Shown piece after piece: positions 1 through 64,000 of a stretch of DNA of 64,000 nucleotides (position 1 is the stretch's first letter; each line of letters begins with the position of its first letter). Source of the stretch: Glycomyces sp. YM15 (lineage in GTDB: Bacteria > Actinomycetota > Actinomycetes > Mycobacteriales > Micromonosporaceae); the NCBI RefSeq assembly GCF_016918015.1, contig NZ_JAERMK010000003.1, positions 1 to 64,000 of the forward strand. Direction: 5' to 3'. Below the pieces are notes generated by a model, which saw nothing but the letters and a program-made list of their open reading frames with translations, searched no databases and was not told the DNA's origin. Both the position numbers and the translations under genes were made by a program.

Positions 1-40
1 CGGGGGGGGGGGGGGGGGGGGGCCCCCCCCCCCCCCCACC
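1..40. other. Homopolymer G-run followed by C-run at the window edge
   Basis: A run of 21 G (2-22) is followed directly by 15 C (23-37). It is self-complementary and lies 19 bases beyond the stop of the first gene. It could be an extreme hairpin, but a pure G/C homopolymer block at a sequence edge is more likely a sequencing or assembly artefact. Confidence 0.6.
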
Positions 41-56
41 GCCACAGCACTTTCGT

Positions 57-1523
57 CTAGGAGGCTTCCTCGGTCGGCTCGCCGCCGCCTTCGCCGTCCT
101 CAGTGGCGCCGAGGAGGGCCAGGCAGTAGACGTCCTCGCCGACGGTGAGGGTCTCGCGGCCCGCTTCGGCGCACTCCTGGCCGTCGCCGACCTTCTGCAC
201 GATCTCGTAGTCCTCGCCGGCCGCGGCGTCGGCGCAGTCGATCGCCTCGGCCTGGTCGCCGCTCGTGTGGCGGACGCAGCCGCCCTCCTCGAACTTCGGG
301 GCGGCGAACAGCAGGAAGTACACGCCCACACCGGCCGCGGCGACGACCAGCACGCCGACGATCAGCAGGATCGGCAGCAGCAACTTCCGCGAGCCGCCGC
401 CCTTGGCGGGCTGCGGCGCGGCCTGGTAGCCGGGCGGGACCGAGCCCGGCGGCATGCCGGGCTGGGAGTACTGGGGGCCCATCTGCGGCTGCGACTGCTG
501 GTTCGGGTCGTAGCCCGGTGCCATCGCGGGCGGCTCGCTGTGCGGGTTGTGCGCCCCGATGATGAGCTTCTGGGTGTCGTCCGACTGGGTCGGCGGCTGC
601 GGCGCGACCGGCGGCGGGGCCTGGTAGGCCGACTGCGGCTGCGCGTACGGGTTGGCCGGAGGCGGCGGAGGCGGCGGGACCGCGCCGGGCGCCTGGACCG
701 GGCTCGGCATCGGTGCGGGCGCAGGGGCCTGGGCGTCCGGGTTGGCCAGCGGGTTCGGCGGCGGCGACGGCCACGCCGAGGCGGGCGACTGGGCCTGCTC
801 GCCGTACGGCGCGGGGGCGTTGAAGCCCGAGACGCCTTGGGGCGGCAGCACCTGGGTGTGCTCTTCGTACGGGTCCGCCGGAGCGGGCGGCGCCGAGGGC
901 GGCTGCGAGGGGCCGAGGCGCAGGATCTGCGTGCCGTCGTCGTCGAACTGCGGGGCCGACGGAGGCGCCTGCGCGGCAGGCGGTTCCGGGGCGGAGGGGG
1001 CGACCTGCTCGGGGCGGTCCGCGGCGGGGGCGGCCGGGATGTCGACGTTGATCGACGTGGCGGTCGGGATGGCCTGGGTGGCGCCCTCGTCCACCGACGG
1101 CGCCGGAGGTTCGGCCTGCGGCGCTTCAGGTTCCGGGGCGGCGTCCGCCATGGGGGCCGAGGGGACGTCGGCGGCGGGAGCGGCGGGGATCTCGGCGTCC
1201 GCGAGCGCAGACGTCGGCATGGCCTCGGTGACGCCTTCGTCGATCGAGGGCGCCGCCGGTTCGGCGGGGGCTTCGGGAGCAGCGGGTTCGGCCTGCGGTG
1301 CTTCGGGTTCCGGAGCGGCAGCGGCTGCTTCGGCCGGAGGAGCGGGCTCGGCCGCGCTCTCGTCGGCAGCGGGACTCGCGGTTGCGGCGCCCGCGCTCTC
1401 GGCGGAGGTCACCGGCTCGGGCCTCGGGGCCGCCTCGGCGGCGTCGGTCTCGACCCGCTGGGCTGCGTTCTGGTCTTCGCTGCCCTCGCCCTTTTCAGGC
1501 GGGTTGCCTTGCTCGGAGGTCAC
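57..1523 (-). CDS. Proline/alanine-rich single-pass membrane protein
   Basis: This gene encodes 488 residues, with a GTG start preceded by GAGGAG at good spacing. The first ~370 residues are low-complexity Pro/Ala/Glu/Gln sequence with short recurring blocks (EAPQAEPAAP-like, VDEGxTxAxPT). One hydrophobic helix follows (LLLPILLIVGVLVVAAAGV, about residues 384-402). A C-terminal domain of ~80 residues contains four cysteines (GGCVRH, IDCADA, QECAEA, VYCLAL), which fits an extracytoplasmic disulfide-bonded domain. The arrangement (disordered cytoplasmic N-terminus, TM, small Cys domain outside) is common in actinobacterial envelope proteins resembling the LppU/SCO3897 type. Function is unknown. 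It lies downstream of the E2 gene but behind a strong terminator, so it is probably transcribed separately. Confidence 0.8.
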   Translation of the reverse strand: MTSEQGNPPEKGEGSEDQNAAQRVETDAAEAAPRPEPVTSAESAGAATASPAADESAAEPAPPAEAAAAAPEPEAPQAEPAAPEAPAEPAAPSIDEGVTEAMPTSALADAEIPAAPAADVPSAPMADAAPEPEAPQAEPPAPSVDEGATQAIPTATSINVDIPAAPAADRPEQVAPSAPEPPAAQAPPSAPQFDDDGTQILRLGPSQPPSAPPAPADPYEEHTQVLPPQGVSGFNAPAPYGEQAQSPASAWPSPPPNPLANPDAQAPAPAPMPSPVQAPGAVPPPPPPPANPYAQPQSAYQAPPPVAPQPPTQSDDTQKLIIGAHNPHSEPPAMAPGYDPNQQSQPQMGPQYSQPGMPPGSVPPGYQAAPQPAKGGGSRKLLLPILLIVGVLVVAAAGVGVYFLLFAAPKFEEGGCVRHTSGDQAEAIDCADAAAGEDYEIVQKVGDGQECAEAGRETLTVGEDVYCLALLGATEDGEGGGEPTEEAS

Positions 1524-1956
1524 GGCTGCTCCTCAATGCTGCTTCCGGCCTGACGTCTTGGGGGCACGCCAGACGCGTCACACGGTACCGCAGCGGCGCT
1601 CGTGATCACTCGACAGGGTTACTGAGCGGGAGTGAGAGCGCGGAGTGGACGGTGCCTCGCGAAAGGACGGCCGCGACGGGCCGCTGCGATGGAGGGTACG
1701 AAAAAGGCCGGGTGCCGGCGGTTGCCCACCCCTCATGGCAATCGCGGCACCCGGCCGGTGTGAGAACCCCCTGGAGAGGGTCTCAATGGTGCGGGGAACT
1801 CGGCGCTGTCCGCCGCACCAATGGGAGGAGATAAAGTTCGCGGCCCCAGTTGCCTGAGACGGTCGGAAACTTCGAAGATATGTTTCCCCGTTGTTTCCGT
1901 GCCCCAATTACAACACCGAATACTGGGATCGGCCAACGATTCGTCGGTGCCCTTGA
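1524..1956. other. Intergenic region between E2 gene and the Pro/Ala-rich protein gene
   Basis: No gene is convincing here; the short frames present lack homology-like composition. It holds the terminator of the E1/E2 operon (1706-1756) and must also contain the promoter of the downstream minus-strand gene, which I cannot place with confidence. Confidence 0.6.
1706..1756 (-). terminator. Intrinsic terminator of the 2-oxoacid dehydrogenase operon
   Basis: Read on the minus strand, GGCCGGGTGCCG pairs with CGGCACCCGGCC, and an inner 8-9 bp helix (GGCAATCGC/GCGGTTGCC, one G-U) extends it to about 21 bp. The stem is followed on the minus strand by TTTTTCG. This is a classical stem plus U-tract, about 200 bases after the E2 stop. 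Confidence 0.85.
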
Positions 1957-3315
1957 TCACGTCCAGGCGAGCAGTGTTTCCCCAGGGTGCTGCAGGAACG
2001 AACCGACGTCGGCGAGGAACTGCGAGCCGAGTTCCCCGTCGATCAACCGGTGGTCGAAGGCCAGCCCGAGCGTGGTCACCTGACGGACGGCGATCTCGCC
2101 CTCGTGCACCCACGGCTGCGGCCGTACGGCGCCGAACACGAGGATCGCCGATTCCCCCGGAGGGAGGATCGGGGTGCCCGTGTCGATGCCGAAGACGCCG
2201 ACGTTGGTGATCGAGATGGTCCCGCCGGACATGTCGGCGGGCGAGGTCTTCCCCTCGCGGGCGGTGCTCGCCAGCGAGGTGAGGGCGTCGGCGAGTTCGA
2301 CCAGGCTCAGGTCCTGGGCGGCCTTGACGTTCGGGACGACCAGGCCGCGCGGGGTGGCGGCGGCGATGCCGAGGTTCACGTCGTGCTTGACGACGATCTC
2401 CTGGGCCGCTTCGTCCCACTGGGCGTTGATCATCGGGTGGCGGCGGGCGGCCAGCAGGACCGCCTTGGCCACGAACAGCAGCGGAGTGACCTTGACGTCG
2501 GCGAACTCCTTGCGGCCCTTGAACGCCTTGACCGTCTCCATCATGCCGGTGACGTCGCAGGTGAGGAACACCGTGGCGTGCGGCGCGGTGAACGCGGAGG
2601 CGACCATGTTCTGCGCGGTGAGCTTGCGGACGCCCTTGATCGGGAGGCGCTGGTCCTCCGCCGAAGCGGTGACCTTCGCCGGGGCCGCCGCGGCCGGGGC
2701 GGCCACGGCGGCTTCGACGTCGGCTCGGGAGACCGTGCCGTTCGGTCCGGTCGGGACGACCGAGGCGAGGTCGATGCCGAGATCCTTGGCGAGCTTGCGC
2801 ACCGGGGGCTTGGCGAGCACCGGTCCCGACGGAGCGGGGGGAGCCGCGGGTGCCGGGGCGGGAGCCGCCGGGGTCGGCGGTGCGACCGGGGCGGGAGCGG
2901 CGACCGGGGCGGGAGCGGCGACCGGGGCGGGCGCCGGGGCGGGCGCCGGGGCGGGCGGAGCCTCGCCGGAGCGGCGTTTGCGGCGCTTCGAGCCGGCTTC
3001 GCGCGCGCCGTACCCCACGAGGTTCGGCGTGCGTTCGTCCTTCTTCTTCTCGGCCGGGGGCGCCTCGACGCCTTCGACCTCGAAGCTCGCCAGCGGCCGC
3101 CCGACGTCGATCGTCTCGCCCGCCTCGGCGTGGTGCTCGGCGAGCACCCCGTCGTAGGGGCTGGGCACCTCGACGAGCGCCTTGGCGGTCTCGACCTCCA
3201 CGAACGGCTGGTTGAGCTTGACTTCGCCGCCCGGCTCCACGAGCCATGCGGCGACCTCGCCCTCGGTGAGTCCCTCACCGAGGTCGGGCAGGTTGAACGT
3301 GATCCTCTGACCCAT
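1957..3315 (-). CDS. bkdC: 2-oxoacid dehydrogenase E2 component (dihydrolipoyl acyltransferase)
   Basis: This is the core acyltransferase of a branched-chain 2-oxoacid or pyruvate dehydrogenase complex. It transfers the acyl group from lipoamide to CoA. Residues 1-77 are a lipoyl domain with the lipoylated Lys45 in VETAKALVEV. A Pro/Ala linker of ~55 residues follows, then a peripheral-subunit-binding domain (VRKLAKDLGIDLASVVPTGP), a second short linker and the catalytic domain ending with the active-site motif DHRLIDG. The length of 452 residues is typical for a single-lipoyl E2. The start ATG has GAGGAG upstream and lies 10 bases after the E1 beta stop, so it is the last gene of the operon. 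No E3 (lipoamide dehydrogenase) gene is nearby. The sequence alone does not settle pyruvate versus branched-chain specificity; the symbol follows the mycobacterial bkdABC order. Confidence 0.93.
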   Translation of the reverse strand: MGQRITFNLPDLGEGLTEGEVAAWLVEPGGEVKLNQPFVEVETAKALVEVPSPYDGVLAEHHAEAGETIDVGRPLASFEVEGVEAPPAEKKKDERTPNLVGYGAREAGSKRRKRRSGEAPPAPAPAPAPAPVAAPAPVAAPAPVAPPTPAAPAPAPAAPPAPSGPVLAKPPVRKLAKDLGIDLASVVPTGPNGTVSRADVEAAVAAPAAAAPAKVTASAEDQRLPIKGVRKLTAQNMVASAFTAPHATVFLTCDVTGMMETVKAFKGRKEFADVKVTPLLFVAKAVLLAARRHPMINAQWDEAAQEIVVKHDVNLGIAAATPRGLVVPNVKAAQDLSLVELADALTSLASTAREGKTSPADMSGGTISITNVGVFGIDTGTPILPPGESAILVFGAVRPQPWVHEGEIAVRQVTTLGLAFDHRLIDGELGSQFLADVGSFLQHPGETLLAWT

Positions 3316-3325
3316 GTCCCGCTCC

Positions 3326-4300
3326 TCAGTACTCGAGCGACCGGTCGACGGCGTCGAGCACCCGGTCCAGGTTCGGAAGGTACTCGTCTTCGAGGCGGCT
3401 CGCCGGATAAGGCACGTCGTAGCCGGTCACCCGCAGGACGGGCGACTCCAGGGAGTAGAAGCACTCCTCGGAGATCCGCGCGGCGACCTCGGCGCCGATG
3501 CCGACGCTGCCGGGCGCCTCGTGGACGACCACGGCGCGGCCGGTCTTGCGGACCGACGCGAACAGCGGCTCCCAGTCGATCGGCGAGAGCGAGCGCAGGT
3601 CGACGACCTCGAGGTCCAGACCCTCCTCGGCTGCCGCGGAGGCGGCGTTCGCGGCCACGTCCACGGTGGGGCCGTACGCGATCAGGGTCGCGGTGCGGCC
3701 CTCGCGGAGGGTGCGGGCGCGGTACAGGTCCAGCCCGGCCCGCTCGGTGTCGACCTCGCCCTTCGAGTGGTAGCGGCGCTTGGGCTCGAAGAAGATCACG
3801 GGATCGTCCCCGGCGGCGGCCTGCTGGATCATCCAGTAGGCGTCGGCGGGGTTCGAGCAGGTGACGACCTTGAGTCCGGCGGTGTGCGCGAAGTACGCCT
3901 CGGGGGACTCCGAGTGGTGCTCGATCGCGCCGATGCCGCCGCCGTAGGGGATGCGCACGACCACGGGCAGGCGCACGCGCCCGCCCGAGCGGTTCGGGAT
4001 CTTCGCGAGCTGGGAGACCAGCTGGTCGAACGCGGGGTAGACGAAGCCGTCGAACTGGATCTCGCAGATCGGCCGGTAGCCGCGCAGGGCGAGGCCGATC
4101 GCGGTGCCGATGATGCCCGACTCGGCGAGCGGGGTGTCGATGATGCGGTCGGAACCGAAGTCCTTCTGCAGGCCGTCGGTGACGCGGAAGACGCCGCCGA
4201 GGCGGCCCACGTCCTCACCCATGACGAGCGACTTCGGCTGGTCCTCCAGGACGCGGCGCAGGCCTTCGTTCAAGGCCTTGATCATGGACATGGCGGTCAT
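3326..4300 (-). CDS. bkdB: 2-oxoacid dehydrogenase E1 component, beta subunit
   Basis: This is the beta subunit of the thiamine-diphosphate-dependent E1 decarboxylase, 324 residues, full length for the family. It contains the transketolase pyrimidine-binding region (VMGEDVGRLGGVFRVTDGL, DTPLAESGIIGTAIGLA, CEIQFDGFVYPAFDQLVSQ) and the conserved IPYGGGIGAIEHHSESPEAYF segment, followed by the transketolase C-terminal domain (VVDLRSLSPIDWE; VVHEAPGSVGIGAEVAA). The start is the ATG of an ATGA overlap with the E1 alpha stop, so the two subunits are translationally coupled, as expected for an obligate alpha2beta2 tetramer. A longer open frame upstream is only the antisense-like shadow of E1 alpha. 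Confidence 0.95.
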   Translation of the reverse strand: MTAMSMIKALNEGLRRVLEDQPKSLVMGEDVGRLGGVFRVTDGLQKDFGSDRIIDTPLAESGIIGTAIGLALRGYRPICEIQFDGFVYPAFDQLVSQLAKIPNRSGGRVRLPVVVRIPYGGGIGAIEHHSESPEAYFAHTAGLKVVTCSNPADAYWMIQQAAAGDDPVIFFEPKRRYHSKGEVDTERAGLDLYRARTLREGRTATLIAYGPTVDVAANAASAAAEEGLDLEVVDLRSLSPIDWEPLFASVRKTGRAVVVHEAPGSVGIGAEVAARISEECFYSLESPVLRVTGYDVPYPASRLEDEYLPNLDRVLDAVDRSLEY

Positions 4301-5451
4301 CGGGCGTCGCTCCCTTCCTCGAGGGAGGCCTGGAACTCGACGGCCTCCGCCCGCTGGGCCGCGATGCCGGGGGGCATCTCGGCGTACACGTTGTCGAACA
4401 TCTCGGTGATCTCCGGGTCGGTGAGCGCCATGACGCGGGCGCGCAGCGCCCGGACCTGCTCGCCGGCCTCGGTGTCGACCTCGGCGAAATAGGACTCGTC
4501 GGCCAGGCCCTCGGCCGCCAGCCACTTGCGGTAGCGGACGATCGGGTCCTTCGCGCGCCAGAAGTCCAGCTCGGCCTCGTCGCGGTAGCGGGTGGCGTCG
4601 TCGGAGGTCGTGTGCGGCTGCATCCGGTACGTGTAGGCCTCGACGAGGCTGGGGCCCTCGCCGCGGCGGGCGCGGTCGAGCGCGGACTGCGTGACCGCGT
4701 AGGTCGCCAGGACGTCGTTGCCGTCGACGAGGACGCCGGGGACGCCGAAGCCCTCGGCGCGGCGGTACGGCGGCAGCCGGAACTGGCGGGCGTTCGTCTC
4801 CGAGATCGCGTACTGGTTGTTCTGGCAGAACAGCACCAGCGGGGAGTTGAACACCCCGGCCCAGATCAGCGCCTCGTTGAAGTCGCCCTCGCTGGTCGCG
4901 CCGTCGCCGTGGTAGACCACGACGGCCTCGCCGTCCTCGTTGCCCACCGCGCCGTCCATGGCCACGCCCATGGCGTAGCCCGCGGCGTGCAGGGTCTGGG
5001 AGGCGATCACGATCGCGTACATGTTGAAGCGGTCGGCGGCGACGTCGCGCCCGCCGAGGTCGGTCCCGCGGAAGAGCGCGAACGACGAGATGAGGTCGAT
5101 GCCCCGGCACCACTGGACGCCGAGCTCCCGGTAGGCCGGGAAGACCGTGTCCTGGGGTTTGAGGGCCCGGCCGGAGCCGACCTGCGCGGCCTCCTGGCCG
5201 AGGAGGCTCGGCCACAGGCCGAGCTGGCCCTGGCGCTGCAGGGCCGTGCCCTGGGCGTCCAGTTCGCGGGTGATGACGAGGTCGCGGTAGAGGCCGCGGT
5301 ACTCATCTTCGGTGAGGGAGATGTCGTAGTCGGGATGCTTGACGCGCTGACCCTCCGGAGTCAGCAGTTGCACGAACTCTGGTTCGTTCGCTGAGGCGGG
5401 TTTCGGACGGCTCTTGGCCGTCTTCTTGGCAGGACGCTGTGTGTCGCCCAT
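4297..5451 (-). CDS. bkdA: 2-oxoacid dehydrogenase E1 component, alpha subunit
   Basis: This is the alpha subunit of the ThDP-dependent E1 enzyme, 384 residues. The ThDP/Mg motif runs from HGDGATSEGDFNEA to FCQNNQYAIS (about 181-216), the usual GDG-(N)25-NN signature. The QGQLGLWPSLLGQEAAQVG segment is typical of actinobacterial BkdA/PdhA. I chose the ATG at 5451 because GAGGAGG lies five bases upstream and the family begins near here. An in-frame ATG 27 codons further upstream would add an unrelated peptide. The first ~22 residues are basic (KKTAKSRPKP) and probably disordered. It is the first gene of the E1 alpha-E1 beta-E2 operon; its promoter should lie in 5452-5640, which is also upstream of the divergent gene at 5645. 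Confidence 0.94.
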   Translation of the reverse strand: MGDTQRPAKKTAKSRPKPASANEPEFVQLLTPEGQRVKHPDYDISLTEDEYRGLYRDLVITRELDAQGTALQRQGQLGLWPSLLGQEAAQVGSGRALKPQDTVFPAYRELGVQWCRGIDLISSFALFRGTDLGGRDVAADRFNMYAIVIASQTLHAAGYAMGVAMDGAVGNEDGEAVVVYHGDGATSEGDFNEALIWAGVFNSPLVLFCQNNQYAISETNARQFRLPPYRRAEGFGVPGVLVDGNDVLATYAVTQSALDRARRGEGPSLVEAYTYRMQPHTTSDDATRYRDEAELDFWRAKDPIVRYRKWLAAEGLADESYFAEVDTEAGEQVRALRARVMALTDPEITEMFDNVYAEMPPGIAAQRAEAVEFQASLEEGSDAR

Positions 5452-5644
5452 GTATGCCTCCTCATATTCGTATTCCGGTGTATCCAAGCATCCCAAAGTC
5501 TTGGGTGGTGCGCGCCATAGCCGTCGCCCCATTACTATTCGGGATTAAAGACTGACACTCAGTAGTCGACTTCGGCTGGGCCATCGACATCATCGGTCCT
5601 GAACGGCCGTTTCGTCGCACGGGGGTGGCAGGAAGGGGGACGCG

Positions 5645-6250
5645 GTGAGCGGCAGAGGCAGCGACCAGGGGGGACGCTGGCCGGTGGGCATCTGGTTCGC
5701 CATGGTCGGCGTGAGCGCCGGAACCGTGGCGTCCTTCTCGCTGATCGGGTGGACCTTCGCGAGGAACCTCTACGGCGGCGACGACGGCACCGAACCCCTC
5801 CACTACGAGCCGCAGACCGTGGTCATCGAGGCCGAGAAGACCCCCGATCCCGCGGGCGTCGCGGGCGGCGACGAGGAGCCCGCGGACCCCGCCGGACCAG
5901 GCCCCGAACCGCAGATCGCCGTCAGCCCGGCCGAACCCCAGGCCGAACGCATCGTCGAAGCCGATGCGGCCGACGAGCCCCGACTCGAACCGGAGGACGA
6001 GCCCGTCCCCGAGCAGAGCGCGCCGCCGCGCCTGGTCCCGGTCGACGAGGACGACTGCGGCCGCGAAGAAGGCGCCGAGGCACCCGAGTGGTACGACGAC
6101 TGGGACGTCGACTGGGACCACGTCCGCGGCGACGGCGACGACCGCGGCGGGCACGGCCGAGACGACCTCGAGCTGTACGAACTCGACCTGGACCTGGAGT
6201 TCGACCAGGACGGCATCGAACTCGACCTCGAACTCGAGCCCGAGGACTGA
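5645..6250 (+). CDS. Single-pass membrane protein with very acidic tail
   Basis: I do not recognise this 201-residue protein. The GTG start is preceded by AGGAAGGGGGA. A short N-terminus is followed by one hydrophobic segment (IWFAMVGVSAGTVASFSLIGW, about residues 16-36). The remaining ~165 residues are almost entirely Asp, Glu, Pro and Ala, ending in a run rich in DLDLEFDQDGIELDLELE. The charge of the tail is extreme, and its topology is unknown. It is divergent from the E1 alpha gene and alone in its orientation until the gene at 6401. Confidence 0.75.
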   Translation: MSGRGSDQGGRWPVGIWFAMVGVSAGTVASFSLIGWTFARNLYGGDDGTEPLHYEPQTVVIEAEKTPDPAGVAGGDEEPADPAGPGPEPQIAVSPAEPQAERIVEADAADEPRLEPEDEPVPEQSAPPRLVPVDEDDCGREEGAEAPEWYDDWDVDWDHVRGDGDDRGGHGRDDLELYELDLDLEFDQDGIELDLELEPED

Positions 6251-6400
6251 GCCCTCCGCGTGCCGAGCCCGACTCGCCCGAAGGAGTGACATGTGGGGAA
6301 GGCCACTCCGTAGCCGTAACTTGCATATGCGGATTGCCGTTACTCCTTCTGAGAGCGCGTCGCTGACGAACGCACACGGATTTCTGTGGGGTACAAGCAC

Positions 6401-7246
6401 ATGGACCTTTTCTCCCGCACGATGCTCGCCTGCTCGGCCGAGGCGGGCCTGACCACGACGGCCCTGACCCGGCACGTTCCCCTCCTGCGCCGCAACATCG
6501 GGCCCGGCGACCAGGTGTCCCTCCTGAGCCGCTGCGTCGGCTCCGACGGGCTCGGCAGCGGCGACCACGTCCTCATGCTCACCGGCGAGCGCCTGGTCGT
6601 CACCCGCCAGTCGCGGCTCCTCGGACGGGTCCGCCTCTGCCTCGACGCGCCCGTCGCCGCCATCGAGAACCTGCGCTGGTCCGCCGACCCGTCCGGGCCC
6701 GGCGTCGAACTCAACTTCACCGTCCTCGAAGGACCCGGCTCGACCGAGCCGCACCGCTGGCACTTCTGGCTGCCCGCGACCCACGCCAAGCGGGTCTGGC
6801 GGATCGACGCGCTATTGGCGCGCGCGTTCCGCCGCCCCAAGGCCGACTCCCGGCCCGCGAACGCCCGCACCGTGCAACCGTCGATATTCGCCGATCTCGA
6901 CCTCGTCGACGACGCGGCGGCGCAAGAGCGAACCGAGGACACCGTCTCCCTCGTGCGGCCGGCGCTCGTACGGGCCGCACTGGCCGAGGTGATGCCGGTC
7001 GGTTCCGGCCACCCGGCGAGCCCGTTCCCGGCACCGAATCCGCGCCTCACCGCCACGACCCCCGGAACGGAGCTCGCGCTCCGGCAGTCGCAGCGCTCGT
7101 TCCTGCCGCCCGTGGTCGACTCCGACGACCGCCCCGCGCTTCCCGTGCGCGACACCGCGACCAACACGAACCGGCCGCGCCTCGCGCCGCCCCGGCCGGC
7201 AGGCTTCCAGCCGTCCGGCTTCAAGACCACCATGGCCGCCGTGTAG
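6401..7246 (+). CDS. Hypothetical protein with PH-like fold segment
   Basis: This is an unknown protein of 281 residues. The segment LGSGDHVLMLTGERLVVTRQ through PHRWHFWLP (about residues 45-125) has the pattern of a bacterial PH/GRAM-like domain: a beta strand carrying 'LT.ERLVVT', then a strand/loop/strand meander and a closing helix (HAKRVWRIDALLARAFR). The C-terminal ~140 residues are low complexity. I preferred the ATG at 6401; a GTG at 6386 would add five residues. Membrane association through the PH-like domain is inference only. Confidence 0.7.
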   Translation: MDLFSRTMLACSAEAGLTTTALTRHVPLLRRNIGPGDQVSLLSRCVGSDGLGSGDHVLMLTGERLVVTRQSRLLGRVRLCLDAPVAAIENLRWSADPSGPGVELNFTVLEGPGSTEPHRWHFWLPATHAKRVWRIDALLARAFRRPKADSRPANARTVQPSIFADLDLVDDAAAQERTEDTVSLVRPALVRAALAEVMPVGSGHPASPFPAPNPRLTATTPGTELALRQSQRSFLPPVVDSDDRPALPVRDTATNTNRPRLAPPRPAGFQPSGFKTTMAAV

Positions 7247-8264
7247 GGCGGAGCCCCTGCTGAGACCAGGGTGCGGGCAGTGCGGGCGATTCGCGAACGC
7301 CCCGGCAGGCGCGGTCCGCATCCTCGACCCGATCCCCCCGAAGTCCGAAGGGCCGGTGAACCAGCGCTGCTGGTTCACCGGCCCTTCGGTTGATCCGGGG
7401 GGCAGGCTCCCGGGGTGCCCCGCGCCGGTCGGGGGTGCAGCACTTGACGGATCCGCCGCCCTTCTTGAGCTCGGAGAGGTCGACCGGGACGGGCTCGTAC
7501 CCGGCGTCGCGCAGCTTCTTGGCGAAACCGGCGGCTTCGGCGTTGATGACGACGTTGCGGCCGTCCGAGACGAAGTTCAATCCGAAGCCGGCGGCGTCCT
7601 CGGCGTCGGCGAGCACCGCGTCGGGGAAGAGCCGTTCGAGCAGCAGGCGGCTGCCCGGGGCGAAGGCCTCGGGGTAGTACGCGATGCGCTCGTCGTCGAG
7701 GGGCGCGAGCGCGGTGTCGAGGTGGTAGTAGCGGGGGTCGACCAGGCGCAGCGAGACGACGGGGCGGCCGAACACGTCGGCGGCCTCGGCGTGGGCGCGA
7801 GCGTCGGTGCGGAAGCCCCAGCCGGCGAGGATGAGCTCGCGGCCGGGCAGGTAGGTGAAGTCGCCTTCGCCTTCGTTGATGAACTCGGGTTCGGCGTATG
7901 CCCAGCCGGAAGTGCGGTACCACTTCTCGTGGGCGTCGGCCTCGGGGCGGCGTTCGGGGTAGCGGAAGCTCGCGCCGTAGGCGATGCCGTCGACGACGAA
8001 GGCGCCGTTGGCGGAGTAGACCATGTCGGGGAGGCCGGGTTCGGGCTCGAGGCGGACGACCTCGTGGCCGAGGGCGGTGTAGGCGTCGGCCAGGGCTTCC
8101 CACTGGGTGCAGGCGAGCGCGGCGTCGACGGGGGCGGTCGTGTCCATCCAAGGGTTGATGGCGTACTCGACGGCGTAGTAGGCGGGGCGGCACATGAGGT
8201 ACGTGCGGCGGCCGGGCGACCGGGTCGCGGGCGCCGCGGCAGGTGAAGAACGGTGTTTCTCCAT
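7221..8264 (-). CDS. ddaH: DDAH/amidinotransferase family hydrolase, 3' end probably frameshifted
   Basis: This belongs to the pentein superfamily (dimethylarginine dimethylaminohydrolase-like; enzymes of this type deiminate or hydrolyse guanidino compounds). The catalytic core is complete: PDMVYSANGAF, INEGEGDFTYLPG, the His motif in DPRYYHLDTALAPL, and the nucleophile region GGGSVKCCT near residue 276. Relatives end within a few residues of KCCT. Here the frame runs on for about 70 Arg/Pro/Ala-rich residues, reading straight through a 21-bp terminator stem and overlapping the stop of the gene at 6401-7246. A one-base change after KCCT would end the protein at 7375 inside that stem. The start ATG has no Shine-Dalgarno but sits exactly six bases after TAAACT, fitting a leaderless transcript. 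The core assignment is firm; the C-terminus is doubtful. Confidence 0.82.
   Translation of the reverse strand: MEKHRSSPAAAPATRSPGRRTYLMCRPAYYAVEYAINPWMDTTAPVDAALACTQWEALADAYTALGHEVVRLEPEPGLPDMVYSANGAFVVDGIAYGASFRYPERRPEADAHEKWYRTSGWAYAEPEFINEGEGDFTYLPGRELILAGWGFRTDARAHAEAADVFGRPVVSLRLVDPRYYHLDTALAPLDDERIAYYPEAFAPGSRLLLERLFPDAVLADAEDAAGFGLNFVSDGRNVVINAEAAGFAKKLRDAGYEPVPVDLSELKKGGGSVKCCTPDRRGAPREPAPRINRRAGEPAALVHRPFGLRGDRVEDADRACRGVRESPALPAPWSQQGLRPTRRPWWS
7345..7389. terminator. Bidirectional terminator between convergent genes
   Basis: A perfect 21-bp inverted repeat, CCGAAGGGCCGGTGAACCAGC / GCTGGTTCACCGGCCCTTCGG, surrounds a three-base loop. There is no U-tract, as is usual for actinobacterial terminators. 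It sits between the convergent gene at 6401-7246 and the expected end of the DDAH gene. Confidence 0.85.
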
Positions 8265-8270
8265 GGCGCG

Positions 8271-8276
8271 AGTTTA
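8271..8276 (-). promoter_or_regulatory. Candidate -10 element of a leaderless ddaH transcript
   Basis: On the minus strand TAAACT is followed by exactly six bases and the ATG of ddaH. No ribosome-binding site is present. The same six-base spacing recurs at several other genes in the window. Confidence 0.55.
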
Positions 8277-8481
8277 AACACCCCGAGCCCTCGGCGCACT
8301 GCCCGAGGGCGCAGGACACACCGGAGTGTGATCAACACGCCTCACCAGGCATGTCGCAGGCGGTGCGATGAATCTTCGGACCGCCGCCTTCGGGGCCCCT
8401 CCCCCCTCCCCGCCCACCCCGCCCCTCACCCGCCCGCCGCCTTCGCACATGCCGGTTTTCGGTCGATGCCGTTCGTTGTCC

Positions 8482-8519
8482 CCGGTGCCCGGCGGCCTGG
8501 CCTTGGCCGCCGGGACCGG
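8482..8519 (-). terminator. Terminator of the Tad pilus operon
   Basis: CCCGGCGGCC pairs with GGCCGCCGGG across a seven-base loop, and the stem is extended by CCGGT/ACCGG with one bulged base. It lies about 70 bases after the stop of the last tad gene. Confidence 0.7.
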
Positions 8520-8586
8520 TGGTACGTCATTGCGATCGAGCCGGACAAGCCGCGTCAGCGACGCGTCGCCCTCGTTCGCAGCGCTG

Positions 8587-9129
8587 CTATTCGACGGCTA
8601 CCGGGCCCGCTCGGGACACCGCGCGTGCCGGGCCGAAGGCCGCTGAGAGGCCGTTCGGGGTCTCGTTCACGTGGACCGTCACTTCCAGTTCGCTCACCTC
8701 GCATTCTTGGAACTCCGCTTCGGACCGCTCGACCATCGCCTGGGCCGCCGCGCACGCCTCGCCCTCGCCGAACAGGACCCTCGCGGCGCCCGCCAGCGCG
8801 GCGGCGTCCGCGGCGCCCTGGGCTCGGTGGCGGGCGGCGCCGGCCTGGCCGACGGCGGTGAAGGCCACCGCCGCGGCCAGGAGCGCTGCCGCCACGCCGG
8901 TCGCCAGGATCGTCGCCGATCCCCGTTCGCCTTCGTTCGTCGCGATCGCCGCCGGTCTCGGGTCGCCGTCGGCTGTCCGGGCCGTCCCGGCTTGGCGTTC
9001 TATGCGGCTCGCGGCCCTCGGCCCGGCCGGCCCGGGTATCGGCCGGACCGTCCTCGCTCGGTGCTCCTCGCGACCCACGAATCTCGGCGCGACCGGCGCG
9101 GGTCTGGGGTTGCTTCGCTCCTTTCTCAT
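8587..9129 (-). CDS. TadE-like pseudopilin (last gene of the Tad operon)
   Basis: This 180-residue protein corresponds to the Rv3654c-type TadE-like protein of actinobacterial Tad operons. After a long basic/Pro-rich N-terminus of ~67 residues comes the pseudopilin hydrophobic helix (GSATILATGVAAALLAAAVAFTAV), followed by the typical RHRAQGAADAAALAGA segment. Four ... Cys residues are few: CAAAQAM and QECEVSELEV mark the C-terminal domain (SELEVTVHVN). The start overlaps the stop of the preceding tadE by ATGA. The N-terminal extension is longer than in most relatives, and an internal start cannot be excluded. It is predicted to be assembled with the minor pilins at the membrane. Confidence 0.82.
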   Translation of the reverse strand: MRKERSNPRPAPVAPRFVGREEHRARTVRPIPGPAGPRAASRIERQAGTARTADGDPRPAAIATNEGERGSATILATGVAAALLAAAVAFTAVGQAGAARHRAQGAADAAALAGAARVLFGEGEACAAAQAMVERSEAEFQECEVSELEVTVHVNETPNGLSAAFGPARAVSRAGPVAVE

Positions 9130-9635
9130 TGGGGCAGGCCCGGTTCCATCGGTGCGGCGGCTTCGGCGGTGACGTCAATCGGCGGTGTCAGCGGTCCGAG
9201 CGGCCGGACGGGCGCCGTCACTACGGCCCGTGCCACGGTGTCGTCGGTGGCGACTGCGACCGAGGCGCCTTCCGGCAGGTATGCCGCCGCGACCGCTTGC
9301 GGGTCCTCGCCTCTGGCCGCCGCGATCGCCGCGCTGTTGGCCGCGTCGATCGCGCGGACCTTCATGCCCGCGGTCGACACCGCCCACAGGCCGAGTGCCA
9401 GCACCGCGATGACCGCGGGCATGACCGCCGCCAGTTCCGCGGTCACGAACCCGCTTTCGGCTCGACTGCGTTTGCGGCGTTCGCGGTTCGTCGGTGGTCT
9501 GGTGCGCGGTCCTTTCCTTCTCGGGCGGCGTTGCGGTGCTTGCTCCGAGTCGGGTCTCCGGCGTGCGATGCGGGCCGAGGGCGGCGGGTCTGGTCGGATC
9601 TGGTTCCTCGGCGCGGTGGGGAGGGCTGCGGTCAT
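9126..9635 (-). CDS. tadE: TadE-family minor pilin
   Basis: This 169-residue protein has a basic, Pro-rich N-terminus of about 60 residues, then the TadE signature ESGFVTAELAAVMPAVIAVL, a pilin-type hydrophobic helix with a conserved Glu at position 5 of the helix. The sequence continues DAANSAAIAAARGED, the common TadE downstream region. It corresponds to Rv3655c in the mycobacterial operon. The start is the ATG overlapping the DUF4244 stop (ATGA). An open frame continues far upstream, but that part is the shadow of the DUF4244 gene. Confidence 0.85.
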   Translation of the reverse strand: MTAALPTAPRNQIRPDPPPSARIARRRPDSEQAPQRRPRRKGPRTRPPTNRERRKRSRAESGFVTAELAAVMPAVIAVLALGLWAVSTAGMKVRAIDAANSAAIAAARGEDPQAVAAAYLPEGASVAVATDDTVARAVVTAPVRPLGPLTPPIDVTAEAAAPMEPGLPQ

Positions 9636-10324
9636 GAGAGGGCCCGTTCGATCAGGTCGGACAGGGCGCTTTGCACCGGGCCGGAGGTGAGCACCTTCAG
9701 CAGCACTCCGGCGAACGCGACGGCGGCGAGTGTGCCGACCGCGTATTCGGCGGTGCTCATGCCGCTCTCGCCGCGCATCCGGGAGGCGAACTGCTCGCCC
9801 CAGCTCGGTTTCACGGTGCCCCGCATGCGGCCTGGGCTCCATTCGTCTTCGGGCCTCGGATGCGGGCTCGGGCGGCGCTTCTCGGTCGGTGTTCGGTCTC
9901 CGGTGGGGGTCGAAGGGCCCGCGGTGATCGGTGTCCTGCTCCGGTTCGGGCCCGGTGACCAGTGCTTGGCGGTGCCCTTCGGTGCGGTGTCGGGCGGCGC
10001 GGAGGCGCTCGACGGTTCGGCGGTGCTCGTCGGCTCGAGCTCGCTCGCTGGCGCGTCGGGGCCGGTCCGGGTTGCGGAGGTCGGCTGGTCGGACCCGGGC
10101 TTCTCTCGCGTGCCCGGCTGGTCCTTGGTGCTTCCGGGTCGGTTCACGTCGCAGCTTCGGCCGCAGGCGAGTCGCGGGTGGGCGCTGCCGGGTCCGCAGA
10201 CCGGTGCGGTGCGGCTTTCGGGTCGGCATGAGGCCTGGCAGGTGTCGGGTCGGGAAGGTGCTCGGCGTTGGCGTCGGTCGCGGCGGGTCGGTAGGGCCAT
10301 GGTGGTGTGGGTGTTCGCGTGCAT
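9632..10324 (-). CDS. DUF4244 Flp-like pilin with unusually long N-terminus
   Basis: The last ~45 residues are a textbook DUF4244 pilin: RGESGMSTAEYAVGTLAAVA followed by the rest of one hydrophobic helix and SGPVQSALSDLIERALS. This is the probable major Flp pilin, cleaved at the G/M-S-T-A-E-Y prepilin site. Family members are usually 60-80 residues. Here the frame from the ATG at 10324, which has GAGAGGAAA at good spacing 35 bases after tadC, gives 230 residues, the first ~185 being Pro/Thr/Ser/Arg-rich and lacking any domain I recognise. A start at 9826 would give a normal 64-residue pilin but has only a weak ribosome-binding site. I list the long form because of its better site. The stop overlaps tadE (ATGA). 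Confidence 0.75.
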   Translation of the reverse strand: MHANTHTTMALPTRRDRRQRRAPSRPDTCQASCRPESRTAPVCGPGSAHPRLACGRSCDVNRPGSTKDQPGTREKPGSDQPTSATRTGPDAPASELEPTSTAEPSSASAPPDTAPKGTAKHWSPGPNRSRTPITAGPSTPTGDRTPTEKRRPSPHPRPEDEWSPGRMRGTVKPSWGEQFASRMRGESGMSTAEYAVGTLAAVAFAGVLLKVLTSGPVQSALSDLIERALS

Positions 10325-10359
10325 TGTGGTTTCCTCTCTTCGGTGGTGCGGCGGTGAGG

Positions 10360-10959
10360 TCAGCGTCCGGAGGCCAGGGTGTCGGTGACGATGCCGAGGA
10401 CTACCGGGCCGATTCCGGCGATCACGAACGCGGGGAGGAAGCACAGGCACAGGGGCCCGACGAGGGCCACTGCGGCGCGTCCGGCGCGTGCTTCGGTTCG
10501 GGTGCGGAGTTCTGATCGGAGGGACGCCGCCAGTTGTTCGAGTCCGGCCGCGATCGCGGCGCCGGAGTCGCCGGACCGGTCGAGTTGGCGGGCGAGGCGG
10601 GCGGCTCCGGGCAGCCTGCCGAGTGCCGGTAGTGCCTCGGTGGCGGTGGCGCCCAGGTGGATCGCTCCGGCGAAGCGGTTGAGGCGGTCGCCGATCTCGG
10701 GGTCGTCGGCTTCGGCGACGGCGAACGCCGCCTGCGGGAACGGTGCTCCGGCGCGCATGCAGGCGGCGAGGAGGTCGAGCGTCCAGGGCCAGGAGGGCGC
10801 GAGCCGGTCCGCGGCGGTCCGCTCCGCCCGGTCCGGGTCGGTGCGGAGGAGGCGGGCGGTGAGCCACCAGGCGCCGAAGCCCGCGACGATGCCGGTGACG
10901 CCTCCGATGGCGACGGCGACGGCGACGCCCGCGGCGGGGCCGATGAGTTTGCGCAGCAT
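10360..10959 (-). CDS. tadC: Tad pilus platform protein TadC (T2SSF domain)
   Basis: This 199-residue inner-membrane platform protein has an N-terminal hydrophobic segment (AAGVAVAVAIGGVTGIVAGF), then a T2SSF-type helical domain (LDLLAACMRAGAPFPQAAF, GAIHLGATATEAL, RLARQLDRSGDSGAAIA) and a hydrophobic C-terminus (LCLCFLPAFVIAGIGPVVLG). It pairs with TadB to couple the TadA ATPase to pilus assembly. The ATG overlaps the tadB stop by one base (TGATG) with GAGGAG upstream. It is somewhat short but complete for the actinobacterial type (Rv3657c-like). Confidence 0.87.
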   Translation of the reverse strand: MLRKLIGPAAGVAVAVAIGGVTGIVAGFGAWWLTARLLRTDPDRAERTAADRLAPSWPWTLDLLAACMRAGAPFPQAAFAVAEADDPEIGDRLNRFAGAIHLGATATEALPALGRLPGAARLARQLDRSGDSGAAIAAGLEQLAASLRSELRTRTEARAGRAAVALVGPLCLCFLPAFVIAGIGPVVLGIVTDTLASGR

Positions 10960-11639
10960 CAGGAGCTCCTCGGGTTGACGGAGGCGATGAGCGCGCCGGT
11001 CCAGGCGAGGCCTGCGGCTTGGAGGCCCATGGCGGTCGCTGCCGCGCCGAGGCCGGCGGGGCTGGCGAAGAGGAAGGCGACGGCTTCGACGCCGAGCGCT
11101 GCTTCGCCGAGGGCGACTCCTGCGGCGGGCAGGGCGATGAGGAGGGCGGCGGTGGCTCGGATGGACGCGGTCTGGGCTGCTGCGCGGGCGGCGGCCTGGT
11201 CGTCGTCGTTGAGGTGGTCGGCGAGTCTGCGGCAGAGTTCCGCGGCGGGTGCGCCGAGTTCGGCGGCGATGCGGAGGGCGGCGCGGAGGCGGCGCGCGGT
11301 GACGGTGGATTCGGCCGGCCATTCCGGTTCGGCTGCGGCGATCGCGCGGGCCGGGTCGGTTCCGGCGGCGAGGTCGGCGGCCAGATAGGGGACGGTGTCG
11401 GCGGCGGCGCGGCGGGCTTCGCGTTCGCGCTTGCGGCGCAGGGCGAGATGCCAGGCGGTGGCTGCGGCGGCGGTGTAGATCGCCGCGACGGCTCCCGCGG
11501 CCGCCGCTGCGAGTGGACCGAGGCCGCCGTCGTGGCGGTATCCGGCGGACCAGGCGGCGAGGACCGCTGCGAGGAGCGCGGTGATCGACGCCGCGGTTTT
11601 CGGCCGGTGGGTGATGAGTGCGGTGGCGACGGCGGTCAT
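10959..11639 (-). CDS. tadB: Tad pilus platform protein TadB (T2SSF domain)
   Basis: This 226-residue protein has two N-terminal hydrophobic helices (TALLAAVLAAWSAGY; PLAAAAAGAVAAIYTAAAA), a cytoplasmic helical domain (VPYLAADLAAGTDPARAIAA, LRAALRIAAELGAPAAELC) and two C-terminal helices. This is the T2SSF layout of Rv3658c-like TadB. The ATG has GGAAGGAGAC upstream and overlaps the stop of the small ORF at 11636-11842 (ATGA). Its first five codons are repeated at the start of that small ORF. Confidence 0.87.
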   Translation of the reverse strand: MTAVATALITHRPKTAASITALLAAVLAAWSAGYRHDGGLGPLAAAAAGAVAAIYTAAAATAWHLALRRKREREARRAAADTVPYLAADLAAGTDPARAIAAAEPEWPAESTVTARRLRAALRIAAELGAPAAELCRRLADHLNDDDQAAARAAAQTASIRATAALLIALPAAGVALGEAALGVEAVAFLFASPAGLGAAATAMGLQAAGLAWTGALIASVNPRSS

Positions 11640-11842
11640 GCGGTGTCTCCTTCCGGAGGTCGTGGTGTGGTGGTGGCGCTTCGGACGGTGCGGCGCTGGT
11701 GCGGTGGGCGAGCGGTGGCGGTCGGGCGGGCGGTCCTGGTCGATCTCGGGTCGGGGCCCGCTCCCGTGCGGCGCAGGCGAGGGGACCGGCTGCAGCGGTG
11801 ACGCGCGGGCGGTTCGGCGGGTGCGGCGGCGACGGCGGTCAT
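11636..11842 (-). CDS. Small 68-codon ORF coupled between tadA and tadB
   Basis: An open frame of 68 codons exactly fills the space between tadA and tadB and has ATGA overlaps at both ends. The product is Pro/Arg/Thr-rich (begins MTAVAAAPAEPPARH) with no hydrophobic helix or recognisable domain. Its first ~20 bases (ATGACCGCCGTCGCC and beyond) repeat the start of tadB almost exactly, so it may have arisen by duplication or insertion at the tadB start. Mycobacterial Tad operons have no gene here. It could be a real small protein or merely a spacer that preserves translational coupling. Confidence 0.45.
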   Translation of the reverse strand: MTAVAAAPAEPPARHRCSRSPRLRRTGAGPDPRSTRTARPTATARPPHQRRTVRSATTTPRPPEGDTA

Positions 11843-13011
11843 GCGTTCCGCTCCTTCAGGAGGCGTTCGAGGATGCCGGCCGCCGGTCCCGGTCCGTGGC
11901 GGGTCCAGGCCGTGGAGACCGTCAGCGGCTGCGTCCTCGCGTGGCCGGTCTCGATCAGGGCTATCTCGGCCACTTGGCGCCCGGTGCCGTTGCGTCGCAA
12001 GTGGATGATGACGCGGAGTGCGGCCACCAGTTGCGCGTGGAGTCCTTCTCGCGGCAGGCCGTGCGGGAGCGCGAGGGCTTCGAGCCTCGCGGGGGCGTCG
12101 GCTGCTGCGTTGCAGTGGAGGGTGCCCGCGCCGCCCTCGTGGCCGGTGTTGAGGGCGCCGAGGAGTTCGATCACCTCGGCGCCGCGGCATTCGCCCACGA
12201 CGATCCGGTCCGGGCGCATCCGCAGGGACTGCCGGACGAGTGCGGCCAGGTCGACCTCGCCTGCGCCTTCGATGTTCGCCGGGCGCGATTCGAGGGTGAG
12301 CGTGTGCGGGTGGTCCGGGGCGAGTTCGGCGGCGTCTTCGACGATGACGATGCGTTCCTCCTCGGGTGCGTTCGACAGGAGGCTCGCGAGGAGCGTCGTC
12401 TTGCCGGTGCCAGTGCCGCCGGTGACGACGAAGGCCAGGCGGGCTTTCACGATGCGCAGCAGCAGGTCCGCCATGTCGGCGGTGAGCGTGTCCGCTTCCA
12501 CGAGCTGGGTGAGCGTGAACGCTTTGGACCGGTGGGTGCGGAGGGACAGGTACGGGCCCGAGGTGGCGATCGGTGCGAGCACGGCGTGGAACCGGGTGCC
12601 GTCGGGCAGTCGCACGTCCGCATAGGGGCTGCCCGCGTCGAGGCGCCTTCCCGCCGCGGCGGCGAGGCGGCAGGCGAGGGCGCGGATCGCGTCGGGTCCG
12701 CCGAAGCGGACCGCGGCGGGTCGCAGCCCTTCGCCGCGGTCGGCCCAGACACCGCCGGTGCCGTTGACGACGACGTCGGTGACCTCCGGGTCGTCCAGCA
12801 GCGGTTGGAGCGGGCCGGCGCCGATGAGGTCGTCGCTCAGGGCGGCTGAAAGTTGCAGGAGCGAGGCCTGGTCGGGTGGTGCGGCGCCTGCCGCGCACAG
12901 GGCCCGGACGATGTCCGCCCTGGCTGACGCGTGTGCCCGGCCGCGGTTCGCGCCGGGCCTGGTCTGGGCGGCGAGCTGGCGTCGGACGCGGGTGAGGAGG
13001 TCGAGGTTCAT
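11839..13011 (-). CDS. tadA: Tad pilus secretion ATPase TadA
   Basis: This 390-residue T2SSE/VirB11-family ATPase powers pilus polymerisation. Visible motifs are the N-terminal domain signature EVTDVVVNGTGGVWADRGEG, Walker A GGTGTGKTT (about residues 198-206), the Asp box (RIVIVEDAAEL), ESRPANIEGAG, LRMRPDRIVVGECRG (Walker B) and the His box TGHEGGAGTLHCN. The length is typical of the Rv3659c type. The start is the ATG overlapping the stop of the ssd gene (ATGA). A much longer open frame on this strand reaching 14304 is the shadow of ssd. Confidence 0.93.
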   Translation of the reverse strand: MNLDLLTRVRRQLAAQTRPGANRGRAHASARADIVRALCAAGAAPPDQASLLQLSAALSDDLIGAGPLQPLLDDPEVTDVVVNGTGGVWADRGEGLRPAAVRFGGPDAIRALACRLAAAAGRRLDAGSPYADVRLPDGTRFHAVLAPIATSGPYLSLRTHRSKAFTLTQLVEADTLTADMADLLLRIVKARLAFVVTGGTGTGKTTLLASLLSNAPEEERIVIVEDAAELAPDHPHTLTLESRPANIEGAGEVDLAALVRQSLRMRPDRIVVGECRGAEVIELLGALNTGHEGGAGTLHCNAAADAPARLEALALPHGLPREGLHAQLVAALRVIIHLRRNGTGRQVAEIALIETGHARTQPLTVSTAWTRHGPGPAAGILERLLKERNA

Positions 13012-14144
13012 CGCGTCGCTCCGGCCTGCCCGAGGAGGGCGAGTTCGCCTCGCGAGCGCGGTGTGCTGAGCGCCGTGGTGAGGTCGCGGATGCCGCGCCC
13101 GACTCTGCCGCGCGGGACGCGGCCTTGGCGCAGCAGCGCCGGGAGTCGCCGGTCGGTGGGGACGGCGCCCCACACGGGTGGTTCGCGCCGGTCGGCTTCG
13201 TGCGGGCCGTCCCAGGTGACGCCCGTCGGGTTCGGTTCGGCGTCGCCGCGGAGCACGACGCCGAGGTGGGCACTGTGGAGCCCGTATGCGGCGGTGACGC
13301 TGCGGGCGGCCTCCCAGGAGCGTGGGCCGGGCCCGAGGGCGACCGCGATCGAGCGGGCGGCGACGGCGGCCGCTGCGGCGGCGCGGGTGCGGGTGCGCGG
13401 CAGGTCGACGACGACGAGGTCGGCGGCGAGGCGCGCGGCCCGCAGGACCCGGTCGAAGGCGTCGGCGCTCACTTCGGCGGGGTTGCGGGGGTCGGGGCCG
13501 ATGATGTGGAGGCCGCCGCGTTTGGGGAGTCCGCCGAGGAGCCGCTCGGGGTCGAGCGGGCCGGTGCCGATGGCGAGCGAGGGCCAGCGCCAGCCCGGTT
13601 GGGCGGCGAGTCCGGCGGCGGTGTCGATGCCGCCGCCGGTGTGGTCGAGGTCGATGAGGACGCTCTTGCGGCCGTCGCGGGCGGCGTCGGTGGCGGCGGC
13701 GCCGCCGTGTCCGGCGACGGTGGTGATGACGGGCGCGGGCTCGACGTCGAGGGCGGTGCGGATGAGCAGGTCGGTGAGGAAGTCGTCGGCGTCGGGGAGG
13801 GCGACGACACCGGTGGCCTGCATCTGGATGGCCATGGGCCACAGGAGGGAGGTGTCGTCGGTGTCGCCGCCGAGCCAGGACATGGTGGTGCAGAGGAGGA
13901 GTGGTTCGCGGGGCGGGAAGTCGCAGGCGATGCATTCGGGGGCGAGGTCGGGGCCGACGAGGACGAGTGGGGCGCGCTGCCAGTGGCTTTCGGCGTCGTG
14001 GGGGTGGTGGATGCGGCGGAGGGGGTGGCCGGCGGTGGCGGCGAGCGGGGCGATGGCTTCGACGAGGCGGTCGTCGGTGGTGACGAGGAGGGATTCGGCG
14101 GCGGGTGCGGCGGTGATCGTGGTGCGGTCGAGTGTCGCGGCCAT
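13008..14144 (-). CDS. ssd: Septum-site determining/CpaE-like protein (Ssd) with degenerate P-loop
   Basis: This 378-residue protein is the first gene of the Tad operon. It corresponds to Rv3660c-type Ssd (MinD/CpaE-like, implicated in septation and Tad localisation). The N-terminal ~130 residues are a receiver-like domain. A MinD-like ATPase domain follows: VLIDLDHTGGGID (Walker A'-like region), LVVVDLPRTRTRA (Walker B-like) and VAARSIAVALGPGPRS. The expected deviant Walker A (GGxGGxGxST followed by a helix) is replaced by VAGHGGAAATDAARDGRKS, which lacks the Ser/Thr-Leu-Ala helix and appears about ten residues shorter. ATP binding is therefore doubtful. The ATG has GTAGGAG upstream. Two DnaA-box-like sites lie within 170 bases upstream. 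Confidence 0.83.
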   Translation of the reverse strand: MAATLDRTTITAAPAAESLLVTTDDRLVEAIAPLAATAGHPLRRIHHPHDAESHWQRAPLVLVGPDLAPECIACDFPPREPLLLCTTMSWLGGDTDDTSLLWPMAIQMQATGVVALPDADDFLTDLLIRTALDVEPAPVITTVAGHGGAAATDAARDGRKSVLIDLDHTGGGIDTAAGLAAQPGWRWPSLAIGTGPLDPERLLGGLPKRGGLHIIGPDPRNPAEVSADAFDRVLRAARLAADLVVVDLPRTRTRAAAAAAVAARSIAVALGPGPRSWEAARSVTAAYGLHSAHLGVVLRGDAEPNPTGVTWDGPHEADRREPPVWGAVPTDRRLPALLRQGRVPRGRVGRGIRDLTTALSTPRSRGELALLGQAGATR

Positions 14145-14231
14145 GGCTACTCCTACGTTCAGTGATGTTCACGTGCCTTGGAGTAACCATGACCGGTGGC
14201 GGGGAAGGTCGGCAAGGACCAATGCTTCGAC

Positions 14232-14314
14232 TGTGGATAACTTCCGGCTTTTCGGATGATTCGGACAGTCTTGGGGGGCAAGGCGATCGTCGTTCGCGTA
14301 TCACCTGTGGACAA
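14232..14314. promoter_or_regulatory. Pair of DnaA-box-like sites upstream of the Tad operon
   Basis: TGTGGATAA (14232-14240) is a perfect match to the reverse of the consensus TTATCCACA. TGTGGACAA (14306-14314) has one mismatch. Both are in the same orientation, 74 bases apart, upstream of ssd at 14144. A role in transcription is inference. Confidence 0.45.
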
Positions 14315-14350
14315 CTCGGCGTGTCGTAGGCGACCGCGCCTCGTATACGA

Positions 14351-14381
14351 CGAGGGACCGCCCCAATGGGACGGTCCCTCG
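14351..14381. terminator. Terminator downstream of the aldose epimerase gene
   Basis: CGAGGGACCG pairs with CGGTCCCTCG; the loop CCCCAATGGGA can close further with CCC/GGG. It lies 18 bases after the stop of the gene at 14399-15295. Confidence 0.75.
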
Positions 14382-14398
14382 TTCGGAGGTCGCTGCGC

Positions 14399-15295
14399 CT
14401 ATTCGGGGCGGATGCCCCAGACGCCGAACCAGGCCTCGCTCGGGGAGAGCTCGACCAGGTCCTCGCCGGTGGCGAGGGCGTTCGGCGGGCAGGTGGTCGG
14501 CTCGATCGCGACGGAGCCGCGCTTGCGGCTCCCGTCGAGGCCGTCCGCGGTGTAGATGTGGACCCAGGGGAAGGACTCGTCCATCCACACCGTGACCGCC
14601 TGGCCCGAGACCGGGTCGGCCAGCCGCACTTCGGCCTTCCCGTCGGAACCGCGCTTGAGGTCGCCGTAGCAGTCGTCGATCACCAGGTCCTTGAGGACCG
14701 TCGGGTCGCCGAAGTCCGGCTCGCCCGCGCCGACCGGGATGCTCTGCTTGTCGAGCTTGAGCTTCTTGGAGGCCGGGACGTGCAGGGTGGCCTCGTCGAT
14801 GCGCTCGAGCGAGCCGGGGATGAGATAGGAGTGCGTGCCGAAGCCGAACGGGGCGGTCTTGTGGCCGGGGTTGGAGACGGTGTGCGCGGCGCGCAGGCCA
14901 CCGGGGCCGATCGACCAGCGGGTGCGCAGGTGCAGCGTCCAGGGGTATCCCAGGCGCGCGGGCAGGCGGCATTCGAGGGTGACCGAGGTCTCGGTGACGT
15001 CGACGGCAGTCCACTCGGCCCACGCCACGAACCCGTGCAGCGCGGTGTTCGTCTCGATCTCGTTGACCGGGAGCTGGTAGTCGGCGCCGTCGTAGCTGTA
15101 CTTGCCGTCGCGCACGCGGTTGGGCCAAGGGGCCAGCATGTGGCCGGACCAACCGGGCGCGAGCTCCTCGTCTCCGTAGGACATGACGATCGGTCGGCCG
15201 CGGTAGGAGTACGAGCGCACTCCACCGCCGACAGCGACGATGGTGGCCTCGTGGTCGTTGTAGGCGATCACCCATTGCTCGCCGGACAGCGCCAT
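14399..15295 (-). CDS. Aldose 1-epimerase family protein
   Basis: This 298-residue galactose-mutarotase-like protein interconverts alpha and beta anomers of an aldose. It shows the family motifs APWPNRVRDGKYSYDG, NTALHGFVAW (first catalytic His), FGFGTHSYL (second His region) and the C-terminal acid segment AIEPTTCPPNAL. The full length and start are supported by CGGAGGT seven bases before the ATG; an upstream in-frame start 28 codons earlier lacks such support. It is cytoplasmic, with no signal peptide. It is a single gene with its own terminator, divergent from citrate synthase across 356 bases. Confidence 0.9.
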   Translation of the reverse strand: MALSGEQWVIAYNDHEATIVAVGGGVRSYSYRGRPIVMSYGDEELAPGWSGHMLAPWPNRVRDGKYSYDGADYQLPVNEIETNTALHGFVAWAEWTAVDVTETSVTLECRLPARLGYPWTLHLRTRWSIGPGGLRAAHTVSNPGHKTAPFGFGTHSYLIPGSLERIDEATLHVPASKKLKLDKQSIPVGAGEPDFGDPTVLKDLVIDDCYGDLKRGSDGKAEVRLADPVSGQAVTVWMDESFPWVHIYTADGLDGSRKRGSVAIEPTTCPPNALATGEDLVELSPSEAWFGVWGIRPE

Positions 15296-15651
15296 AGGGG
15301 GTACCTCCGTGTCGTTATCGGTGGGCGGGATGTGCTTTGACGTTAGCTCATGCCCAATGACCTGCGGCACCCGTATCAATGTGGGCGAGATCGCAGGAAA
15401 CCGTTGAAACCAACAAGACCCGTTATCGAAACCCTCCCATGGAAAACGTCAAACTCGGACAAACCACTAGCCTCACGATGGTTGTCTCATATTTTGCGCA
15501 CGTTCTGTACCGCCGTTCAGGATCACCCTCGACCCGTGGCCACTTCCGTCGGCCACCGCATTGAGGCACCATTTCCAGATAACTACGAACCGTCGCCTCC
15601 CGGAAGCCCCCGGTCGGCAACCACAGGGACAACACACTCAGGAGTACAACG
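15296..15651. other. Divergent promoter region, aldose epimerase / citrate synthase 2
   Basis: No credible ORF is present. The stretch is noticeably more AT-rich (about 15340-15580) than its surroundings, as expected of a region holding two divergent promoters. I cannot assign -10 or -35 elements with confidence. Confidence 0.5.
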
Positions 15652-16740
15652 ATGTCTGAGTTCAAGCCCGGCCTCGAGGGCGTCATCGCCTTCGAAACCG
15701 AGATCGCCGAGCCTGACAAAGAGGGTGGATCGCTCCGTTACCGCGGCGTCGATATCCAGGACCTGGTCGGCCAGAGCACCTACGGCGACGTATGGGGCCT
15801 CCTCGTCGACGGCAAGTTCGGCAACGGCCTGCCCGCCGCCGAACCCGTGCCCGTGCCCGTCTCCTCCGGCGACACCCGCGTCGACGCCCAAGCCGCGGTC
15901 GCCATGCTCGCCCCCTACTGGGGCCTTCAGCCGCTGCTCGACATCGACGACGAGACCGCCCGGGACGATCTCGCCCGCGTGTCGGTCACCACGCTGTCGT
16001 TCATCGCCCAGTCGGCCCGCGGCTCCGGCCGCCCCGCCGTGCCCCAGTCGGAGATCGACAAGGCCGGCACCATCACCGAGCGCTTCATGCGCCGCTGGCG
16101 CGGCGAGCCCGACCCCGCCCACGTCAAGGCCGTCGACACCTACCTGATGTCGGCCGCCGAGCACGGCATGAACGCCTCCACCTTCACCTCCCGCGTCGTC
16201 GCCTCCACCGGCGCCGACGCCGCCGCCGCCATCTCCTCCGGCATCGGCGCGCTCTCCGGCCCGCTCCACGGCGGCGCCCCCTCGCGCGTGCTCCACATGA
16301 TCGAAGGGGTCGAGAAGTCCGGCGACGCCGACGGGTACGTCAAGAACCTCCTCGACTCCGGCGAGCGCCTCATGGGCTTCGGCCACCGCGTCTACCGCGC
16401 CGAGGACCCCCGCTCCCGCGTGCTCCGCGCCGCCGCCAAGGAACTCGGCGCCCCGCGCTACGAGGTCGCCGAGGCGCTCGAGTCGGCCGCGCTGGCCGAG
16501 CTCCGGGCCCGCAAGCCCGACCGCGTGCTCGCCACGAACGTCGAATTCTGGTCCGCCGTGCTCCTCGACTTCGCCGAGGTGCCCGCCGAGCTGTTCACCC
16601 CGATCTTCACCTGCGCCCGCGTGGCCGGCTGGAGCGCCCACATCCTCGAGCAGAAGAAGCTCGGCCGGATCGTGCGCCCGTCCGCGACCTACGTCGGGCC
16701 CGGCCCCCGCAAGCCCGAAGAGGTCGAGGGCTGGCAGTAG
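15652..16740 (+). CDS. citA: Citrate synthase 2
   Basis: This enzyme condenses acetyl-CoA with oxaloacetate at the entry of the TCA cycle. The protein is 362 residues, the short actinobacterial citrate synthase 2 type, with GAGT before the ATG. Active-site regions are SAAEHGMNASTF (substrate-binding His), GPLHGGAPSRVLHM (catalytic His), GFGHRVYRAEDPRS (His-Arg) and NVEFWSAVLLDFAEVP. In the last one a Glu stands where classical citrate synthases have the catalytic Asp; from memory this is a subfamily trait rather than damage. The end, VGPGPRKPEEVEGW, is also characteristic. A terminator follows 12 bases after the stop. Confidence 0.93.
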   Translation: MSEFKPGLEGVIAFETEIAEPDKEGGSLRYRGVDIQDLVGQSTYGDVWGLLVDGKFGNGLPAAEPVPVPVSSGDTRVDAQAAVAMLAPYWGLQPLLDIDDETARDDLARVSVTTLSFIAQSARGSGRPAVPQSEIDKAGTITERFMRRWRGEPDPAHVKAVDTYLMSAAEHGMNASTFTSRVVASTGADAAAAISSGIGALSGPLHGGAPSRVLHMIEGVEKSGDADGYVKNLLDSGERLMGFGHRVYRAEDPRSRVLRAAAKELGAPRYEVAEALESAALAELRARKPDRVLATNVEFWSAVLLDFAEVPAELFTPIFTCARVAGWSAHILEQKKLGRIVRPSATYVGPGPRKPEEVEGWQ

Positions 16741-16752
16741 CCGAAGCGCCGC

Positions 16753-16796
16753 AGCGGCCCACGCCGCCCCGCAAGGGGTGACGCGGGCCGCTTTTC
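16753..16796 (+). terminator. Terminator of citrate synthase gene
   Basis: AGCGGCCC pairs with GGGCCGCT and an inner GCCCC/GGGGT stem forms around GCAA. The stem is followed by TTTT. Confidence 0.75.
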
Positions 16797-16881
16797 CATG
16801 CACGGAACGAGGATTCACCTTGCATGGGCGCGTGCGGGATACGATCGTTCGAACACCCGCACCATCCGAACGGGACGCGCC

Positions 16882-18912
16882 ATGCCCTCCCCCCGGCCCC
16901 AGCCGCTGCGCCGCCGCGACCTCTTGGTCGGCGGCGTCGCCGGGCTGGCCGTCGCGGCCGCGGCCGCCGAGAGCGTCTGGTCGCTCCGTGAGGCCGCGCG
17001 CGAGGACGCGATCCCCGAGCCGGTGCGCGCCGGGCCGATCCACATGCAGATCGTGGCCCACCCCGACGACTGCCTCTACTTCATCAACCCGCGCATCGCC
17101 CGCGTCCTCGACGACGGCGCCGGGCTCTGCACCGTCGTCCTCACCGCCGGTGAAGCCTCCGGCGCCAACGCCTGGAGCCCCGCCGCTCCCGCCGACTTCG
17201 CCGGGTACGCCGCCGCGCGCGACAACGGGCTGCGTCGCGCCTACGCGCTCCTGGCCCTCGGCGACGCCAACGCGCCGTGGGACCGCTACCTCGCCCCGCT
17301 CGACTCCGGGCAGGACGTCGAACTCTGCGTCCTCCGGGACCAACCCCGAGTGCACGTCGTCTTCTGCTCACTGTGGACGAACCTCGGCCGCATCACCGGC
17401 GAGTTCACACGCCTCCTCGCCCTCTGGGAAGGCCGCCTCGACGATTCCCTGGTCCTCCCCCCGACCGACTCGCCGCTCACGGCCGAATCCACCGTCGACC
17501 GGGCGACCGTGCAGGCCACGCTCCTCGAACTGCTCGACCGCTACCGGCCCGCCGTCGTCAACACCCTCGACCCCGACCCCGACCCGGTGCACGGCGAACG
17601 ACTCGGCGCCGAGCAGCCCGGCTTCTCCGACCACATCGACCACACCGCCGCCGCCCTCTTCGCCTGGGAGGCCGTGCGCACCTGGGGCGCGGCCCGCACC
17701 GTCGAGGCCTGGCGCGGCTACTACAACCGCCGCTGGCCCGGCAACCTCGGCGCGGCCGACCTCGAACCCAAGGGCCGGGCACTCGACGCCTACGCCTGGA
17801 ACGACGGCGCCGACTGCGAACTCCCCAGCGGCTGCGGCGACCGCCTCATCGCAGGCCCCGGCGCGGGCATCACCTACGGCCACGCCACCCACCCGCGCTA
17901 CACCGCGGCCGTGGCCGCCGCCGAAATCGACGGCCGCATCCGGCCGATCACCGTGCGCGACCACACGGTCCAAGTCCTCGGCGCCGACGGCTGGAAAGAC
18001 CTCGGCGGACCCGAGACCCTCCCCTCGCTCGACCTGGCCGGGACCAAGCTGTACGCGATCAGCGCCGAGCACACCCACGATCCGGCCACCCACGTGCGCG
18101 ACGTCCACTGCTACGACCTCGTCTCCGGCCAATGGCAGCTCCTCGGCAACCCCGCCGGAACCGGCGCGGACGCCCGCATCGTCGGACAGGTCGCCGCCGC
18201 GGATGACGGCCGCACGGCGCTCGCCTGCGTGCGCGACCCGGACGGCGGCCTCGCGGTGCGCGTGCGGCGCGAAGGCGGGGAATGGGCCGCATGGGCCCGG
18301 CTCGCAGGACCGGCCGTGCACGACGCCCCCGCCGCGCTCGCCATGGACGGCGCGTTCACCGTCATCGCCGCCACCCCCGACAACGTGGCCGTCTGGGAGG
18401 GCGACGGTAGCGACTGGACCTCCCGCATGCTCGACCTGCCAGGGCCGGACGAACTGCCGTTCCTGCCCGCCAGCGCCGTCACCGCCGCTCAAGCGCCCGA
18501 CGGGCGGGCCGTGCTCGCCTCGCGCGTGGCCGGGAGCAGCGACGTGGCGCTCCACATCGGTCGGGGCGCGGACTGGACGGGGATGCGCGTGCCGCTCGAG
18601 GGCGGCGTGCTGGCGCCGGCGCTGGCGATCGGGCCGGAGGGCGCGCTGGCGGTGGTGTGCGACGACGGGACCGGGGCTCCGGCGGTGCTCGTGCTCGAAC
18701 TGGCCGATCTGGAGGCGGCCGGTGCGGGGCGGTTCGGGCTGCTGTCGCGGCCTTGGACGCGGGGCGACATCACGGTGGTGAAGCGGCCGGCGGCGGCGTT
18801 CGGCTCCGATGGGGCCCTGCGGTTGTGGGCCGTGGCGGCGGACGGGGAGCTGTGGACGGCCGGGGCCGAGCCGGGCGGCGAGCCTCCCGTGGGCTGGTCG
18901 CACGCCGCCTGA
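16882..18912 (+). CDS. Tat-exported PIG-L deacetylase-like protein with C-terminal propeller-like region
   Basis: This 676-residue protein starts at ATG 16882, which directly precedes a Tat signal (RRRDLLVGG followed by AVAAAAAESVW). The PIG-L metal-binding motif QIVAHPDDCLYFINP lies at about residues 54-68, and the matching distal His motif is FSDHIDHTAAALF. PIG-L enzymes are zinc-dependent N-acetylglucosaminyl deacetylases. The last ~300 residues contain repeating strands of the type 'VW.GDG..W', 'ALH..RGADWTG', 'LRLWAVAADGELW', resembling lectin-like or PLL beta-propeller blades. The combination suggests an extracellular glycan-modifying enzyme with a sugar-binding propeller; this is inference. 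TACGAT at 16841-16846 is a plausible -10. It is a single gene. Confidence 0.82.
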   Translation: MPSPRPQPLRRRDLLVGGVAGLAVAAAAAESVWSLREAAREDAIPEPVRAGPIHMQIVAHPDDCLYFINPRIARVLDDGAGLCTVVLTAGEASGANAWSPAAPADFAGYAAARDNGLRRAYALLALGDANAPWDRYLAPLDSGQDVELCVLRDQPRVHVVFCSLWTNLGRITGEFTRLLALWEGRLDDSLVLPPTDSPLTAESTVDRATVQATLLELLDRYRPAVVNTLDPDPDPVHGERLGAEQPGFSDHIDHTAAALFAWEAVRTWGAARTVEAWRGYYNRRWPGNLGAADLEPKGRALDAYAWNDGADCELPSGCGDRLIAGPGAGITYGHATHPRYTAAVAAAEIDGRIRPITVRDHTVQVLGADGWKDLGGPETLPSLDLAGTKLYAISAEHTHDPATHVRDVHCYDLVSGQWQLLGNPAGTGADARIVGQVAAADDGRTALACVRDPDGGLAVRVRREGGEWAAWARLAGPAVHDAPAALAMDGAFTVIAATPDNVAVWEGDGSDWTSRMLDLPGPDELPFLPASAVTAAQAPDGRAVLASRVAGSSDVALHIGRGADWTGMRVPLEGGVLAPALAIGPEGALAVVCDDGTGAPAVLVLELADLEAAGAGRFGLLSRPWTRGDITVVKRPAAAFGSDGALRLWAVAADGELWTAGAEPGGEPPVGWSHAA

Positions 18913-20322
<1,410 letters not shown>

Positions 20323-20433
20323 CGGCCACCTCCTTATGCCATCGGCTTGATCGCGTTCGGCCGGCCGGGTGGAGCGGCACCCGCATGACGCTCCGCCCGA
20401 CCGATTCCGAAGGTATCCGCCGCCACTGACAGA

Positions 20434-20464
20434 ACAGGGCCGGTCCGAAGAGGACTGGCCCTGT
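20434..20464. terminator. Bidirectional terminator, serC / sulfotransferase
   Basis: ACAGGGCCGGTCC pairs with GGACTGGCCCTGT (one G-U) around GAAGA. It lies between two convergent genes. Confidence 0.85.
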
Positions 20465-20481
20465 GTCGTGCGTCTCAGAAT

Positions 20482-21675
20482 CTAGAAGCCGAGGCGGCCG
20501 TAGTCGCCGAAGGCCTTCTCGACGTCGTCGAGTTCGATGCCGTAGCGCGACAGGTGGTATTCGTGGGCGCGGCGCATCCCGGGGCGGGCCAGGACCTGTT
20601 CGAGGTTGGCCTCCTCGGTGTCGGTCCATTCCATGCCGAGCTGCGCGAACAGCTTCGGCATGAGACCGTGCGGGTCGGCCGTGAACGAGTGGTACGGCAC
20701 GTCCACGAAGCGCTCGCGCGAGGCCGCGGATCGCACCGCGCGGGCCTGCGCGACGCCCTTGCCGAAGATGTCGAGCCACTCGGGGCCGATCTTCGAGGGG
20801 TCGTAGGAGCGGTGGTGCAGCGCCCGCCCGGTCTCCACAAGGGAGCACCAGGAGCCCATGACGGTGGAGGGGTCGCGGTGCATCCACACGATCGTGGCGT
20901 CGTCGAAGACCTTGAGCAGCACGTCGAGGTTGAACAGGTGGAACGGCGACTTGAGGACCCAGCGCCTGCGCGGCTGGTTCCACTGCAGCACCTGCAGCAC
21001 GCGCTTGAGGTGCCCGTAGTCCTCGGTGTAGTCGCGCTCGTCGGCCCAGCGGCGGTAGGCGGGCATCGTGGCGCGGGTGATGAACTGGTACCCGTGCGGC
21101 AGCGCGAACACGCACTCCTCGGGCTGCAGCGCGTTCATCGGGTGGATGAGGTCCCACACCGGGGAGGCCTTGCTCGCGAGCGAGGCCATCTGCTGGGCGT
21201 CCTTGATGAGCTTGTCGCGCAGCGTCGGGTCGATGTCGCCGCGGTGGGTGTTCATGAGCTCCCACATGAGCGGGGCCCGGTTGCCCTCGGGCTGGATGAG
21301 GATCTTGTGGGTGACGGTGGTGGCCGTGCGAGGAAGGCCGACCACCACGATGGGGCGCGCGATCGGCTCGTCGGCGATCTCGGGGTGCTCGGTGATGAGC
21401 CGCTCGACGCGCAGGTGGTTGGTCATGCGGCGGGTCATGTCGTCGATGAAGCCCTGCCAGCCGACCATCGAGAGCGAGTCCTGCTTGGCGACCTCGCGGA
21501 GCAGGAAGCGGTAGGAGTCGACGAACTCCTGGGCCACGGCAGAGTCGGCCTCGGCCCGGTGCTCGGCGCGGTGGATCATCCGGTCGAACACGCTGTCCAC
21601 TCGGGAACGCTGGGCCCCGACCCGTGGTGCGCTGATGGTGTTGACGGCGGTGAGCCAGCGAGCGGTACGACGCAT
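20482..21675 (-). CDS. Sulfotransferase family protein
   Basis: This 397-residue PAPS-dependent sulfotransferase-like protein has the 5'-phosphosulfate-binding loop in RPIVVVGLPRTATTVTHKIL. The second region LKSPFHLFNLDVLLKVFDDA and WMHRDPSTVMGSWCSLVET supplies the 3'-phosphate-binding Arg/Ser. This longer sulfotransferase_3-like type is common in actinobacteria and often annotated only at family level. The start ATG at 21675 has GGAGG upstream. A far longer open frame upstream is the shadow of the divergent kinase gene. Acceptor substrate unknown; lipids or glycans are usual for the family. Confidence 0.88.
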   Translation of the reverse strand: MRRTARWLTAVNTISAPRVGAQRSRVDSVFDRMIHRAEHRAEADSAVAQEFVDSYRFLLREVAKQDSLSMVGWQGFIDDMTRRMTNHLRVERLITEHPEIADEPIARPIVVVGLPRTATTVTHKILIQPEGNRAPLMWELMNTHRGDIDPTLRDKLIKDAQQMASLASKASPVWDLIHPMNALQPEECVFALPHGYQFITRATMPAYRRWADERDYTEDYGHLKRVLQVLQWNQPRRRWVLKSPFHLFNLDVLLKVFDDATIVWMHRDPSTVMGSWCSLVETGRALHHRSYDPSKIGPEWLDIFGKGVAQARAVRSAASRERFVDVPYHSFTADPHGLMPKLFAQLGMEWTDTEEANLEQVLARPGMRRAHEYHLSRYGIELDDVEKAFGDYGRLGF

Positions 21676-21744
21676 GCGTCCTCCAGTGCTAAGGGGTTCC
21701 AACACGAAGAGTTTTCCATGCTCGGTCATTCGTTCGCCTTCCGC

Positions 21745-21750
21745 TACATT
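21745..21750 (+). promoter_or_regulatory. Candidate -10 of a leaderless transcript (fructosamine kinase-like gene)
   Basis: TACATT is followed by exactly six bases and then a GTG that matches the expected family N-terminus. It decides between the GTG at 21757 and an ATG 13 codons upstream. Confidence 0.5.
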
Positions 21751-21756
21751 GGATTC

Positions 21757-22668
21757 GTGGAAGAAGCCCCCGACCTCGAACGCCTGCGCCTGCTGCCCGA
21801 GCTCATCGAGCACCAGCGAGTGCGCACCACCCCGGTGAAGGCGAGCGACTTCGCGATGCCGCCGGCCACGCCGCAGCCGTACCGGGCGACCGCGCAGCGC
21901 CTCACGTTCGACGACGGCTCCCACCTGTTCGCCAAGCTCGCCGAGGGCACCTCGCCCGGATACCTTGCGGCGGAAGCGAACGGACTGCGGTGGTTGCGCG
22001 AGGCCACGCCCGCCGCCGTCCCGATCCTGTACGCCGACGACCGGCTCCTCGTCGAACCCTGGATCGAACCGGCCGCGCCGACCCGCGAGCACGCCGAGGA
22101 ACTGGGCCGCGAGCTGGCGGCCATGCACGACGCGGGCGCGGAGCGGTTCGGCGCGCCCTGGCGCGGTTACATCGGCGAGACGTTCATGGACAATGACGCG
22201 GCCGGAGGCTCCTGGGCGGAGTGGTACGCCGCCAAGCGGATCGAGCCGTACCTGAAGCCCTCCCGCGACAACGGCGCCCTCGAAGCGGCCGACGTGACCG
22301 CCATCGAGACGCTGGCCGCGCGGCTCCCCGAGCTCGCCGGACCGCCCGAGCCGCCCGCGCGCACGCACGGCGACCTGTGGTGGGGCAACGTGCACTGGGG
22401 CGCCGAGCGGGCCTGGCTCATCGACCCGGCCGCGCACGGCGGCCACCGCGAGACCGACCTGGCAAACCTGCGCCTTTGGGGCGGCGTCCCGATGTTCGAG
22501 GCGGTCCTCGCCGGGTACACCGAGGTCCACACTCTGGAAGCGGGATGGGAGGAGCGGACGCCGCTTCACCACCTTTTCCCGCTCCTGGTCCATACGACCC
22601 TCTTCGGTCGCGCGTACCGCGACCAATTGATGGGAATCGTGTCTCACTTTACGAAACTGTCATATTGA
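21757..22668 (+). CDS. Fructosamine kinase / ketosamine-3-kinase family protein
   Basis: This 303-residue member of the aminoglycoside phosphotransferase-like fold phosphorylates ketosamines (protein deglycation) or related substrates. It shows FAKLAEGTSPGYLAAEANGL (ATP-binding Lys and Glu), THGDLWWGNVHWG (catalytic loop with HGDLxxGN) and LIDPAAHGGHRETDLANLRL (DPA/DFG-equivalent metal-binding Asp), diagnostic of the fructosamine kinase family. I start at GTG 21757 because relatives begin with a short helix like DLERLRLLPELIEHQR and a -10-like TACATT is six bases upstream; the ATG at 21718 would add 13 residues. It diverges from the sulfotransferase gene. Confidence 0.87.
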   Translation: MEEAPDLERLRLLPELIEHQRVRTTPVKASDFAMPPATPQPYRATAQRLTFDDGSHLFAKLAEGTSPGYLAAEANGLRWLREATPAAVPILYADDRLLVEPWIEPAAPTREHAEELGRELAAMHDAGAERFGAPWRGYIGETFMDNDAAGGSWAEWYAAKRIEPYLKPSRDNGALEAADVTAIETLAARLPELAGPPEPPARTHGDLWWGNVHWGAERAWLIDPAAHGGHRETDLANLRLWGGVPMFEAVLAGYTEVHTLEAGWEERTPLHHLFPLLVHTTLFGRAYRDQLMGIVSHFTKLSY

Positions 22669-22673
22669 CGAAC

Positions 22674-22679
22674 TAGGCT
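22674..22679 (+). promoter_or_regulatory. Candidate -10 of a leaderless moaA transcript
   Basis: TAGGCT, six bases (CGACGC), then the ATG of moaA; no Shine-Dalgarno is present. It starts only six bases after the stop of the kinase-like gene. Confidence 0.5.
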
Positions 22680-22685
22680 CGACGC

Positions 22686-23726
22686 ATGGCTGCACCGACT
22701 CCGACCCAGGGCGCCGCGAGCGCGCCGTCCGCGGCTCTCGGCCTGCGCGACCGCCACGGGCGCACCGCCACCGACCTCCGCGTCTCCCTCACCGACCGGT
22801 GCAACCTGCGCTGCACGTACTGCATGCCCGAGGCCGGGCTCCCCTGGCTGCCGAAACCGGAGCTGCTCACCGACGAAGAGGTCTCACGCCTCGTCGGCAT
22901 CGCCGTCCGCGACCTGGGTGTCACCGAAGTCCGCTTCACCGGCGGCGAGCCGCTGCTGCGCCCCGGTCTGGTCGGTATCGTCGCCGCCGCCGCGGCCCTG
23001 GAACCGCGCCCCGAGATCTCCTTGACCACCAACGCCATCGGCCTCGAACGCCTCGCCGGCCCTCTGGTCGACGCCGGGCTCGACCGCGTCAACGTCTCCC
23101 TCGACACCCTCGACCCCGGCACCTTCAAGGAGCTCGCCAAGCGCGACCGCCTCGCGGCCACCCTGCGCGGCATCGAGGGCGCGGCCGCGGCCGGGCTCGC
23201 GCCCGTGAAGCTCAACACCGTGCTCATGCGCGGCATCAACGACACCGAGGCCCCGGCGCTGCTGCGCTTCGCCATCGAGCACGGCTACCAGCTGCGGTTC
23301 ATCGAGCAGATGCCGCTCGACGCCGCGGGCGTGTGGCGCCGCGACGAGATGGTGACCGCCGCCGAGATCCTCGAAGCCCTCAAAGCCGAGTTCGACCTGG
23401 TCCCCGACCCGGCGCACCGCGGCTCGGCCCCCGCCGAGACCTGGCTCGTGGACGGCGGTCCCGCGAAAGTGGGCGTCATCGGCTCGGTCACCCGCCCGTT
23501 CTGCGGCGACTGCGACCGCACCCGCCTCACCGCCGACGGGCAGGTTCGCAACTGCCTGTTCGCGCGCGGCGAGACCGACCTGCGCGAGCTCATGCGCACG
23601 GGCGCCTCGGACGAGACCATCGGCGCGCGCTGGCGCGAGGCGATGTGGGGCAAGCTTCCCGGGCACGGCATCGACGATCCCTCGTTCCTGCAGCCCGCGC
23701 GCCCGATGTCGGCGATCGGAGGGTGA
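22686..23726 (+). CDS. moaA: GTP 3',8-cyclase (molybdenum cofactor biosynthesis)
   Basis: This radical-SAM enzyme makes the first molybdopterin intermediate from GTP. The protein is 346 residues and complete. The N-terminal cluster motif is CNLRCTYCMPEAGLPW. The SAM-binding region is RFTGGEPLLRPGL. The C-terminal second cluster is FCGDCDRTR with the third Cys in RNCLFARGE. The C-terminus ends in the conserved SAIGG, whose terminal Gly-Gly inserts into the active site. The moaD gene overlaps its end; mobA lies 29 kb further on. Confidence 0.96.
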   Translation: MAAPTPTQGAASAPSAALGLRDRHGRTATDLRVSLTDRCNLRCTYCMPEAGLPWLPKPELLTDEEVSRLVGIAVRDLGVTEVRFTGGEPLLRPGLVGIVAAAAALEPRPEISLTTNAIGLERLAGPLVDAGLDRVNVSLDTLDPGTFKELAKRDRLAATLRGIEGAAAAGLAPVKLNTVLMRGINDTEAPALLRFAIEHGYQLRFIEQMPLDAAGVWRRDEMVTAAEILEALKAEFDLVPDPAHRGSAPAETWLVDGGPAKVGVIGSVTRPFCGDCDRTRLTADGQVRNCLFARGETDLRELMRTGASDETIGARWREAMWGKLPGHGIDDPSFLQPARPMSAIGG

Positions 23727-23968
23727 GCGTGGTGACGGTGCGGTACTTCGCGGGCGCGAAGGCGGCCGCGGGGGTCGGCGAGGAGCAGGTGAGCGCCGCC
23801 GACGTCGCGGAGTTGAAGGCGGTGCTCGGGCGGCGGCACGGCCCGGTGCTCGACAAGGTGCTGGCGGCGTCCACGCTGCTGGTGGACGGCCTCGCGGCGA
23901 AGGACTCGGCGACCGTGCTCCCGGCAGGGGTGACGGTGGAGGTGCTGCCGCCGTTCGCGGGCGGGTGA
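23723..23968 (+). CDS. moaD: MoaD/ThiS family sulfur carrier, molybdopterin synthase small subunit
   Basis: This 81-residue ubiquitin-like protein begins with VVTVRYFAGAKAAAGV (MoaD strand 1 and helix) and ends with the diagnostic VEVLPPFAGG, whose terminal Gly-Gly is thiocarboxylated to donate sulfur to precursor Z. The GTG start overlaps the moaA stop (GTGA), so it is translationally coupled. It is hidden inside a longer open frame that starts within moaA. The MoaE partner is not in the window. Confidence 0.9.
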   Translation: MSVVTVRYFAGAKAAAGVGEEQVSAADVAELKAVLGRRHGPVLDKVLAASTLLVDGLAAKDSATVLPAGVTVEVLPPFAGG

Positions 23969-24272
23969 GGTCGTGAAGCGGCGCGGGCTCGGCGCAGCGC
24001 GGCGGGCTCGAATCGCGGTCCCGCGGTGTCGCGGGCGACTCGGACGCGGCTTGGCCGCAGCCCGAAACGTGAAAGCGGATATTCCCGATCTGTCCTGGGT
24101 GATGCCCCCTGTCCGTGACCGTACGCCCGGGGTACGACACCGGGCGGGGTCGGCGCCGCCGGCGGTACCGCGGCGGCGGTCGGAACGCGAAGGATCTTCT
24201 TCGTCTGGGGTGCGACCCGCCCGGGCGGGAGCCGCTTCGGGTCACGCGCCGTCTGTCTGCGAGGATGCATAG
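23969..24272. other. Intergenic region before the UvrD-like gene
   Basis: An open frame of 99 codons runs through here, but its Arg/Ala/Ser-rich product looks like non-coding GC-rich sequence. The palindrome CCCGCCCGGGCGGG occurs near 24218. The end of the region carries the putative -10 of the next gene. Confidence 0.45.
24261..24266 (+). promoter_or_regulatory. Candidate -10 of a leaderless transcript (UvrD-like gene)
   Basis: GAGGAT is followed by six bases (GCATAG) and a GTG start. The hexamer is a weaker match than the others in this window. Confidence 0.35.
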
Positions 24273-25472
24273 GTGCGCCGTCCTGATGAACGCAAGCAAC
24301 CGCAGGTGGCGTCCCCGCTGTTCGAGCTCTCCGCCGGCATGCGGACCACCGCCGAGCGGCGCCGCCGCTCGCACCGGTCCCACCACTCCAGGTACGCCCG
24401 CGAAGCCGTGCCCATGCCCGAACCGGCGTTGACGACCCAGACTCCGGACCCCTGGCTGGAGTCCGCGCCCCTGCTCACGGGCATGGACGAGGTCGGTGCG
24501 GGACTGCTCGACTCCCTGGACGCGATGCAGCGCGTCGCCGCCTCCGCCGGACGCGGCCCGCTGCTCATCAACGCCTCCCCCGGCACCGGCAAGACCCACC
24601 TGCTCGTGCGGCGCGTCGCCTATCTCGTGCAGGAGCTGGGCGTGCCCGCCCGCCAGTGCCTGGTCCTCGCCGCGTCCGCGCCCGGCGCCGCGCGCATCCG
24701 CCGCGAGCTGGGCGCGTTGATCGGCCGGGAGGCCGCCTCGATCACCGTCGCCGAGTTCGACGACTTCGCCGCCGCGAGCCCGCCCGAACTGGGCCACGTC
24801 TTCATCGACGACCTGCCGCGCATGCCGATGCGGCTGTTCCGCCAGGTCATCGAGCATCGCGGGCCCGAAGCGGACATCACCGCCACCGGCGACCCGGACT
24901 CGGCCCTGTGCACGGGCGAGCCCGCCGCGTTCGCGGCCTTCGGCGAGCGGTTCCCGCAGGCGCACGTGATGCGCCTGTCGCGCAACCACCGCAGCCCTGC
25001 CGCGGTGCTCGTCGCGGCATCGCAGGTGATCGAGCCGATCAGCCGCGTTCCGGGTCGGCTCGTGCAGCCCGAGCGTCCCGCGCTCGAGGGCTCGGGGATC
25101 GGCCGGTACTTCGCGGTGGACTCGGACGACGAGAAGCGCTTCGTCGAGGATCTCACCGATCGGCTCGCCGAGCTCGGGGTCGCAGCCGAGGAGCTCGCGG
25201 TGATCGGTCCTGACGGCATGTCCGTCGCCGAAGCGGCCGAAGGCGAGTTCCGGGTGGTGTGCCTCACCGGGATGACCGCGGAGGACTGGCCGAACTCGGC
25301 CGCGGCCCGCCGCGAGCTGTACGTCGCGCTCGGGCGCACACGGGACCTCGCCTACGTGAGCCACACCGGCGCGGGCTCGCCGCTGCTGGCCGATGTGGAC
25401 CAAGGCCTGTTCAGTCCATTCGGGATGGTTCCTCAAGATCGTTCGGGCCCTGAGCAGCCGCGACTGCTGTAA
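24273..25472 (+). CDS. Compact UvrD/Rep-like superfamily I helicase-type ATPase
   Basis: This 399-residue protein carries scattered SF1A helicase motifs: Walker A INASPGTGKTHLLVRR (about residues 100-115), HVFIDDLPRMPMRLF (motif II equivalent, DD instead of DExx), ITATGDPDSALC (motif III, 'GDPxQ'-like), VMRLSRNHRSPAAVL (motif IV), RVVCLTGMTAEDWPNS (motif V region) and ELYVALGRTRDLAYVSH (motif VI). It is about half the size of UvrD, with the 1B/2B insertions largely absent. The first ~50 residues are basic. Whether it still unwinds DNA is doubtful; a regulatory or nucleic-acid-sensing ATPase is possible. The next gene (ParA-like) starts 111 bases downstream on the same strand. Confidence 0.75.
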   Translation: MRRPDERKQPQVASPLFELSAGMRTTAERRRRSHRSHHSRYAREAVPMPEPALTTQTPDPWLESAPLLTGMDEVGAGLLDSLDAMQRVAASAGRGPLLINASPGTGKTHLLVRRVAYLVQELGVPARQCLVLAASAPGAARIRRELGALIGREAASITVAEFDDFAAASPPELGHVFIDDLPRMPMRLFRQVIEHRGPEADITATGDPDSALCTGEPAAFAAFGERFPQAHVMRLSRNHRSPAAVLVAASQVIEPISRVPGRLVQPERPALEGSGIGRYFAVDSDDEKRFVEDLTDRLAELGVAAEELAVIGPDGMSVAEAAEGEFRVVCLTGMTAEDWPNSAAARRELYVALGRTRDLAYVSHTGAGSPLLADVDQGLFSPFGMVPQDRSGPEQPRLL

Positions 25473-25583
25473 GCGCCGCAGAGGGAGCCGAGCCGAGTTC
25501 CCACGCGATGACAGGCGTATGGGCCACAATAGTCGGGTAACCGCACTCTGACGCTGAGCGCATCCGCGCGCTGGGAGGCCCCG

Positions 25584-27062
25584 ATGGAGCACACCGAAGA
25601 GGACACTGTGCCTCTGCACCGGCCGGATGCTCCAGGGTGGTCGCCGTTCGCGCCGCCAGGCGCGAACCATGAGCAGAGCGCGCCGCCAAGCGCGAACCAT
25701 GAGCAGAGCGCGCCGCCAAGCGCGAACTATGAGTACAGCGTGCCGCCGGCCGCGAACCATGAGTACAGCGCGCCGCTGGAGGCGAACGAGCGGTTTCACG
25801 CGTCTTCGGAAGTGCAAGAGCAGCACAGCGCCCCTGAGGACGTCATGAACCAGCCGTACAGCGCCGTGGCCGAGTCGATCCGCAATCCGCGGCACGGCGA
25901 CCATGTGCCGAGCGCCCCGCCGCCACCCGCGACCCCGATGCCCGGCCCGGCCTCCTCTTACGAGTCGCCGCCCGCCCAGTACGAGGTCCCGCGCGAGTCC
26001 CGGGGCGGGAACGGCTGGCCCGCCGCCCCGGGGACGGCCGCGCCGGATCACCAGGTCGGCGCGCCTCCCGCACTGCCCGCGCGCGTCCCGGTCCCGGTGT
26101 TCCCCGACCACGCGGGCGCGCTCGAGCGCCTCGGCGTGACCGCGGACGACTTCTCGTCCCGCAGGGTCGTGCCGCCGCGCCCGCCCGTGGCCGAGACCGG
26201 CCTGCGCGGTGCGCTGCACCGCTTCAGCCTCGGCATGGTCGCCCTGCCGCCCGGCCCGCGCGAGCGGTCCCGCCAGCGCGCGGTCGACACGGTGCGCCGC
26301 AACTTCGGGGGGCTGCGGCAGATCACGGTGGTCAACCCGAAGGGCGGCGCGGGCAAGACCGTCGCGGTCCTCATGCTGGCCATGACGTTCGGCCGCCACC
26401 GCGGCGGCTACGTGCTCGCCTGGGACAACAACGAGACGCAGGGGACGCTGGGGATGCGCGCCCAGCAGGACTTCCATGTGCGCACGGTGCGCGATCTGCT
26501 GCGCGACCTCGACCATTTCCGGGGCCCGACCGGGCGCATCGGGGATCTCTCGCAGTACGTGCGCGCGCAGGGCGGCGCGATGTTCGACGTGCTCGCCTCG
26601 GACGAGTCGGCGACGGCCGGGGAGATGCTGACTTCGCAGGCGTTCGGCGAGCTGCGCGAGGCGGTGTCGCGCTTCTACAAGCTCATCGTGGTAGACACCG
26701 GCAACAATGTGCGGGCGGCGAACTGGCAGTCGGCGATCGATGCGACCGATCAGCTGGTGGTGACGATGTCGGCTCGCAACGACTCGGCGGAGACGGCGGC
26801 GCGGATGCTCGACCATCTGGAGCAGACCGGGCGCCGGGACCTGGTGCGCGGGGCGGTGTCGGTGGTGTCGATGCCCGCCCACCGCAAGGATGTGGACCTG
26901 CCCGCGGTGCAGCGGCACTTCGCGGCCCGCACGAGGGCGGTCCTGCTGGCGCCGTATGAGAAGCTGCTCGACTCGGGGGAGCCGATCCGCTACGACTCGT
27001 TGAGCAAGGCGTCGTCTGCGGCCTGGCTGCGGATCTCGTCGGCGGTCGCCGAGGGCCTGTAG
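25584..27062 (+). CDS. MinD/ParA-like P-loop ATPase with repeat-rich N-terminus
   Basis: This is a 492-residue protein; GGGAGG precedes the ATG. Residues ~23-70 are tandem decapeptides of the form SAPPSANHEQ, followed by a long Pro/Ala-rich disordered region to ~residue 190. The C-terminal ~250 residues are a MinD/ParA ATPase: VVNPKGGAGKTVAVLML (deviant Walker A, about residues 248-264), VLAWDNNETQGTLG, LIVVDTGNNVRAANW (Walker B) and SARNDSAETAARML. The layout, a Pro-rich tail plus a MinD-like domain lacking a ParB partner, resembles ESX-associated EspI-type proteins. The location beside an SF1 ATPase is notable. The 3' end overlaps the convergent TetR gene by 73 bases. Confidence 0.85.
   Translation: MEHTEEDTVPLHRPDAPGWSPFAPPGANHEQSAPPSANHEQSAPPSANYEYSVPPAANHEYSAPLEANERFHASSEVQEQHSAPEDVMNQPYSAVAESIRNPRHGDHVPSAPPPPATPMPGPASSYESPPAQYEVPRESRGGNGWPAAPGTAAPDHQVGAPPALPARVPVPVFPDHAGALERLGVTADDFSSRRVVPPRPPVAETGLRGALHRFSLGMVALPPGPRERSRQRAVDTVRRNFGGLRQITVVNPKGGAGKTVAVLMLAMTFGRHRGGYVLAWDNNETQGTLGMRAQQDFHVRTVRDLLRDLDHFRGPTGRIGDLSQYVRAQGGAMFDVLASDESATAGEMLTSQAFGELREAVSRFYKLIVVDTGNNVRAANWQSAIDATDQLVVTMSARNDSAETAARMLDHLEQTGRRDLVRGAVSVVSMPAHRKDVDLPAVQRHFAARTRAVLLAPYEKLLDSGEPIRYDSLSKASSAAWLRISSAVAEGL
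25651..25790 (+). repeat. 30-bp in-frame tandem repeat
   Basis: Four contiguous 30-bp units (25651-25770) of the type CGCCGCCAAGCGCGAACCAT + GAGCAGAGCG and a decayed fifth (to 25790). Units 1 and 2 differ at a single base; later units show more substitutions. Each encodes a decapeptide in the ParA-like protein. Confidence 0.9.
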
Positions 27063-27658
27063 GCGGCGAGGAGTGCGACGAGTCCGGCCGCGGCGTCGGC
27101 GAGGCGGTGTTCGTCCTCGTCGGCGTGGCCGAGGACGAGCGCGCCTTGGATGAACACGAGGACGGTGCGGGCCAGCTGTTCGTGGTCGGTCTCGGCGTCC
27201 ATCTCGCCGCGCTCGACCGCCCGTGCCAGGATCGCGGCGAGATCGCGTTCGAGTTCGGTCCAGGCCTCCTGGACGCGGCGCATGGTCGCGGGGTCGTCGG
27301 CGAGTTCGACCGCGGCGCGCACCACGAAGCCGCCTTCTTTGGAGTGGCGGGCGACCACGTCAAGGAGGTCGGCCACGGCGCGTGGGGCGTCGAGCCGCTC
27401 GCTTTCCTTGCGGTCGAGGGCGCGGTGGGTGATCGAGCGCAGTTCGGGTTCGGTGTCCTCTCGGTAGCGGCCCAGTGCCGTGATGTAGAGCTGGTGCTTG
27501 GAGCCGAATGCGGCGTAGAGCCCGGCGCGGTTCATGCCGGTCGCCGCGACGAGGTCCGACATGGAGGTGGCGGAGAATCCGCGTTCCAGGAAGACCCGTG
27601 TCGCAGCGCGCAGAACTCTGTCCAAATCGGCGTTCTTATTTCTGCTCACGTTGTGCAC
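26990..27658 (-). CDS. TetR-family transcriptional regulator
   Basis: This 222-residue repressor has an N-terminal TetR helix-turn-helix: RVLRAATRVFLERGFSATSM, DLVAATGMNRAGLYAAFGSK and HQLYITALGRY. The C-terminal ligand domain is of the common TetR_C type (ELERDLAAILARAVERGEMD). The start is GTG at 27658 or, if leaderless, the GTG at 27649, seven bases after TACGGT. Its 3' end overlaps the convergent ParA-like gene by 73 bases. The target is unknown; it is divergent from the cobalamin riboswitch region and could control itself through the imperfect palindrome ACGGTGCACAACGT at its start. Confidence 0.9.
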   Translation of the reverse strand: MHNVSRNKNADLDRVLRAATRVFLERGFSATSMSDLVAATGMNRAGLYAAFGSKHQLYITALGRYREDTEPELRSITHRALDRKESERLDAPRAVADLLDVVARHSKEGGFVVRAAVELADDPATMRRVQEAWTELERDLAAILARAVERGEMDAETDHEQLARTVLVFIQGALVLGHADEDEHRLADAAAGLVALLAAYRPSATADEIRSQAADDALLNES

Positions 27659-27796
27659 CGTATCGACACCCGGTGCTACGGGTCAATAACCGGAAGGCGG
27701 GAGTTCACTCGCGTGGTGCGAGTGAACGGCTGCACTGCGCGACCGGTCGGCTTGACACCCAGCGAATCCACCCGCGAGAATGACCCAAACTCAACA

Positions 27797-27930
27797 GGCG
27801 CCAGATGGGGGAAGTCCGGTGAGAGGCCGGCGCTGACCCGCAACGGTAGTCGCGGTCGTCCCAGAACGACAGCCGAGCACCCTTCAAGCCGCTCGGTCCA
27901 CCCGCGTGAGCCCGAATACCCGTCTGCGCC
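27797..27930 (+). promoter_or_regulatory. Cobalamin (B12) riboswitch
   Basis: The conserved core is unmistakable: GGGGGAAGTCCGGTGAGAGG, then CCGGCGCTGACCCGCAACGG, with CGACAGCCGAGCACC between helices and the B12-box-like AGCCCGAATACCCGTC near the end. The ends pair as P1 (GGCGCCAGATG with CGTCTGCGCC, one bulge). It lies 92 bases before the TTG of the first gene of the transporter operon, so cobalamin should repress the operon; the last 90 bases would hold the expression platform. Confidence 0.93.
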
Positions 27931-28022
27931 AACAGTTCTGTCAACGCCTGTCGTGGTCTACAGGCGCTTGCGGCGCCGCCGCCTGCCCGAAGACCCCACT
28001 CGCTCTATGAAAGGTCAGGCAA

Positions 28023-29246
28023 TTGCGTCACCTGCCCGGTCGACTGCTGGCCGCTGCCGCGGTCGTGCCCATCACCGTCTTCGCCTCCGCCGCCCCGGCT
28101 GAGGCCCAGGAACCCCCGTTCGCGCAGCCCGCCCAGGCCGCCGCGTCCTGGCTCGTCGGCCAGTCCGACGGCACTTCGTGGAACGGCGGGGACGTCTCGT
28201 CCTCGCTCGACGCCGTCATCGGACTGGAGGCCGCCGGCGTCGGCGGCGACCAGGTCCAGGCCACGCTCGAGTGGCTCAACAGCACCGAGATCCTCACCCC
28301 GTACGTGTACCCGACCGTCGAGGGCGCGGCCGAGCCCGTGTTGAACGCCGGTGCGGCCGGGAAGGTCATGTACGCCGTCGCGACCGCCGGCGGGGACCCG
28401 TCGAACTTCGGCGAGATCCGCCTCGCCTCCGAGGTCGCGGCCGCGCAGACCGCGACCGGGACGTACGGGGACGGCACCGCGCCGTCGACCGCGTGGGCCG
28501 TGCTCGGCCTCTCGCGCACCGACACCCCGGCCGGCGCGGAAGCCGCTGCCGGACTCGCCGCGGTCCAGTGCCCTGACGGCGGGTTCAACTACGCCGACGT
28601 CGACGGCGGCGACGACTGCGTCTCCGACCCCGACACGACCGGGCTGGTCGCCTCGGCGCTCGTGACGCTCGGCGAGCCGGGTTCGGCTCCGCTGGCGTCC
28701 GCCGTGGCGTGGCTCGAGGGCGCGCAGGCCGAGGACGGCGGCTTCGACGGCGGCTTCGGCGAGAACGCGAACTCGACCGCGATGGCCGCGCAGGCGTTCT
28801 TCGCGGCCGGGAACGAGGACGCCGCCCAGAGCGCCGTCGCGTTCCTCATCGCGCTGCAGTTCGACTGCACCGGCGACCAGCCGGGCGCGGTCATGTACAC
28901 CGACCCGGAGGACCCCGAGTTCGGGGAGGCCTCGCGTCTGCTGGCGACCGCGCAGGCCATGGTGCCGCTCGCGGGCCAGGACCTCGCGAACCTGGACGCC
29001 TCGGGCCTCGAGGCCGCGGTGCCGGGCAACGGCTGCGAGAGCGCCGACGCCGGTGACGACGCCACGGGTGCCGCCGAGGAAGAGGACGAGGGTTCGGCCT
29101 CGTGGCTGCCTTGGGTGATCGGCGCCGCGGTCGTGGTGCTGGCCGCGCTGATCATCGGCTTCGCGCTCAAGGCCCGCCGCGGCGGTGCCGCTCCGGCCGA
29201 GGACGCGACGCCCGCGACTGCCGACGACGACACCGACAAGCAATAG
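28023..29246 (+). CDS. Surface-anchored alpha-toroid (prenyltransferase/transcobalamin-like) protein, B12-regulated
   Basis: This 407-residue protein begins at TTG (AAAGGT upstream), which exactly opens a Sec signal peptide (MRHLPGRLLAAAAVV to PAEAQE). The mature part consists of alpha-alpha toroid repeats of the terpenoid-cyclase/prenyltransferase type: AASWLVGQSDGTSWNGG, AVQCPDGGFNYADVDGG, WLEGAQAEDGGFDGGFGE and NSTAMAAQAFFAAG. The C-terminus is an acidic spacer, one TM helix (PWVIGAAVVVLAALIIGFAL) and a basic tail. Animal intrinsic factor and transcobalamin have the same toroid fold as their larger cobalamin-binding domain. Directly behind a cobalamin riboswitch and ahead of an ECF transporter, a cell-surface B12-capturing role is likely (inference). 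No catalytic residues of true prenyltransferases are evident. Confidence 0.85.
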   Translation: MRHLPGRLLAAAAVVPITVFASAAPAEAQEPPFAQPAQAAASWLVGQSDGTSWNGGDVSSSLDAVIGLEAAGVGGDQVQATLEWLNSTEILTPYVYPTVEGAAEPVLNAGAAGKVMYAVATAGGDPSNFGEIRLASEVAAAQTATGTYGDGTAPSTAWAVLGLSRTDTPAGAEAAAGLAAVQCPDGGFNYADVDGGDDCVSDPDTTGLVASALVTLGEPGSAPLASAVAWLEGAQAEDGGFDGGFGENANSTAMAAQAFFAAGNEDAAQSAVAFLIALQFDCTGDQPGAVMYTDPEDPEFGEASRLLATAQAMVPLAGQDLANLDASGLEAAVPGNGCESADAGDDATGAAEEEDEGSASWLPWVIGAAVVVLAALIIGFALKARRGGAAPAEDATPATADDDTDKQ

Positions 29247-29274
29247 TCGGCACGTGCCCCGAAGCGAACGAATC

Positions 29275-29311
29275 GCAGGCAGCGCCCGCCGGTCCGGCGG
29301 GCGCTGCCTGC
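29275..29311 (+). terminator. Strong hairpin between the two surface-protein genes
   Basis: A perfect 16-bp stem GCAGGCAGCGCCCGCC / GGCGGGCGCTGCCTGC with a five-base loop, 29 bases after the first gene's stop and without a U-tract. It may partially terminate transcription or stabilise the upstream mRNA so that the toroid protein is made in excess. Confidence 0.7.
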
Positions 29312-29448
29312 GCGCTCATCCATCGAGCGGCGCCGCCGCGCCCCGAAGCGCCGTCGTGCTCGGCGGCGGTGTCGCACCTCGATGGGACCCTTGGTCTCGG
29401 GGGCGTCCCGATCGGACACACCCGACCCCGGGGAGCGGGTCCGTCGCG

Positions 29449-30006
29449 TTGGCGACCGCACTGCTCCTGGCGCTCCTCGCCGTCGTCCTGCCCGCCTCGC
29501 CCGCCGCGGCGCACGACGGGTGCCTGGAAGTGACCGTGGTGGTCGACTTCGGGGTGCTCGCCGCCGATCCCGCGACCGGGTGCGCGGTCGACCCGGCGAA
29601 CGGCCTCGACGCGCTCGCGCAGGCCGGATTCTCGGTCACCGAGGTCGCCTCGATCCGGGGCATGGTCTGCCGGATCGACGAACTCCCCGAAAGCAGCTGC
29701 GGCGGGGCCCCGCCCGCGAAGGAGTACTGGTCGTACTGGCGCGCCGACGCCGAGAGCGACGAATGGTCGTACTCGCCCGTCGGCGGCGGCGACGCCCGCC
29801 CGGACACGGGCGACGTCGAGGGCTGGGCCTTCGGCGACGGCTCGACCCCGCCCGCCCTCACCCCTGCCAAGGCCGCGGCATCGACCGAGGGGCGCGGGCC
29901 CGGCGCGGACGAGGAGACCTCGTTCACCTGGGTCATCGCCGCGGCCGCACTCGTGGTCATCGCCGGGCTCGTCGTCTGGCGCCTGCGCCGCGACCGGCGG
30001 GCGTGA
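29449..30006 (+). CDS. Membrane-anchored DUF4430-like (transcobalamin beta-domain-like) protein
   Basis: The protein has 185 residues with the chosen TTG start, which opens a signal peptide (ALATALLLALLAVVLPASPA before AAHDG). The mature domain has the pattern of DUF4430, the small beta domain of transcobalamin: NGLDALAQAGFSVTEV, GMVCRIDELPESSCGG, KEYWSYWRADAESDEW and DVEGWAFGDGS. One Cys pair (VCRID, SSCGG) plus two earlier Cys (GCLEV, TGCAV) could form disulfides. A C-terminal TM helix (FTWVIAAAALVVIAGLVVW) and basic tail anchor it. The start is uncertain: no start codon has a good ribosome-binding site, and an in-frame GTG at 29356 is an alternative. The stop overlaps ecfT (GTGA). Confidence 0.8.
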   Translation: MATALLLALLAVVLPASPAAAHDGCLEVTVVVDFGVLAADPATGCAVDPANGLDALAQAGFSVTEVASIRGMVCRIDELPESSCGGAPPAKEYWSYWRADAESDEWSYSPVGGGDARPDTGDVEGWAFGDGSTPPALTPAKAAASTEGRGPGADEETSFTWVIAAAALVVIAGLVVWRLRRDRRA

Positions 30007-31115
30007 GCGGGAACCGCGAAACCGCCGTGAGTCTGAGAGCCGCCCGACACGTCGCCCATCCGGCGGCCTGGTGGGGCTGGGCGCTCCTGCTCGCCACCGC
30101 CGCCGGGCGCACCGCGAACCCGTGGCTGCTGCTGCTCATCGTCGCCGTCGCGGGCCTGGTCGTCACCTGGTGCCGCGGCGACGAACCGTGGTCCGGCGCG
30201 TACCGGGTCTTCCTGTTCATCGGGTTGAGCGCGATCGCGGTCCGCATGGCGTTCTACATGGTCTTCGGCGGGTCCGACGGCCCCACCGTCCTCTTCTCCC
30301 TCCCCTCTGCGACCCTCCCCGCTTGGGCGGCGGGCTTTCGGCTCGGCGGCGACGTGACCGCCGAGGGCGCGCTCGCGGCCGCTTACGACGGCCTGCGGCT
30401 CGCCACGCTCCTCGTCTGCGTCGGCGCCGCGAACGCGCTCGCGAGCCCTCGGCGGCTGCTGCGCTCGGTCCCGGCGGCGCTGTACGAGGTGAGCGTCGCG
30501 GTCGTCGTCGCGCTGTCGGTCGCACCGCAGCTCGTCGCGAGCGTCGGACGGGTGCGCCGCGCGAGAGCGTTGCGCGGCAACACGAGTCGCAGCCCCGCGA
30601 ACCTCATGCGCACGGTGGTCTCGCCGGTGCTGCACGACGCGCTCGACCGATCGCTCGCGCTCGCGGCCGCGATGGCCTCGCGCGGGTACGGCCGCGCCGC
30701 GGGCATCCCCGCCCCGGCCCGCCGCGCCACTGGCGCATCGCTCCTCATCGGACTCCTCGGGCTCTGCGCGGGTGCTTACGCGCTCCTCAGCGCGGCGACG
30801 CCCGCCCCGCTCGCCTGGGCCGCCGTGGCCTGTGGCGCCGCCGTAGCGGTGTTCGGGATCGCGTTCGCCTCCAAGCGGGTCCCGCACACCCGCTACCGCC
30901 CCGACCGGTTCGGGGCACGCGACTGGGCGATCGTCGCCTCCGGCGCCGCGGCCGTCGCCGGGACCATCCTCAGTGGAGTATTCGAACCCGCGGCGCTGTG
31001 GCCCGCCACGAACCCGCTCTCGGTGCCGGAACTGCCGATGTGGGCCGCGGGCGGCATCCTCCTCGCCACCGCGCCCGCCCTGCTCGCGCCGTCTTCAAGA
31101 GGAGGAACACCATGA
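30003..31115 (+). CDS. ecfT: ECF transporter transmembrane component EcfT
   Basis: This 370-residue membrane protein couples the ATPases to the substrate-binding S component. It has several hydrophobic segments (WWGWALLLATAAGR, WLLLLIVAVAGLVV, YEVSVAVVVALSVAPQLVAS, LLIGLLGLCAGAYALLSAA, and a C-terminal one). The two Ala-Arg-Gly-type coupling motifs are visible as RRARALRGN and AAMASRGYGR. The GTG start overlaps the preceding stop (GTGA); the stop overlaps the ATPase gene (ATGA). It is longer than an average EcfT (~260), mainly by extra hydrophobic segments at the C-terminus. Confidence 0.9.
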   Translation: MSGNRETAVSLRAARHVAHPAAWWGWALLLATAAGRTANPWLLLLIVAVAGLVVTWCRGDEPWSGAYRVFLFIGLSAIAVRMAFYMVFGGSDGPTVLFSLPSATLPAWAAGFRLGGDVTAEGALAAAYDGLRLATLLVCVGAANALASPRRLLRSVPAALYEVSVAVVVALSVAPQLVASVGRVRRARALRGNTSRSPANLMRTVVSPVLHDALDRSLALAAAMASRGYGRAAGIPAPARRATGASLLIGLLGLCAGAYALLSAATPAPLAWAAVACGAAVAVFGIAFASKRVPHTRYRPDRFGARDWAIVASGAAAVAGTILSGVFEPAALWPATNPLSVPELPMWAAGGILLATAPALLAPSSRGGTP

Positions 31116-32803
31116 ACCCCGACGGGATCGCCTTCGAACACGTCACCTTCGCCTACGCGGGCACGCCCGTCCTCGACGACGTCTCGTTCGACCTCCCCGA
31201 AGGCGAGTTCTGCCTGCTCGTGGGGCCCACCGGAGCCGGCAAGTCGACGCTGCTCAAAGCCGTCAACGGCCTCGTGCCGCACTTCACCGGCGGCACCATG
31301 GCCGGGCGGATCACCGTGGCCGGACGCGACGTCCACGGCTCCACCCCCGCCGACCTGGCCGACCTCGTCGGCTACGTCGGCCAGGATCCCTTGGCGGGCT
31401 TCGTGACCGACGAGGTGGAACGCGAGCTCGCGTACACCGCCGAGCAGCTCGGCGTCGACCCCGCCGCGATGCGCAAGCGGGTCACCGAGATCGTGGACCT
31501 CCTCGGTCTCGCCGACGTACGCGACCGCGACCTCGCCGCCCTCTCCTCCGGTCAGCGCCAACGGGTCGCGATCGGTGCGGCCCTCGTCGCCGGGCCCGCC
31601 GCGCTCGTCCTCGACGAGCCGACCTCCGCGCTCGACCCGACCGCCGCCGACGAGGTGCTCTCGACGCTGCACCGCCTCGTGCACGACCTCGGCGTCACGG
31701 TGCTCCTCGCCGAGCACCGCCTCGAACGCGTCGCCCAATACGCCGACTCAGCGCTGCTGCTCAACGGCGGGAAGGTGACCGCGGGCTCGGTCGGCCAGAT
31801 CTTGGCCGCGTCCCCGATCGCCCCGCCGGTCGTGGAACTGGGCCGCCTGGCCGGGTGGCCCGGCCCGCCCGTCACGATCCGCGAGGCCAGGCGCCATGCC
31901 GCTCCGCTCCGCGAGGCCCTGGCAGGACGGCACCCCGCGCCACCGGCAGCGCCTTCCGCCCACGAGCCCTCCCGCCGCAAGAGCCCGCCGACCGAGTCCG
32001 GGCCGCCGCTGCTCGAAGCCCGCGCGGTCACCGTCGACTACCCGGGCGGCGTGCGGGCCGTCAACGGCGCCGACCTCACCGCCGCACGTTGCGAACGCAT
32101 CGCCCTCATGGGCCGCAACGGCTCCGGCAAGTCGAGCCTCCTCTGGGCCTTGCAGGGCACCGGAAAGCGCTCGGGCGGCACGGTCACGATCGGCGGCGAC
32201 GACCCCGCGACCCGCAAACCGGCCGAGCGCCGGACCCTCGCCGGTCTCGTCCCGGCCGAACCCGCCGACCTCCTCTACGCCGAGACCGTGGCGGCCGAAT
32301 GCGAAGGCGCGGACCGCGACGGCCGCGTTCCGGCCGGCACCTGCGCGAAGATCCTCGACGACCTCGTCGAAGGCATCGACGGCGGCACCCACCCGCGCGA
32401 TCTGTCGGAAGGCCAGCGGCTCGCGCTGGCCTTGGCCGTGACCCTCACGGCCGCACCGCCGCTGCTGCTCCTCGACGAGCCGACGAGAGGCCTGGACTAC
32501 CCGGGCAAGGCGGCGCTCGCGTCCCGGCTCGGCAGACTCGCCGCGGCCGGGCACTGCGTGGTCGTCTCCACGCATGACGTGGAGTTCTGCGCCGAATTCG
32601 CCTCCCGGGTCGTGATCCTCTCCGACGGCGAGGTGGTCGCGGACGGCCCGGCCCGGCAGATCGTCGCGGCGTCCCCGATGTTCTCCCCGCAGGTCGCCAA
32701 GGTCCTCCCGGGCTGGCTGACCGTGGACGAAGTAGCGGAGGCTCTGGGCGGCAACGGCCTCGATGACGCCGAAGGCGGGACGGACGATGACGCACGAGCG
32801 TGA
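31112..32803 (+). CDS. ecfA: ECF transporter ATPase, two ABC domains fused
   Basis: This 563-residue protein contains both ECF ATPases in one chain. Domain 1 (residues 1-240): Walker A VGPTGAGKSTLLK, Q-loop GYVGQDPLAGFV, signature ALSSGQRQRVAIG, Walker B ALVLDEPTSALDP and switch His in LLAEHRLERV. A Pro-rich linker follows (about 275-300). Domain 2: Walker A MGRNGSGKSSLLW, signature DLSEGQRLALALA, Walker B LLLLDEPTRGLDY and VVSTHDVEFC. GAGGAGG-like GGAGG precedes the ATG in the ATGA overlap with ecfT. A short Q-loop region in domain 2 (GLVPAEPADLLYAE) lacks the usual Gln, so the two sites may be asymmetric. Confidence 0.93.
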   Translation: MNPDGIAFEHVTFAYAGTPVLDDVSFDLPEGEFCLLVGPTGAGKSTLLKAVNGLVPHFTGGTMAGRITVAGRDVHGSTPADLADLVGYVGQDPLAGFVTDEVERELAYTAEQLGVDPAAMRKRVTEIVDLLGLADVRDRDLAALSSGQRQRVAIGAALVAGPAALVLDEPTSALDPTAADEVLSTLHRLVHDLGVTVLLAEHRLERVAQYADSALLLNGGKVTAGSVGQILAASPIAPPVVELGRLAGWPGPPVTIREARRHAAPLREALAGRHPAPPAAPSAHEPSRRKSPPTESGPPLLEARAVTVDYPGGVRAVNGADLTAARCERIALMGRNGSGKSSLLWALQGTGKRSGGTVTIGGDDPATRKPAERRTLAGLVPAEPADLLYAETVAAECEGADRDGRVPAGTCAKILDDLVEGIDGGTHPRDLSEGQRLALALAVTLTAAPPLLLLDEPTRGLDYPGKAALASRLGRLAAAGHCVVVSTHDVEFCAEFASRVVILSDGEVVADGPARQIVAASPMFSPQVAKVLPGWLTVDEVAEALGGNGLDDAEGGTDDDARA

Positions 32804-33629
32804 GCCGGGGCCCGAGACCGCGGCGCCTCCGCTGGGGCAGCGCCGGGCCGCGGCGCCGCGCCCGCCCGTCCGCTGGAAGGCGGCGCTGTCGCTCACGCTC
32901 GCGGCCGCGTTCGGCCTGGTCGCGATGTCATGGCCGCTGCTGGCGGCGCCGGGCGGGGCGCTCACCGAGACCACCTCGGGCCCTTGGCTGTTCGCGCTGC
33001 TGCTGCCGCTGGTCACCGCAGTGGTGCTGCTGCAGTTGACGGACGGCGGTCTCGACGCTCGCGCCGTGGCGATGCTCGGGGTGCTCTCGGCGGTGGTGGC
33101 GGCGGTGCGGCCGTTCGGGGCGGGCGCGGCCGGGGTGGAGACGGTGTTCTTCCTGCTCATCTTGGCGGGCAGGGTGTTCGGGCCGGGGTTCGGGTTCATA
33201 CTGGGCTGCACGGGCCTGTTCGCGTCGGCGCTGCTCACGGGCGGGGTGGGACCGTGGCTGCCGTACCAGATGTTCGCGGCGGCGTTCGTCGCGCTAGGCG
33301 CAGGCCTCTTGCCGGGGACGCCGGACACGCGGGCCGGCCGCGCGACCGAACTGGCGATCCTGGCGGTCTATGCCGCCCTCTCGTCGATCCTGTATGGACT
33401 GCTGCTCAACTTGTCGTTCTGGCCCTTCGCCATCACGCACGGGAATCTCGCCTACGTGCCGGGCGGCGGTTTCAGCGAGAACCTCTCCCGCCTGCTCGCG
33501 TACTCCCTCGCCACCTCGCTGGGCTGGGACATCGGGCGCGCGATCACCACGGTCGCACTGGTGCTCCTGACAGGCCCGCTGCTGCTGCGCGTCATGCGCA
33601 GAGCCGCCCGCCGCGCGAACTGGATCTAA
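32787..33629 (+). CDS. ECF transporter substrate-binding S component, probably cobalamin
   Basis: This 280-residue integral membrane protein has about six hydrophobic helices (ALSLTLAAAFGLVAMSWPLL, WLFALLLPLVTAVVLLQL, TVFFLLILAGRVFGPGFGF, LPYQMFAAAFVALGAGLLPG, LAILAVYAALSSILYGLLL, ITTVALVLLTGPLLLRVM). The GFILGCTGLFASALLTGGVG + PWLPYQM segment is typical of vitamin-type S components. I chose ATG 32787, which overlaps the ATPase gene by 17 bases; an ATG at 32763 is possible. Specificity for cobalamin (or a corrinoid precursor) is inferred from the riboswitch at the head of the operon, comparable to CbrT/CblT-type S components. Confidence 0.87.
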   Translation: MTHEREPGPETAAPPLGQRRAAAPRPPVRWKAALSLTLAAAFGLVAMSWPLLAAPGGALTETTSGPWLFALLLPLVTAVVLLQLTDGGLDARAVAMLGVLSAVVAAVRPFGAGAAGVETVFFLLILAGRVFGPGFGFILGCTGLFASALLTGGVGPWLPYQMFAAAFVALGAGLLPGTPDTRAGRATELAILAVYAALSSILYGLLLNLSFWPFAITHGNLAYVPGGGFSENLSRLLAYSLATSLGWDIGRAITTVALVLLTGPLLLRVMRRAARRANWI

Positions 33630-33698
33630 GGGCCGGCTTCAGGTTCTCGGGCGAGCCGCCCAAGTGGGTGCCCCAACCACTATGCGCTCTCCGTCGCA

Positions 33699-34487
33699 TC
33701 AGGGGTCTGGATCATCCTGGGTCGCCAAGGCGACATACAGGGGGGTCGCCAGGATCGCTGGAGTCCATTTTGGTCCGCCAGGGTGCTCATCTCGACTCGT
33801 GTGGTCAGTGACGTTCCCTTGCACCAAGGGAACAGCGAGGAACTCCACCCACTGGAGCGGGCCGCTGAGCTTCACGACTGTTGCCCATTCCAAACCTACT
33901 TCGAGTGGATCGTGAGCGGCGGCGGCCGCTTCGCTGCCTTTGAAATCGGATGCACGAAGCCGACGCCAGAGTTTGCCCAGCGGGGGATTGGCGGAAATAT
34001 GCTCGGCGATCACGGCCATGATGTTGGGTGTCGCTGACCAGGAGGTCAGACGCCGGTTCTCCGCTGCGGGCTCCTCCCCAAGGACGTGTCGGCGGGAGCC
34101 TGCCAGTACCACGGTGTGGTTTTTGAGGTCTCCGCGAAAGAACACTGTGTCGTGCCCATCCGTTGGACTGTCCGGATCAAGCCCATGACCGAACCAACCC
34201 CATCGCATCGGCATTGCACCGCGGAAGTAGTCGGTTCCAGGGTTGTAGACGGTGCCGACCTGGTGATGCAAGTCGATGTAGCGCTCGACCATCCGGAGTT
34301 TCGCCATCCGCGCGACTGCCGAGCGATTGCCCTGACGCAGGTTGAGGCTCGCGACTTTGAGGTTCACACCGACATCGATGCTGATCCGTCGTCGCTGTGC
34401 CGGATCGATCTGGTCGAAAAGCATGTCGAGTTTGGAGTCGGAAACGTAGAGGAAGTATCGCAGCGGGGGCTTCTTGCGTCGGAACAC
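33699..34487 (-). CDS. Hypothetical protein, DUF7019-like
   Basis: This is a 262-residue soluble protein with a GTG start and GAGG upstream. The N-terminus LRYFLYVSDSKLDMLFDQID and the later blocks SWSATPNIMAVIAEHIS and VGLEWATVVKLSGPLQWVEFLA resemble the actinobacterial DUF7019 family as I remember it; I could not verify this. No catalytic motif is clear. The region is less GC-rich than its neighbours and has mixed codon usage, suggesting acquired DNA. It is convergent with the ECF operon. Confidence 0.7.
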   Translation of the reverse strand: MFRRKKPPLRYFLYVSDSKLDMLFDQIDPAQRRRISIDVGVNLKVASLNLRQGNRSAVARMAKLRMVERYIDLHHQVGTVYNPGTDYFRGAMPMRWGWFGHGLDPDSPTDGHDTVFFRGDLKNHTVVLAGSRRHVLGEEPAAENRRLTSWSATPNIMAVIAEHISANPPLGKLWRRLRASDFKGSEAAAAAHDPLEVGLEWATVVKLSGPLQWVEFLAVPLVQGNVTDHTSRDEHPGGPKWTPAILATPLYVALATQDDPDP

Positions 34488-34626
34488 GTTTGCCTCAAAT
34501 CAACCGATGGTCTCCACCATAACGGCCGACCAGGTTCGACCACACAGTAGAACCGGTATCGCTGCAGCGATATTGGGACCGGCCGAACGAGGGACGGGAA
34601 GGCGGCCGGCGGTTGCTGGACAGGCC

Positions 34627-34962
34627 CTAGTACGGGAGGTCGAAGAGGGTGACGAGGGCGCGGTTGAGGTGTTCCATGGTGTGGCCCGAGAGCGTGCACG
34701 CGCAGTCGGCGAGGCTGCCGACGGTGGCCTGGCCGAGTTCGGCGACGTGAACGAAGCCGCCCACCGGGTCTTGGTCGCCGCACGGCACCGAGGACGGGCC
34801 GGGTCTTCGGCCCAATGGGGCGACGAGCACCTTGCCGGTGTGGGTGGCGGCGTTGAACCGGTCGTCCGAGAGCACGACCACCCTTTTTCCCGTTGGGGTG
34901 TGCATGTAGACCTCGCCGCGTTTCAGCAGCCGCTGCTCTGACTTCGAACCTTCAAGTGACAC
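34627..34962 (-). CDS. PemK/MazF-like toxin of a type II toxin-antitoxin pair
   Basis: This 111-residue protein contains a compact beta-barrel toxin-like sequence: LKRGEVYMHTPTGKRVVVLS (strand 1 and RGE/RPVVVLS-type motif), DDRFNAATHTGKVLVAPLGR and the C-terminal helix GHTMEHLNRALVTLFDLPY. MazF/PemK toxins are sequence-specific endoribonucleases acting in the cytoplasm. The GTG start lies eight bases after the stop of the RHH antitoxin gene, with GAGGAG upstream. The exact start is uncertain because the first ~15 residues are not family-like. Confidence 0.8.
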   Translation of the reverse strand: MSLEGSKSEQRLLKRGEVYMHTPTGKRVVVLSDDRFNAATHTGKVLVAPLGRRPGPSSVPCGDQDPVGGFVHVAELGQATVGSLADCACTLSGHTMEHLNRALVTLFDLPY

Positions 34963-34969
34963 AGATGCT

Positions 34970-35203
34970 CTACTCCTCGCCGTCCCCGGCCCACAGTTCG
35001 CTGGATTCGCGCTCGGTGGCTTCCAGCCAGTCCTGATTCTCGAGTGCGCCTTCCTCAACCCCTTCAAGCTCGGCGGCGAGCGCGGCGCGGCGCGCTGCAC
35101 GGGCGATCCAGGTGGTCGGCTCCAGGCCTTCCGCGGCGGCGACGGTGGTGATGACCTGCCAGTCGTGGTCGTCGATGCGGATGGTGATCGCTCGTTTCGG
35201 CAT
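34970..35203 (-). CDS. Ribbon-helix-helix antitoxin
   Basis: This 77-residue protein begins with an RHH strand-helix pattern (KRAITIRIDDHDWQVITTVA) and ends in an acidic tail (LEATERESSELWAGDGEE) of the kind that wraps and neutralises a toxin. It precedes the toxin gene in the same operon. RHH antitoxins normally autorepress their operon; no clear operator lies immediately upstream of 35203. Confidence 0.83.
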   Translation of the reverse strand: MPKRAITIRIDDHDWQVITTVAAAEGLEPTTWIARAARRAALAAELEGVEEGALENQDWLEATERESSELWAGDGEE

Positions 35204-35351
35204 GGCGGCGTGGCCCTTTCATGCGGCGAGGAGACGCGGCATCGTTCGGCGGTCCGACGATGCGCTGCGGGCTCATCGAGGATGGCATGAGGCGATCTCG
35301 GTTTCGAGGCTGACCACGGCGACATGAATGCTGTTATCTTTTCGTTATCTT

Positions 35352-35371
35352 GCACATGCATTTGCATGTGC
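35352..35371. promoter_or_regulatory. Perfect palindrome, possible operator
   Basis: GCACATGCA-TT-TGCATGTGC: nine-base arms around two bases, directly after two TTATCTT copies. It lies about 150 bases upstream of the antitoxin start and 250 bases before the membrane protein gene. Confidence 0.45.
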
Positions 35372-35526
35372 TTCTCATGTATGGGAAGGAGCTTACCCTC
35401 CGACGCGTTCATGGTCAGTCCCACAGTGCGGTCTGTCGGGAACTTGACTCAGTGCGTTCGGTCTGCTGCCCTTGGCAGGTGACGACGCGGGCGAAGACGG
35501 AACGCCGGGCTCCGAGCGGCACTTCG

Positions 35527-35547
35527 GAAGGAGTCCGGGACTCCTTC
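35527..35547. other. Short hairpin
   Basis: GAAGGAGTC-CGG-GACTCCTTC, a perfect nine-bp stem with a three-base loop, 77 bases before the start of the membrane protein gene. It may be a terminator or a leader structure. Confidence 0.5.
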
Positions 35548-35623
35548 GTCGAGTCGTTCTACTTTCGATCAGGACCGCGTCCGCGAACCGTGTTGTGCAC
35601 CATCGTGTGCCAAGCTGAATTTC

Positions 35624-37060
35624 ATGTACCCCCTCGGCTTCGAACCCGACCCAACGGCGGTGCCGCCTCGTCCCCCGATGCGGGCACGTCAGCGCCGGTG
35701 GGTGGGGCGCGACCAGATCGTCAGCGCCGTTCGCACCCGCACCGTCCCGCCGCGCTCGCAGAGGGCCGTCGTCGGGCTCGCCGTCGTCTACATTGCGGCC
35801 GGCATCGTGTACGGGACCGCGACACTCCCGAACCTGCCCGCGACCGTTGCGGCCTCAGGCATCGGACCCGGCTACATGACAACAGCGTTCGATGCCCTCG
35901 CGCAGGTGGCCGCATCATGGGCGGCAAGGTTCCAAACGCTCTCCTACGGCGGGCTGGGACGGGGCATGCTGCAAGCGGCGATGTACAGCATTCCGCTGCT
36001 GTGGCTCGCGGCGGCCGGATGGTCCATGCGAGCAAAGACATGGCGGCCCTTCACCGTTACCGTCATAGCAAGCCTCGCCGGTCTGGTCGGAGTCCCGATC
36101 GCCATGTGGCTGTATTGGATCCTCCGCTGGCTGTACGGCCTGGTCGGCATCGTCGGCGGCATCATCGGCAAAGTCCTGACCTGGGCTGTCACGATCGCGG
36201 TCGTTGCGGCGATCGTCGTTGCCATCGGTTTCGGAATCTATGTGGCGTTCGCGGCCATTCGCAACGCCCGTACGCGCAGCCGGACCAGGAGTTCGAGGTT
36301 CGCCTCCTACCCCGAGTACCGGTCGGCCGGGAGGTACCGCGTCTCGTCAGCCAAGAGTGGACGGCGCCGCCCGATCGCGGCAACCGCGACCGTGCTCGCC
36401 ATCGCGGTTCTTGGAGCTCTCGCGGCAGTGGACCTGTTCGGGGGTGGCACTGTGATCGGTTCGCTCTGGGATGCGATCGCCACCGCATTCTTGTGGCTGC
36501 TGAACGGCATTGGTTCGGTCCTGTCATGGGTCGGGCGCCTGCTGACCATCGTCGCGGACTTCGTGATCGTCCACGTCGTCGTCCTGCTCGTCTGCAACCA
36601 GTTCGGCAGGCTCGTGTGCGTGCCGCTGCGATCGGCCACGCACGCCGCCATCGATGAGGGCAAGTGCGCTGACATTGCCGCCGGTGTCGGCATGGCTTGG
36701 TCACTGCTGCTGGCCGCGGCCGCGTTCGATCCGGTATTCGGCGAGTGGTTCACCGGAGTGTGGGACCAGATGCCACTTGTCGGGTTGGCGCCCGCACCGG
36801 TCGGGTTGTGGGAGGTAGTCCTGTCGGATGCCGCCGAGGGCGTGCTCCGTCCCGTGTTCACAGGGTTCGCGCCGTTCGTCGACTTGGCGATGATGCTCGC
36901 CGTGACCGGACTCGCCGTATTGAGCCCCATGTTGCGCCGTGGCGCCTGGAAGCCCTCGCGCCCAATGGACATCATCGTGCCTGCGGCCGCGGCAATGGCG
37001 ACGGGCCTGGTCGCGCCGGTGATCGCGTTCGGGTTGTGGGTGGCCAACCGGGGCGACTAG
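35624..37060 (+). CDS. Polytopic membrane protein of unknown function
   Basis: This is a 478-residue protein with at least eight hydrophobic segments, among them AVVGLAVVYIAAGIVYGTAT, YSIPLLWLAAAGW, FTVTVIASLAGLVGVPIAMW, LTWAVTIAVVAAIVVAIGFG, IVADFVIVHVVVLLVCNQF and IIVPAAAAMATGLVAPVIAF. A central basic loop (NARTRSRTRSSRFASYPEYR and beyond, about residues 214-250) is probably cytoplasmic. I recognise no family. It is convergent with the ESX-like substrate gene that ends 39 bases downstream. Confidence 0.72.
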   Translation: MYPLGFEPDPTAVPPRPPMRARQRRWVGRDQIVSAVRTRTVPPRSQRAVVGLAVVYIAAGIVYGTATLPNLPATVAASGIGPGYMTTAFDALAQVAASWAARFQTLSYGGLGRGMLQAAMYSIPLLWLAAAGWSMRAKTWRPFTVTVIASLAGLVGVPIAMWLYWILRWLYGLVGIVGGIIGKVLTWAVTIAVVAAIVVAIGFGIYVAFAAIRNARTRSRTRSSRFASYPEYRSAGRYRVSSAKSGRRRPIAATATVLAIAVLGALAAVDLFGGGTVIGSLWDAIATAFLWLLNGIGSVLSWVGRLLTIVADFVIVHVVVLLVCNQFGRLVCVPLRSATHAAIDEGKCADIAAGVGMAWSLLLAAAAFDPVFGEWFTGVWDQMPLVGLAPAPVGLWEVVLSDAAEGVLRPVFTGFAPFVDLAMMLAVTGLAVLSPMLRRGAWKPSRPMDIIVPAAAAMATGLVAPVIAFGLWVANRGD

Positions 37061-37099
37061 AGCCGGCCCCGTCAGCCGTTCAAGCACTGAAGATCCGTG

Positions 37100-38353
37100 T
37101 CATCCGGTGAGATCGGTTGCGAGCCTTTCGAACTCGACTGCGATGTCGGCGTCGGACTGCGCGTAGGCGTCGGCGCACTGCCGCAGGCCTTCAGCATGGT
37201 GGCCGATGGAAGCACCGAGCAGGTCGGTGAGGTTCGACAGTTCCGAGCAGCCCTCGACGTAGGCCTCCGCGAAGAAGAGCCCCGGCAGTCCCCAGGTCAT
37301 CGCTGCCGCACCCGCTTCGCCCGCGACGGCGGCGATCGCTTCCGCGTTGGGCGCCAAGTCGTCGAGCGCGCGAGCGGCCGCCTCCAGCTCACTCGGGTCG
37401 ACCTGCCAGCGGGTGGCGTCGCCGACCGAGGTGGCGATGGTGCCCGTCTCACCGCCGAGCGCGTCGGAGACGTGCCCGTAGATGTCGGCCGCGGCGCCCT
37501 TCGCGGAGTCGATCGCGGCGGTGCCCGCGACCGTGAGGAGTTCCTTCCACAGCCGGTACTCCCCGGCGGCACGGTCCACGACCGGGTTGGCGCGCAGGAA
37601 CTTGAGCAGCTTCATGAAGATCTGCGACGCGAACTGGAACTTCCCGGTGGCCTTGAGGAGCATCCGCGTCGCGGAGACCACGGCGTCCATGGCGAACGCG
37701 ACGACCGAGGCGCCCCCGGTGGCGACGCTCGCCGCCAAGGCCACGACTCCGCGGGTGACCGCCCAGGAGACGAGCTCGGTCAAGACCGCCTTGATGACCT
37801 CATAGATGGTCTCGGCGAGCATCCGCGCCCAATCGAGGAGCGCGGCGACGTCCTTGGCGCGCTCGCCCATCGAAGCGGCGGTGGCGGCGAGCCCGCCGAT
37901 GGCGTTCCCCGCCGCGGCGGCGGCTTCGCCGTCCCATGTGGTCACGTTGGCGTCGGCGGCGTTCGCGATCTCGCCATCGAGCGCGCCGAGCGCGGCTTCG
38001 ACCTGGCCGAGGACGTCGATCTGCCGCTGCATCTCGGTGATGTCGCCCGAGACCATCATGAGCAATTCGTCGAAGGGCTGCACGAGGTCGAGGATGATGG
38101 TGAGCCCGGCGCCGACGAGGGTGCCGATCGGATCGGTGAGGACGCCCATGACGTCCTCACCGAGGCCTTTGATCTCGCCCGCGATGGTGAACCCGGTGCT
38201 CATGGCGCTGGCGCTGGTTGCCTGCTTCACCGCTTCGGTGGCGGCGGTGTAGCGGCTGACGAACGGCACATCAGTCCACTGTGTTCCAGACTCCCGCGCT
38301 TCGACCTCTTCGTAGCGGGTGATGTCGGAACCGTGGAGGTCGGTGTCGCTCAA
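37100..38353 (-). CDS. ESX/type VII secretion substrate-like protein (LXG/WXG100-like)
   Basis: This 417-residue, mostly helical protein carries ESX hallmarks. A WXG-like turn lies in VTTWDGEAAAAAGNAI between long helices (ALGALDGEIANAADANV; GLAATAASMGERAKDVAALL). A C-terminal helical hairpin ends with YAQSD, a YxxxD secretion motif, in CADAYAQSDADIAVEFERLA. The middle contains hydrophobic stretches (TRGVVALAASVATGGASVVA), as in membrane-acting effectors. The TTG at 38353 has AGGA upstream and gives a natural start; an ATG 25 codons earlier is the alternative. It is divergent from two companion genes. No ESX core machinery is in the window. Confidence 0.72.
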   Translation of the reverse strand: MSDTDLHGSDITRYEEVEARESGTQWTDVPFVSRYTAATEAVKQATSASAMSTGFTIAGEIKGLGEDVMGVLTDPIGTLVGAGLTIILDLVQPFDELLMMVSGDITEMQRQIDVLGQVEAALGALDGEIANAADANVTTWDGEAAAAAGNAIGGLAATAASMGERAKDVAALLDWARMLAETIYEVIKAVLTELVSWAVTRGVVALAASVATGGASVVAFAMDAVVSATRMLLKATGKFQFASQIFMKLLKFLRANPVVDRAAGEYRLWKELLTVAGTAAIDSAKGAAADIYGHVSDALGGETGTIATSVGDATRWQVDPSELEAAARALDDLAPNAEAIAAVAGEAGAAAMTWGLPGLFFAEAYVEGCSELSNLTDLLGASIGHHAEGLRQCADAYAQSDADIAVEFERLATDLTG

Positions 38354-38523
38354 GGCAAGTCCTATCGGATGAGTGAGGTGATCACTCGAACCGTATGGGC
38401 CGTTGGGCGATTTGCGCGGGAACGACACCTTTAGCGAGGCGTGTCTTCGTACCGTCTAGACGTTTTCGTACGTGACGGCGTGTCGTGCTTGACCGGATCT
38501 GCGCCGTGTGTCAATCTCGGAAA

Positions 38524-38538
38524 ACGTGCAGTGCACGT
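38524..38538. promoter_or_regulatory. Palindrome in the divergent promoter region
   Basis: ACGTGCA-G-TGCACGT, seven-base arms around one base, between the divergent ESX-like substrate gene and the gene at 38632. A dimeric regulator could bind here. Confidence 0.4.
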
Positions 38539-38563
38539 GATCCGAGTGCAACTGAATATGACC

Positions 38564-38604
38564 GGTGGGCCGCCTTCGAACCGCAAAATCCTCGGCGGCC
38601 CACC
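38564..38604 (+). other. Leader stem-loop upstream of the 38632 gene
   Basis: GGTGGGCCGCC and GGCGGCCCACC form a perfect 11-bp stem with a 19-base loop, just ahead of the AAGGAAGG ribosome-binding site. It may act as a terminator/attenuator or mRNA stabiliser. Confidence 0.55.
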
Positions 38605-38631
38605 TTCCAAACCAAGGAAGGCGAGCCTCCC

Positions 38632-40092
38632 ATGGCACAGTCCACCCTACGCGAAAACAGGCGTAGCGCAACTCATCAACCCGCCACCACGGTGAACCAG
38701 GCACGCATGCGCGTGCTCGTTCAGCAGGCGTTCTACCAGCATGAAAGCCTCGGGCCCGGCGCTCCCCTGGCCGAGATCACCGGACAGGGTGAAGGCGACG
38801 GCTACTACGACTGGGCCGGCCGGCGCCTGTTCCTCGCCGACGGCGAACCCGACCCGATGTGCCCCGGTGCCTACCGCTACCAGCACAACCCGGCGGCCTG
38901 CGACCCCGAAGCGCCCGATTCCGACCCGCGCAGCCCCCGATACGAGCCGATGCACCTGCGCCACAGGCCAGGCGACACGTGGATCATCGACACCAACCGT
39001 CCGCACGACCCGTTCGACCCCGGCCCGTTCGGGTCCCCAGGCTGGTACAAGGACGAACGCACCGGCCGCCACCGCCGCGACGAAACCCCCGACCCGCTCC
39101 CGGCCGAAGGCTGGGTGCCGCCCGCGAACGCCTGGTTCCCCGGCACGGCCGACTGGCCCGAACCCCAAGCGGTGCCACCGAACCACCACGCGTCGACCGA
39201 TCGTCCCGACCGAGGCGGATCGGACCGTCCCACAGGGACCGGCGCGCGCTCCAGCGACCGGGGCGGCGCCGACCGCCCGCCGCCATGGGGCTCACGCGGC
39301 CGCCCGGTCTCGTCCGATCCCGACGAACCGCCGCACCGGCACTGGGGCGACCGCGCCGGTCGGGATGCCCCGGCGCCAGACACGGACCGCCCCCTCAGCC
39401 GCCCCTGGGATCGCACCGAGCCCAACGGCGAGAACCCAACCAACGAACCCGACTCCGGCGAGTTCCGGTTCTCCAAACTCCGCGAAGACGCCTTCGACCG
39501 CTTCATGGCCAACTCCGCGCAGCTCAGGGCCGCACACTTCGCGCCTGAAAGGCCCTACCTCCGCGAGAGGGCCGCCTGGGTCCTGCGCTGGCTCGTGTGG
39601 ATCCTCGCCTGCGGCCTCGCGCCCATGCCCGCACCACTCGCCATCCGCCAGCTCCAACCCGAACCGACTGCATCCCAATCGATCCCAGCCCAGCGCGCTG
39701 CGGAGTCCAGATCAGCATCGACCCTAGCCACGGCTCCGGCTCCGGCTCCGGAACGAGCCGACAACGCTGACCACATCCCTGCCGCAACCGGCTTCGCGCC
39801 GGGCGCGGCGATCGCCGCCGCGATCAACGGCGCCCGCGCCGCCCGCAGCGTCATCGCCAGCCGTGAGTCCCGTAGCAGCGCAGACCTGGCGACCGCAGTC
39901 CGACACAGCGCCAACCGAACCGACGCCACCAGCGCCGGCGGACCTGCTCACGACCGAGCCACCCACTGGCGCACCCGACCACGCCAAAGCCGACCTCGAC
40001 CGACTCCACGTACCGCACCCGGTTCGTACATGACCGCCTGGGAGCAGGCCTTCGACACCAGCCACACGCTCATCAGCGGCGCCGCCGCATGA
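38632..40092 (+). CDS. Unknown Asp/Pro/Arg-rich protein with one membrane segment
   Basis: I do not recognise this 486-residue protein. The N-terminal ~110 residues look globular (MRVLVQQAFYQHESLGPGAP; GYYDWAGRRLFLADGEPDPM). A hydrophilic, Asp/Arg/Pro-rich middle follows (about 170-290), then a helix-rich segment (EFRFSKLREDAFDRFMANSA), one hydrophobic stretch (AAWVLRWLVWILACGLAPM) and an Ala/Arg-rich tail. I start at the ATG with AAGGAAGG upstream; an open frame extends 49 codons further. The 3' end overlaps the next gene by ATGA, so the two are coupled, and both are divergent from the ESX-like substrate. Confidence 0.65.
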   Translation: MAQSTLRENRRSATHQPATTVNQARMRVLVQQAFYQHESLGPGAPLAEITGQGEGDGYYDWAGRRLFLADGEPDPMCPGAYRYQHNPAACDPEAPDSDPRSPRYEPMHLRHRPGDTWIIDTNRPHDPFDPGPFGSPGWYKDERTGRHRRDETPDPLPAEGWVPPANAWFPGTADWPEPQAVPPNHHASTDRPDRGGSDRPTGTGARSSDRGGADRPPPWGSRGRPVSSDPDEPPHRHWGDRAGRDAPAPDTDRPLSRPWDRTEPNGENPTNEPDSGEFRFSKLREDAFDRFMANSAQLRAAHFAPERPYLRERAAWVLRWLVWILACGLAPMPAPLAIRQLQPEPTASQSIPAQRAAESRSASTLATAPAPAPERADNADHIPAATGFAPGAAIAAAINGARAARSVIASRESRSSADLATAVRHSANRTDATSAGGPAHDRATHWRTRPRQSRPRPTPRTAPGSYMTAWEQAFDTSHTLISGAAA

Positions 40093-40472
40093 TCCCCGAC
40101 CGCTATACGACCCGCCGCATCCGAGCCCGCTACATCAATGCCCTCAAGGCGATCCCGCTCCCCGTCCGCTACACCGACCCGCCCGACCAGGCGCTCCCGA
40201 TCGACCTCGCCGGACTCCCCATCCTCGCCACCCACACCATCGACGATCGAGCGGTCCGCTACTCACTCGTAGTCGGCCAAGCCCGCTTCCGCCTGACCTT
40301 CAAGGAGATCCACCCGGCCCTCATCGGCCACATGATCAACCTCCACACACCCGACCCACGACTCGTCATCGCCGAACCACTTCACACCGAATGGGCCCTG
40401 GCCAACGAACCAGCCCTTACCGAACACGCCGCCGAGATCTGGGAGGACAACACCAGAACCTGCAACCGCTGA
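40089..40472 (+). CDS. Small hypothetical protein coupled to the preceding gene
   Basis: This 127-residue soluble protein has no motif I can name (IPLPVRYTDPPDQALPIDLA; YSLVVGQARFRLTFKEIHPA). It begins with ATG overlapping the upstream stop (ATGA). It could be a chaperone- or immunity-type partner of the neighbouring ESX-like module, but only position supports this. Confidence 0.65.
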   Translation: MIPDRYTTRRIRARYINALKAIPLPVRYTDPPDQALPIDLAGLPILATHTIDDRAVRYSLVVGQARFRLTFKEIHPALIGHMINLHTPDPRLVIAEPLHTEWALANEPALTEHAAEIWEDNTRTCNR

Positions 40473-40581
40473 CCGAATCGGCCCGCACTACACGCAGGAA
40501 AGGCGCGGGCGGCGATCGCCGCCCGCGCAGAGCGGCGAACCGTGCCGGGGGAGTGAAGGCACGGCCCGCCGCTCAGTCGTG

Positions 40582-41343
40582 TTACCTGGTGGCGAGCGAT
40601 TCGGCCGCCAGGTGCCTCTCGACCTCGACGACTTCAGTGCCGTCCTCCGCGACCACCGTCGTCCCCGCATCGCCGCCGACGCCCGGGCCGGTGCTGGGCG
40701 GAGCGCCGATGACCACGGTCACCGGATTGCCGTCCGCGTCCACGACCGGTTCGCCCGAGCCGTCCACGACACCGACGGTGTCACCGGACTCGGGAACCTC
40801 GGTCGGGGTCTCCATCGCGCTGAGGGAGTGGTCGGGCAGGTAGTGCGCGCCCGACCAGACCGCGCCGCCGTACCAGGCGTTGTTCCAGACGTAGCCGACG
40901 CCATTCGTGGCGTAGTAGCCCGGTCCGCAGATCGGCTGGCCGATCATCCGGGCCTGGATGGCCAGGTCCGTCGAGGTGGTGTCGTTGTAGACCCAGTTCG
41001 TCTCGTCGCACAGGTACCAGTAGGTGCCGAGCCATACGTACGTCTGGATCTTGGCGCTGATGTAGCCGCGCGGGCGTTCGAGCCCCCAGGCGCACGGGTA
41101 GCTTCCCGAGGGCGTCGAGAGGACGGTCGAGGCGTCGATGTCGACGCGCGCGTACCCGTTGCCGTCGCCGTGCGAGATTTCGGAGCGATCGAAGACGCAG
41201 AGGTCGTTGCTGCGGAAGGTGAAAGCCTCCTCGTACACGTAGTGGGCGGCCGCTGGCGACGCGCCGAACAGGACCAAGGCCAAGGTGCCCGCGGCCGTCG
41301 CTATCAGCGACCGCACGAGCGAGGTGCTAACCCGATTGCTCAT
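40582..41343 (-). CDS. Secreted protein of unknown function
   Basis: The 253-residue product has a clear Sec signal peptide (SLIATAAGTLALVLFGASPA then AAAHYVYEE). The mature part is rich in aromatic residues and has four Cys (NDLCVF, SYPCAW, WYLCDE, QPICGP) suited to two disulfides (blocks TYVWLGTYWYLCDETNWVYN and GYVWNNAWYGGAVWSGAHYL). The last ~70 residues are low-complexity (GEPVVDADGNPVTVV). The ATG has AAAGGAAGA upstream. It is divergent from the large NB-ARC regulator, which may control it. Confidence 0.78.
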   Translation of the reverse strand: MSNRVSTSLVRSLIATAAGTLALVLFGASPAAAHYVYEEAFTFRSNDLCVFDRSEISHGDGNGYARVDIDASTVLSTPSGSYPCAWGLERPRGYISAKIQTYVWLGTYWYLCDETNWVYNDTTSTDLAIQARMIGQPICGPGYYATNGVGYVWNNAWYGGAVWSGAHYLPDHSLSAMETPTEVPESGDTVGVVDGSGEPVVDADGNPVTVVIGAPPSTGPGVGGDAGTTVVAEDGTEVVEVERHLAAESLATR

Positions 41344-41490
41344 CGGTCTTCCTTTCTCCAGGGAGATCCGTCGTTCTGGAGCCCCGATCCTCCTGGAACG
41401 GGCACTCCGGATGCGGCTTCCCGAACGAAACCGAACGGCTCGGCCGTCCGAAGCGCAACGCAGGCCGCAGCCGCAGTTGCCCTCGAGCGC

Positions 41491-41496
41491 TATCAT
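41491..41496 (+). promoter_or_regulatory. Candidate -10 of a leaderless NB-ARC regulator transcript
   Basis: TATCAT, then CCAGTC, then GTG: the best -10 match among the leaderless candidates. It sets the start of the gene at 41503. Confidence 0.6.
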
Positions 41497-41502
41497 CCAG
41501 TC

Positions 41503-44037
41503 GTGCAACGGTCAACGGCCGAGGCCGCAAACGCGCCCGCGGCGCACTGGGATGCGGATGCCCGCGCGATCCAGACGCTCGACGACCTGGCGGCGTTCCT
41601 GCGCCGACTTCGAGCGGCCTCCGGCAACACCTCGTTCCGCCGCATCCATCTCGGCATCCGCGCATTCCGTCGGGTGCGCTCCATTCCCGACGGCGTGCCG
41701 TCGCTCGCGACCATCCACGGCCACTTCCAGAACGGCCGGGTCCGCATGAACGCCGACACGGTCCTCGACATCGCCCGCGCCCTCGGCCTCGACACCGCGG
41801 GGCTCCGCTCGCTCGCGCAGGCCTGCCACCGCGTGCTCGAACGCGCCAACCGCTCCCTCATCGTCGCGACCCGCGCCACGGTCCCCGACCCGACCGCGAC
41901 CTTCACCGGACGCCGAGCCGACCGCGACCGCATCGCCGCGCACGTCGAGTCGGCCCGCCGCGCCGGCGAAGTCGCCGTCGTCGTCATCGAGGGCATGGCC
42001 GGGATCGGCAAGTCCGAACTCGCCTTCCGGGCCGCCCGCGACCTCACCGACGCCGGTCTCGTGAGGGACGTGCGTCTCTTCGCCGATCTGCGCGGCTTCG
42101 ACCCGCTCGAACCGCCCGCCGCCCCCGACGCCGTCGTCCGCGGCTTCCTCGCCCATCTCGGCACACCGGGTCGCCGCATCGACGCCCTCAGCCCCACCGC
42201 GCGAGTATCGCTCCTGCACCGCGAACTCGCGTCGCGGCAGGCACTCCTCGTCCTGGACAACGCCGCCGACGCGGCGCAGCTCGAACACCTCCTGCCACGC
42301 GGCACCGACTGCGCGGTCCTCGTAACCAGCCGCCGCCGCCTCACCGGCATGGACGCGGCCCTCCGCATCCCGCTCGGCACCTTCACCGTCGACGAAGCCC
42401 TCGAGATGCTGCGTCGACACGACCCCTCCGGCCGACTCGACGCCGCTCCCGGCGACGCCACGGCTCTGGTCGAACTGTGCCGGCGTCTGCCGCTGGAACT
42501 GGCCGCGGCCGGACGCCAGTTGGAGAGCAAGCCCGACTGGCAGATCGGCGATCACGTCGAACGACTGCGCCGCATCCCCGCCCACGAGCACAGTGGACCA
42601 GCACTCGCCTTGTCGTACAACGGTCTCCCCGATCCCCACCGGCGCCTGTTCCGGCTCCTGGCGCTCCACCCGGGGCGGCGATTCACCGCCGATGCCGCCG
42701 CCGCCATGGCGGACGGCGCGGTGGCCGAGGCAGCGACGATGCTCACCCGGCTCTACGACGAGAGCCTGCTGCTTCGACGCGCCGAAGACGCCTACGAATT
42801 CCACGACTCGGCGCGCGCCTTCGCCATGGACCGCGGCCATCGCGAAGACCCCGCCAGCGCGCAGCATGCCGCGGTGGCGAAGCTGCTGCGCCATTACCGA
42901 CACCGCCTCGAATCCTCCGGCGACGCCAACACCGACTGGATCGGCGCCGATCGCGCGACGCTCCTCGCCTGCATGCACGTCACCGACCACGACGCGGACG
43001 CCGCCGCTCTCGCGACGCCCCTCAACCGTGCGCTGCGGCTGCTCGGACACTATGACGCGGCGCGGATCTGCAACCGGCAGCTGCTTCGGATCGCCCACCG
43101 CACCGGCGAGCTCTCGAGGGAGGCCGACGCGCGTTCGGGGCTCGCGGAGATCGACCGTCTGACGGGCAGGTTCCGAGCCGCGGCAGAAGGATTCGATCAG
43201 GTGATGCGGCTTCGCCGACAGCTGGGCGACCGCACCGGTGAGGCCGACGCACTGCGGGGTCTCGCCCAGACCGCGTCCAATGATGACTATCCCCTCGCGG
43301 GTGACCGGTACAACGCCGCGCTGGCCATCCACCGGCAACTCGGTAACCCCGTCGGCGAGGCCGAAGCGTTGTGGGGACTCGCCGAGATCGCCATGTCGGT
43401 AGGCGACCTCGACACGGCCGCCGCCCACGCCGCGCAGGTCGCCTCGATATGCGCGAGCATCGGCAACCGCGTCGGTGAAGCCTACGGCCTGCGAGCCCTC
43501 GGCGACATCGCCGCCCAGCGAGGCGAACTCGACGCGGCGGTGAGCCGGTACCGACAGTCACTGCGCTTGTGCCGACAGGTCGGCAACCGTCGAGGCGCGG
43601 CCTACGCCCTGCGGGGACTGGCCGACACCGCCCTACGCGGCGGCGACATCGACCACGCCGAACGGCTCTACCTGCGCGCGCTCACGAGCTGCCGCCGCAT
43701 CGGCGACATCTCGGGGGAGGCCGACGCCCGGCTCGGCCTCGCCGAGACCGCCTTGGCCCGTGGCGCGCTCGCCGCTGCCGCGGCCGAGTTCACTCCCGCG
43801 CTGGCGATCTACCGGGAAACCGCGGACCGCGTGGGCGAGGCGCACTGCCTTTCTGGACTGGGCCACGTGGCGTGGCGCGCACAGCGTCGCGCGCCCGCCC
43901 GCCGCCACTGGCTCCAGGCCCTGCGACTGGCCGAACGCAACAGCCTGCCGCTGGCGAGTGATCTGCGGGAGGCGCTCGCCTGCGCCGGAACCGCCGATGC
44001 CGCGTCTCGTTCCGGAACGCGACGGTTGAACAGCTGA
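41503..44037 (+). CDS. NB-ARC/TPR regulatory ATPase with N-terminal HTH-like domain
   Basis: This 844-residue STAND-type protein begins with ~110 helical residues of XRE-like character (TLDDLAAFLRRLRAASGNTS, LATIHGHFQNGRVRMNADTV, DIARALGLDTAGLRSL). The NB-ARC domain follows, with P-loop VIEGMAGIGKSELAFRAARD (about residues 161-180), ALLVLDNAADAAQLEHLLPR (Walker B/RNBS), CAVLVTSRRRL and CRRLPLELAAAGRQL (GLPL). From ~residue 500 on, at least seven TPR-type repeats of the form 'GD..GEA.AL.GLA.' end the protein. Family members are signal-responsive regulators (SARP/AfsR-like without the BTAD domain). The open frame is longer, but the GTG preceded by TATCAT plus six bases fits a leaderless start. 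Confidence 0.87.
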   Translation: MQRSTAEAANAPAAHWDADARAIQTLDDLAAFLRRLRAASGNTSFRRIHLGIRAFRRVRSIPDGVPSLATIHGHFQNGRVRMNADTVLDIARALGLDTAGLRSLAQACHRVLERANRSLIVATRATVPDPTATFTGRRADRDRIAAHVESARRAGEVAVVVIEGMAGIGKSELAFRAARDLTDAGLVRDVRLFADLRGFDPLEPPAAPDAVVRGFLAHLGTPGRRIDALSPTARVSLLHRELASRQALLVLDNAADAAQLEHLLPRGTDCAVLVTSRRRLTGMDAALRIPLGTFTVDEALEMLRRHDPSGRLDAAPGDATALVELCRRLPLELAAAGRQLESKPDWQIGDHVERLRRIPAHEHSGPALALSYNGLPDPHRRLFRLLALHPGRRFTADAAAAMADGAVAEAATMLTRLYDESLLLRRAEDAYEFHDSARAFAMDRGHREDPASAQHAAVAKLLRHYRHRLESSGDANTDWIGADRATLLACMHVTDHDADAAALATPLNRALRLLGHYDAARICNRQLLRIAHRTGELSREADARSGLAEIDRLTGRFRAAAEGFDQVMRLRRQLGDRTGEADALRGLAQTASNDDYPLAGDRYNAALAIHRQLGNPVGEAEALWGLAEIAMSVGDLDTAAAHAAQVASICASIGNRVGEAYGLRALGDIAAQRGELDAAVSRYRQSLRLCRQVGNRRGAAYALRGLADTALRGGDIDHAERLYLRALTSCRRIGDISGEADARLGLAETALARGALAAAAAEFTPALAIYRETADRVGEAHCLSGLGHVAWRAQRRAPARRHWLQALRLAERNSLPLASDLREALACAGTADAASRSGTRRLNS

Positions 44038-44255
44038 GGCTCCCTGTGTGTGGCGATCGGGCCAAGGTCGGGCGTGTGGTCAGACGATCCGCTCGGGGAC
44101 GGCGGCCGAGGTGCGGGAGATCCGATGCGGGTCTCGGGGTGCCGTGGCGGGCGAGGATCGCGGTCCGGGTGTGTGGCGCTCGCCGCCGATGAATCCACCG
44201 CCTCGGCGTCGTCTATACGGGCAGAACCCAACCACCACCCCAAGGAGCCCTCGGC

Positions 44256-44921
44256 ATGAGTACTGTCCCTGCAACCTCTTCCGTCTCTCGTGCAACGCGG
44301 TCCGCCGCCACCCGCCGCCTGCTCGCTTGCGGTGTGCTCGCCGGGCCGCTGTTCGTCGCCACCACGATCGCGCAGGCGGCGACCCGCGACGGTTTCGACC
44401 CGGTCGTGCACCCGCTGAGCATGTTGAGCCTGAGCGACCTCGGCTGGATCCAGATCGCGAACTTCATCGTCTGCGGGCTCCTGGCCCTCGTCGGCGCGGT
44501 GGGTCTGCGCCGAGGTCTCGACAGCGGACCGGGCGCCAAGTGGGGCCCGAGACTGTTCGGGCTGTACGGGATCGCGCTGGTGTGGGGCGGCGTCTTCGTC
44601 GCCGACCCGGCCTTCGGCTACCCGGTGGGGACGCCGGACGGCGCACCGGCCGAGCAGAGCTGGCACAGCATCCTGCACGCGTTCGCGGCTCCGGTGGCCG
44701 GGATCGCGCTGCTGGCGGCTTCGTTCGTGTTCGCGCGCCGGTTCGGGCGTGAAGGACAGGGCCTGTGGCGCGCGGCGTGCTTCGGTGTGCCCGTGCTGGA
44801 CGTGGCGCTCACCGCGACCGCGCTCGCTGTGGGCGACTACCGGTTGATGTTCGCCGGCGGCGCGCTCACCTGGCTTTGGGCCGCTGCGGTTTCGCTGCAG
44901 GTGCTCCGCTCGAACCGCTAG
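44256..44921 (+). CDS. DUF998 family membrane protein
   Basis: This 221-residue protein has six predicted hydrophobic helices (RLLACGVLAGPLFVATTIAQ, IQIANFIVCGLLALVGAVGL, LFGLYGIALVWGGVFVADPA, ILHAFAAPVAGIALLAASFV, ACFGVPVLDVALTATALAVG, GGALTWLWAAAVSLQVL). The motif DGFDPVVHPLSMLSLSDLGW after the first helix is characteristic of DUF998. AAGGAG precedes the ATG. Function unknown; such genes are commonly found beside TetR regulators, which here survive only as a fragment. Confidence 0.87.
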   Translation: MSTVPATSSVSRATRSAATRRLLACGVLAGPLFVATTIAQAATRDGFDPVVHPLSMLSLSDLGWIQIANFIVCGLLALVGAVGLRRGLDSGPGAKWGPRLFGLYGIALVWGGVFVADPAFGYPVGTPDGAPAEQSWHSILHAFAAPVAGIALLAASFVFARRFGREGQGLWRAACFGVPVLDVALTATALAVGDYRLMFAGGALTWLWAAAVSLQVLRSNR

Positions 44922-44993
44922 CGCACAAGGGCACTGGGGGTGAGCCGCCGACGCGGCTCGCCCCCTTCGCCATTCCGCCGGATGTTCGCGTCG

Positions 44994-45266
44994 TCAGTCG
45001 AGGGTGGCGACCAGGCCGCTGAGGCCGGCGGCGATCTCCTTCGGTCCAGGTGCGTTGTCGGGGTAGGACATCCATTGCATGACGATGCCGCTGACGAGGG
45101 CGAGCTGGACGGCGCCGACGGTGCGGATCGTCCCGGCGTCGATGGTCTCTTCGATCTCGCCGGTGGCGAGGGCGGCCATCGCGGAGGTCGCGCCGGGCTG
45201 ACCCTGGGCGTAGACCTCGGCGAGTTCGGGGATGCGCTGGGCCTGCATGAACAGTCGTCGCAGTGC
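44994..45266 (-). pseudogene. TetR-family regulator, C-terminal fragment
   Basis: The frame reads ALRRLFMQAQRIPELAEVYA and continues to the stop at 44994 in the style of a TetR ligand-binding domain (AALATGEIEETIDAGTIRTV, LALVSGIVMQWMSYPD). The whole DNA-binding half is missing: upstream of about 45266 the sequence belongs to a carboxylesterase fragment on the other strand. There is no promoter or start, so the gene is dead. Confidence 0.75.
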
Positions 45267-45468
45267 AGACCGATGCCGACTGGGCCGCGAACCTCTCGGA
45301 CACCGTCGCCGCCCTCCCGGAACGCGTGCCGACCTACGCCTTCGAAGTGTCGGTCTCCGGCACGCCTTACTTCAAGGAGTTCGAGGGGCCGTCGTGGGAG
45401 ATGGACGCGTGCCACATGGTCGACGTCGCGTTCCTCTTCGACACTACGATCTTCAACGACCGCAGCAG
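45251..45468 (+). pseudogene. Type-B carboxylesterase fragment
   Basis: The frame VQTDADWAANLSDTVAALPE, RVPTYAFEVSVSGTPYFKEF and DACHMVDVAFLFDTTIFND matches the late part of a carboxylesterase (the region holding the catalytic His in 'A.H..DV.FLF'). The N-terminal three quarters with the Ser nucleophile is missing, and the end is cut where the FGE-like gene's 3' end begins. It abuts the TetR fragment head to head. Confidence 0.7.
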
Positions 45469-46113
45469 TCAGGAGACATTGCGGGCCAAGCGGAAGCCGA
45501 GGTCTTCGATGCGGAGGGTCGGCATGGTGCGGCGGCGCACGCCCGCGCGGCAGGACCAGTGCTCGTCGAACCAGCCGCCGCCCTTGATCACGCGGTAATC
45601 TCCGTAGACCTCGGCGTCATAGAGGTCGAAGCACCATTCCCAGGCGTTGCCGATCATGTCGTACAGACCCCAGGCGTTCGGCGCCTTCTCGCCGCCACGG
45701 TGCAGCCGCTCCCCGGAATTGTCTCGGTACCAGGCGATCTCATCGAGCTCGCCGTAGCGGGGGCCGGTCGTTCCGGCCCGGCAGGCGTACTCCCATTCGG
45801 CTTCGGTGGGGAGCCGGTAGCCGTCGGCCGTGCGGTCCCAGGTGACCGCTTCGCCGTCTTCCCCGGTGCGCTCGTAGGCGGGCCGCAGGTTCGCCTGCGC
45901 AGAGATCCGGTTGCAGTGTTCGACGGCCTCGAACCAGGAGACGTGCGTCGCGGGCAGCAGGTCGTCGTCGACGACGCCCATACCGTGGCCTTCGCCGATC
46001 TCGCGGCGCGTGACCTGGAAGGGCGACAACAGGAACGGCGCGACCTCGACCGTCCAGCTCCGCTCGGTGCGCCGGTCGGTGATCGTCACGGCCCCGGCCT
46101 CGATCCTCTGCAT
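45469..46113 (-). CDS. Formylglycine-generating enzyme/SUMF1-fold protein
   Basis: This 214-residue protein has the FGE-sulfatase fold signature: EVAPFLLSPFQVTRREI, HVSWFEAVEHCNRISAQANL, YRLPTEAEWEYACRAGTTGP, GLYDMIGNAWEWCFDLYD and RVIKGGGWFDEHWSCRAGVR. The domain is shorter than true FGEs (~300). Of the two Cys that bind copper in FGE, only one in the C-terminal SCRAG motif is evident, so sulfatase activation is doubtful; a lectin-like, ergothioneine- or other SUMF1-type role is equally possible. No sulfatase gene is adjacent. Confidence 0.87.
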   Translation of the reverse strand: MQRIEAGAVTITDRRTERSWTVEVAPFLLSPFQVTRREIGEGHGMGVVDDDLLPATHVSWFEAVEHCNRISAQANLRPAYERTGEDGEAVTWDRTADGYRLPTEAEWEYACRAGTTGPRYGELDEIAWYRDNSGERLHRGGEKAPNAWGLYDMIGNAWEWCFDLYDAEVYGDYRVIKGGGWFDEHWSCRAGVRRRTMPTLRIEDLGFRLARNVS

Positions 46114-46284
46114 CGCCGAATCCTAGGCCGCCGCCGCCCTGTTCCGGCCGGGCGTTCGCAATGCACCGTCCCGGCGATGCCGCTCGTATGATCCAGGCCA
46201 CGATTCGGATTCCGCTGTCACGTTCGCGGCCGCCCGGGTTTCAACCGGAGGTAAGCGTCCCCGCGAACGAACCGGAGCATTCCC

Positions 46285-46632
46285 ATGACCACCGCCTACG
46301 TCATCGTCACCATCGCCGCCGCGCTCTGGGTCGGCTTCTCGGCCTACTCGATCTTCGCCAAGGCCTCCTATGTCGTCGACCCGCTGCGCCACTATGGTGT
46401 CCCGGAGTCGTGGTGGGTCTGGCTCGGCCTCGCCAAGGCCGCCGGTGCACTCGGCCTCCTCCTCGGCCTGTTCGTTCCGTTCATCGGCATCGCCGCCGGC
46501 ATCGGCCTGGTCCTGTACTTCCTCGGCGCCCTCGTCACCGTGCTGCGCGCCCGCTCCTACGCGACGATCGTGGCCCCGCTGATGTACCTGGCCCCGGCCT
46601 CCGCCGCGCTCGTCCTCGGCATCCTGGTTTGA
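46285..46632 (+). CDS. DoxX-like membrane protein
   Basis: This 115-residue protein has four hydrophobic helices (YVIVTIAAALWVGFSAYSI, WVWLGLAKAAGALGLLLGLF, IGIAAGIGLVLYFLGALVTV, ATIVAPLMYLAPASAALVLG). The segment YGVPESWWVWLGLAKAAGA is typical of the DoxX_2 family. It has GGAG upstream, and its terminator is shared with the convergent CMD-like gene. Confidence 0.87.
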   Translation: MTTAYVIVTIAAALWVGFSAYSIFAKASYVVDPLRHYGVPESWWVWLGLAKAAGALGLLLGLFVPFIGIAAGIGLVLYFLGALVTVLRARSYATIVAPLMYLAPASAALVLGILV

Positions 46633-46647
46633 ACCGCGACAACGCGA

Positions 46648-46674
46648 CAGGGCCCGCGCTCGGCGCGGGCCCTG
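46648..46674. terminator. Bidirectional terminator, DoxX / CMD-like gene
   Basis: CAGGGCCCGCGC pairs perfectly with GCGCGGGCCCTG around TCG, between convergent stops. Confidence 0.85.
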
Positions 46675-46686
46675 CTGCGTGCCGGT

Positions 46687-47157
46687 CTACTTCTGCCACT
46701 GCTCGGCGAACGAGACCCCCACCTTCGGGTTGCCGATCAGCGCGAGCGGCATGAAGAACCCGATCTGGCCGAGGACCCCGATGAGCACGACGATCTCCTT
46801 GTCGCCGAGGTGCTCCCGGGCCGCCTCGACGAGTTCGTCGGTGACGCGCTCACCGGTCGGGTTCGGCGTGTGCACGGCCTCGGCCAGCGCGAGCGCGGCC
46901 CGCTCGGCGTCGGTGAAGTACGGCGAGGTGCGCCAGGTGGCGACGGCGCCGAGCCGCTCGGGGGTGTCTTCGCTGACCTGCAGTTGACGGGCGGTGAAGT
47001 AGGAGCTCCCGAGGAGCTGGCCGACGCGGAGGAGGACGATGCCGACGAGGCTGTCGGGCAGCACGCCTTCGGCGTTGACCTTGTTGACGACCGCGCCGAT
47101 CTCGTTCAGGACCGGCAGGTGCTGGGCGGGGTTCTCGATGCGGGGGTAGGTGCTCAT
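46687..47157 (-). CDS. Carboxymuconolactone decarboxylase-like (AhpD-fold) protein
   Basis: This is a 156-residue helical protein of the CMD/AhpD fold: LVGIVLLRVGQLLGSSYFTA + RQ, RLGAVATWRTSPYFTDAERA, ALALAEAVHTP and DELVEAAREHLGDKEIVVLI. The usual CxxC redox pair of AhpD, expected around LLGSSYFTARQ, is absent (Ser-Ser instead of Cys), so peroxidase-reductase activity is unlikely. The ATG is preceded by GAAGGG. Function unknown. Confidence 0.83.
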   Translation of the reverse strand: MSTYPRIENPAQHLPVLNEIGAVVNKVNAEGVLPDSLVGIVLLRVGQLLGSSYFTARQLQVSEDTPERLGAVATWRTSPYFTDAERAALALAEAVHTPNPTGERVTDELVEAAREHLGDKEIVVLIGVLGQIGFFMPLALIGNPKVGVSFAEQWQK

Positions 47158-47291
47158 TGCGGTGTTCCCTTCAGGTTGCCGTTACACCGCATTGACGGAT
47201 CAGGGCCGGAGCGTGTGACCGCCGGAGACCGTGAACGAGACGAGTCATGCGTCACAGACCGCGAGTTCGCCGACGATCTCGTCGCGCCCGC

Positions 47292-47672
47292 TCAGCCCCT
47301 CATGGCCAGCAGCCGGCGCCAGCGCGGGAGTTCCGCGAGGGTGCTGGCGATCGTCAAGGCGCTCAAGGCGGCCGCGCCCCACCAGGGCCAGGCGATCCAG
47401 GCGGCGGTGACGCCGCCGGCCATGGTCGCGGCGAGGATCGCGATGGTGACCCAGCCCGGGACGGGGATGAGGGCCTGGGGCTTGTCGCCGGGGGTGGCGT
47501 ACACGGCGGGGACGGCGACGGAGGCGAGGACCACGCTGATGGCGAGCGGCAGGGAGATCTGGGCGAAGGCCATGCCGATGGCGGCCCAGGCGCCGATTTC
47601 AGTGGCGAAGCGCAGCAGCGCCGCCCGCCGCCGGGTCGGCGAGGCCGCGCCCATGTCGTGCACAGGGGTCAT
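47292..47672 (-). CDS. DUF2568/YrdB-like membrane protein
   Basis: A 126-residue protein with four hydrophobic segments; the pattern LLRFATEIGAWAAIGMAFAQ, AISVVLASVAVPAVYATPGD and RWRRLL at the end fits the DUF2568 (YrdB) family. An in-frame start at 47753 would add 27 residues. It is the next gene downstream of dnaE beyond the terminator. Confidence 0.75.
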   Translation of the reverse strand: MTPVHDMGAASPTRRRAALLRFATEIGAWAAIGMAFAQISLPLAISVVLASVAVPAVYATPGDKPQALIPVPGWVTIAILAATMAGGVTAAWIAWPWWGAAALSALTIASTLAELPRWRRLLAMRG

Positions 47673-47755
47673 GCGGTCATCTTGGCGCAGTGCGAGGCGT
47701 GGAGATCGATCGGTCGGCCGGTTCGGCGCCCTCGCCATGGTCGCCGACGGCAATG

Positions 47756-47786
47756 CGGCCCGGCCGCTTTCCCAGCGGCCGGGCCG
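47756..47786 (-). terminator. Terminator of dnaE
   Basis: CGGCCCGGCCGCT and AGCGGCCGGGCCG form a perfect 13-bp stem with loop TTCCC, 24 bases after the dnaE stop. Confidence 0.8.
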
Positions 47787-47810
47787 ATCACACGCATCTG
47801 CCTGGCGCGG

Positions 47811-50800
47811 TCACCCGACCAGGGCGCCGACGCCGAGGATCGCCTTGAGGTCGGCCGAGAGCTCGACCGAGGGCCGCACCCGCCACTGGTCGCCGAGGGC
47901 GAGCAGTGTCGTCTTCGGGCCGTTCGCCAACTGGACGCGCACCTGGGCTTCGCCGCGGTGGGTCTTGAAGGTGTCGGAAAGCTTCTCGATGAGGTCGGGA
48001 TTCACCGCGGCCGCCCTGAGCGCCAACGTGATCGGCGCCGAGTTCGCCTCGGGGCCGGTGGAGGTGTCGAGCACGGCGAGGTCCTGGGCGATGAGCTGCG
48101 CGGTGCCGTCGCGGCGGTCGAGCTTGCCCTTGACGCAGCACACCAGGTCGTCCGCGAGGGAGTCCGACACCAGCTCGTAGGTGTTGGGGAAGAACCTGAC
48201 CTCGATCGAGCCCGCCAGGTCCTCCAATGTGGCCGATGCCCACAGCTTGCCCTGCTTGGTGACGCGCTTGGCGACGTTCTGGAGGATGCCGGCGACGCGC
48301 ACGTTCGCGCCGTCGGCGATCTCCTCGCCGTGGAGCGCCGCGATCGGACGGTCCGCATTGGACGACAGCAGCCGCTCGAAGCCGTTCAACGGGTGGTCGG
48401 AGACGTACAGGCCGAGCATCTCGCGTTCGAAGGCGAGCTTGTCGCGGCGGTCCCACTCGTCGTCGCTGATCGTGAGGTCGACGCCGAGGGTCTCGGTCGT
48501 GTCCTCCATCATGCCGCCGAACAGGTCGAACTGGCCGCGGGCCTCCTCCTTCTTGATGGAGACCATCGCGTCGATCGCCTTCTCGTGCACCTCGGCGAGG
48601 CCGCGGCGGGCGTGCCCGAGCGAGTCGAACGCGCCCGCTTTGATGAGCGACTCGACGGTGCGCTTGTTGCAGACCGGGGCGGGCACCTTCTGCAGGAAGT
48701 CCTTGAAGTCGGCGTAGGCGCCCTTCTCCTCGCGGGCCTCGATGATCCCGGCGACGACGTTCGCGCCGACGTTGCGGACCGCGCCCATGCCGTAGCGGAT
48801 GTCCTCGCCGACCGGGTGGAAGACGTGGCGGGACTCGTTGACGTCCGGCGGCATGACGGTGATGCCCATCTTCCGGCACTCCGAAAGGTACACGGCCGCT
48901 TTGTCCTTCGAGTCGCCCACCGAGGTGAGCAGGCCCGCCATGTACTCGGCGGGGAAGTTCGCCTTCAGGTACGCCGTCCAGTAGGAGACGAGCCCGTACC
49001 CGGCGGCGTGCGACTTGTTGAACGCGTACCCGGCGAAGGGCAGCATGATGTCCCAGAGGGTCTTGATCGCCTCTTTGCCGAAGTTGTTGGCGATCATGCC
49101 GGACTCGAAGTCGGCGTACATCTTCTCCAGGACGTCGACTTTCTTCTTGCCCATGGCTTTGCGGAGCGTGTCCGCCTGGCCCATCGTGAAGCCCGCGACC
49201 TTCTGCGCGATCTTCATGATCTGCTCCTGGTAGACGATCAGGCCGTACGTCTCGGCGAGGATCTCCTCCAGCGGCTCGGCCAGTTCAGGGTGGATCGGGG
49301 TGATCTGCTGGCGGCCGTTCTTGCGGTCGGCGTAGTTGTTGTGCGAGTTCGCCTCCATCGGACCCGGGCGGTACAGCGCCAGAACGGCGACGATGTCGTT
49401 GAACTCGGTGGGGCGCATGCGTTTCAGCAGTTCGCGCATGGCGGTGCCGTCGAGCTGGAACACGCCGAGGGTGTCGCCGCGCGCCAGCAGCTCATACGCC
49501 TTCGGGTCGTTCGTGGGCAGCGTGTCGAGGTCGATCTCGATGCCCTTGTTGGCCTTGATGGCCTCCACGGCGTCACCGATGACGGTGAGGTTCCGCAGGC
49601 CCAGGAAGTCCATCTTCAGCAGGCCGATGTCCTCACAGGACGGATAGTCCCAGCCGGTGATGATCGAACCGTCCGGCCTGGCCCACATCGGGATGCAGTC
49701 GATGAGCGGCTGCGAGGAGAGGATCACCGCGCAGGCGTGGACGCCGGCGTTGCGGATCAGGCCCTCGAGGCCGAGCGCGGTGTCGAAGATCTGGCGGACG
49801 TCGCCGTCGTTCTCGATGAGGGTCCGGACCTCGCCGGCCTCCTTGTAGCGCGGGTGGTCGGGGTCGACGATCCCTGCGAGCGGGATGTCGGTCGCGGCGA
49901 CGGGGGGCGGGAGGGCCTTCGTGATGCGCTCGGCGATGGAGAAACCGGGCTGGCCGTGGTGGACGCGGGCGGCGTCCTTGATCGCGGCCTTGGTCTTGAT
50001 CGTGCCGAAGGTGATGACCTGGGCGACGAACTCCTTGCCGTACTTCTCGGTGGCGTAGGTGATCATCTCGCCGCGGCGGCGGTCGTCGAAGTCGATGTCG
50101 ATGTCGGGCATCGAGACACGTTCGGGGTTGAGGAACCGCTCGAACAGGAGACCGTGCTCGATCGGGTCGATGTTGGTGATCTTCATGGCGTACGCGACCA
50201 GCGAACCGGCGGCCGAGCCGCGGCCCGGGCCGACGTAGATGCCGATGGAGCGGGCGTGGCTGATGAGGTCGGCGACGACCAGGAAGTACGAGGGGTACCC
50301 GGCGTTGATGATGACGTTGAGCTCGAGGTCGGCGCGCTCGAGGTAGTCGGCGGGGACCTCCTGTCCCGGGAAGCGCTCCTTGAGGCCCTCCGCGACGAGC
50401 TGGCGCAGCCAGGAACCCTGGTCGTGGCCTTCGGGAACGTCGATGACGGGCATCCGGTCCTGGACGGCGAAGATCTCGTCGTACGACTCGACCATCTCGG
50501 CGACGAGCAGCGTGTTCGCGCAGCCCTCCTGCCACATCTCGTCGGAGCGGACGCCGTACATCTGCTCGGCGGAGCGCAGGAAGTAGCCCTGGCCGTCGAA
50601 CTTGAAGCGCTTCGGGTCGTCCAATGTGGTGCCGGACTGGACGCACAGGAGCGCGGCGTGCGTGTCCTTCTGGGCCTCGGTCACGAAGTGGGAGTCGTTG
50701 GTGACGAGCGGCGGGATGCCCATCTTCTTGCCCAGCTCGTACAGCTCGTTCTTGACGCGCTGCTCGATGTCGTTGCCATGGTCCATGATCTCGAGGAAGT

Positions 50801-51353
50801 AGTTCTCGGCCCCGAAGATGTCCCGGTAGTCGGACGCGGCCTGGTAGGCCTCGTCCATCTGGCCCAGGCGCAAACGCGTCTGGACCTCGCCGGACGGACA
50901 GCCGGTGGTGGCGACGATCCCCTGCGAGTGCTGGGCGACCAGCTCGCGGTCCATGCGCGGCTTGTAGTAGTAGCCCTCGAACGAGGCCAGACTGGACATG
51001 CGGAAGAGGTTCCGAACTCCCGCAGAGTCCTTGGCGACCATGGTCATGTGCGTGTAGGAGCCGGCGCCGGAGAGGTCGTCGCCGCGCTGGGAGGGCTCGC
51101 CCCACCAGACGGGTTTCTTGTGGAAGCGGTCGTGGGGCGCGAGATAGGCCTCGATGCCGAGGATCGGCTTCACGCCGGTCTTCTTCGCCTGCTGATAGAA
51201 GGCGTAGCCGCCGTACATGTTGCCGTGGTCGGTCATCGCGATCGCGGGCTGGCCCAGCCGCTCCGCCTCAGCGAACAGGGGTTTGAGTTTCGCAGCCCCG
51301 TCGAGCATCGAGTATTCGGTGTGCACGTGCAGATGGACGTACTGGTTCGACAC
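47811..51353 (-). CDS. dnaE: DNA polymerase III alpha subunit, replicative
   Basis: This 1180-residue chromosomal replicase has the full length for actinobacterial DnaE1. It begins with the PHP domain ([19 protein letters not shown]). Other motifs are [12 protein letters not shown], the polymerase catalytic Asp cluster [13 protein letters not shown] (near residue 415), [31 protein letters not shown] and [16 protein letters not shown]. The C-terminal part contains the OB-fold ([20 protein letters not shown]). The GTG at 51353 has GGGAG seven bases upstream; an open frame extends 22 codons further but with Arg/Ser-rich filler. The upstream region holds two DnaA-box-like sequences. Confidence 0.97.
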
Positions 51354-51573
51354 GCTTGGCTCCCGCTTTGACCTGTGGTTTCGTCCGCTGCGGGCCCCTG
51401 CGCGGCGCTGTGGCGGCACGGGCGCGGGCGGCCCGGTTCAGACCTTCCACCCTATCGCCCCGCGCGGAGCGGCCGCGCGGACTCCAAGCCGCCATGCCCT
51501 CCCTCTCAGCCCTCCGGAAGCGCTCCGGAGAGCCGCCCGACACGCGCTATCACACCGTGTAAACAGGACCAAA

Positions 51574-51603
51574 CTATCCACAGGCCCGATTCGGTTATCC
51601 ACA
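51574..51603. promoter_or_regulatory. Two DnaA-box-like sites upstream of dnaE and the DUF4192 gene
   Basis: TTATCCACA at 51595-51603 is a perfect match to the DnaA-box consensus; CTATCCACA at 51574-51582 has one mismatch. They are in the same orientation with 21-base spacing, in the divergent region between dnaE and 51655. Regulation of dnaE by DnaA is a plausible inference. Confidence 0.55.
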
Positions 51604-51654
51604 GGGCAAAAATTCGTTCTTGCCACTACCGGGCATGTCACGGACAGTTGATAC

Positions 51655-52635
51655 ATGCACACCACACAAGCGAGAATCCGGCTCAACGGCCCCACGGACC
51701 TACTGACCACCATCCCGCTCCTGCTCGGGTTCCACCCGGAGCACAGCCTCGTGGTCGTAGGCCTGCTCAACGGCGAACTCCAATGCACCTTCCGGGTCGA
51801 CCTGCCGGGTTCGGCCGACCATCTGGAGCACCTGCCGGACCTCACGGCGCAGCTGAGCCGCAACGAATGCGACGGCTGCGTGGTCATCGTCTACGGGGAG
51901 GCCGAGCTCGCCCAGGCGGTGACCGAACGCGTGTCCTCCCGGTACCGCGCCGCCGGGGTGGCGCCGCTCGACCTGCTGCGCGTCGCGGGGGGCCGCTGGT
52001 TCAGCCTCACCTGCGACAAGCCCTGCTGCCCGGACGAAGGCCTCGCCATCCCGGAGACCTCCGCGGCCTCCTGCGAGGTGGCGGTCGCGGGCGGCTACGC
52101 CGAGACCGACCGGGACGCGATCGCCGCCCGGCTCGCCCCGGCTCCGCCGGGCCGGCGAGCGGCGGTGTCACGAGCCGTCGACGCGGTACTCACCGCCGAC
52201 GCCGAACTCGACTGGGCGGCGCAACGCGACCTCGACCTCCAGGCGATCGACCACTGGATGAACGCAAAGGCGCTCCCCCATCCAGAGGCCATCGCCGCAG
52301 TGGGTCTCGCCCTCGGCGACCTGGACATCCGCGATTACGCACTGCGGCGCATCAACTCAGGCCGGTTCGAAGGCAATCGGCTCGATTTGTGGATCTGGGT
52401 GACCCGACATCTGGAGGACGACCTGGTCGCCCCGGCCGCGACGGTCGCGGGATTCGCCGCCTACCGCTTCGGGAACGGCGTACTGGCGTTGGAGGCCTTT
52501 GCGCTCGCATTGCAGTCGAGTCCGCACTATCGGCTCGCACAGATGCTCATGGCCGCCTTGCAGGCGGGCATCCCGCCCGGCGCGCTGTCGAGGATCGGCC
52601 GTGGCGACCGAGAAGAAGCCGAGGTCAACGACTGA
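51655..52635 (+). CDS. DUF4192 family protein
   Basis: This 326-residue cytoplasmic protein is diagnostic for actinobacterial DUF4192: RLNGPTDLLTTIPLLLGFHP, EHSLVVVGLLNGELQCTFRV, CVVIVYGEAELAQAVTERV and a C-terminal helical part (ALEAFALALQSSPHYRLAQM). Function is unknown. The region upstream has no strong Shine-Dalgarno. It is divergent from dnaE. Confidence 0.9.
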   Translation: MHTTQARIRLNGPTDLLTTIPLLLGFHPEHSLVVVGLLNGELQCTFRVDLPGSADHLEHLPDLTAQLSRNECDGCVVIVYGEAELAQAVTERVSSRYRAAGVAPLDLLRVAGGRWFSLTCDKPCCPDEGLAIPETSAASCEVAVAGGYAETDRDAIAARLAPAPPGRRAAVSRAVDAVLTADAELDWAAQRDLDLQAIDHWMNAKALPHPEAIAAVGLALGDLDIRDYALRRINSGRFEGNRLDLWIWVTRHLEDDLVAPAATVAGFAAYRFGNGVLALEAFALALQSSPHYRLAQMLMAALQAGIPPGALSRIGRGDREEAEVND

Positions 52636-52986
52636 ATGCCGCGGAACCAGCCCACTCGCGGGAAGCAGCACCGACAGGCCGCCGGACCGCCGGATCCCCG
52701 GACTGCGAGGCCACCAGGCCCGCGGACCACCAGACAGCCGGCCGGACGAAGCACCGAAGGACTGCAGGGCCGCCGACCAGGCTCTCCCGCCCACGAATCC
52801 ACCCATCGATCCCCGAACCTCGCACCCGACGCCCACCCGCCGACGAACGCCCACCCGAACCAACGGTCCCACCGAAGCCCAACAGAGATAAGGAGAACCC
52901 ATGGCCGACACCTTCCGGACCAAACCTGACATGAGCGACCGTGCAGCGGCACCCCGCCGCACCGCAGTGATCGCTACGCTGGGGAC
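52636..52986. other. Region between DUF4192 gene and mobA
   Basis: An open frame begins at the ATG immediately after the DUF4192 stop but encodes only Pro/Arg/Thr-rich sequence. At 52901 an ATG with a strong AAGGAGAACCC site begins a frame (MADTFRTKPDMSDRAA...) that runs out of frame into mobA; if translated, it might be a short leader peptide. The -10 of mobA is at 52975. Confidence 0.4.
52975..52980 (+). promoter_or_regulatory. Candidate -10 of a leaderless mobA transcript
   Basis: TACGCT, then GGGGAC, then the ATG of mobA. The same hexamer and spacing precede the aminotransferase start at 57333. Confidence 0.55.
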
Positions 52987-53616
52987 ATGGTTGAGCACCT
53001 GGGCGGCTTCGCCGCGATCATCCTCATCGGCGGCAAGGCAAGGCGCTTCGCCGGCTGCGCGAAGAGCGAACTGGTCGTCGGCGGTTCCACGATCCTGGAA
53101 CGGATGCTCGCGGCCACCGAGGGCGCGGTATCGCGGGTCGTGGTGGGCACGCGGCCCTCCGAAGCCGCGCCCCTCCCGCAGGGGGTGCTCCAGGTCCTGG
53201 AGGATCCACCGGGCTCCGGCCCGGCCCGGTCGGTGCAGGCTGGTCTGGCAGCGGTGCCGGACGAGTGCGACCAGGTGGCGATCCTCGGCGGCGACCTGCC
53301 TTTCCTGACCACCGAAGCCTTGCGCCTGCTCCATCAGCACGCGAGCGGGGCCGACTCGGACCGGTCAACCCCGAAGCGCGGGGCGGTGTTCTGCGACAAC
53401 GCGGGACGAAGGCAGTGGCTGTGCGGCCTGTGGCCCACCGATCTGGTCCGCAACAACGCGACCGAGATCGAACCGGGCGCCCCGGCGAGGATCTTGTTCA
53501 GCGGCATCGAAGTCGAGACCGTCACCTGGGAGGACCCGAGTCCGCCCCCGTGGTTCGACTGCGACACACCGGACGACCTCGCCCAGGCCCGAACCTGGGC
53601 CGCCGACCTGAAGTAG
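52987..53616 (+). CDS. mobA: Molybdenum cofactor guanylyltransferase
   Basis: This 209-residue nucleotidyltransferase attaches GMP to molybdopterin. Motifs: IILIGGKARRFAGCAKSELV (GTP-binding loop, slightly divergent from LAGGxSxRMGxDKA), VLEDPPGSGPARSVQAGLAA and VAILGGDLPFLTTEALRLL (metal-binding GGDxP), ending with FDCDTPDDLAQARTW. A single cytoplasmic gene 29 kb from moaA-moaD. The divergent first loop (Gly-Lys for Gly-Arg, Cys-Ala before Lys) is worth noting but the fold is clear. Confidence 0.87.
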   Translation: MVEHLGGFAAIILIGGKARRFAGCAKSELVVGGSTILERMLAATEGAVSRVVVGTRPSEAAPLPQGVLQVLEDPPGSGPARSVQAGLAAVPDECDQVAILGGDLPFLTTEALRLLHQHASGADSDRSTPKRGAVFCDNAGRRQWLCGLWPTDLVRNNATEIEPGAPARILFSGIEVETVTWEDPSPPPWFDCDTPDDLAQARTWAADLK

Positions 53617-53786
53617 GTCGGCGAGCGGAACAGCACCTCCCACCGCACCCGGCAGCGGCAGCGGCAGCGGCCTGAACGTACCCAAAGGCGCGGACCGACG
53701 GCACCAGCGCCCGGACGGTCAACGACGACCGTCGGCCAGTCGCTCCAAGGCGACGGCCCTCAATCCCTTGCACGGCAACTACAGCA

Positions 53787-53824
53787 GGGCGGGTGGGCGA
53801 GGGGGGTGGGGCGGGGGGGAGGGG
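53787..53824 (+). other. G-run cluster with quadruplex potential
   Basis: Seven runs of three or more G within 38 bases (GGGCGGGTGGGCGA, then longer G6, G4, G7 and G4 runs). The sequence lies between mobA and the rhomboid gene, downstream of both. Confidence 0.7.
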
Positions 53825-53846
53825 CCCCAAGGAAGCGAATGCGAAA

Positions 53847-53873
53847 CCGGACCGCCGCAGACTGACGGTCCGG
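53847..53873. terminator. Terminator downstream of rhomboid gene
   Basis: CCGGACCG and CGGTCCGG form an eight-bp stem with an 11-base loop, immediately after the rhomboid stop on the minus strand. Confidence 0.65.
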
Positions 53874-53876
53874 AAC

Positions 53877-54803
53877 TCAGACGATGTCGTACTGGTTGTC
53901 GAGCAGGCCCGTCTGGAAGAACGTGATCACCGCGAGCAGCACCAGCAGCACCGCGAAGCCGACCCAGTGCAGGGACCGCCGCTCGCGCGGCGTGAACGTC
54001 AGGATCGCGCCGCAGGCCAGGCCGCCTATCAGGCCGCCCACGTGGCCCGCGAAGCTGAAGCCCATGATGAGCGTCAGGACCAGGTTGAGTCCGAGCAGTA
54101 CATAAAGCCCCTGATTGTCGCGCTTGAGCTTGCGGTTGATGAGGATCATCAGGCCGAACAGCCCGTACACGGCGCCGGAGGCGCCCGCCGTCGAAGTGTC
54201 GAACGAGAACAGGTAGACCGCGACCGATCCGGCCAGGCCGGAGAGCATGTAGGCCGTCAGGAACCGCGCGGGCCCCAGGTCCCGTTCCAGGATCCGTCCG
54301 AGCAGCCACAGCACCACCATGTTGAACAGCAGGTGGATGACGCCGAAGTGCAGGAACATCGCAGTGATCATGCGGTAGTAGCCCCCGGCGGCCACGACCG
54401 GAGCGGTGACCTCGAGACCGAAGACGTCGACCGTGACCGAGGTCTGGAAGCCGGGCAGGAAGCCGATCTCGGCGCCGATCCAGTGGAGCGGCGTCATCAT
54501 CGAGCCGGTCGCCGCGGCGAGGCTGCCCGCCGAGATTGCCGCGAGGAGGAACACGGCGACGTTGAGGCCGATGAGCACCTTGGTCACGGTGCCCGCCGCG
54601 CCCGCGCGGGCACCGCCGCCGAACGATGAACGCGTCTGGCGCATCGTTCGGCGGCCGGCGGCCACGCAGTCGGGGCATTGGAAACCGACGGGAGCGTCGA
54701 TGCGGCAGTCGGCGCAGATCGGCTTGTCGCAGCGAACGCACCGCAGGTAGGTCTGGCGGTTCCGGTGGCGATAGCAGGTGGGGGCCGTCTGCTCTTCGCT
54801 CAT
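53877..54803 (-). CDS. Rhomboid family intramembrane serine protease
   Basis: This 308-residue protein has an N-terminal zinc-binding-like domain (CYRHRNRQTYLRCVRCDKPI, then CADCRIDAPVGFQCPDC), a basic linker and a six- or seven-helix rhomboid core. The catalytic Ser is in STAGASGAVYGLFGLM and the catalytic His in GFSFAGHVGGLIGGL; the HFGVIHLLFNMVVLWLLG + R segment on helix 2 is also standard. The start ATG lies 10 bases after the cyclophilin stop, whose last codons (GAGAAG) act as the ribosome-binding site, so the two genes form an operon, an association common in actinobacteria. Confidence 0.93.
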   Translation of the reverse strand: MSEEQTAPTCYRHRNRQTYLRCVRCDKPICADCRIDAPVGFQCPDCVAAGRRTMRQTRSSFGGGARAGAAGTVTKVLIGLNVAVFLLAAISAGSLAAATGSMMTPLHWIGAEIGFLPGFQTSVTVDVFGLEVTAPVVAAGGYYRMITAMFLHFGVIHLLFNMVVLWLLGRILERDLGPARFLTAYMLSGLAGSVAVYLFSFDTSTAGASGAVYGLFGLMILINRKLKRDNQGLYVLLGLNLVLTLIMGFSFAGHVGGLIGGLACGAILTFTPRERRSLHWVGFAVLLVLLAVITFFQTGLLDNQYDIV

Positions 54804-54813
54804 CGAGGCGTCG

Positions 54814-55326
54814 TTACTTCTCAATGACGACGGACTCGATGACCACGTCGTTGACCGGGCGGTCCATCGGGCCGGTCGCGACCTTGCCGATCCGGTCCAC
54901 GACGGCCTTGGAGTCCGCGTCGACGACCTTGCCGAAGATGGTGTGGCGGAAGTTCAGGTGCGGGGTCGGGCCCAGCGTGATGAAGAACTGGGAGCCGTTG
55001 GTGCCGGGTCCGGCGTTCGCCATCGCGAGCAGGTAAGGCTCGCCGAAGTGGAGGTCGGGGTGGAACTCGTCGGCGAACTGGTAGCCGGGTCCGCCGCGGC
55101 CGGTGCCCGTCGGGTCGCCGCCCTGGATCATGAAACCGTCGATGATCCGGTGGAAGATGACACCGTCGTAGTACGGGCCCGAACCGGGCTGGCCGGTCGT
55201 CGGGTCCTTGTACTCCTTGGTGCCTTCGGCGAGCCCCACGAAGTTCGCCACGGTTTTGGGCGCGTGATTGTCGAGCAGCTCGATCTGGATGTCGCCGGCA
55301 TTGGTCTTCAGCGTCGCCTTCGTCAT
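54814..55326 (-). CDS. ppiA: Peptidyl-prolyl cis-trans isomerase, cyclophilin type
   Basis: This 170-residue cytoplasmic cyclophilin catalyses X-Pro isomerisation. It has KTVANFVGLAEG, FHRIIDGFMIQGGDPTGTGR (catalytic Arg), LAMANAGPGTNGSQFFIT and HTIFGKVVD. It is complete and lacks a signal peptide. A longer open frame upstream is not needed. It is the first gene of a two-gene operon with the rhomboid protease. Confidence 0.95.
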   Translation of the reverse strand: MTKATLKTNAGDIQIELLDNHAPKTVANFVGLAEGTKEYKDPTTGQPGSGPYYDGVIFHRIIDGFMIQGGDPTGTGRGGPGYQFADEFHPDLHFGEPYLLAMANAGPGTNGSQFFITLGPTPHLNFRHTIFGKVVDADSKAVVDRIGKVATGPMDRPVNDVVIESVVIEK

Positions 55327-55442
55327 GGCGTCTATGGTGCCAGACCGCCGAGGTTCGTCCAACTTTCTCCCCCGTTTCCCTCGACGGGTGTCACATGCCG
55401 GTGCACGATGAGACCAACAGGCACTTAGAGGAGGCATTCACG

Positions 55443-55811
55443 ATGGGCTTCAGCCGACACGCCACGACTCCGTCCAAGGAGGCCGTGGACCATTTCACGC
55501 AGGGTGTGACCTCGCTGAAGGAAGCGGGGTTCGCTGCGGCCAGGGGTACGAAGGACGCGACCGTTCCGAAGGTCAACGTCGTCCTGACGAAGGTCGGGCT
55601 CAGGAAGCCGCCGGCCCGGAAGTGGCCATGGGTCGTGGGGGCGATCGGCGCGGGTCTCGCGCTCAGTGGTGCCGCCGCCTACCTGTGGTACCGGCAGCGG
55701 AGCGAGTCGATCGGGGAGGCGCTCCTCGCGGACGAGCTCCTGGACGACACCGAGCTCGAGAATCGGGACCGGAAGCTCACCGAGGAGCTGGTCGACAGCG
55801 TCACGCGCTGA
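55443..55811 (+). CDS. Small single-pass membrane protein
   Basis: The ATG at 55443 has GAGGAGG upstream and yields 122 residues. A basic N-terminal half (VTSLKEAGFAAARGTKDATV, RKPPARK) precedes one helix (WPWVVGAIGAGLALSGAAAY), followed by an acidic tail (LLADELLDDTELENRDRKLT). It has the look of a DUF5324/YtxH-like actinobacterial envelope protein, but I am not certain. It diverges from ppiA. Confidence 0.75.
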   Translation: MGFSRHATTPSKEAVDHFTQGVTSLKEAGFAAARGTKDATVPKVNVVLTKVGLRKPPARKWPWVVGAIGAGLALSGAAAYLWYRQRSESIGEALLADELLDDTELENRDRKLTEELVDSVTR

Positions 55812-56002
55812 CGGCCGCGCTCCACTCAGGGCGTGCGAAACCGCGGCGAGACCGAACGGCCGAACCGCGGATGACTGAATATCGGAGTGACCGGCCGGCG
55901 ACGACACCGGCCGGAGCCCTACGCCGGCGCGGGGCGGGACCCGCGACGGCATGGGCATCGGGGATTCGCGGCGACGCGGGTCCCCGAAATCGTGTGAAGA
56001 GA

Positions 56003-56056
56003 ACGCCGGACCGGTGCCTCGCCTCGGGGGGAGTGGGCGAGGCACCGGTCCGGCGT
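56003..56056. terminator. Very strong terminator hairpin
   Basis: ACGCCGGACCGGTGCCTCGCC and GGCGAGGCACCGGTCCGGCGT form a 21-bp perfect stem with a 12-base loop, between the small membrane protein gene (+) and the aminotransferase gene (-). Confidence 0.8.
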
Positions 56057-56147
56057 CAATGGGGGCGGGATAACGGCCGCTCCGCGGCGAACCGCGGTCA
56101 CGCACCGATCTTCGCTCCCCGTATCCGTTCTGGGAAGGGCGCCGCGG

Positions 56148-56179
56148 TGGCGGTTATACGCCATGGCGCATAACCGCCA
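56148..56179. repeat. 32-bp near-perfect palindrome
   Basis: Arms TGGCGGTTAT and ATAACCGCCA flank ACGCCATGGCGC, itself palindromic except for one mismatched pair. It is 57 bases after the aminotransferase stop. It may be a second terminator or an operator. Confidence 0.65.
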
Positions 56180-56235
56180 TCCAATGTCGACGTTGCGTCC
56201 GCGATCGCTCACGGAACGTGCGACTCAGGAGACCC

Positions 56236-57333
56236 CTAGAGGCCCTTCGAGACTTCGACGGCCCTGGCGAGGCGGCGCACGCCCTCGTCGATCCGGTCGG
56301 CCTTGACCGCCGAGTACGCCAGGCGGAGGCAGGTCTCGCCGCCCTCGAGCACGAAGTCGGTGCCCTTGACGACCTGGACGCCCTCGTCGGCGGCGGCCGC
56401 CGCGACCTTCGCGCAGTCGACGCCCTCGCCGAGGTCGACCCACAGGAAGTAGCCGCCGTCGGGGACGATGAACTCCGCGGTCGGCAGGTGCGCCCGCAGG
56501 GAGGCGGAGAGCTGGTCGACGCGCTCCTCGAGGGCGGCTTTGACCGTCGCGATCGAGCGGTCCAGCGCCCCGGAGGCCGCGAACTGGTAGATGGTGGCCT
56601 GCGCGAACATGTTCGGCGCGATGTAGGTGTTGGTGGCGGCGGCGGCGATCTTCGCGATGATGTCGGCCGGGCCGACCAGGTAGCCGGTGCGCAGGCCCGG
56701 GCAGACGGTCTTGGAGAACGAGCACGCGTACACGACGCGGCCGGTCTCGTCCTGCTCGAGCATGGTCGGGTACTGCTCGCCGCGGAAGCGGATGTCGTAG
56801 TACGGGTCGTCCTCGAAGATCGTGAACTCGTACTCGTTCGCGAGCTGGAGCAGCCGCGTGCGCTTCTCACCTGAGAGCGTCACGCCCGCCGGGTTCTGGA
56901 AGTTCGGGATGATGTGCGCGAGGGTCGGCCGCACGCCGCCCTTGAGGATGCCCTCGAGCTCGTCGACGTCGAGGCCGTCGGCCTGGAGGCGCACCGGGTG
57001 CAGCTCGCCGCGGCGGTTGCGCAGGCCGAGGAGAGTGCGGTCGTAGGTGGGGCGTTCGACGATCACCGGCGAGTCGGGCTTGACGAGCTCGTCGAACAGG
57101 AACGCGTCGGCCTGCATGGAACCGTTGGTGACCAGCACGTTCGCGGGGGTGACGCCGTGCTTGGCGGCGATCCACTCGCGCAGCGGGCCGTAGCCCACGG
57201 ACGTGCCGTAGCCGGTGACCCCGGCCGGATCGGCTTCGAGTGCCGCCACGGCGGCGGCCTTGAGGCCTTCGGTGTCGACGATGTCGAGCGACGGGGCGCC
57301 CCGGGAGAAAGAGATGACGTCGGTGTTCGGCAT
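56236..57333 (-). CDS. PLP-dependent aminotransferase, class I/II
   Basis: This 365-residue fold-type I enzyme has the features TGYGTSVGYGPLREWIAAKH, NGSMQADAFLFDELVKPD, HIIPNFQNPAGVTLS, IFEDDPYYDIRF and the PLP-Lys motif CSFSKTVCPGLRTGYLVGP, ending with GGYFLWVDLGEGVD and LRLAYSAV. This resembles 2-aminoadipate/LysN or valine-pyruvate-type enzymes of the MocR-like aminotransferase branch, without an HTH domain. The substrate cannot be named from sequence. The ATG lies six bases after TACGCT with no Shine-Dalgarno (leaderless). Confidence 0.9.
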   Translation of the reverse strand: MPNTDVISFSRGAPSLDIVDTEGLKAAAVAALEADPAGVTGYGTSVGYGPLREWIAAKHGVTPANVLVTNGSMQADAFLFDELVKPDSPVIVERPTYDRTLLGLRNRRGELHPVRLQADGLDVDELEGILKGGVRPTLAHIIPNFQNPAGVTLSGEKRTRLLQLANEYEFTIFEDDPYYDIRFRGEQYPTMLEQDETGRVVYACSFSKTVCPGLRTGYLVGPADIIAKIAAAATNTYIAPNMFAQATIYQFAASGALDRSIATVKAALEERVDQLSASLRAHLPTAEFIVPDGGYFLWVDLGEGVDCAKVAAAAADEGVQVVKGTDFVLEGGETCLRLAYSAVKADRIDEGVRRLARAVEVSKGL

Positions 57334-57339
57334 GACACC

Positions 57340-57345
57340 AGCGTA
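57340..57345 (-). promoter_or_regulatory. Candidate -10 of a leaderless aminotransferase transcript
   Basis: On the minus strand TACGCT, then GGTGTC, then the ATG. It matches the mobA promoter in hexamer and spacing. Confidence 0.55.
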
Positions 57346-57764
57346 TGCGGCCCGCAGGGCGGACGTCGAGCGGCATATGGGCGGCCTCGGGCACACCTCA
57401 CCGGACGGCATCGCGGGTCAGGTTCGGGCACACCGGTGCACGCGGCGGCAGTGCGGGCCGCGGCCGTCGCCGGCGGTGTCCACGATGCGGACGGCTCGTC
57501 CCGGACGGCCGGACGACGCCCGTTCCGGTCCTCCCCGCGGGTCGACTCCCGGGGCATCGGAGGGCCGTCCCCACCGGTTCACCGCGCGGCCCGCTCGTGC
57601 GGGCGGCCGGGCCGCGATACGGTGCAGAGGTGGGGCCCAGGCGCCCCGCGAGGTACTTGACGGTTCCGTTGAACATGCGGCCCCGCAAGCGAAAGCGGCT
57701 CCGCCGCCCCATGCGGGCGGGGAGGGCCGGCGCCGCGGGCCGGGCCGAGAAGTTGAGGAGAACG
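57346..57764. other. Intergenic region between aminotransferase and PEBP genes
   Basis: No gene is supported; an open frame runs through it into the PEBP gene but its first ~140 codons are Arg/Gly/Pro-rich filler. The promoter of the PEBP-thiolase pair should lie here. Confidence 0.5.
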
Positions 57765-58283
57765 ATGACGTCGCTCGACCGCACCCGGGCCCCCTGGCCC
57801 TACGACCACCTGCCGCCGCTGCCGTCGTTCACCGTGGTGTCGGACGACGTCGCCGACGGCGCCACCCTCGACCCCGCGCAGGTCGCCGGGAACGACGTCT
57901 CCCCGCATCTGGCCTGGTCGGGCTTCCCGGCCGAGACGGCCGCGTTCGCCGTCACCTGCTTCGACCCGGACGCGCCCACCGGCTCGGGCTGGTGGCACTG
58001 GATGCTCCTGGGCCTCGACGAGTCAGTGACCGAGCTGCCCACGGGCGCGGCGGCCTCCCCGCCCGCGGGGACGGTGCAGCTGCGCAACGACTCGGGGACC
58101 GTGGGATACGCGGGCGCCGCGCCGCCGCCCGGCGACGCCGAGCACCGCTACCTGTTCGCCGTGCACGCCCTCAAGGCGCCGGTCGAGGTCGACCCGACTT
58201 CCTCGATGGCGGTGGGGGCCTTCCACCTCACGTTCAACGCGATCGCGCGTGCGGTCATCGCGCCGGTGTACCGCAATGTCTGA
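57765..58283 (+). CDS. YbhB/YbcL family (PEBP, Raf-kinase-inhibitor-like) protein
   Basis: This 172-residue cytoplasmic PEBP-fold protein has the markers SPHLAWSGFPAETAAFAVTC, FDPDAPTGSGWWHWMLLGL (the DPDAP and xxWWHW ligand-site loop), VQLRNDSGTVGYAGAAPPPG and EHRYLFAVHAL. The ATG at 57765 has GAGGAG upstream. The function of bacterial members is unclear. The thiolase gene starts inside its last codons, an eight-base overlap. Confidence 0.92.
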   Translation: MTSLDRTRAPWPYDHLPPLPSFTVVSDDVADGATLDPAQVAGNDVSPHLAWSGFPAETAAFAVTCFDPDAPTGSGWWHWMLLGLDESVTELPTGAAASPPAGTVQLRNDSGTVGYAGAAPPPGDAEHRYLFAVHALKAPVEVDPTSSMAVGAFHLTFNAIARAVIAPVYRNV

Positions 58284-59433
58284 GGCCGTCATCCTCGCCG
58301 CCGCCCGCACGCCGCTGGGACGGCGCGGCGGAGTGCTCTCGGGCGTGCACGCCGTGGACCTCGCCGCGCACGCGATGAACGCGGCGCTGCTGCGCTCCGG
58401 CCTCGGGCCGGACGCGGTCGACGACGTGATCCTCGGCTGCGTCTCACAGGTGGGCGAGCAGTCCTGGAACGTCGCCCGCAACGCCGTCCTCGCGGCGGGC
58501 TGGCCCGACCGGATCCCCGGCGTCACGGTGGACCGCCAGTGCGGTTCGAGCCAGCAGGCGGTCTCGTTCGCGGCCGCCGCGGTCCTGGCCGGGCACGCGG
58601 ACGTGGTCGTGGCGGGCGGGGTCGAGTCGATGAGCCGCGTCCCGATGGGGTCGAGCGTCGGTTCCGGCGCGGGCGAACCGTACGGGCCGGTGGTGCGCGA
58701 ACGCTACGCGGCGCAAGTGGATGCGACGGTGCCGGTGCTGTTCAACCAGGGCCTCGCCGCCGAGCTGGTGGCCGAGCGGTACGGGATCGGGCGCGAGGCT
58801 ATGGACGCGTTCGCGCTCGCCAGCCACGAGAAGGCCGCCGCCGCGAGCGACGGCGGCGGGTTCGCCGAGGAGATCGCACCGGTAGCGGGCGTGTCGGCGG
58901 ACGAGGGCATCCGGCGGGACACGAGCATGGCGAGGCTCGCCGGGCTGAAGCCGGCGTTCACGCCGGACGGCTTGGTGACGGCAGGCTCGGCTTCGCAGAT
59001 CTCGGACGGCGCGGCGGCGCTGGTGATCACCACGGACGAGCATGCTCGGCGGCTGGGGGTGCGGCCGCTGGCGCGGATCGCGGCGGCGTGCGCGGTGGGC
59101 TCGGATCCGGTGCTGATGCTGGACGGGCCGATTCCGGCGACGGCGAAGATCCTGGCGCGGGCGGGCCTCGACCTGGACGAGATCGACGTGTTCGAGGTGA
59201 ACGAGGCGTTCGCCGCGATCCCGCTCGCGTGGCTGGCGGAGACCGGCGCGGACGAGGAGCGGCTCAACCCGCGCGGCGGCGCGATCGCGCTCGGGCATCC
59301 GCTGGGGGCTTCGGGCGCGCGGCTGGCCGCGACGATGCTGCACTACATGCGCGACACCGGGTCCCGGCGCGGGCTCCAGGTGATGTGCGAGGGCGGCGGC
59401 ATGGCGAACGCGACCGTGTTCGAGCTCTTGTGA
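58276..59433 (+). CDS. Thiolase (acetyl-CoA C-acyltransferase)
   Basis: This 385-residue enzyme condenses or cleaves acyl-CoA. All active-site elements are present: nucleophilic Cys in VDRQCGSSQQAV (about residue 88), DEIDVFEVNEAFAAIPLAW, the His in RGGAIALGHPLGASGARLA and the C-terminal Cys in LQVMCEGGGMANATVFELL. It is complete. The ATG overlaps the PEBP stop. The sequence does not tell degradative from biosynthetic use. Confidence 0.95.
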   Translation: MSEAVILAAARTPLGRRGGVLSGVHAVDLAAHAMNAALLRSGLGPDAVDDVILGCVSQVGEQSWNVARNAVLAAGWPDRIPGVTVDRQCGSSQQAVSFAAAAVLAGHADVVVAGGVESMSRVPMGSSVGSGAGEPYGPVVRERYAAQVDATVPVLFNQGLAAELVAERYGIGREAMDAFALASHEKAAAASDGGGFAEEIAPVAGVSADEGIRRDTSMARLAGLKPAFTPDGLVTAGSASQISDGAAALVITTDEHARRLGVRPLARIAAACAVGSDPVLMLDGPIPATAKILARAGLDLDEIDVFEVNEAFAAIPLAWLAETGADEERLNPRGGAIALGHPLGASGARLAATMLHYMRDTGSRRGLQVMCEGGGMANATVFELL

Positions 59434-59627
59434 GGCCGTCTGCGGTGAGGCTGCCTCGCGTCAGCCGAGCGCTTTCTAGGGGCCGAATCAGGTTGCATCA
59501 GGAGCTATCCCGATGAATCCGCCTTTGGGGGGGCTCGGCCTCGACGTGGCCTATGAGCCGGACATTCGCACAGCACGAAATACGCCGGGGGTCCGACACG
59601 GTTCGGCGACGTTCAGTTCGAACCAGC

Positions 59628-59713
59628 GGCGAGGGAGCCTCGCCTGCCCGGTTCGGACGGGAGGCGAAGGGACTCGCCGGTTCCGTTCAGGCCCAAGGCG
59701 AGGGGATCTCGCC
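59628..59713. repeat. Three spaced copies of a GGCGAGGG..CTCGCC palindrome
   Basis: GGCGAGGGAGCCTCGCC (59628-59644), GGCGAAGGGACTCGCC (59663-59678) and GGCGAGGGGATCTCGCC (59697-59713), spaced about 35 bases. They lie between the thiolase and crgA ends. The third is close enough to the crgA stop to act as a terminator. The rest of 59434-59727 shows no gene. Confidence 0.65.
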
Positions 59714-59728
59714 GTCAAGGGGTTCGGG

Positions 59729-59992
59729 TCAACGCCACTTCGAGAGGACGAGCAGGGCGGCCACCATGCAGGAGAAGCCGACCGCGAGGTTCCAGTAGCC
59801 CCAGGCACCGACCGGGAACTCCATGCCCGAGAGGTAGAACAGGGTCAGCCACCCGATGCCGATCACGATGAGGGCGACGGCGGTGACCGGCACCCACATC
59901 GGGCTCGGCTCGTAGCTCTCGCCCGAGGTCGAACCCGTACTCGTTCCGGAGCTCGAGTAGACCTTCTTCTTGCGCACACGTGACTTCGGCAT
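59729..59992 (-). CDS. crgA: Cell division protein CrgA
   Basis: This 87-residue, two-helix membrane protein helps recruit or restrain the FtsZ/PBP division machinery in actinobacteria. It starts MPKSRVRKKKVYSSSGTS and continues to PMWVPVTAVALIVIGIGWLT, with the family pattern YLSGMEFPVGAWGYWNLAVG and FSCMVAALLVLSKWR. GGAGAG precedes the ATG; an upstream in-frame start is not needed. It is divergent from the sortase gene, as in many actinobacteria, where this locus lies near oriC. Confidence 0.94.
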   Translation of the reverse strand: MPKSRVRKKKVYSSSGTSTGSTSGESYEPSPMWVPVTAVALIVIGIGWLTLFYLSGMEFPVGAWGYWNLAVGFSCMVAALLVLSKWR

Positions 59993-60233
59993 CGACGACT
60001 CTCCAACTGAGGGACATGTCCGGCGTCCAGGGTACCGCCCGCCGGTGACGGGCCGTCCGCGCGGCATCGCGTAGCTCACACCCGGCGAGGTGAGCTGCCA
60101 AAGGGCCTGGACCGCACCGCTACCCGCGCACGAGGCGCCCGGCCCGGGCCGCGATCACTCAGGCGCCGCCCATACCTGCCCGTTCGGTTGATATTCGGGT
60201 TCGCGGTACAACCCTAGGATTGCCTCGCGCGTT

Positions 60234-61292
60234 ATGGTTACGAGATCCCCCTACGAAGAGAACACCGGCACTATGGAGGCGAAGTTCCAGGTGAGCGATC
60301 AGGACTGGTCCCCCTTCGCGAACGAGCCTCCGCCGACCCGGCGGCCCTCGCCGGGTCCGGCGGCGGGTGCCGCGACGCCCCCCGGCCGCGCCAGCGTGCC
60401 CTCCCCGGGCCCCGCCCCGGCCGCGGCGGACCCCGACCGCACCACCGCGCTCCGTCCGCCCGGCCTCGCGAAGAGGACCCGGCACGCGCCTCTCGTGCCC
60501 GAACCCGACGGGACCGCGATCCTCCCGGTGATCCCCGCCGACGAGACGCCCGCGCCGCCCGGCGCCGACAGCGAAGCCCGCAAGAAGCGCTCGGTCAAGC
60601 GCCACCGCAGCGACGGCGGCCTGCGCACCACCGTGCGCGGCCTCGGCGAACTGCTCATCACCCTCGGCGCGGTCGTCCTCCTCTACGCCGGTTACGAGGT
60701 CTTCGGCGTCTCGCAGGAGATCAACAACGAGCAGGAGGTGCTTGCGGGCGACCTGGAGAACATCTGGGACGGCGAGGTCACTGACGAAGGCGTCGACGGC
60801 GCGCCCGTGCCCGAGCTCGGCGACGCGTTCGCGCGCATGTGGGCCCCCGACATCCGGGCCGAGTCCTGGACGCTCGTCGAAGGCACCGAACCGGCCGACA
60901 TCGAGTACGCGCCGGGCCGCTACCTCGACGGCGCCTACCCGGGCGAGCAGGGCAACTTCACCCTCGCCGGCCACAATGTGCCCGCGATCTTCTCCGAGAT
61001 CCGCTCCCTCGAACCCGGGGACAAGGTCGTGATCGAGACGAAGGAGACGTACTACATCTACGAGGTGCAGGAGCACGAGGTCGTCAACGAGACCCAGATC
61101 GACATCACCGCGCCGGTACCGCGCGAGCCCGGGGTCGAGCCCGGCGACGAGGACTTCTGGCTGACGCTCTTCACCTGCCACCCCAGGTGGGACAACTACG
61201 AGCGCTATGTCGTCTACAGCCAGCTGGTGGACGAGATCAAGCGCGACCCCGAGGGCGACCTGCCCGACGCGGCGATCGACCCGGAGGCCTGA
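60234..61292 (+). CDS. srtE: Class E sortase
   Basis: This 352-residue membrane-bound transpeptidase has ~125 residues of Pro/Ala-rich cytoplasmic N-terminus, one TM helix (GLGELLITLGAVVLLYAGYE) and a sortase domain. The catalytic His is in GNFTLAGHNVPAIFSEIRSL, the catalytic Cys in FWLTLFTCHPRWDNYERY, and the Arg in ERYVVYSQL. TLFTCHPR resembles the class E TLxTC motif. Class E enzymes attach LAxTG-type proteins to peptidoglycan. The start is uncertain: an internal ATG (60273) is possible. TAGGAT at 60213-60218 could be the -10. Confidence 0.9.
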   Translation: MVTRSPYEENTGTMEAKFQVSDQDWSPFANEPPPTRRPSPGPAAGAATPPGRASVPSPGPAPAAADPDRTTALRPPGLAKRTRHAPLVPEPDGTAILPVIPADETPAPPGADSEARKKRSVKRHRSDGGLRTTVRGLGELLITLGAVVLLYAGYEVFGVSQEINNEQEVLAGDLENIWDGEVTDEGVDGAPVPELGDAFARMWAPDIRAESWTLVEGTEPADIEYAPGRYLDGAYPGEQGNFTLAGHNVPAIFSEIRSLEPGDKVVIETKETYYIYEVQEHEVVNETQIDITAPVPREPGVEPGDEDFWLTLFTCHPRWDNYERYVVYSQLVDEIKRDPEGDLPDAAIDPEA

Positions 61293-61293
61293 C

Positions 61294-61578
61294 GTGTACT
61301 CGTGGATCTGGCGGAAGCTCCCCGGAGGGCTGCCGGGTAAACTGATCGGCTCGGTCGCCTTGACGGTCGGCATGGTCGCGCTGCTGTGGTTCGTGGTGTT
61401 CCCGGCGGTTCGCCCGATGATGCCGTGGAGCAACGTCGACCCGGCCGGCGGCGTCAACGTCGAGAGCGACGAGGGCGGCTCCCCGGCCGACGGCGAGACC
61501 TGCACGCCCGGGGTGGACTGCCCCGGGACCGGTTTCGACCCCGAGGACTGGCAGACCGCGGAATCCCCTTCGGGGTAG
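61294..61578 (+). CDS. Small membrane protein between sortase and pabA
   Basis: The GTG at 61294 follows the sortase stop directly, with GGAGG upstream, giving 94 residues. It has a basic N-terminus (YSWIWRKLPGGLPGK), one helix (LIGSVALTVGMVALLWFVVF) and an acidic C-terminus with two Cys (GETCTPGVDCPGTGFDPEDW). It corresponds in position to the small membrane protein gene of this conserved locus (Rv0012-type neighbourhood). Function unknown. Confidence 0.8.
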   Translation: MYSWIWRKLPGGLPGKLIGSVALTVGMVALLWFVVFPAVRPMMPWSNVDPAGGVNVESDEGGSPADGETCTPGVDCPGTGFDPEDWQTAESPSG

Positions 61579-61626
61579 TGGAGCAACGTTCGATCGCACT
61601 GGTGGGGGCGCTGATGGAAGACACCG

Positions 61627-62217
61627 ATGGGTAGTGTGCTGGTCGTCGATTTTCGCGACTCGTTCGTCCACACCATCGTCTCGTACCTGCGTGCGCTGGG
61701 CGCCCGGGTGGAGGTGCGCCGCTCCGACCGGACCGATGTCGACGAGGCCGTGAAGCTGCACCCCGCCGGCGTGCTCCTCTCGCCCGGCCCGGGGCGGCCC
61801 GACGAGGCCCGGCTCGGCCACGATCTGCTCGACCGCTTCGCGGGCAAGGTGCCGGTGCTGGGAGTGTGCTTGGGCCACCAGGTGATCGCCGAGCACTGGG
61901 GCGCGGAGGTGACGCGCGCCGCCGAGCTGCGGCACGGCGAGACCTCGCCGATCCGGCACGACGGCGAAGGCGTCTTCGCCGGGCTCGCGAACCCGTTCAC
62001 CGCCACCCGCTACCACTCGCTCGCGGTCGAGCCCTCGAGCGTGCGCGAACCGCTCACGGTGACCGCCCACAGCGACGACGGGACGGTCATGGGGCTGCGC
62101 CATCGCCTCCTCGATGTCGAAGGCGTGCAGTTCCACCCCGAATCGATCCTCACCGAGGACGGCAGCGCACTGCTGGGGAACTGGCTGCGTCGCCTGGAAG
62201 GCCCGGCGGGCGATTAG
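61627..62217 (+). CDS. pabA: Aminodeoxychorismate/anthranilate synthase component II (glutamine amidotransferase)
   Basis: This 196-residue class I glutamine amidotransferase supplies ammonia to chorismate for folate or tryptophan synthesis. The triad is visible: Cys in LGVCLGHQVIAEHWG, His and Glu in VQFHPESILTEDG; the LLSPGPGRPDEA oxyanion segment is also present. It is the gene commonly found beside crgA and named trpG/pabA (Rv0013). The synthase component I is not in the window. Confidence 0.93.
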   Translation: MGSVLVVDFRDSFVHTIVSYLRALGARVEVRRSDRTDVDEAVKLHPAGVLLSPGPGRPDEARLGHDLLDRFAGKVPVLGVCLGHQVIAEHWGAEVTRAAELRHGETSPIRHDGEGVFAGLANPFTATRYHSLAVEPSSVREPLTVTAHSDDGTVMGLRHRLLDVEGVQFHPESILTEDGSALLGNWLRRLEGPAGD

Positions 62218-62352
62218 CGTGCGCGCACGTTCGCACCGGGGCCGCTGTGCGGCGAGTGGCGAGCGTGGAAACCGCGACCGGGCCGCCGCGTCGCCTAAGC
62301 TGTGTGCGCAAGCGGCGCCGTGCGCGCCGATCGGCGCCCCGGGAGACCCCAC

Positions 62353-62781
62353 ATGACTCGAGAGGACTGGCTTCCTCGACCCAGCGCGGGAGGCTCCGCG
62401 CTCGCGGGGGTCCTGCTGCTGGTCATGGGCGCCTGGCAGCTCTTCATCGGGTACGCGGTCGCGGTCGGCGGCGTGTCCGTCTTCACCGGCGGCGGCTACT
62501 GGTACCGCGGCGACAGCACCGGCTGGGGCTGGGTGAACCTCGTGATCGGATTGGCGGCGTTCGTGATCGGGCTCGGCCAGCTCGGCGCGTGGCGGCGCCT
62601 GACGCGGTGGGGCGCGCACCCCGTGCCCGCGCTCGCGGTCGCGTCGGTCTCGGCGGTGAACCAGGTCCTCCTCGCCCCGCAGTATCCACTGTGGGCGGGT
62701 CTGGCGATCGCGGTGGACGTGTTCGTCATCTGGGCTCTGGCCACGCGGGCCCGCCCCGCGGAGCGGTCCGACCGGCTCTAG
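62353..62781 (+). CDS. DUF7144 family membrane protein
   Basis: This 142-residue protein has four hydrophobic helices (AGVLLLVMGAWQLFIGYAVA, GWVNLVIGLAAFVIGLGQL, ALAVASVSAVNQVLLAPQYP, WAGLAIAVDVFVIWALAT). The pattern STGWGWVNLVIGL and LAPQYPLWAGLAIAVDVFVI fits DUF7144, as far as I remember it. GGGAG precedes the ATG; TAAGCT near 62297 is a plausible -10. Function unknown. Confidence 0.8.
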   Translation: MTREDWLPRPSAGGSALAGVLLLVMGAWQLFIGYAVAVGGVSVFTGGGYWYRGDSTGWGWVNLVIGLAAFVIGLGQLGAWRRLTRWGAHPVPALAVASVSAVNQVLLAPQYPLWAGLAIAVDVFVIWALATRARPAERSDRL

Positions 62782-62840
62782 GCGTGCCGAGTTCGCGCGA
62801 ACCGGCCCCTTCCCGCGCGCGGCCTGGCACGGTGGGGGGC

Positions 62841-63704
62841 ATGGGCGCCAGGTCATTGGTCAAGGCCGCCAAACGGTACGGCGGAGCGAGCCGCGGGGAC
62901 ACCGCGGCGGCCCTCACGTACTACTCGGTGTTGTCGCTGTTCCCCGCGATCCTCGTGGGCGCCTCCCTCATCGGCATGCTCGACGAGAACGCGACCGACG
63001 TCCTCCTCGACGGCGTCGCCTCCCTCGCGCCCGGCGAGGGATTCGACATCGTCGAGGACGCCGTCGCGCGGCTCCAGATGAACCCGGCGGCGGCGGGCCT
63101 GCTGGCCCTGGTCGGCCTGGTCGCGGCCCTGTGGGCCGCTTCGAACTATGTGGCGGCGTTCTCGCGGGCCCTCAACGCGGTCAACGGGACCGGCGAGACC
63201 CGCAAATGGTGGACCGTCCTCATCGTGCGGATCGTGCTCACCCTCGTGGTGGGCGCGCTGACCGCGGTGTGCGCGATCGTCGCGGCCACGGGCGGGTCGG
63301 TGGCCCGCGCGCTCGGCGACGCGATCGGCGCCAGCGGCACCACGGTCACCGTGTGGGGCTGGGTGAAATGGCCGATCGTGATCGTGCTGGTGATGGTGAT
63401 CGTGGCGCTGCTGTACTGGCTCGCCCCGGCGAAGCGCTCGCGGTTCGGCCGCCGCGCGCCGGGTGCGGCGCTCGCGGTGGTGCTGTGGATCGCGGCTTCG
63501 GCGGGATTCGGCCTGTATACGGCGAACTTCGGGAACTACGACAAGACGTACGGGACCTTGGGCGGGGCGATCGTGTTCCTGATCTGGTTGTGGATCACGA
63601 ACGCGGCCTTGCTGTTCGGCGCCGAATTCAATGCGACCGCCGAGCCGGAGGAGGAGACGGCGGGGACCGCCGCCGGCGAGGCGGGGGAGCCGAGCGCCGG
63701 TTAG
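62841..63704 (+). CDS. YihY/BrkB family membrane protein
   Basis: A 287-residue polytopic protein of the YihY (formerly RBN) family: GDTAAALTYYSVLSLFPAIL, ALWAASNYVAAFSRALNAVN, IVIVLVMVIVALLYWLAP and TYGTLGGAIVFLIWLWITNA. The acidic tail (EPEEETAGTAAGEAGEP) is typical. Despite the old name, family members are not established RNases. The stop overlaps the convergent LuxR gene by three bases. Confidence 0.92.
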   Translation: MGARSLVKAAKRYGGASRGDTAAALTYYSVLSLFPAILVGASLIGMLDENATDVLLDGVASLAPGEGFDIVEDAVARLQMNPAAAGLLALVGLVAALWAASNYVAAFSRALNAVNGTGETRKWWTVLIVRIVLTLVVGALTAVCAIVAATGGSVARALGDAIGASGTTVTVWGWVKWPIVIVLVMVIVALLYWLAPAKRSRFGRRAPGAALAVVLWIAASAGFGLYTANFGNYDKTYGTLGGAIVFLIWLWITNAALLFGAEFNATAEPEEETAGTAAGEAGEPSAG

Positions 63705-64000
63705 GCGCCGTTCTTGGGCTGCACCAGGCCCGACTCGTAGGCGAAGACGACGAGGCCCGCGCGGTCGCGCACGGCGAGCTTCATCATGGCGCGGTGGACG
63801 TGGGTCTTCGCGGTGGCGGGGCTGATGAAGAGGCGCTCGGCGATCTCGCCGTTCGTCAGGCCGCGCGCGACCAGCGCCACGATCTCGGTCTCGCGCGAGG
63901 TGAGCCCTTCGATCTGCCCGGAGAGGCGCGAGGGCGGGTGGGCGACGTACTCGGCGACGAGCTTCGCGGCGATCTGGGGCGAGAGGAGGGTCTCTCCGGC
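63701..64000 (-). CDS. LuxR-type response regulator, C-terminal part (truncated by window edge)
   Basis: The last 99 residues of a NarL/FixJ-type regulator are visible, the rest lying beyond 64000. The HTH_LuxR domain reads GLTSRETEIVALVARGLTNG, EIAERLFISPATAKTHVHRA and MMKLAVRDRAGLVVFAYESG. The preceding residues (AGETLLSPQIAAKLVAEYVA) are the linker typical of two-component regulators of the DevR/NarL type. A receiver domain and sensor kinase are expected upstream. Confidence 0.9.
   Translation of the reverse strand, partial: AGETLLSPQIAAKLVAEYVAHPPSRLSGQIEGLTSRETEIVALVARGLTNGEIAERLFISPATAKTHVHRAMMKLAVRDRAGLVVFAYESGLVQPKNGA

Follow-up and report, generated by a model that had tools for sequence, protein, structure and literature searches.

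A probable corrinoid import operon of Glycomyces with two tethered transcobalamin-type half-clamps beside an ECF transporter

The animal carriers of vitamin B12, transcobalamin (TC), intrinsic factor (IF), and haptocorrin (HC), combine an alpha/alpha toroid with a TC-type beta-grasp domain. The same combination was found in the Glycomyces locus described here, and these carriers are the top PDB fold matches of its beta protein and of a naturally fused relative (L134). In contrast to the animal carriers, the present system is bacterial, consists of two separate membrane-tethered chains, lies beside an ECF importer, and shows a joint circular permutation of both halves in one branch. For the human carrier, PMC5599065 describes that separately expressed TC-alpha and TC-beta assemble only upon cobalamin addition, and that TC-beta made alone binds cobalamin (PDB 5np4) as well as cobinamide. 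In bacteria, Burroughs et al. (2007) predicted TC-like SLBB proteins encoded beside CbiO and CbiQ to be B12 scavengers of low-GC Gram-positives, a clade recorded in low-GC Gram-positives and planctomycetes and more rarely in euryarchaea (PMC1796856). These proteins share with our locus a secreted SLBB domain, CbiO-/CbiQ-like operons, and a toroid, there fused N- or C-terminally in some members; however, a split toroid/SLBB pair is not mentioned in the account of that clade, and the family reported here lies below Pfam DUF4430 detection. The main text of PMC1796856 contains none of the terms riboswitch, Streptomyces, and permut-. An earlier note on this DNA made no mention of the 2007 prediction of bacterial toroid/beta proteins.

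The NCBIfam family NF040672 (SCO2322, uncharacterised) was found to contain a beta protein homologous to ours, but circularly permuted relative to it. The BtuG, BtuH, and DUF4465 proteins belong to outer-membrane uptake systems, and their folds are other than those of the toroid/beta pair. In Bacteroidetes and others, they take part in uptake by binding B12 at the surface (PMC6143338, PMC8941943, and PMC13398666). An ECF-type B12 importer, as proposed here, is known from Lactobacillus delbrueckii (ECF-CbrT); in contrast, its S component gene is placed in a nrdJ-cbrS-cbrT-pduO cluster, and surface clamp proteins are not mentioned in the description of that system (PMC5997447). Apart from the mycobacterial BacA (PMC10960864), B12 uptake in actinobacteria seems to be little described in the papers searched.

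The locus occupies positions 27752-33629 on the forward strand of the window (the whole 64-kb stretch analysed, from the soil actinobacterium Glycomyces). The arrangement read in the earlier note, a riboswitch and two anchored surface proteins followed by EcfT, a double EcfA, and an S component, was confirmed, and a promoter-like site was added:

27752..27781, +, promoter-like site, sigma-70-like, TTGACA-18-GAGAAT (consensus match alone, 10/12 positions)
27785..27941, +, cobalamin riboswitch aptamer RF00174 (Rfam match; conserved core aligned in alignment A10)
28023..29246, +, surface protein 1: signal peptide, predicted alpha/alpha toroid (TC alpha-domain type), C-terminal TM anchor
29274..29312, +, intercistronic hairpin of 18 perfect pairs between the surface-protein genes (z -5.35)
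29449..30006 (putative start), +, surface protein 2: signal peptide, TC-type beta-grasp domain by its model, C-terminal TM anchor
30030..31115, +, EcfT (CbiQ family), transmembrane coupling subunit (PF02361, 35.2 bits, over cut-off)
31112..32803, +, EcfA, two fused ABC ATPase domains (two ABC_tran stretches; AGGAGG ahead)
32763..33629, +, ECF S component, putatively corrinoid-specific (PF12822, E 1.1e-4, below cut-off)

The cobalamin riboswitch scored 32.5 bits, a marginal pass given the gathering score of 31.5, and was the sole Rfam match at the gathering threshold within the window. Its presence was corroborated across the genus, where all 22 genomes have an RF00174 match (E ≤ 4e-4) 79-153 nt ahead of the toroid match; the gathering score was reached in 10 of these and not in 12. 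A riboswitch core was also detected at most 800 nt upstream of the toroid or beta gene, on the same strand, in 69 of the 80 loci fetched with the beta alignment alone. The core profile gave three other sites within these loci and a best E-value of 0.76 in shuffles; it was used in place of a strict regular expression, which caught only 44 of 140 loci. A chance match, despite the marginal score, was rejected on the basis of this conservation (22/22 genomes and 69/80 loci). Where a toroid was present, its gene was mostly the first behind the riboswitch. Away from contig ends, no riboswitch was detected in five Amycolatopsis loci (beta gene without a detected toroid) and in L141 and L159, and five of these seven, re-scanned with Rfam, gave no cobalamin match at E ≤ 1. 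The promoter-like site ends 3 nt before the riboswitch match (mean 0.1 sites in shuffles of the scanned region) and sits just outside the start given in the earlier note (27797).

Each surface protein has a hydrophobic segment at its C-terminus, in agreement with the TM anchors claimed previously; the signal peptides were assigned by visual inspection. The AlphaFold model of surface protein 2 (pLDDT 86.3) was compared with the PDB using Foldseek, and the first ten matches were all TC, including TC-beta (5no0, probability 1.00, TM-score 0.62 by target). They were followed by a Ruminococcus gnavus protein (3u7z), HC, and IF, with unrelated folds further down at probabilities of at most 0.20. The E-values were modest, the best being 3.4e-3 and none ≤0.001. 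According to DSSP, the model comprises strands 28-33 and 42-46, helix 52-58, strands 63-65 and 73-76 (a hairpin), 93-100, and 122-129. The beta-hairpin that the TC-like SLBB clade carries after the helix and before strand 3 is therefore present as judged by element order, not superposition. By this model, the C-terminal TC-type beta-grasp domain exists here as a separate protein.

The DUF4430 pattern ascribed to this protein held at the level of fold and profile-profile comparison, but not in Pfam. In hhalign, the beta family alignment A2 matched DUF4430 with a probability of 92.6 (E 4.4e-7; two negative controls, 0.1), while the larger alignment A8 gave only 23.4 (E 8.7e-4). Pfam DUF4430 (PF14478) produced no match at E ≤ 1 in surface protein 2 or in any of the 42 beta family members of A8, and none above the gathering threshold was found in the own genome. 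No useful match came from searching PDB sequences with the beta protein, its family, or DUF4430. Surface protein 2 reached 36.0 bits in two stretches against NF040672, below its cut-off of 85 and in permuted order. Besides their first rows, A8 has 41 rows and A9 has 32, both drawn from loci L113-L192; the A9 rows were picked so that beta rows align to the beta domain, and A7 was left unused due to misplaced beta rows. A12 covers 17 of 30 DUF4430 loci, namely those with an open reading carrying the motif.

Surface protein 1 carries the repeats QCPDGGF and QAEDGGF and matched Pfam SQHop_cyclase_C at E 1.5e-4, below the cut-off. Its family profile matched toroid proteins, as anticipated in the earlier note, with squalene-hopene cyclase as the best PDB sequence match (7.3e-26); TC was absent among the 60 PDB matches listed. 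The window toroid is homologous by HMM to the toroid of L134, whose AlphaFold model matches TC first. On the family profile and this relative's model, surface protein 1 is predicted to be an alpha/alpha toroid.

In L134, a toroid and then a beta domain form a natural single chain behind a riboswitch core, the order of domains that in the window is divided between two genes. The opposite order, beta then toroid, was found in L040, L136, L153, L159, and L172, giving six natural fusions in two orders. The first twelve PDB matches of the L134 model (pLDDT 85.0) were all TC, HC, or IF, over 428-444 columns and with a best E-value of 2.1e-9, and terpene cyclases ranked below. The domain placement in this model is unlike that of holo-TC (rmsd about 22 Å), with a linker pLDDT of about 43. 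One branch (Streptomyces-type and others) shows circular permutation of both halves, and in every case where the two could be judged they were permuted together; no locus was found with one half shown to be permuted and the other not. Permutation was called by pairwise alignment with a clear answer, and random samples of 30 served as controls. In an initial HMMER rotation test, scores rose by >15 bits for 25 of 35 beta proteins and for only 5 of 20 toroids, which presumably reflects an overlap of the two toroid pieces within the model.

Operons of this kind occur widely among actinobacteria. Of 211 relatives, the best 80 were kept. In 67 of the 80 loci, EcfT was encoded at most 1.5 kb downstream of the beta gene; another six were cut off, and in seven no EcfT was in reach. 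The pair is thus mostly accompanied by B12 riboswitches and ECF genes, with some exceptions. Matches to the SCO2322 family occurred in 67 of 148 genomes, and 40 loci were fetched from 39 of these 67. This family shares with the Glycomyces locus a homologous beta protein, the operon neighbours, and the riboswitch.

These results support the split-transcobalamin interpretation of the earlier note. Two of the conditions named there as refuting it, folds unrelated to TC and steady occurrence of the pair away from B12 riboswitches and ECF genes, did not hold. The locus is, with good confidence, a riboswitch-controlled corrinoid (B12) import operon in which two tethered half-clamps feed an ECF S component. 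The operon would be expressed when intracellular adenosylcobalamin is low. The tethered toroid and the tethered beta-grasp protein would be the counterparts of the TC alpha and beta domains and would close over cobalamin from two sides, outside the membrane. Cobalamin would thus be bound between the two domains at a B12-closed interface, the two chains assembling upon ligand binding. The loaded clamp would then hand its ligand to the S component, and the EcfT-EcfAA' module would drive import. The pair would work like TC with homologous halves, yet it is not filed here as a member of the TC family. To a more specific version we give an even chance: the actinobacterial split TC snaps over B12 and docks as a unit on the S component (receptor-loaded ECF transport), and in one large branch the half-clamps have been permuted in step, as if the clamp had been re-wired while its closed shape was kept.

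It is considerably less probable that only the beta protein serves as B12 receptor for the S component and that the toroid is accessory (a second, independent binder, a scavenger of loosely bound corrinoid, or a partner of something else), no clamp being formed between the chains. Beta proteins without a detected toroid made up 22 of 141 entries (the window plus 140 loci; some were cut by contig ends, and some species are counted twice, since several of L041-L052 belong to species also represented among L113-L129), and the toroid may therefore be dispensable. The two genes are also parted by about 200 nt and a strong hairpin, and human TC-beta alone binds cobalamin (PMC5599065; PDB 5np4). The six fusions in two orders, the lack of any locus shown to have one half permuted and the other not, and the position of the toroid, where present, mostly as first gene behind the riboswitch argue instead for two halves acting together.

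The tethered clamp might also have the same anatomy but hold an incomplete or different corrinoid (cobinamide, cobyrinate, or another cobamide) in place of cobalamin, which we regard as rather unlikely. The riboswitch shows only that the operon responds to B12 status, TC-beta binds cobinamide too (PMC5599065), and a review lists CbrUVT as an uptake system for cobyrinate diamide (PMC8123684). Against this, CbiC, a marker of the corrin ring and not of salvage from late intermediates, was absent from 13 of the 16 genus genomes searched, own genome included. The B12 domain of MetH was found in all 16. Six Peripla_BP_2 matches in the own genome leave room for a BtuF-like importer, which may also be present.

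The transport genes form a dedicated ECF operon with EcfT, an EcfA pair, and an S component, as previously read, and include the CbiO-like and CbiQ-like neighbours of the TC-like SLBB clade. EcfT exceeded the CbiQ cut-off (35.2 vs. 25 bits), and its gene overlaps ecfA by ATGA at 31112-31115. The S component matched ECF_trnsprt with 22.7 bits, below the cut-off of 30.7, and shared 52-94% identity with 17 relatives at the same place in homologous operons; its start may be the next in-frame ATG (32787). Its profile found no convincing relative in the PDB, CbrT included. CbiMNQO-type ECF cobalt importers can also be under B12 riboswitches, and the CbiQ match of EcfT and the riboswitch would suit such a function. 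A cobalt importer is, however, very improbable and was rejected: no CbiM S component was found in the operon, where the Pfam scan at E ≤ 1 assigned the S component to ECF_trnsprt alone, the absence of CbiC in 13 of 16 genomes implies that little cobalt is needed for B12, and in fold the surface proteins match B12 carriers best. Least probable, and also rejected, is that surface protein 1 acts as a secreted enzyme of the terpene cyclase or prenyltransferase-like kind, unrelated to B12, as automatic annotation and the squalene-hopene cyclase sequence matches would suggest, since DxDD, the acid motif of class II cyclases, occurred in 0 of 23 rows of alignment A1 (which read DPDTT, DVDAT, and similar), TC, HC, and IF ranked ahead of cyclases for L134, and toroid genes are linked to B12 riboswitches.

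New here are an actinobacterial family missed by Pfam DUF4430, its division between two tethered, riboswitch-controlled chains, and the permutation of both halves together. If the clamp reading is true, a widespread candidate B12 importer is named for actinobacteria, the IF/TC fold has a large bacterial reservoir beyond low-GC Gram-positives, and natural split, fused, and permuted versions of one B12 clamp are on hand, making the order of clamp assembly directly testable. Among minor features, 16 further Glycomyces loci were examined for a hairpin like that at 29274..29312, and 9 of them have perfect stems of at least 12 pairs; surface protein 1 starts with TTG where several other Glycomyces have ATG. 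The only other cobalamin riboswitch of the genome precedes metE.

The operon read in the earlier note as a split, tethered transcobalamin feeding an ECF transporter was found on the plus strand between 27785 and 33629 in the order claimed (riboswitch, two surface proteins, EcfT, double EcfA and EcfS), with the following features:

27752-27781, plus strand, promoter-like site (consensus match)
27785-27941, plus strand, cobalamin riboswitch RF00174 (32.5 bits against a gathering score of 31.5)
28023-29246, plus strand, toroid protein (protein 1)
29274-29312, plus strand, perfect, GC-rich 18-pair hairpin without a T run, between the two surface-protein genes
29449-30006, plus strand, beta protein (protein 2)
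30030-31115, plus strand, EcfT
31112-32803, plus strand, EcfA with two ABC domains
32763-33629, plus strand, S component

Both surface proteins begin with a stretch that by eye resembles a signal peptide and carry at the other end a hydrophobic segment with basic residues behind it, in agreement with the C-terminal transmembrane anchor proposed for each. The nearest named relatives of protein 2 were 17 Glycomyces loci, the best of them 81 % identical. Of 16 other Glycomyces loci, 9 had a perfect intercistronic stem of at least 12 pairs at the corresponding position, and the hairpin was absent from Glycomyces loci with a gene gap of about 50 nt or less. A TetR-family regulator gene (26990-27658, minus strand) is divergent from the operon and adjoins the promoter on its upstream side.

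Sequence searches of the PDB gave no match for protein 2. Its AlphaFold model, built from 42 alignment rows, was confident (pLDDT 86.3, pTM 0.70); its elements, among them a hairpin that follows the helix, come in the order known from transcobalamin-type SLBB domains. The expected likeness to human transcobalamin was borne out by this predicted structure: transcobalamin took places 1-10 in the Foldseek search, the best match being the human beta domain 5no0 (probability 1.00, E 3.4e-3, TM 0.62 by target), followed by RUMGNA_00854 of Ruminococcus gnavus, haptocorrin, and intrinsic factor. A Propionibacteriaceae MAG encodes, behind a riboswitch core, a natural single chain composed of a signal peptide, toroid, beta domain, and TM segment (L134, 5110-6516). 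The first twelve PDB matches of its model (pLDDT 85.0, pTM 0.66) were exclusively transcobalamin, haptocorrin, and intrinsic factor (best E 2.1e-9), with terpene cyclases ranking lower. These matches cover 428-444 alignment columns, implying that both domains were matched; the rmsd to the carriers was about 22 A and the linker pLDDT about 43, and thus the relative placement of the domains was not predicted.

In Pfam, protein 1 matched the squalene-hopene cyclase C domain below threshold. Its family profile matched squalene-hopene cyclase (7.3e-26), terpene cyclases, farnesyltransferase, and complement C3d in the PDB, all of the alpha/alpha toroid superfamily, which supports at the profile level the alpha-toroid assigned to this protein. 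Transcobalamin was absent among the best 60 of these 76 PDB matches.

The DUF4430 pattern ascribed to protein 2 was not recovered by Pfam HMM search but emerged in profile-profile comparison. Pfam DUF4430 matched neither protein 2, nor any protein of its own genome, nor any of the 42 members of the beta-family alignment A8 at E<=1. Another alignment of the family, A2, matched DUF4430 domains of other Actinomycetota (A12) in colinear order with Prob 92.6 and E 4.4e-7; the match was weaker for A8 (Prob 23.4, E 8.7e-4), and two unrelated control profiles gave Prob 0.1. Among 12 loci chosen around DUF4430 hits, nine contained an S component by our profile and five a toroid match, while three had neither. 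One locus of Streptomyces type, a label inferred with family membership among its grounds, carries a riboswitch core, unpermuted beta, EcfT, EcfA, EcfS, toroid, and true DUF4430 genes (L223, genome G128, 954-8134). The last gene of this operon, which encodes the true Pfam DUF4430 protein, adjoins a divergent riboswitch core, and a second Pfam DUF4430 protein of Streptomyces type lies directly behind a cobalamin riboswitch core (L224, genome G078, 6598-7316).

Since the riboswitch score in the window was marginal, conservation across genomes was taken as the test. Both proteins were present in 22/22 genomes of the genus; in all of them the toroid match was preceded at a distance of 79-153 nt by an RF00174 match, and in ten this match reached the gathering score. 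Outside the genus, 19 genomes of the family and order were searched, and protein 1 and protein 2 were each found in six, with two weak matches among them. By coordinate comparison, RF00174 also precedes the pairs in genomes G022 (two pairs, two riboswitches), G024, G026, and G032. The SCO2322 family, homologous to protein 2, was searched for across the class and found in 67 of 148 genomes; 40 loci were taken from 39 of them. A riboswitch core lay <=800 nt upstream in 36/40, with a profile trained partly on some of these loci; RF00174 itself was found in 34/40 by coordinate comparison. For 80 loci chosen by beta-protein alignment alone, independently of riboswitches, a core was located upstream on the same strand in 69, and three further sites occurred elsewhere in the loci; the best E in shuffled loci was 0.76. 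The 11 loci without a core comprised four beginning near a contig edge (L120, L130, L181, and L184), five Amycolatopsis beta loci in which a toroid was not detected either (L146, L176, L180, L185, and L186), L141, and L159. Five of the last seven were re-scanned with Rfam at permissive settings, and none showed a cobalamin riboswitch. EcfT followed within 1.5 kb in 67/80 loci, six were cut off, and seven lacked it. The suggested association with B12 riboswitches and ECF genes therefore holds for most loci.

Fusions in both orders exist beside the split pair: toroid-beta (L134), beta-toroid (L040 and L159), and beta-toroid-toroid in one chain behind its own riboswitch core (L136, L153, and L172; Kitasatospora/Streptomyces). 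The isolated L040 fusion (6539-8260) has an LPETG-type anchor and a degenerate conserved aromatic motif in its beta domain; no riboswitch or ECF genes were detected nearby. In another branch, window-profile matches were in swapped order in 35 of 174 beta ORFs and 20 of 145 toroid ORFs. The swapped beta domain places the YWSFW strand first and the CAI.GYP hairpin last, the reverse of the window order. When sequences were rotated and then aligned again with L108 and L109, two relatives of unpermuted order, score gains >30 were obtained for 20/20 swapped toroids (controls 1/30) and 28/35 swapped beta proteins (controls 0/30). Judged by sequence, the two halves share their permutation state in every judgeable case, because both were swapped in 18 entries and neither in 90, and the five apparently mixed cases are accounted for: L087 is cut by a contig end, the second toroid match in L073 and L074 is unrelated, and the toroid matches of L103 and L105, which begin at the permuted point, are read as permuted with the second piece undetected. 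Permutation by duplication and truncation could plausibly have passed through forms such as the beta-toroid-toroid fusions and tandem beta genes. One MAG contig carries divergent permuted and unpermuted beta genes, each behind a riboswitch core, with no toroid detected (L171, 4439-6831).

In the proposed mechanism, low adenosylcobalamin would release the riboswitch, and the toroid and beta halves would be secreted and tethered. Cobalamin would first be bound by one of the halves, probably the beta domain, and the other would then close over it; the loaded clamp would stand above the S component, which would accept the ligand, to be imported at the expense of ATP. A role of the intercistronic hairpin could be to fix the proportion of toroid to beta protein, or to cause partial termination. 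The strongest outside support for such a clamp comes, by analogy, from the human transcobalamin domains made separately, which are reported to assemble only once cobalamin is added (PMC5599065). The human beta domain alone binds cobalamin (PMC5599065), and beta-only loci suggest that this half may serve alone in some lineages.

The SLBB superfamily was defined by Burroughs and colleagues in 2007 (PMC1796856), who described bacterial transcobalamin-like SLBB proteins to which a toroid may be joined N- or C-terminally. They also noted operons in which CbiO- and CbiQ-like genes occur, and operons that encode a second extracellular SLBB protein. Fusions at either end and CbiO-/CbiQ-like neighbours are shared with the present family. 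A role in scavenging B12 was proposed there, as was a lateral transfer to animals, so proteins of this kind had already been predicted; the clade was listed for low-GC Gram-positives and planctomycetes, and more rarely for euryarchaea. The main text of PMC1796856 contains none of the words riboswitch, Streptomyces, and permut-, and the circular permutation mentioned in a companion review concerns the E1/UFD domain and not the transcobalamin type (PMC1949818). The literature searched, mostly open-access papers, yielded no account of the actinobacterial pair. The new elements are an actinobacterial family below the reach of Pfam, its organisation as two separate tethered chains controlled by a B12 riboswitch, and the circular permutation that affects both halves together.

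The MetH activation domain was present in all 25 genomes searched, 16 of them from the genus, and CbiC, a marker of corrin-ring synthesis, was not found in 13 of the 16 genus genomes searched, including that of strain YM15. Most of these bacteria are therefore probably users and not makers of B12, as gauged for synthesis by the single marker CbiC. Six Peripla_BP_2 matches in the YM15 genome leave room for another importer beside the operon. This genome contains only two cobalamin riboswitches; the second (L001, G000:C23:164929-168135; 99.3 bits) lies ahead of metE, a B12-independent methionine synthase gene named by its translated sequence.
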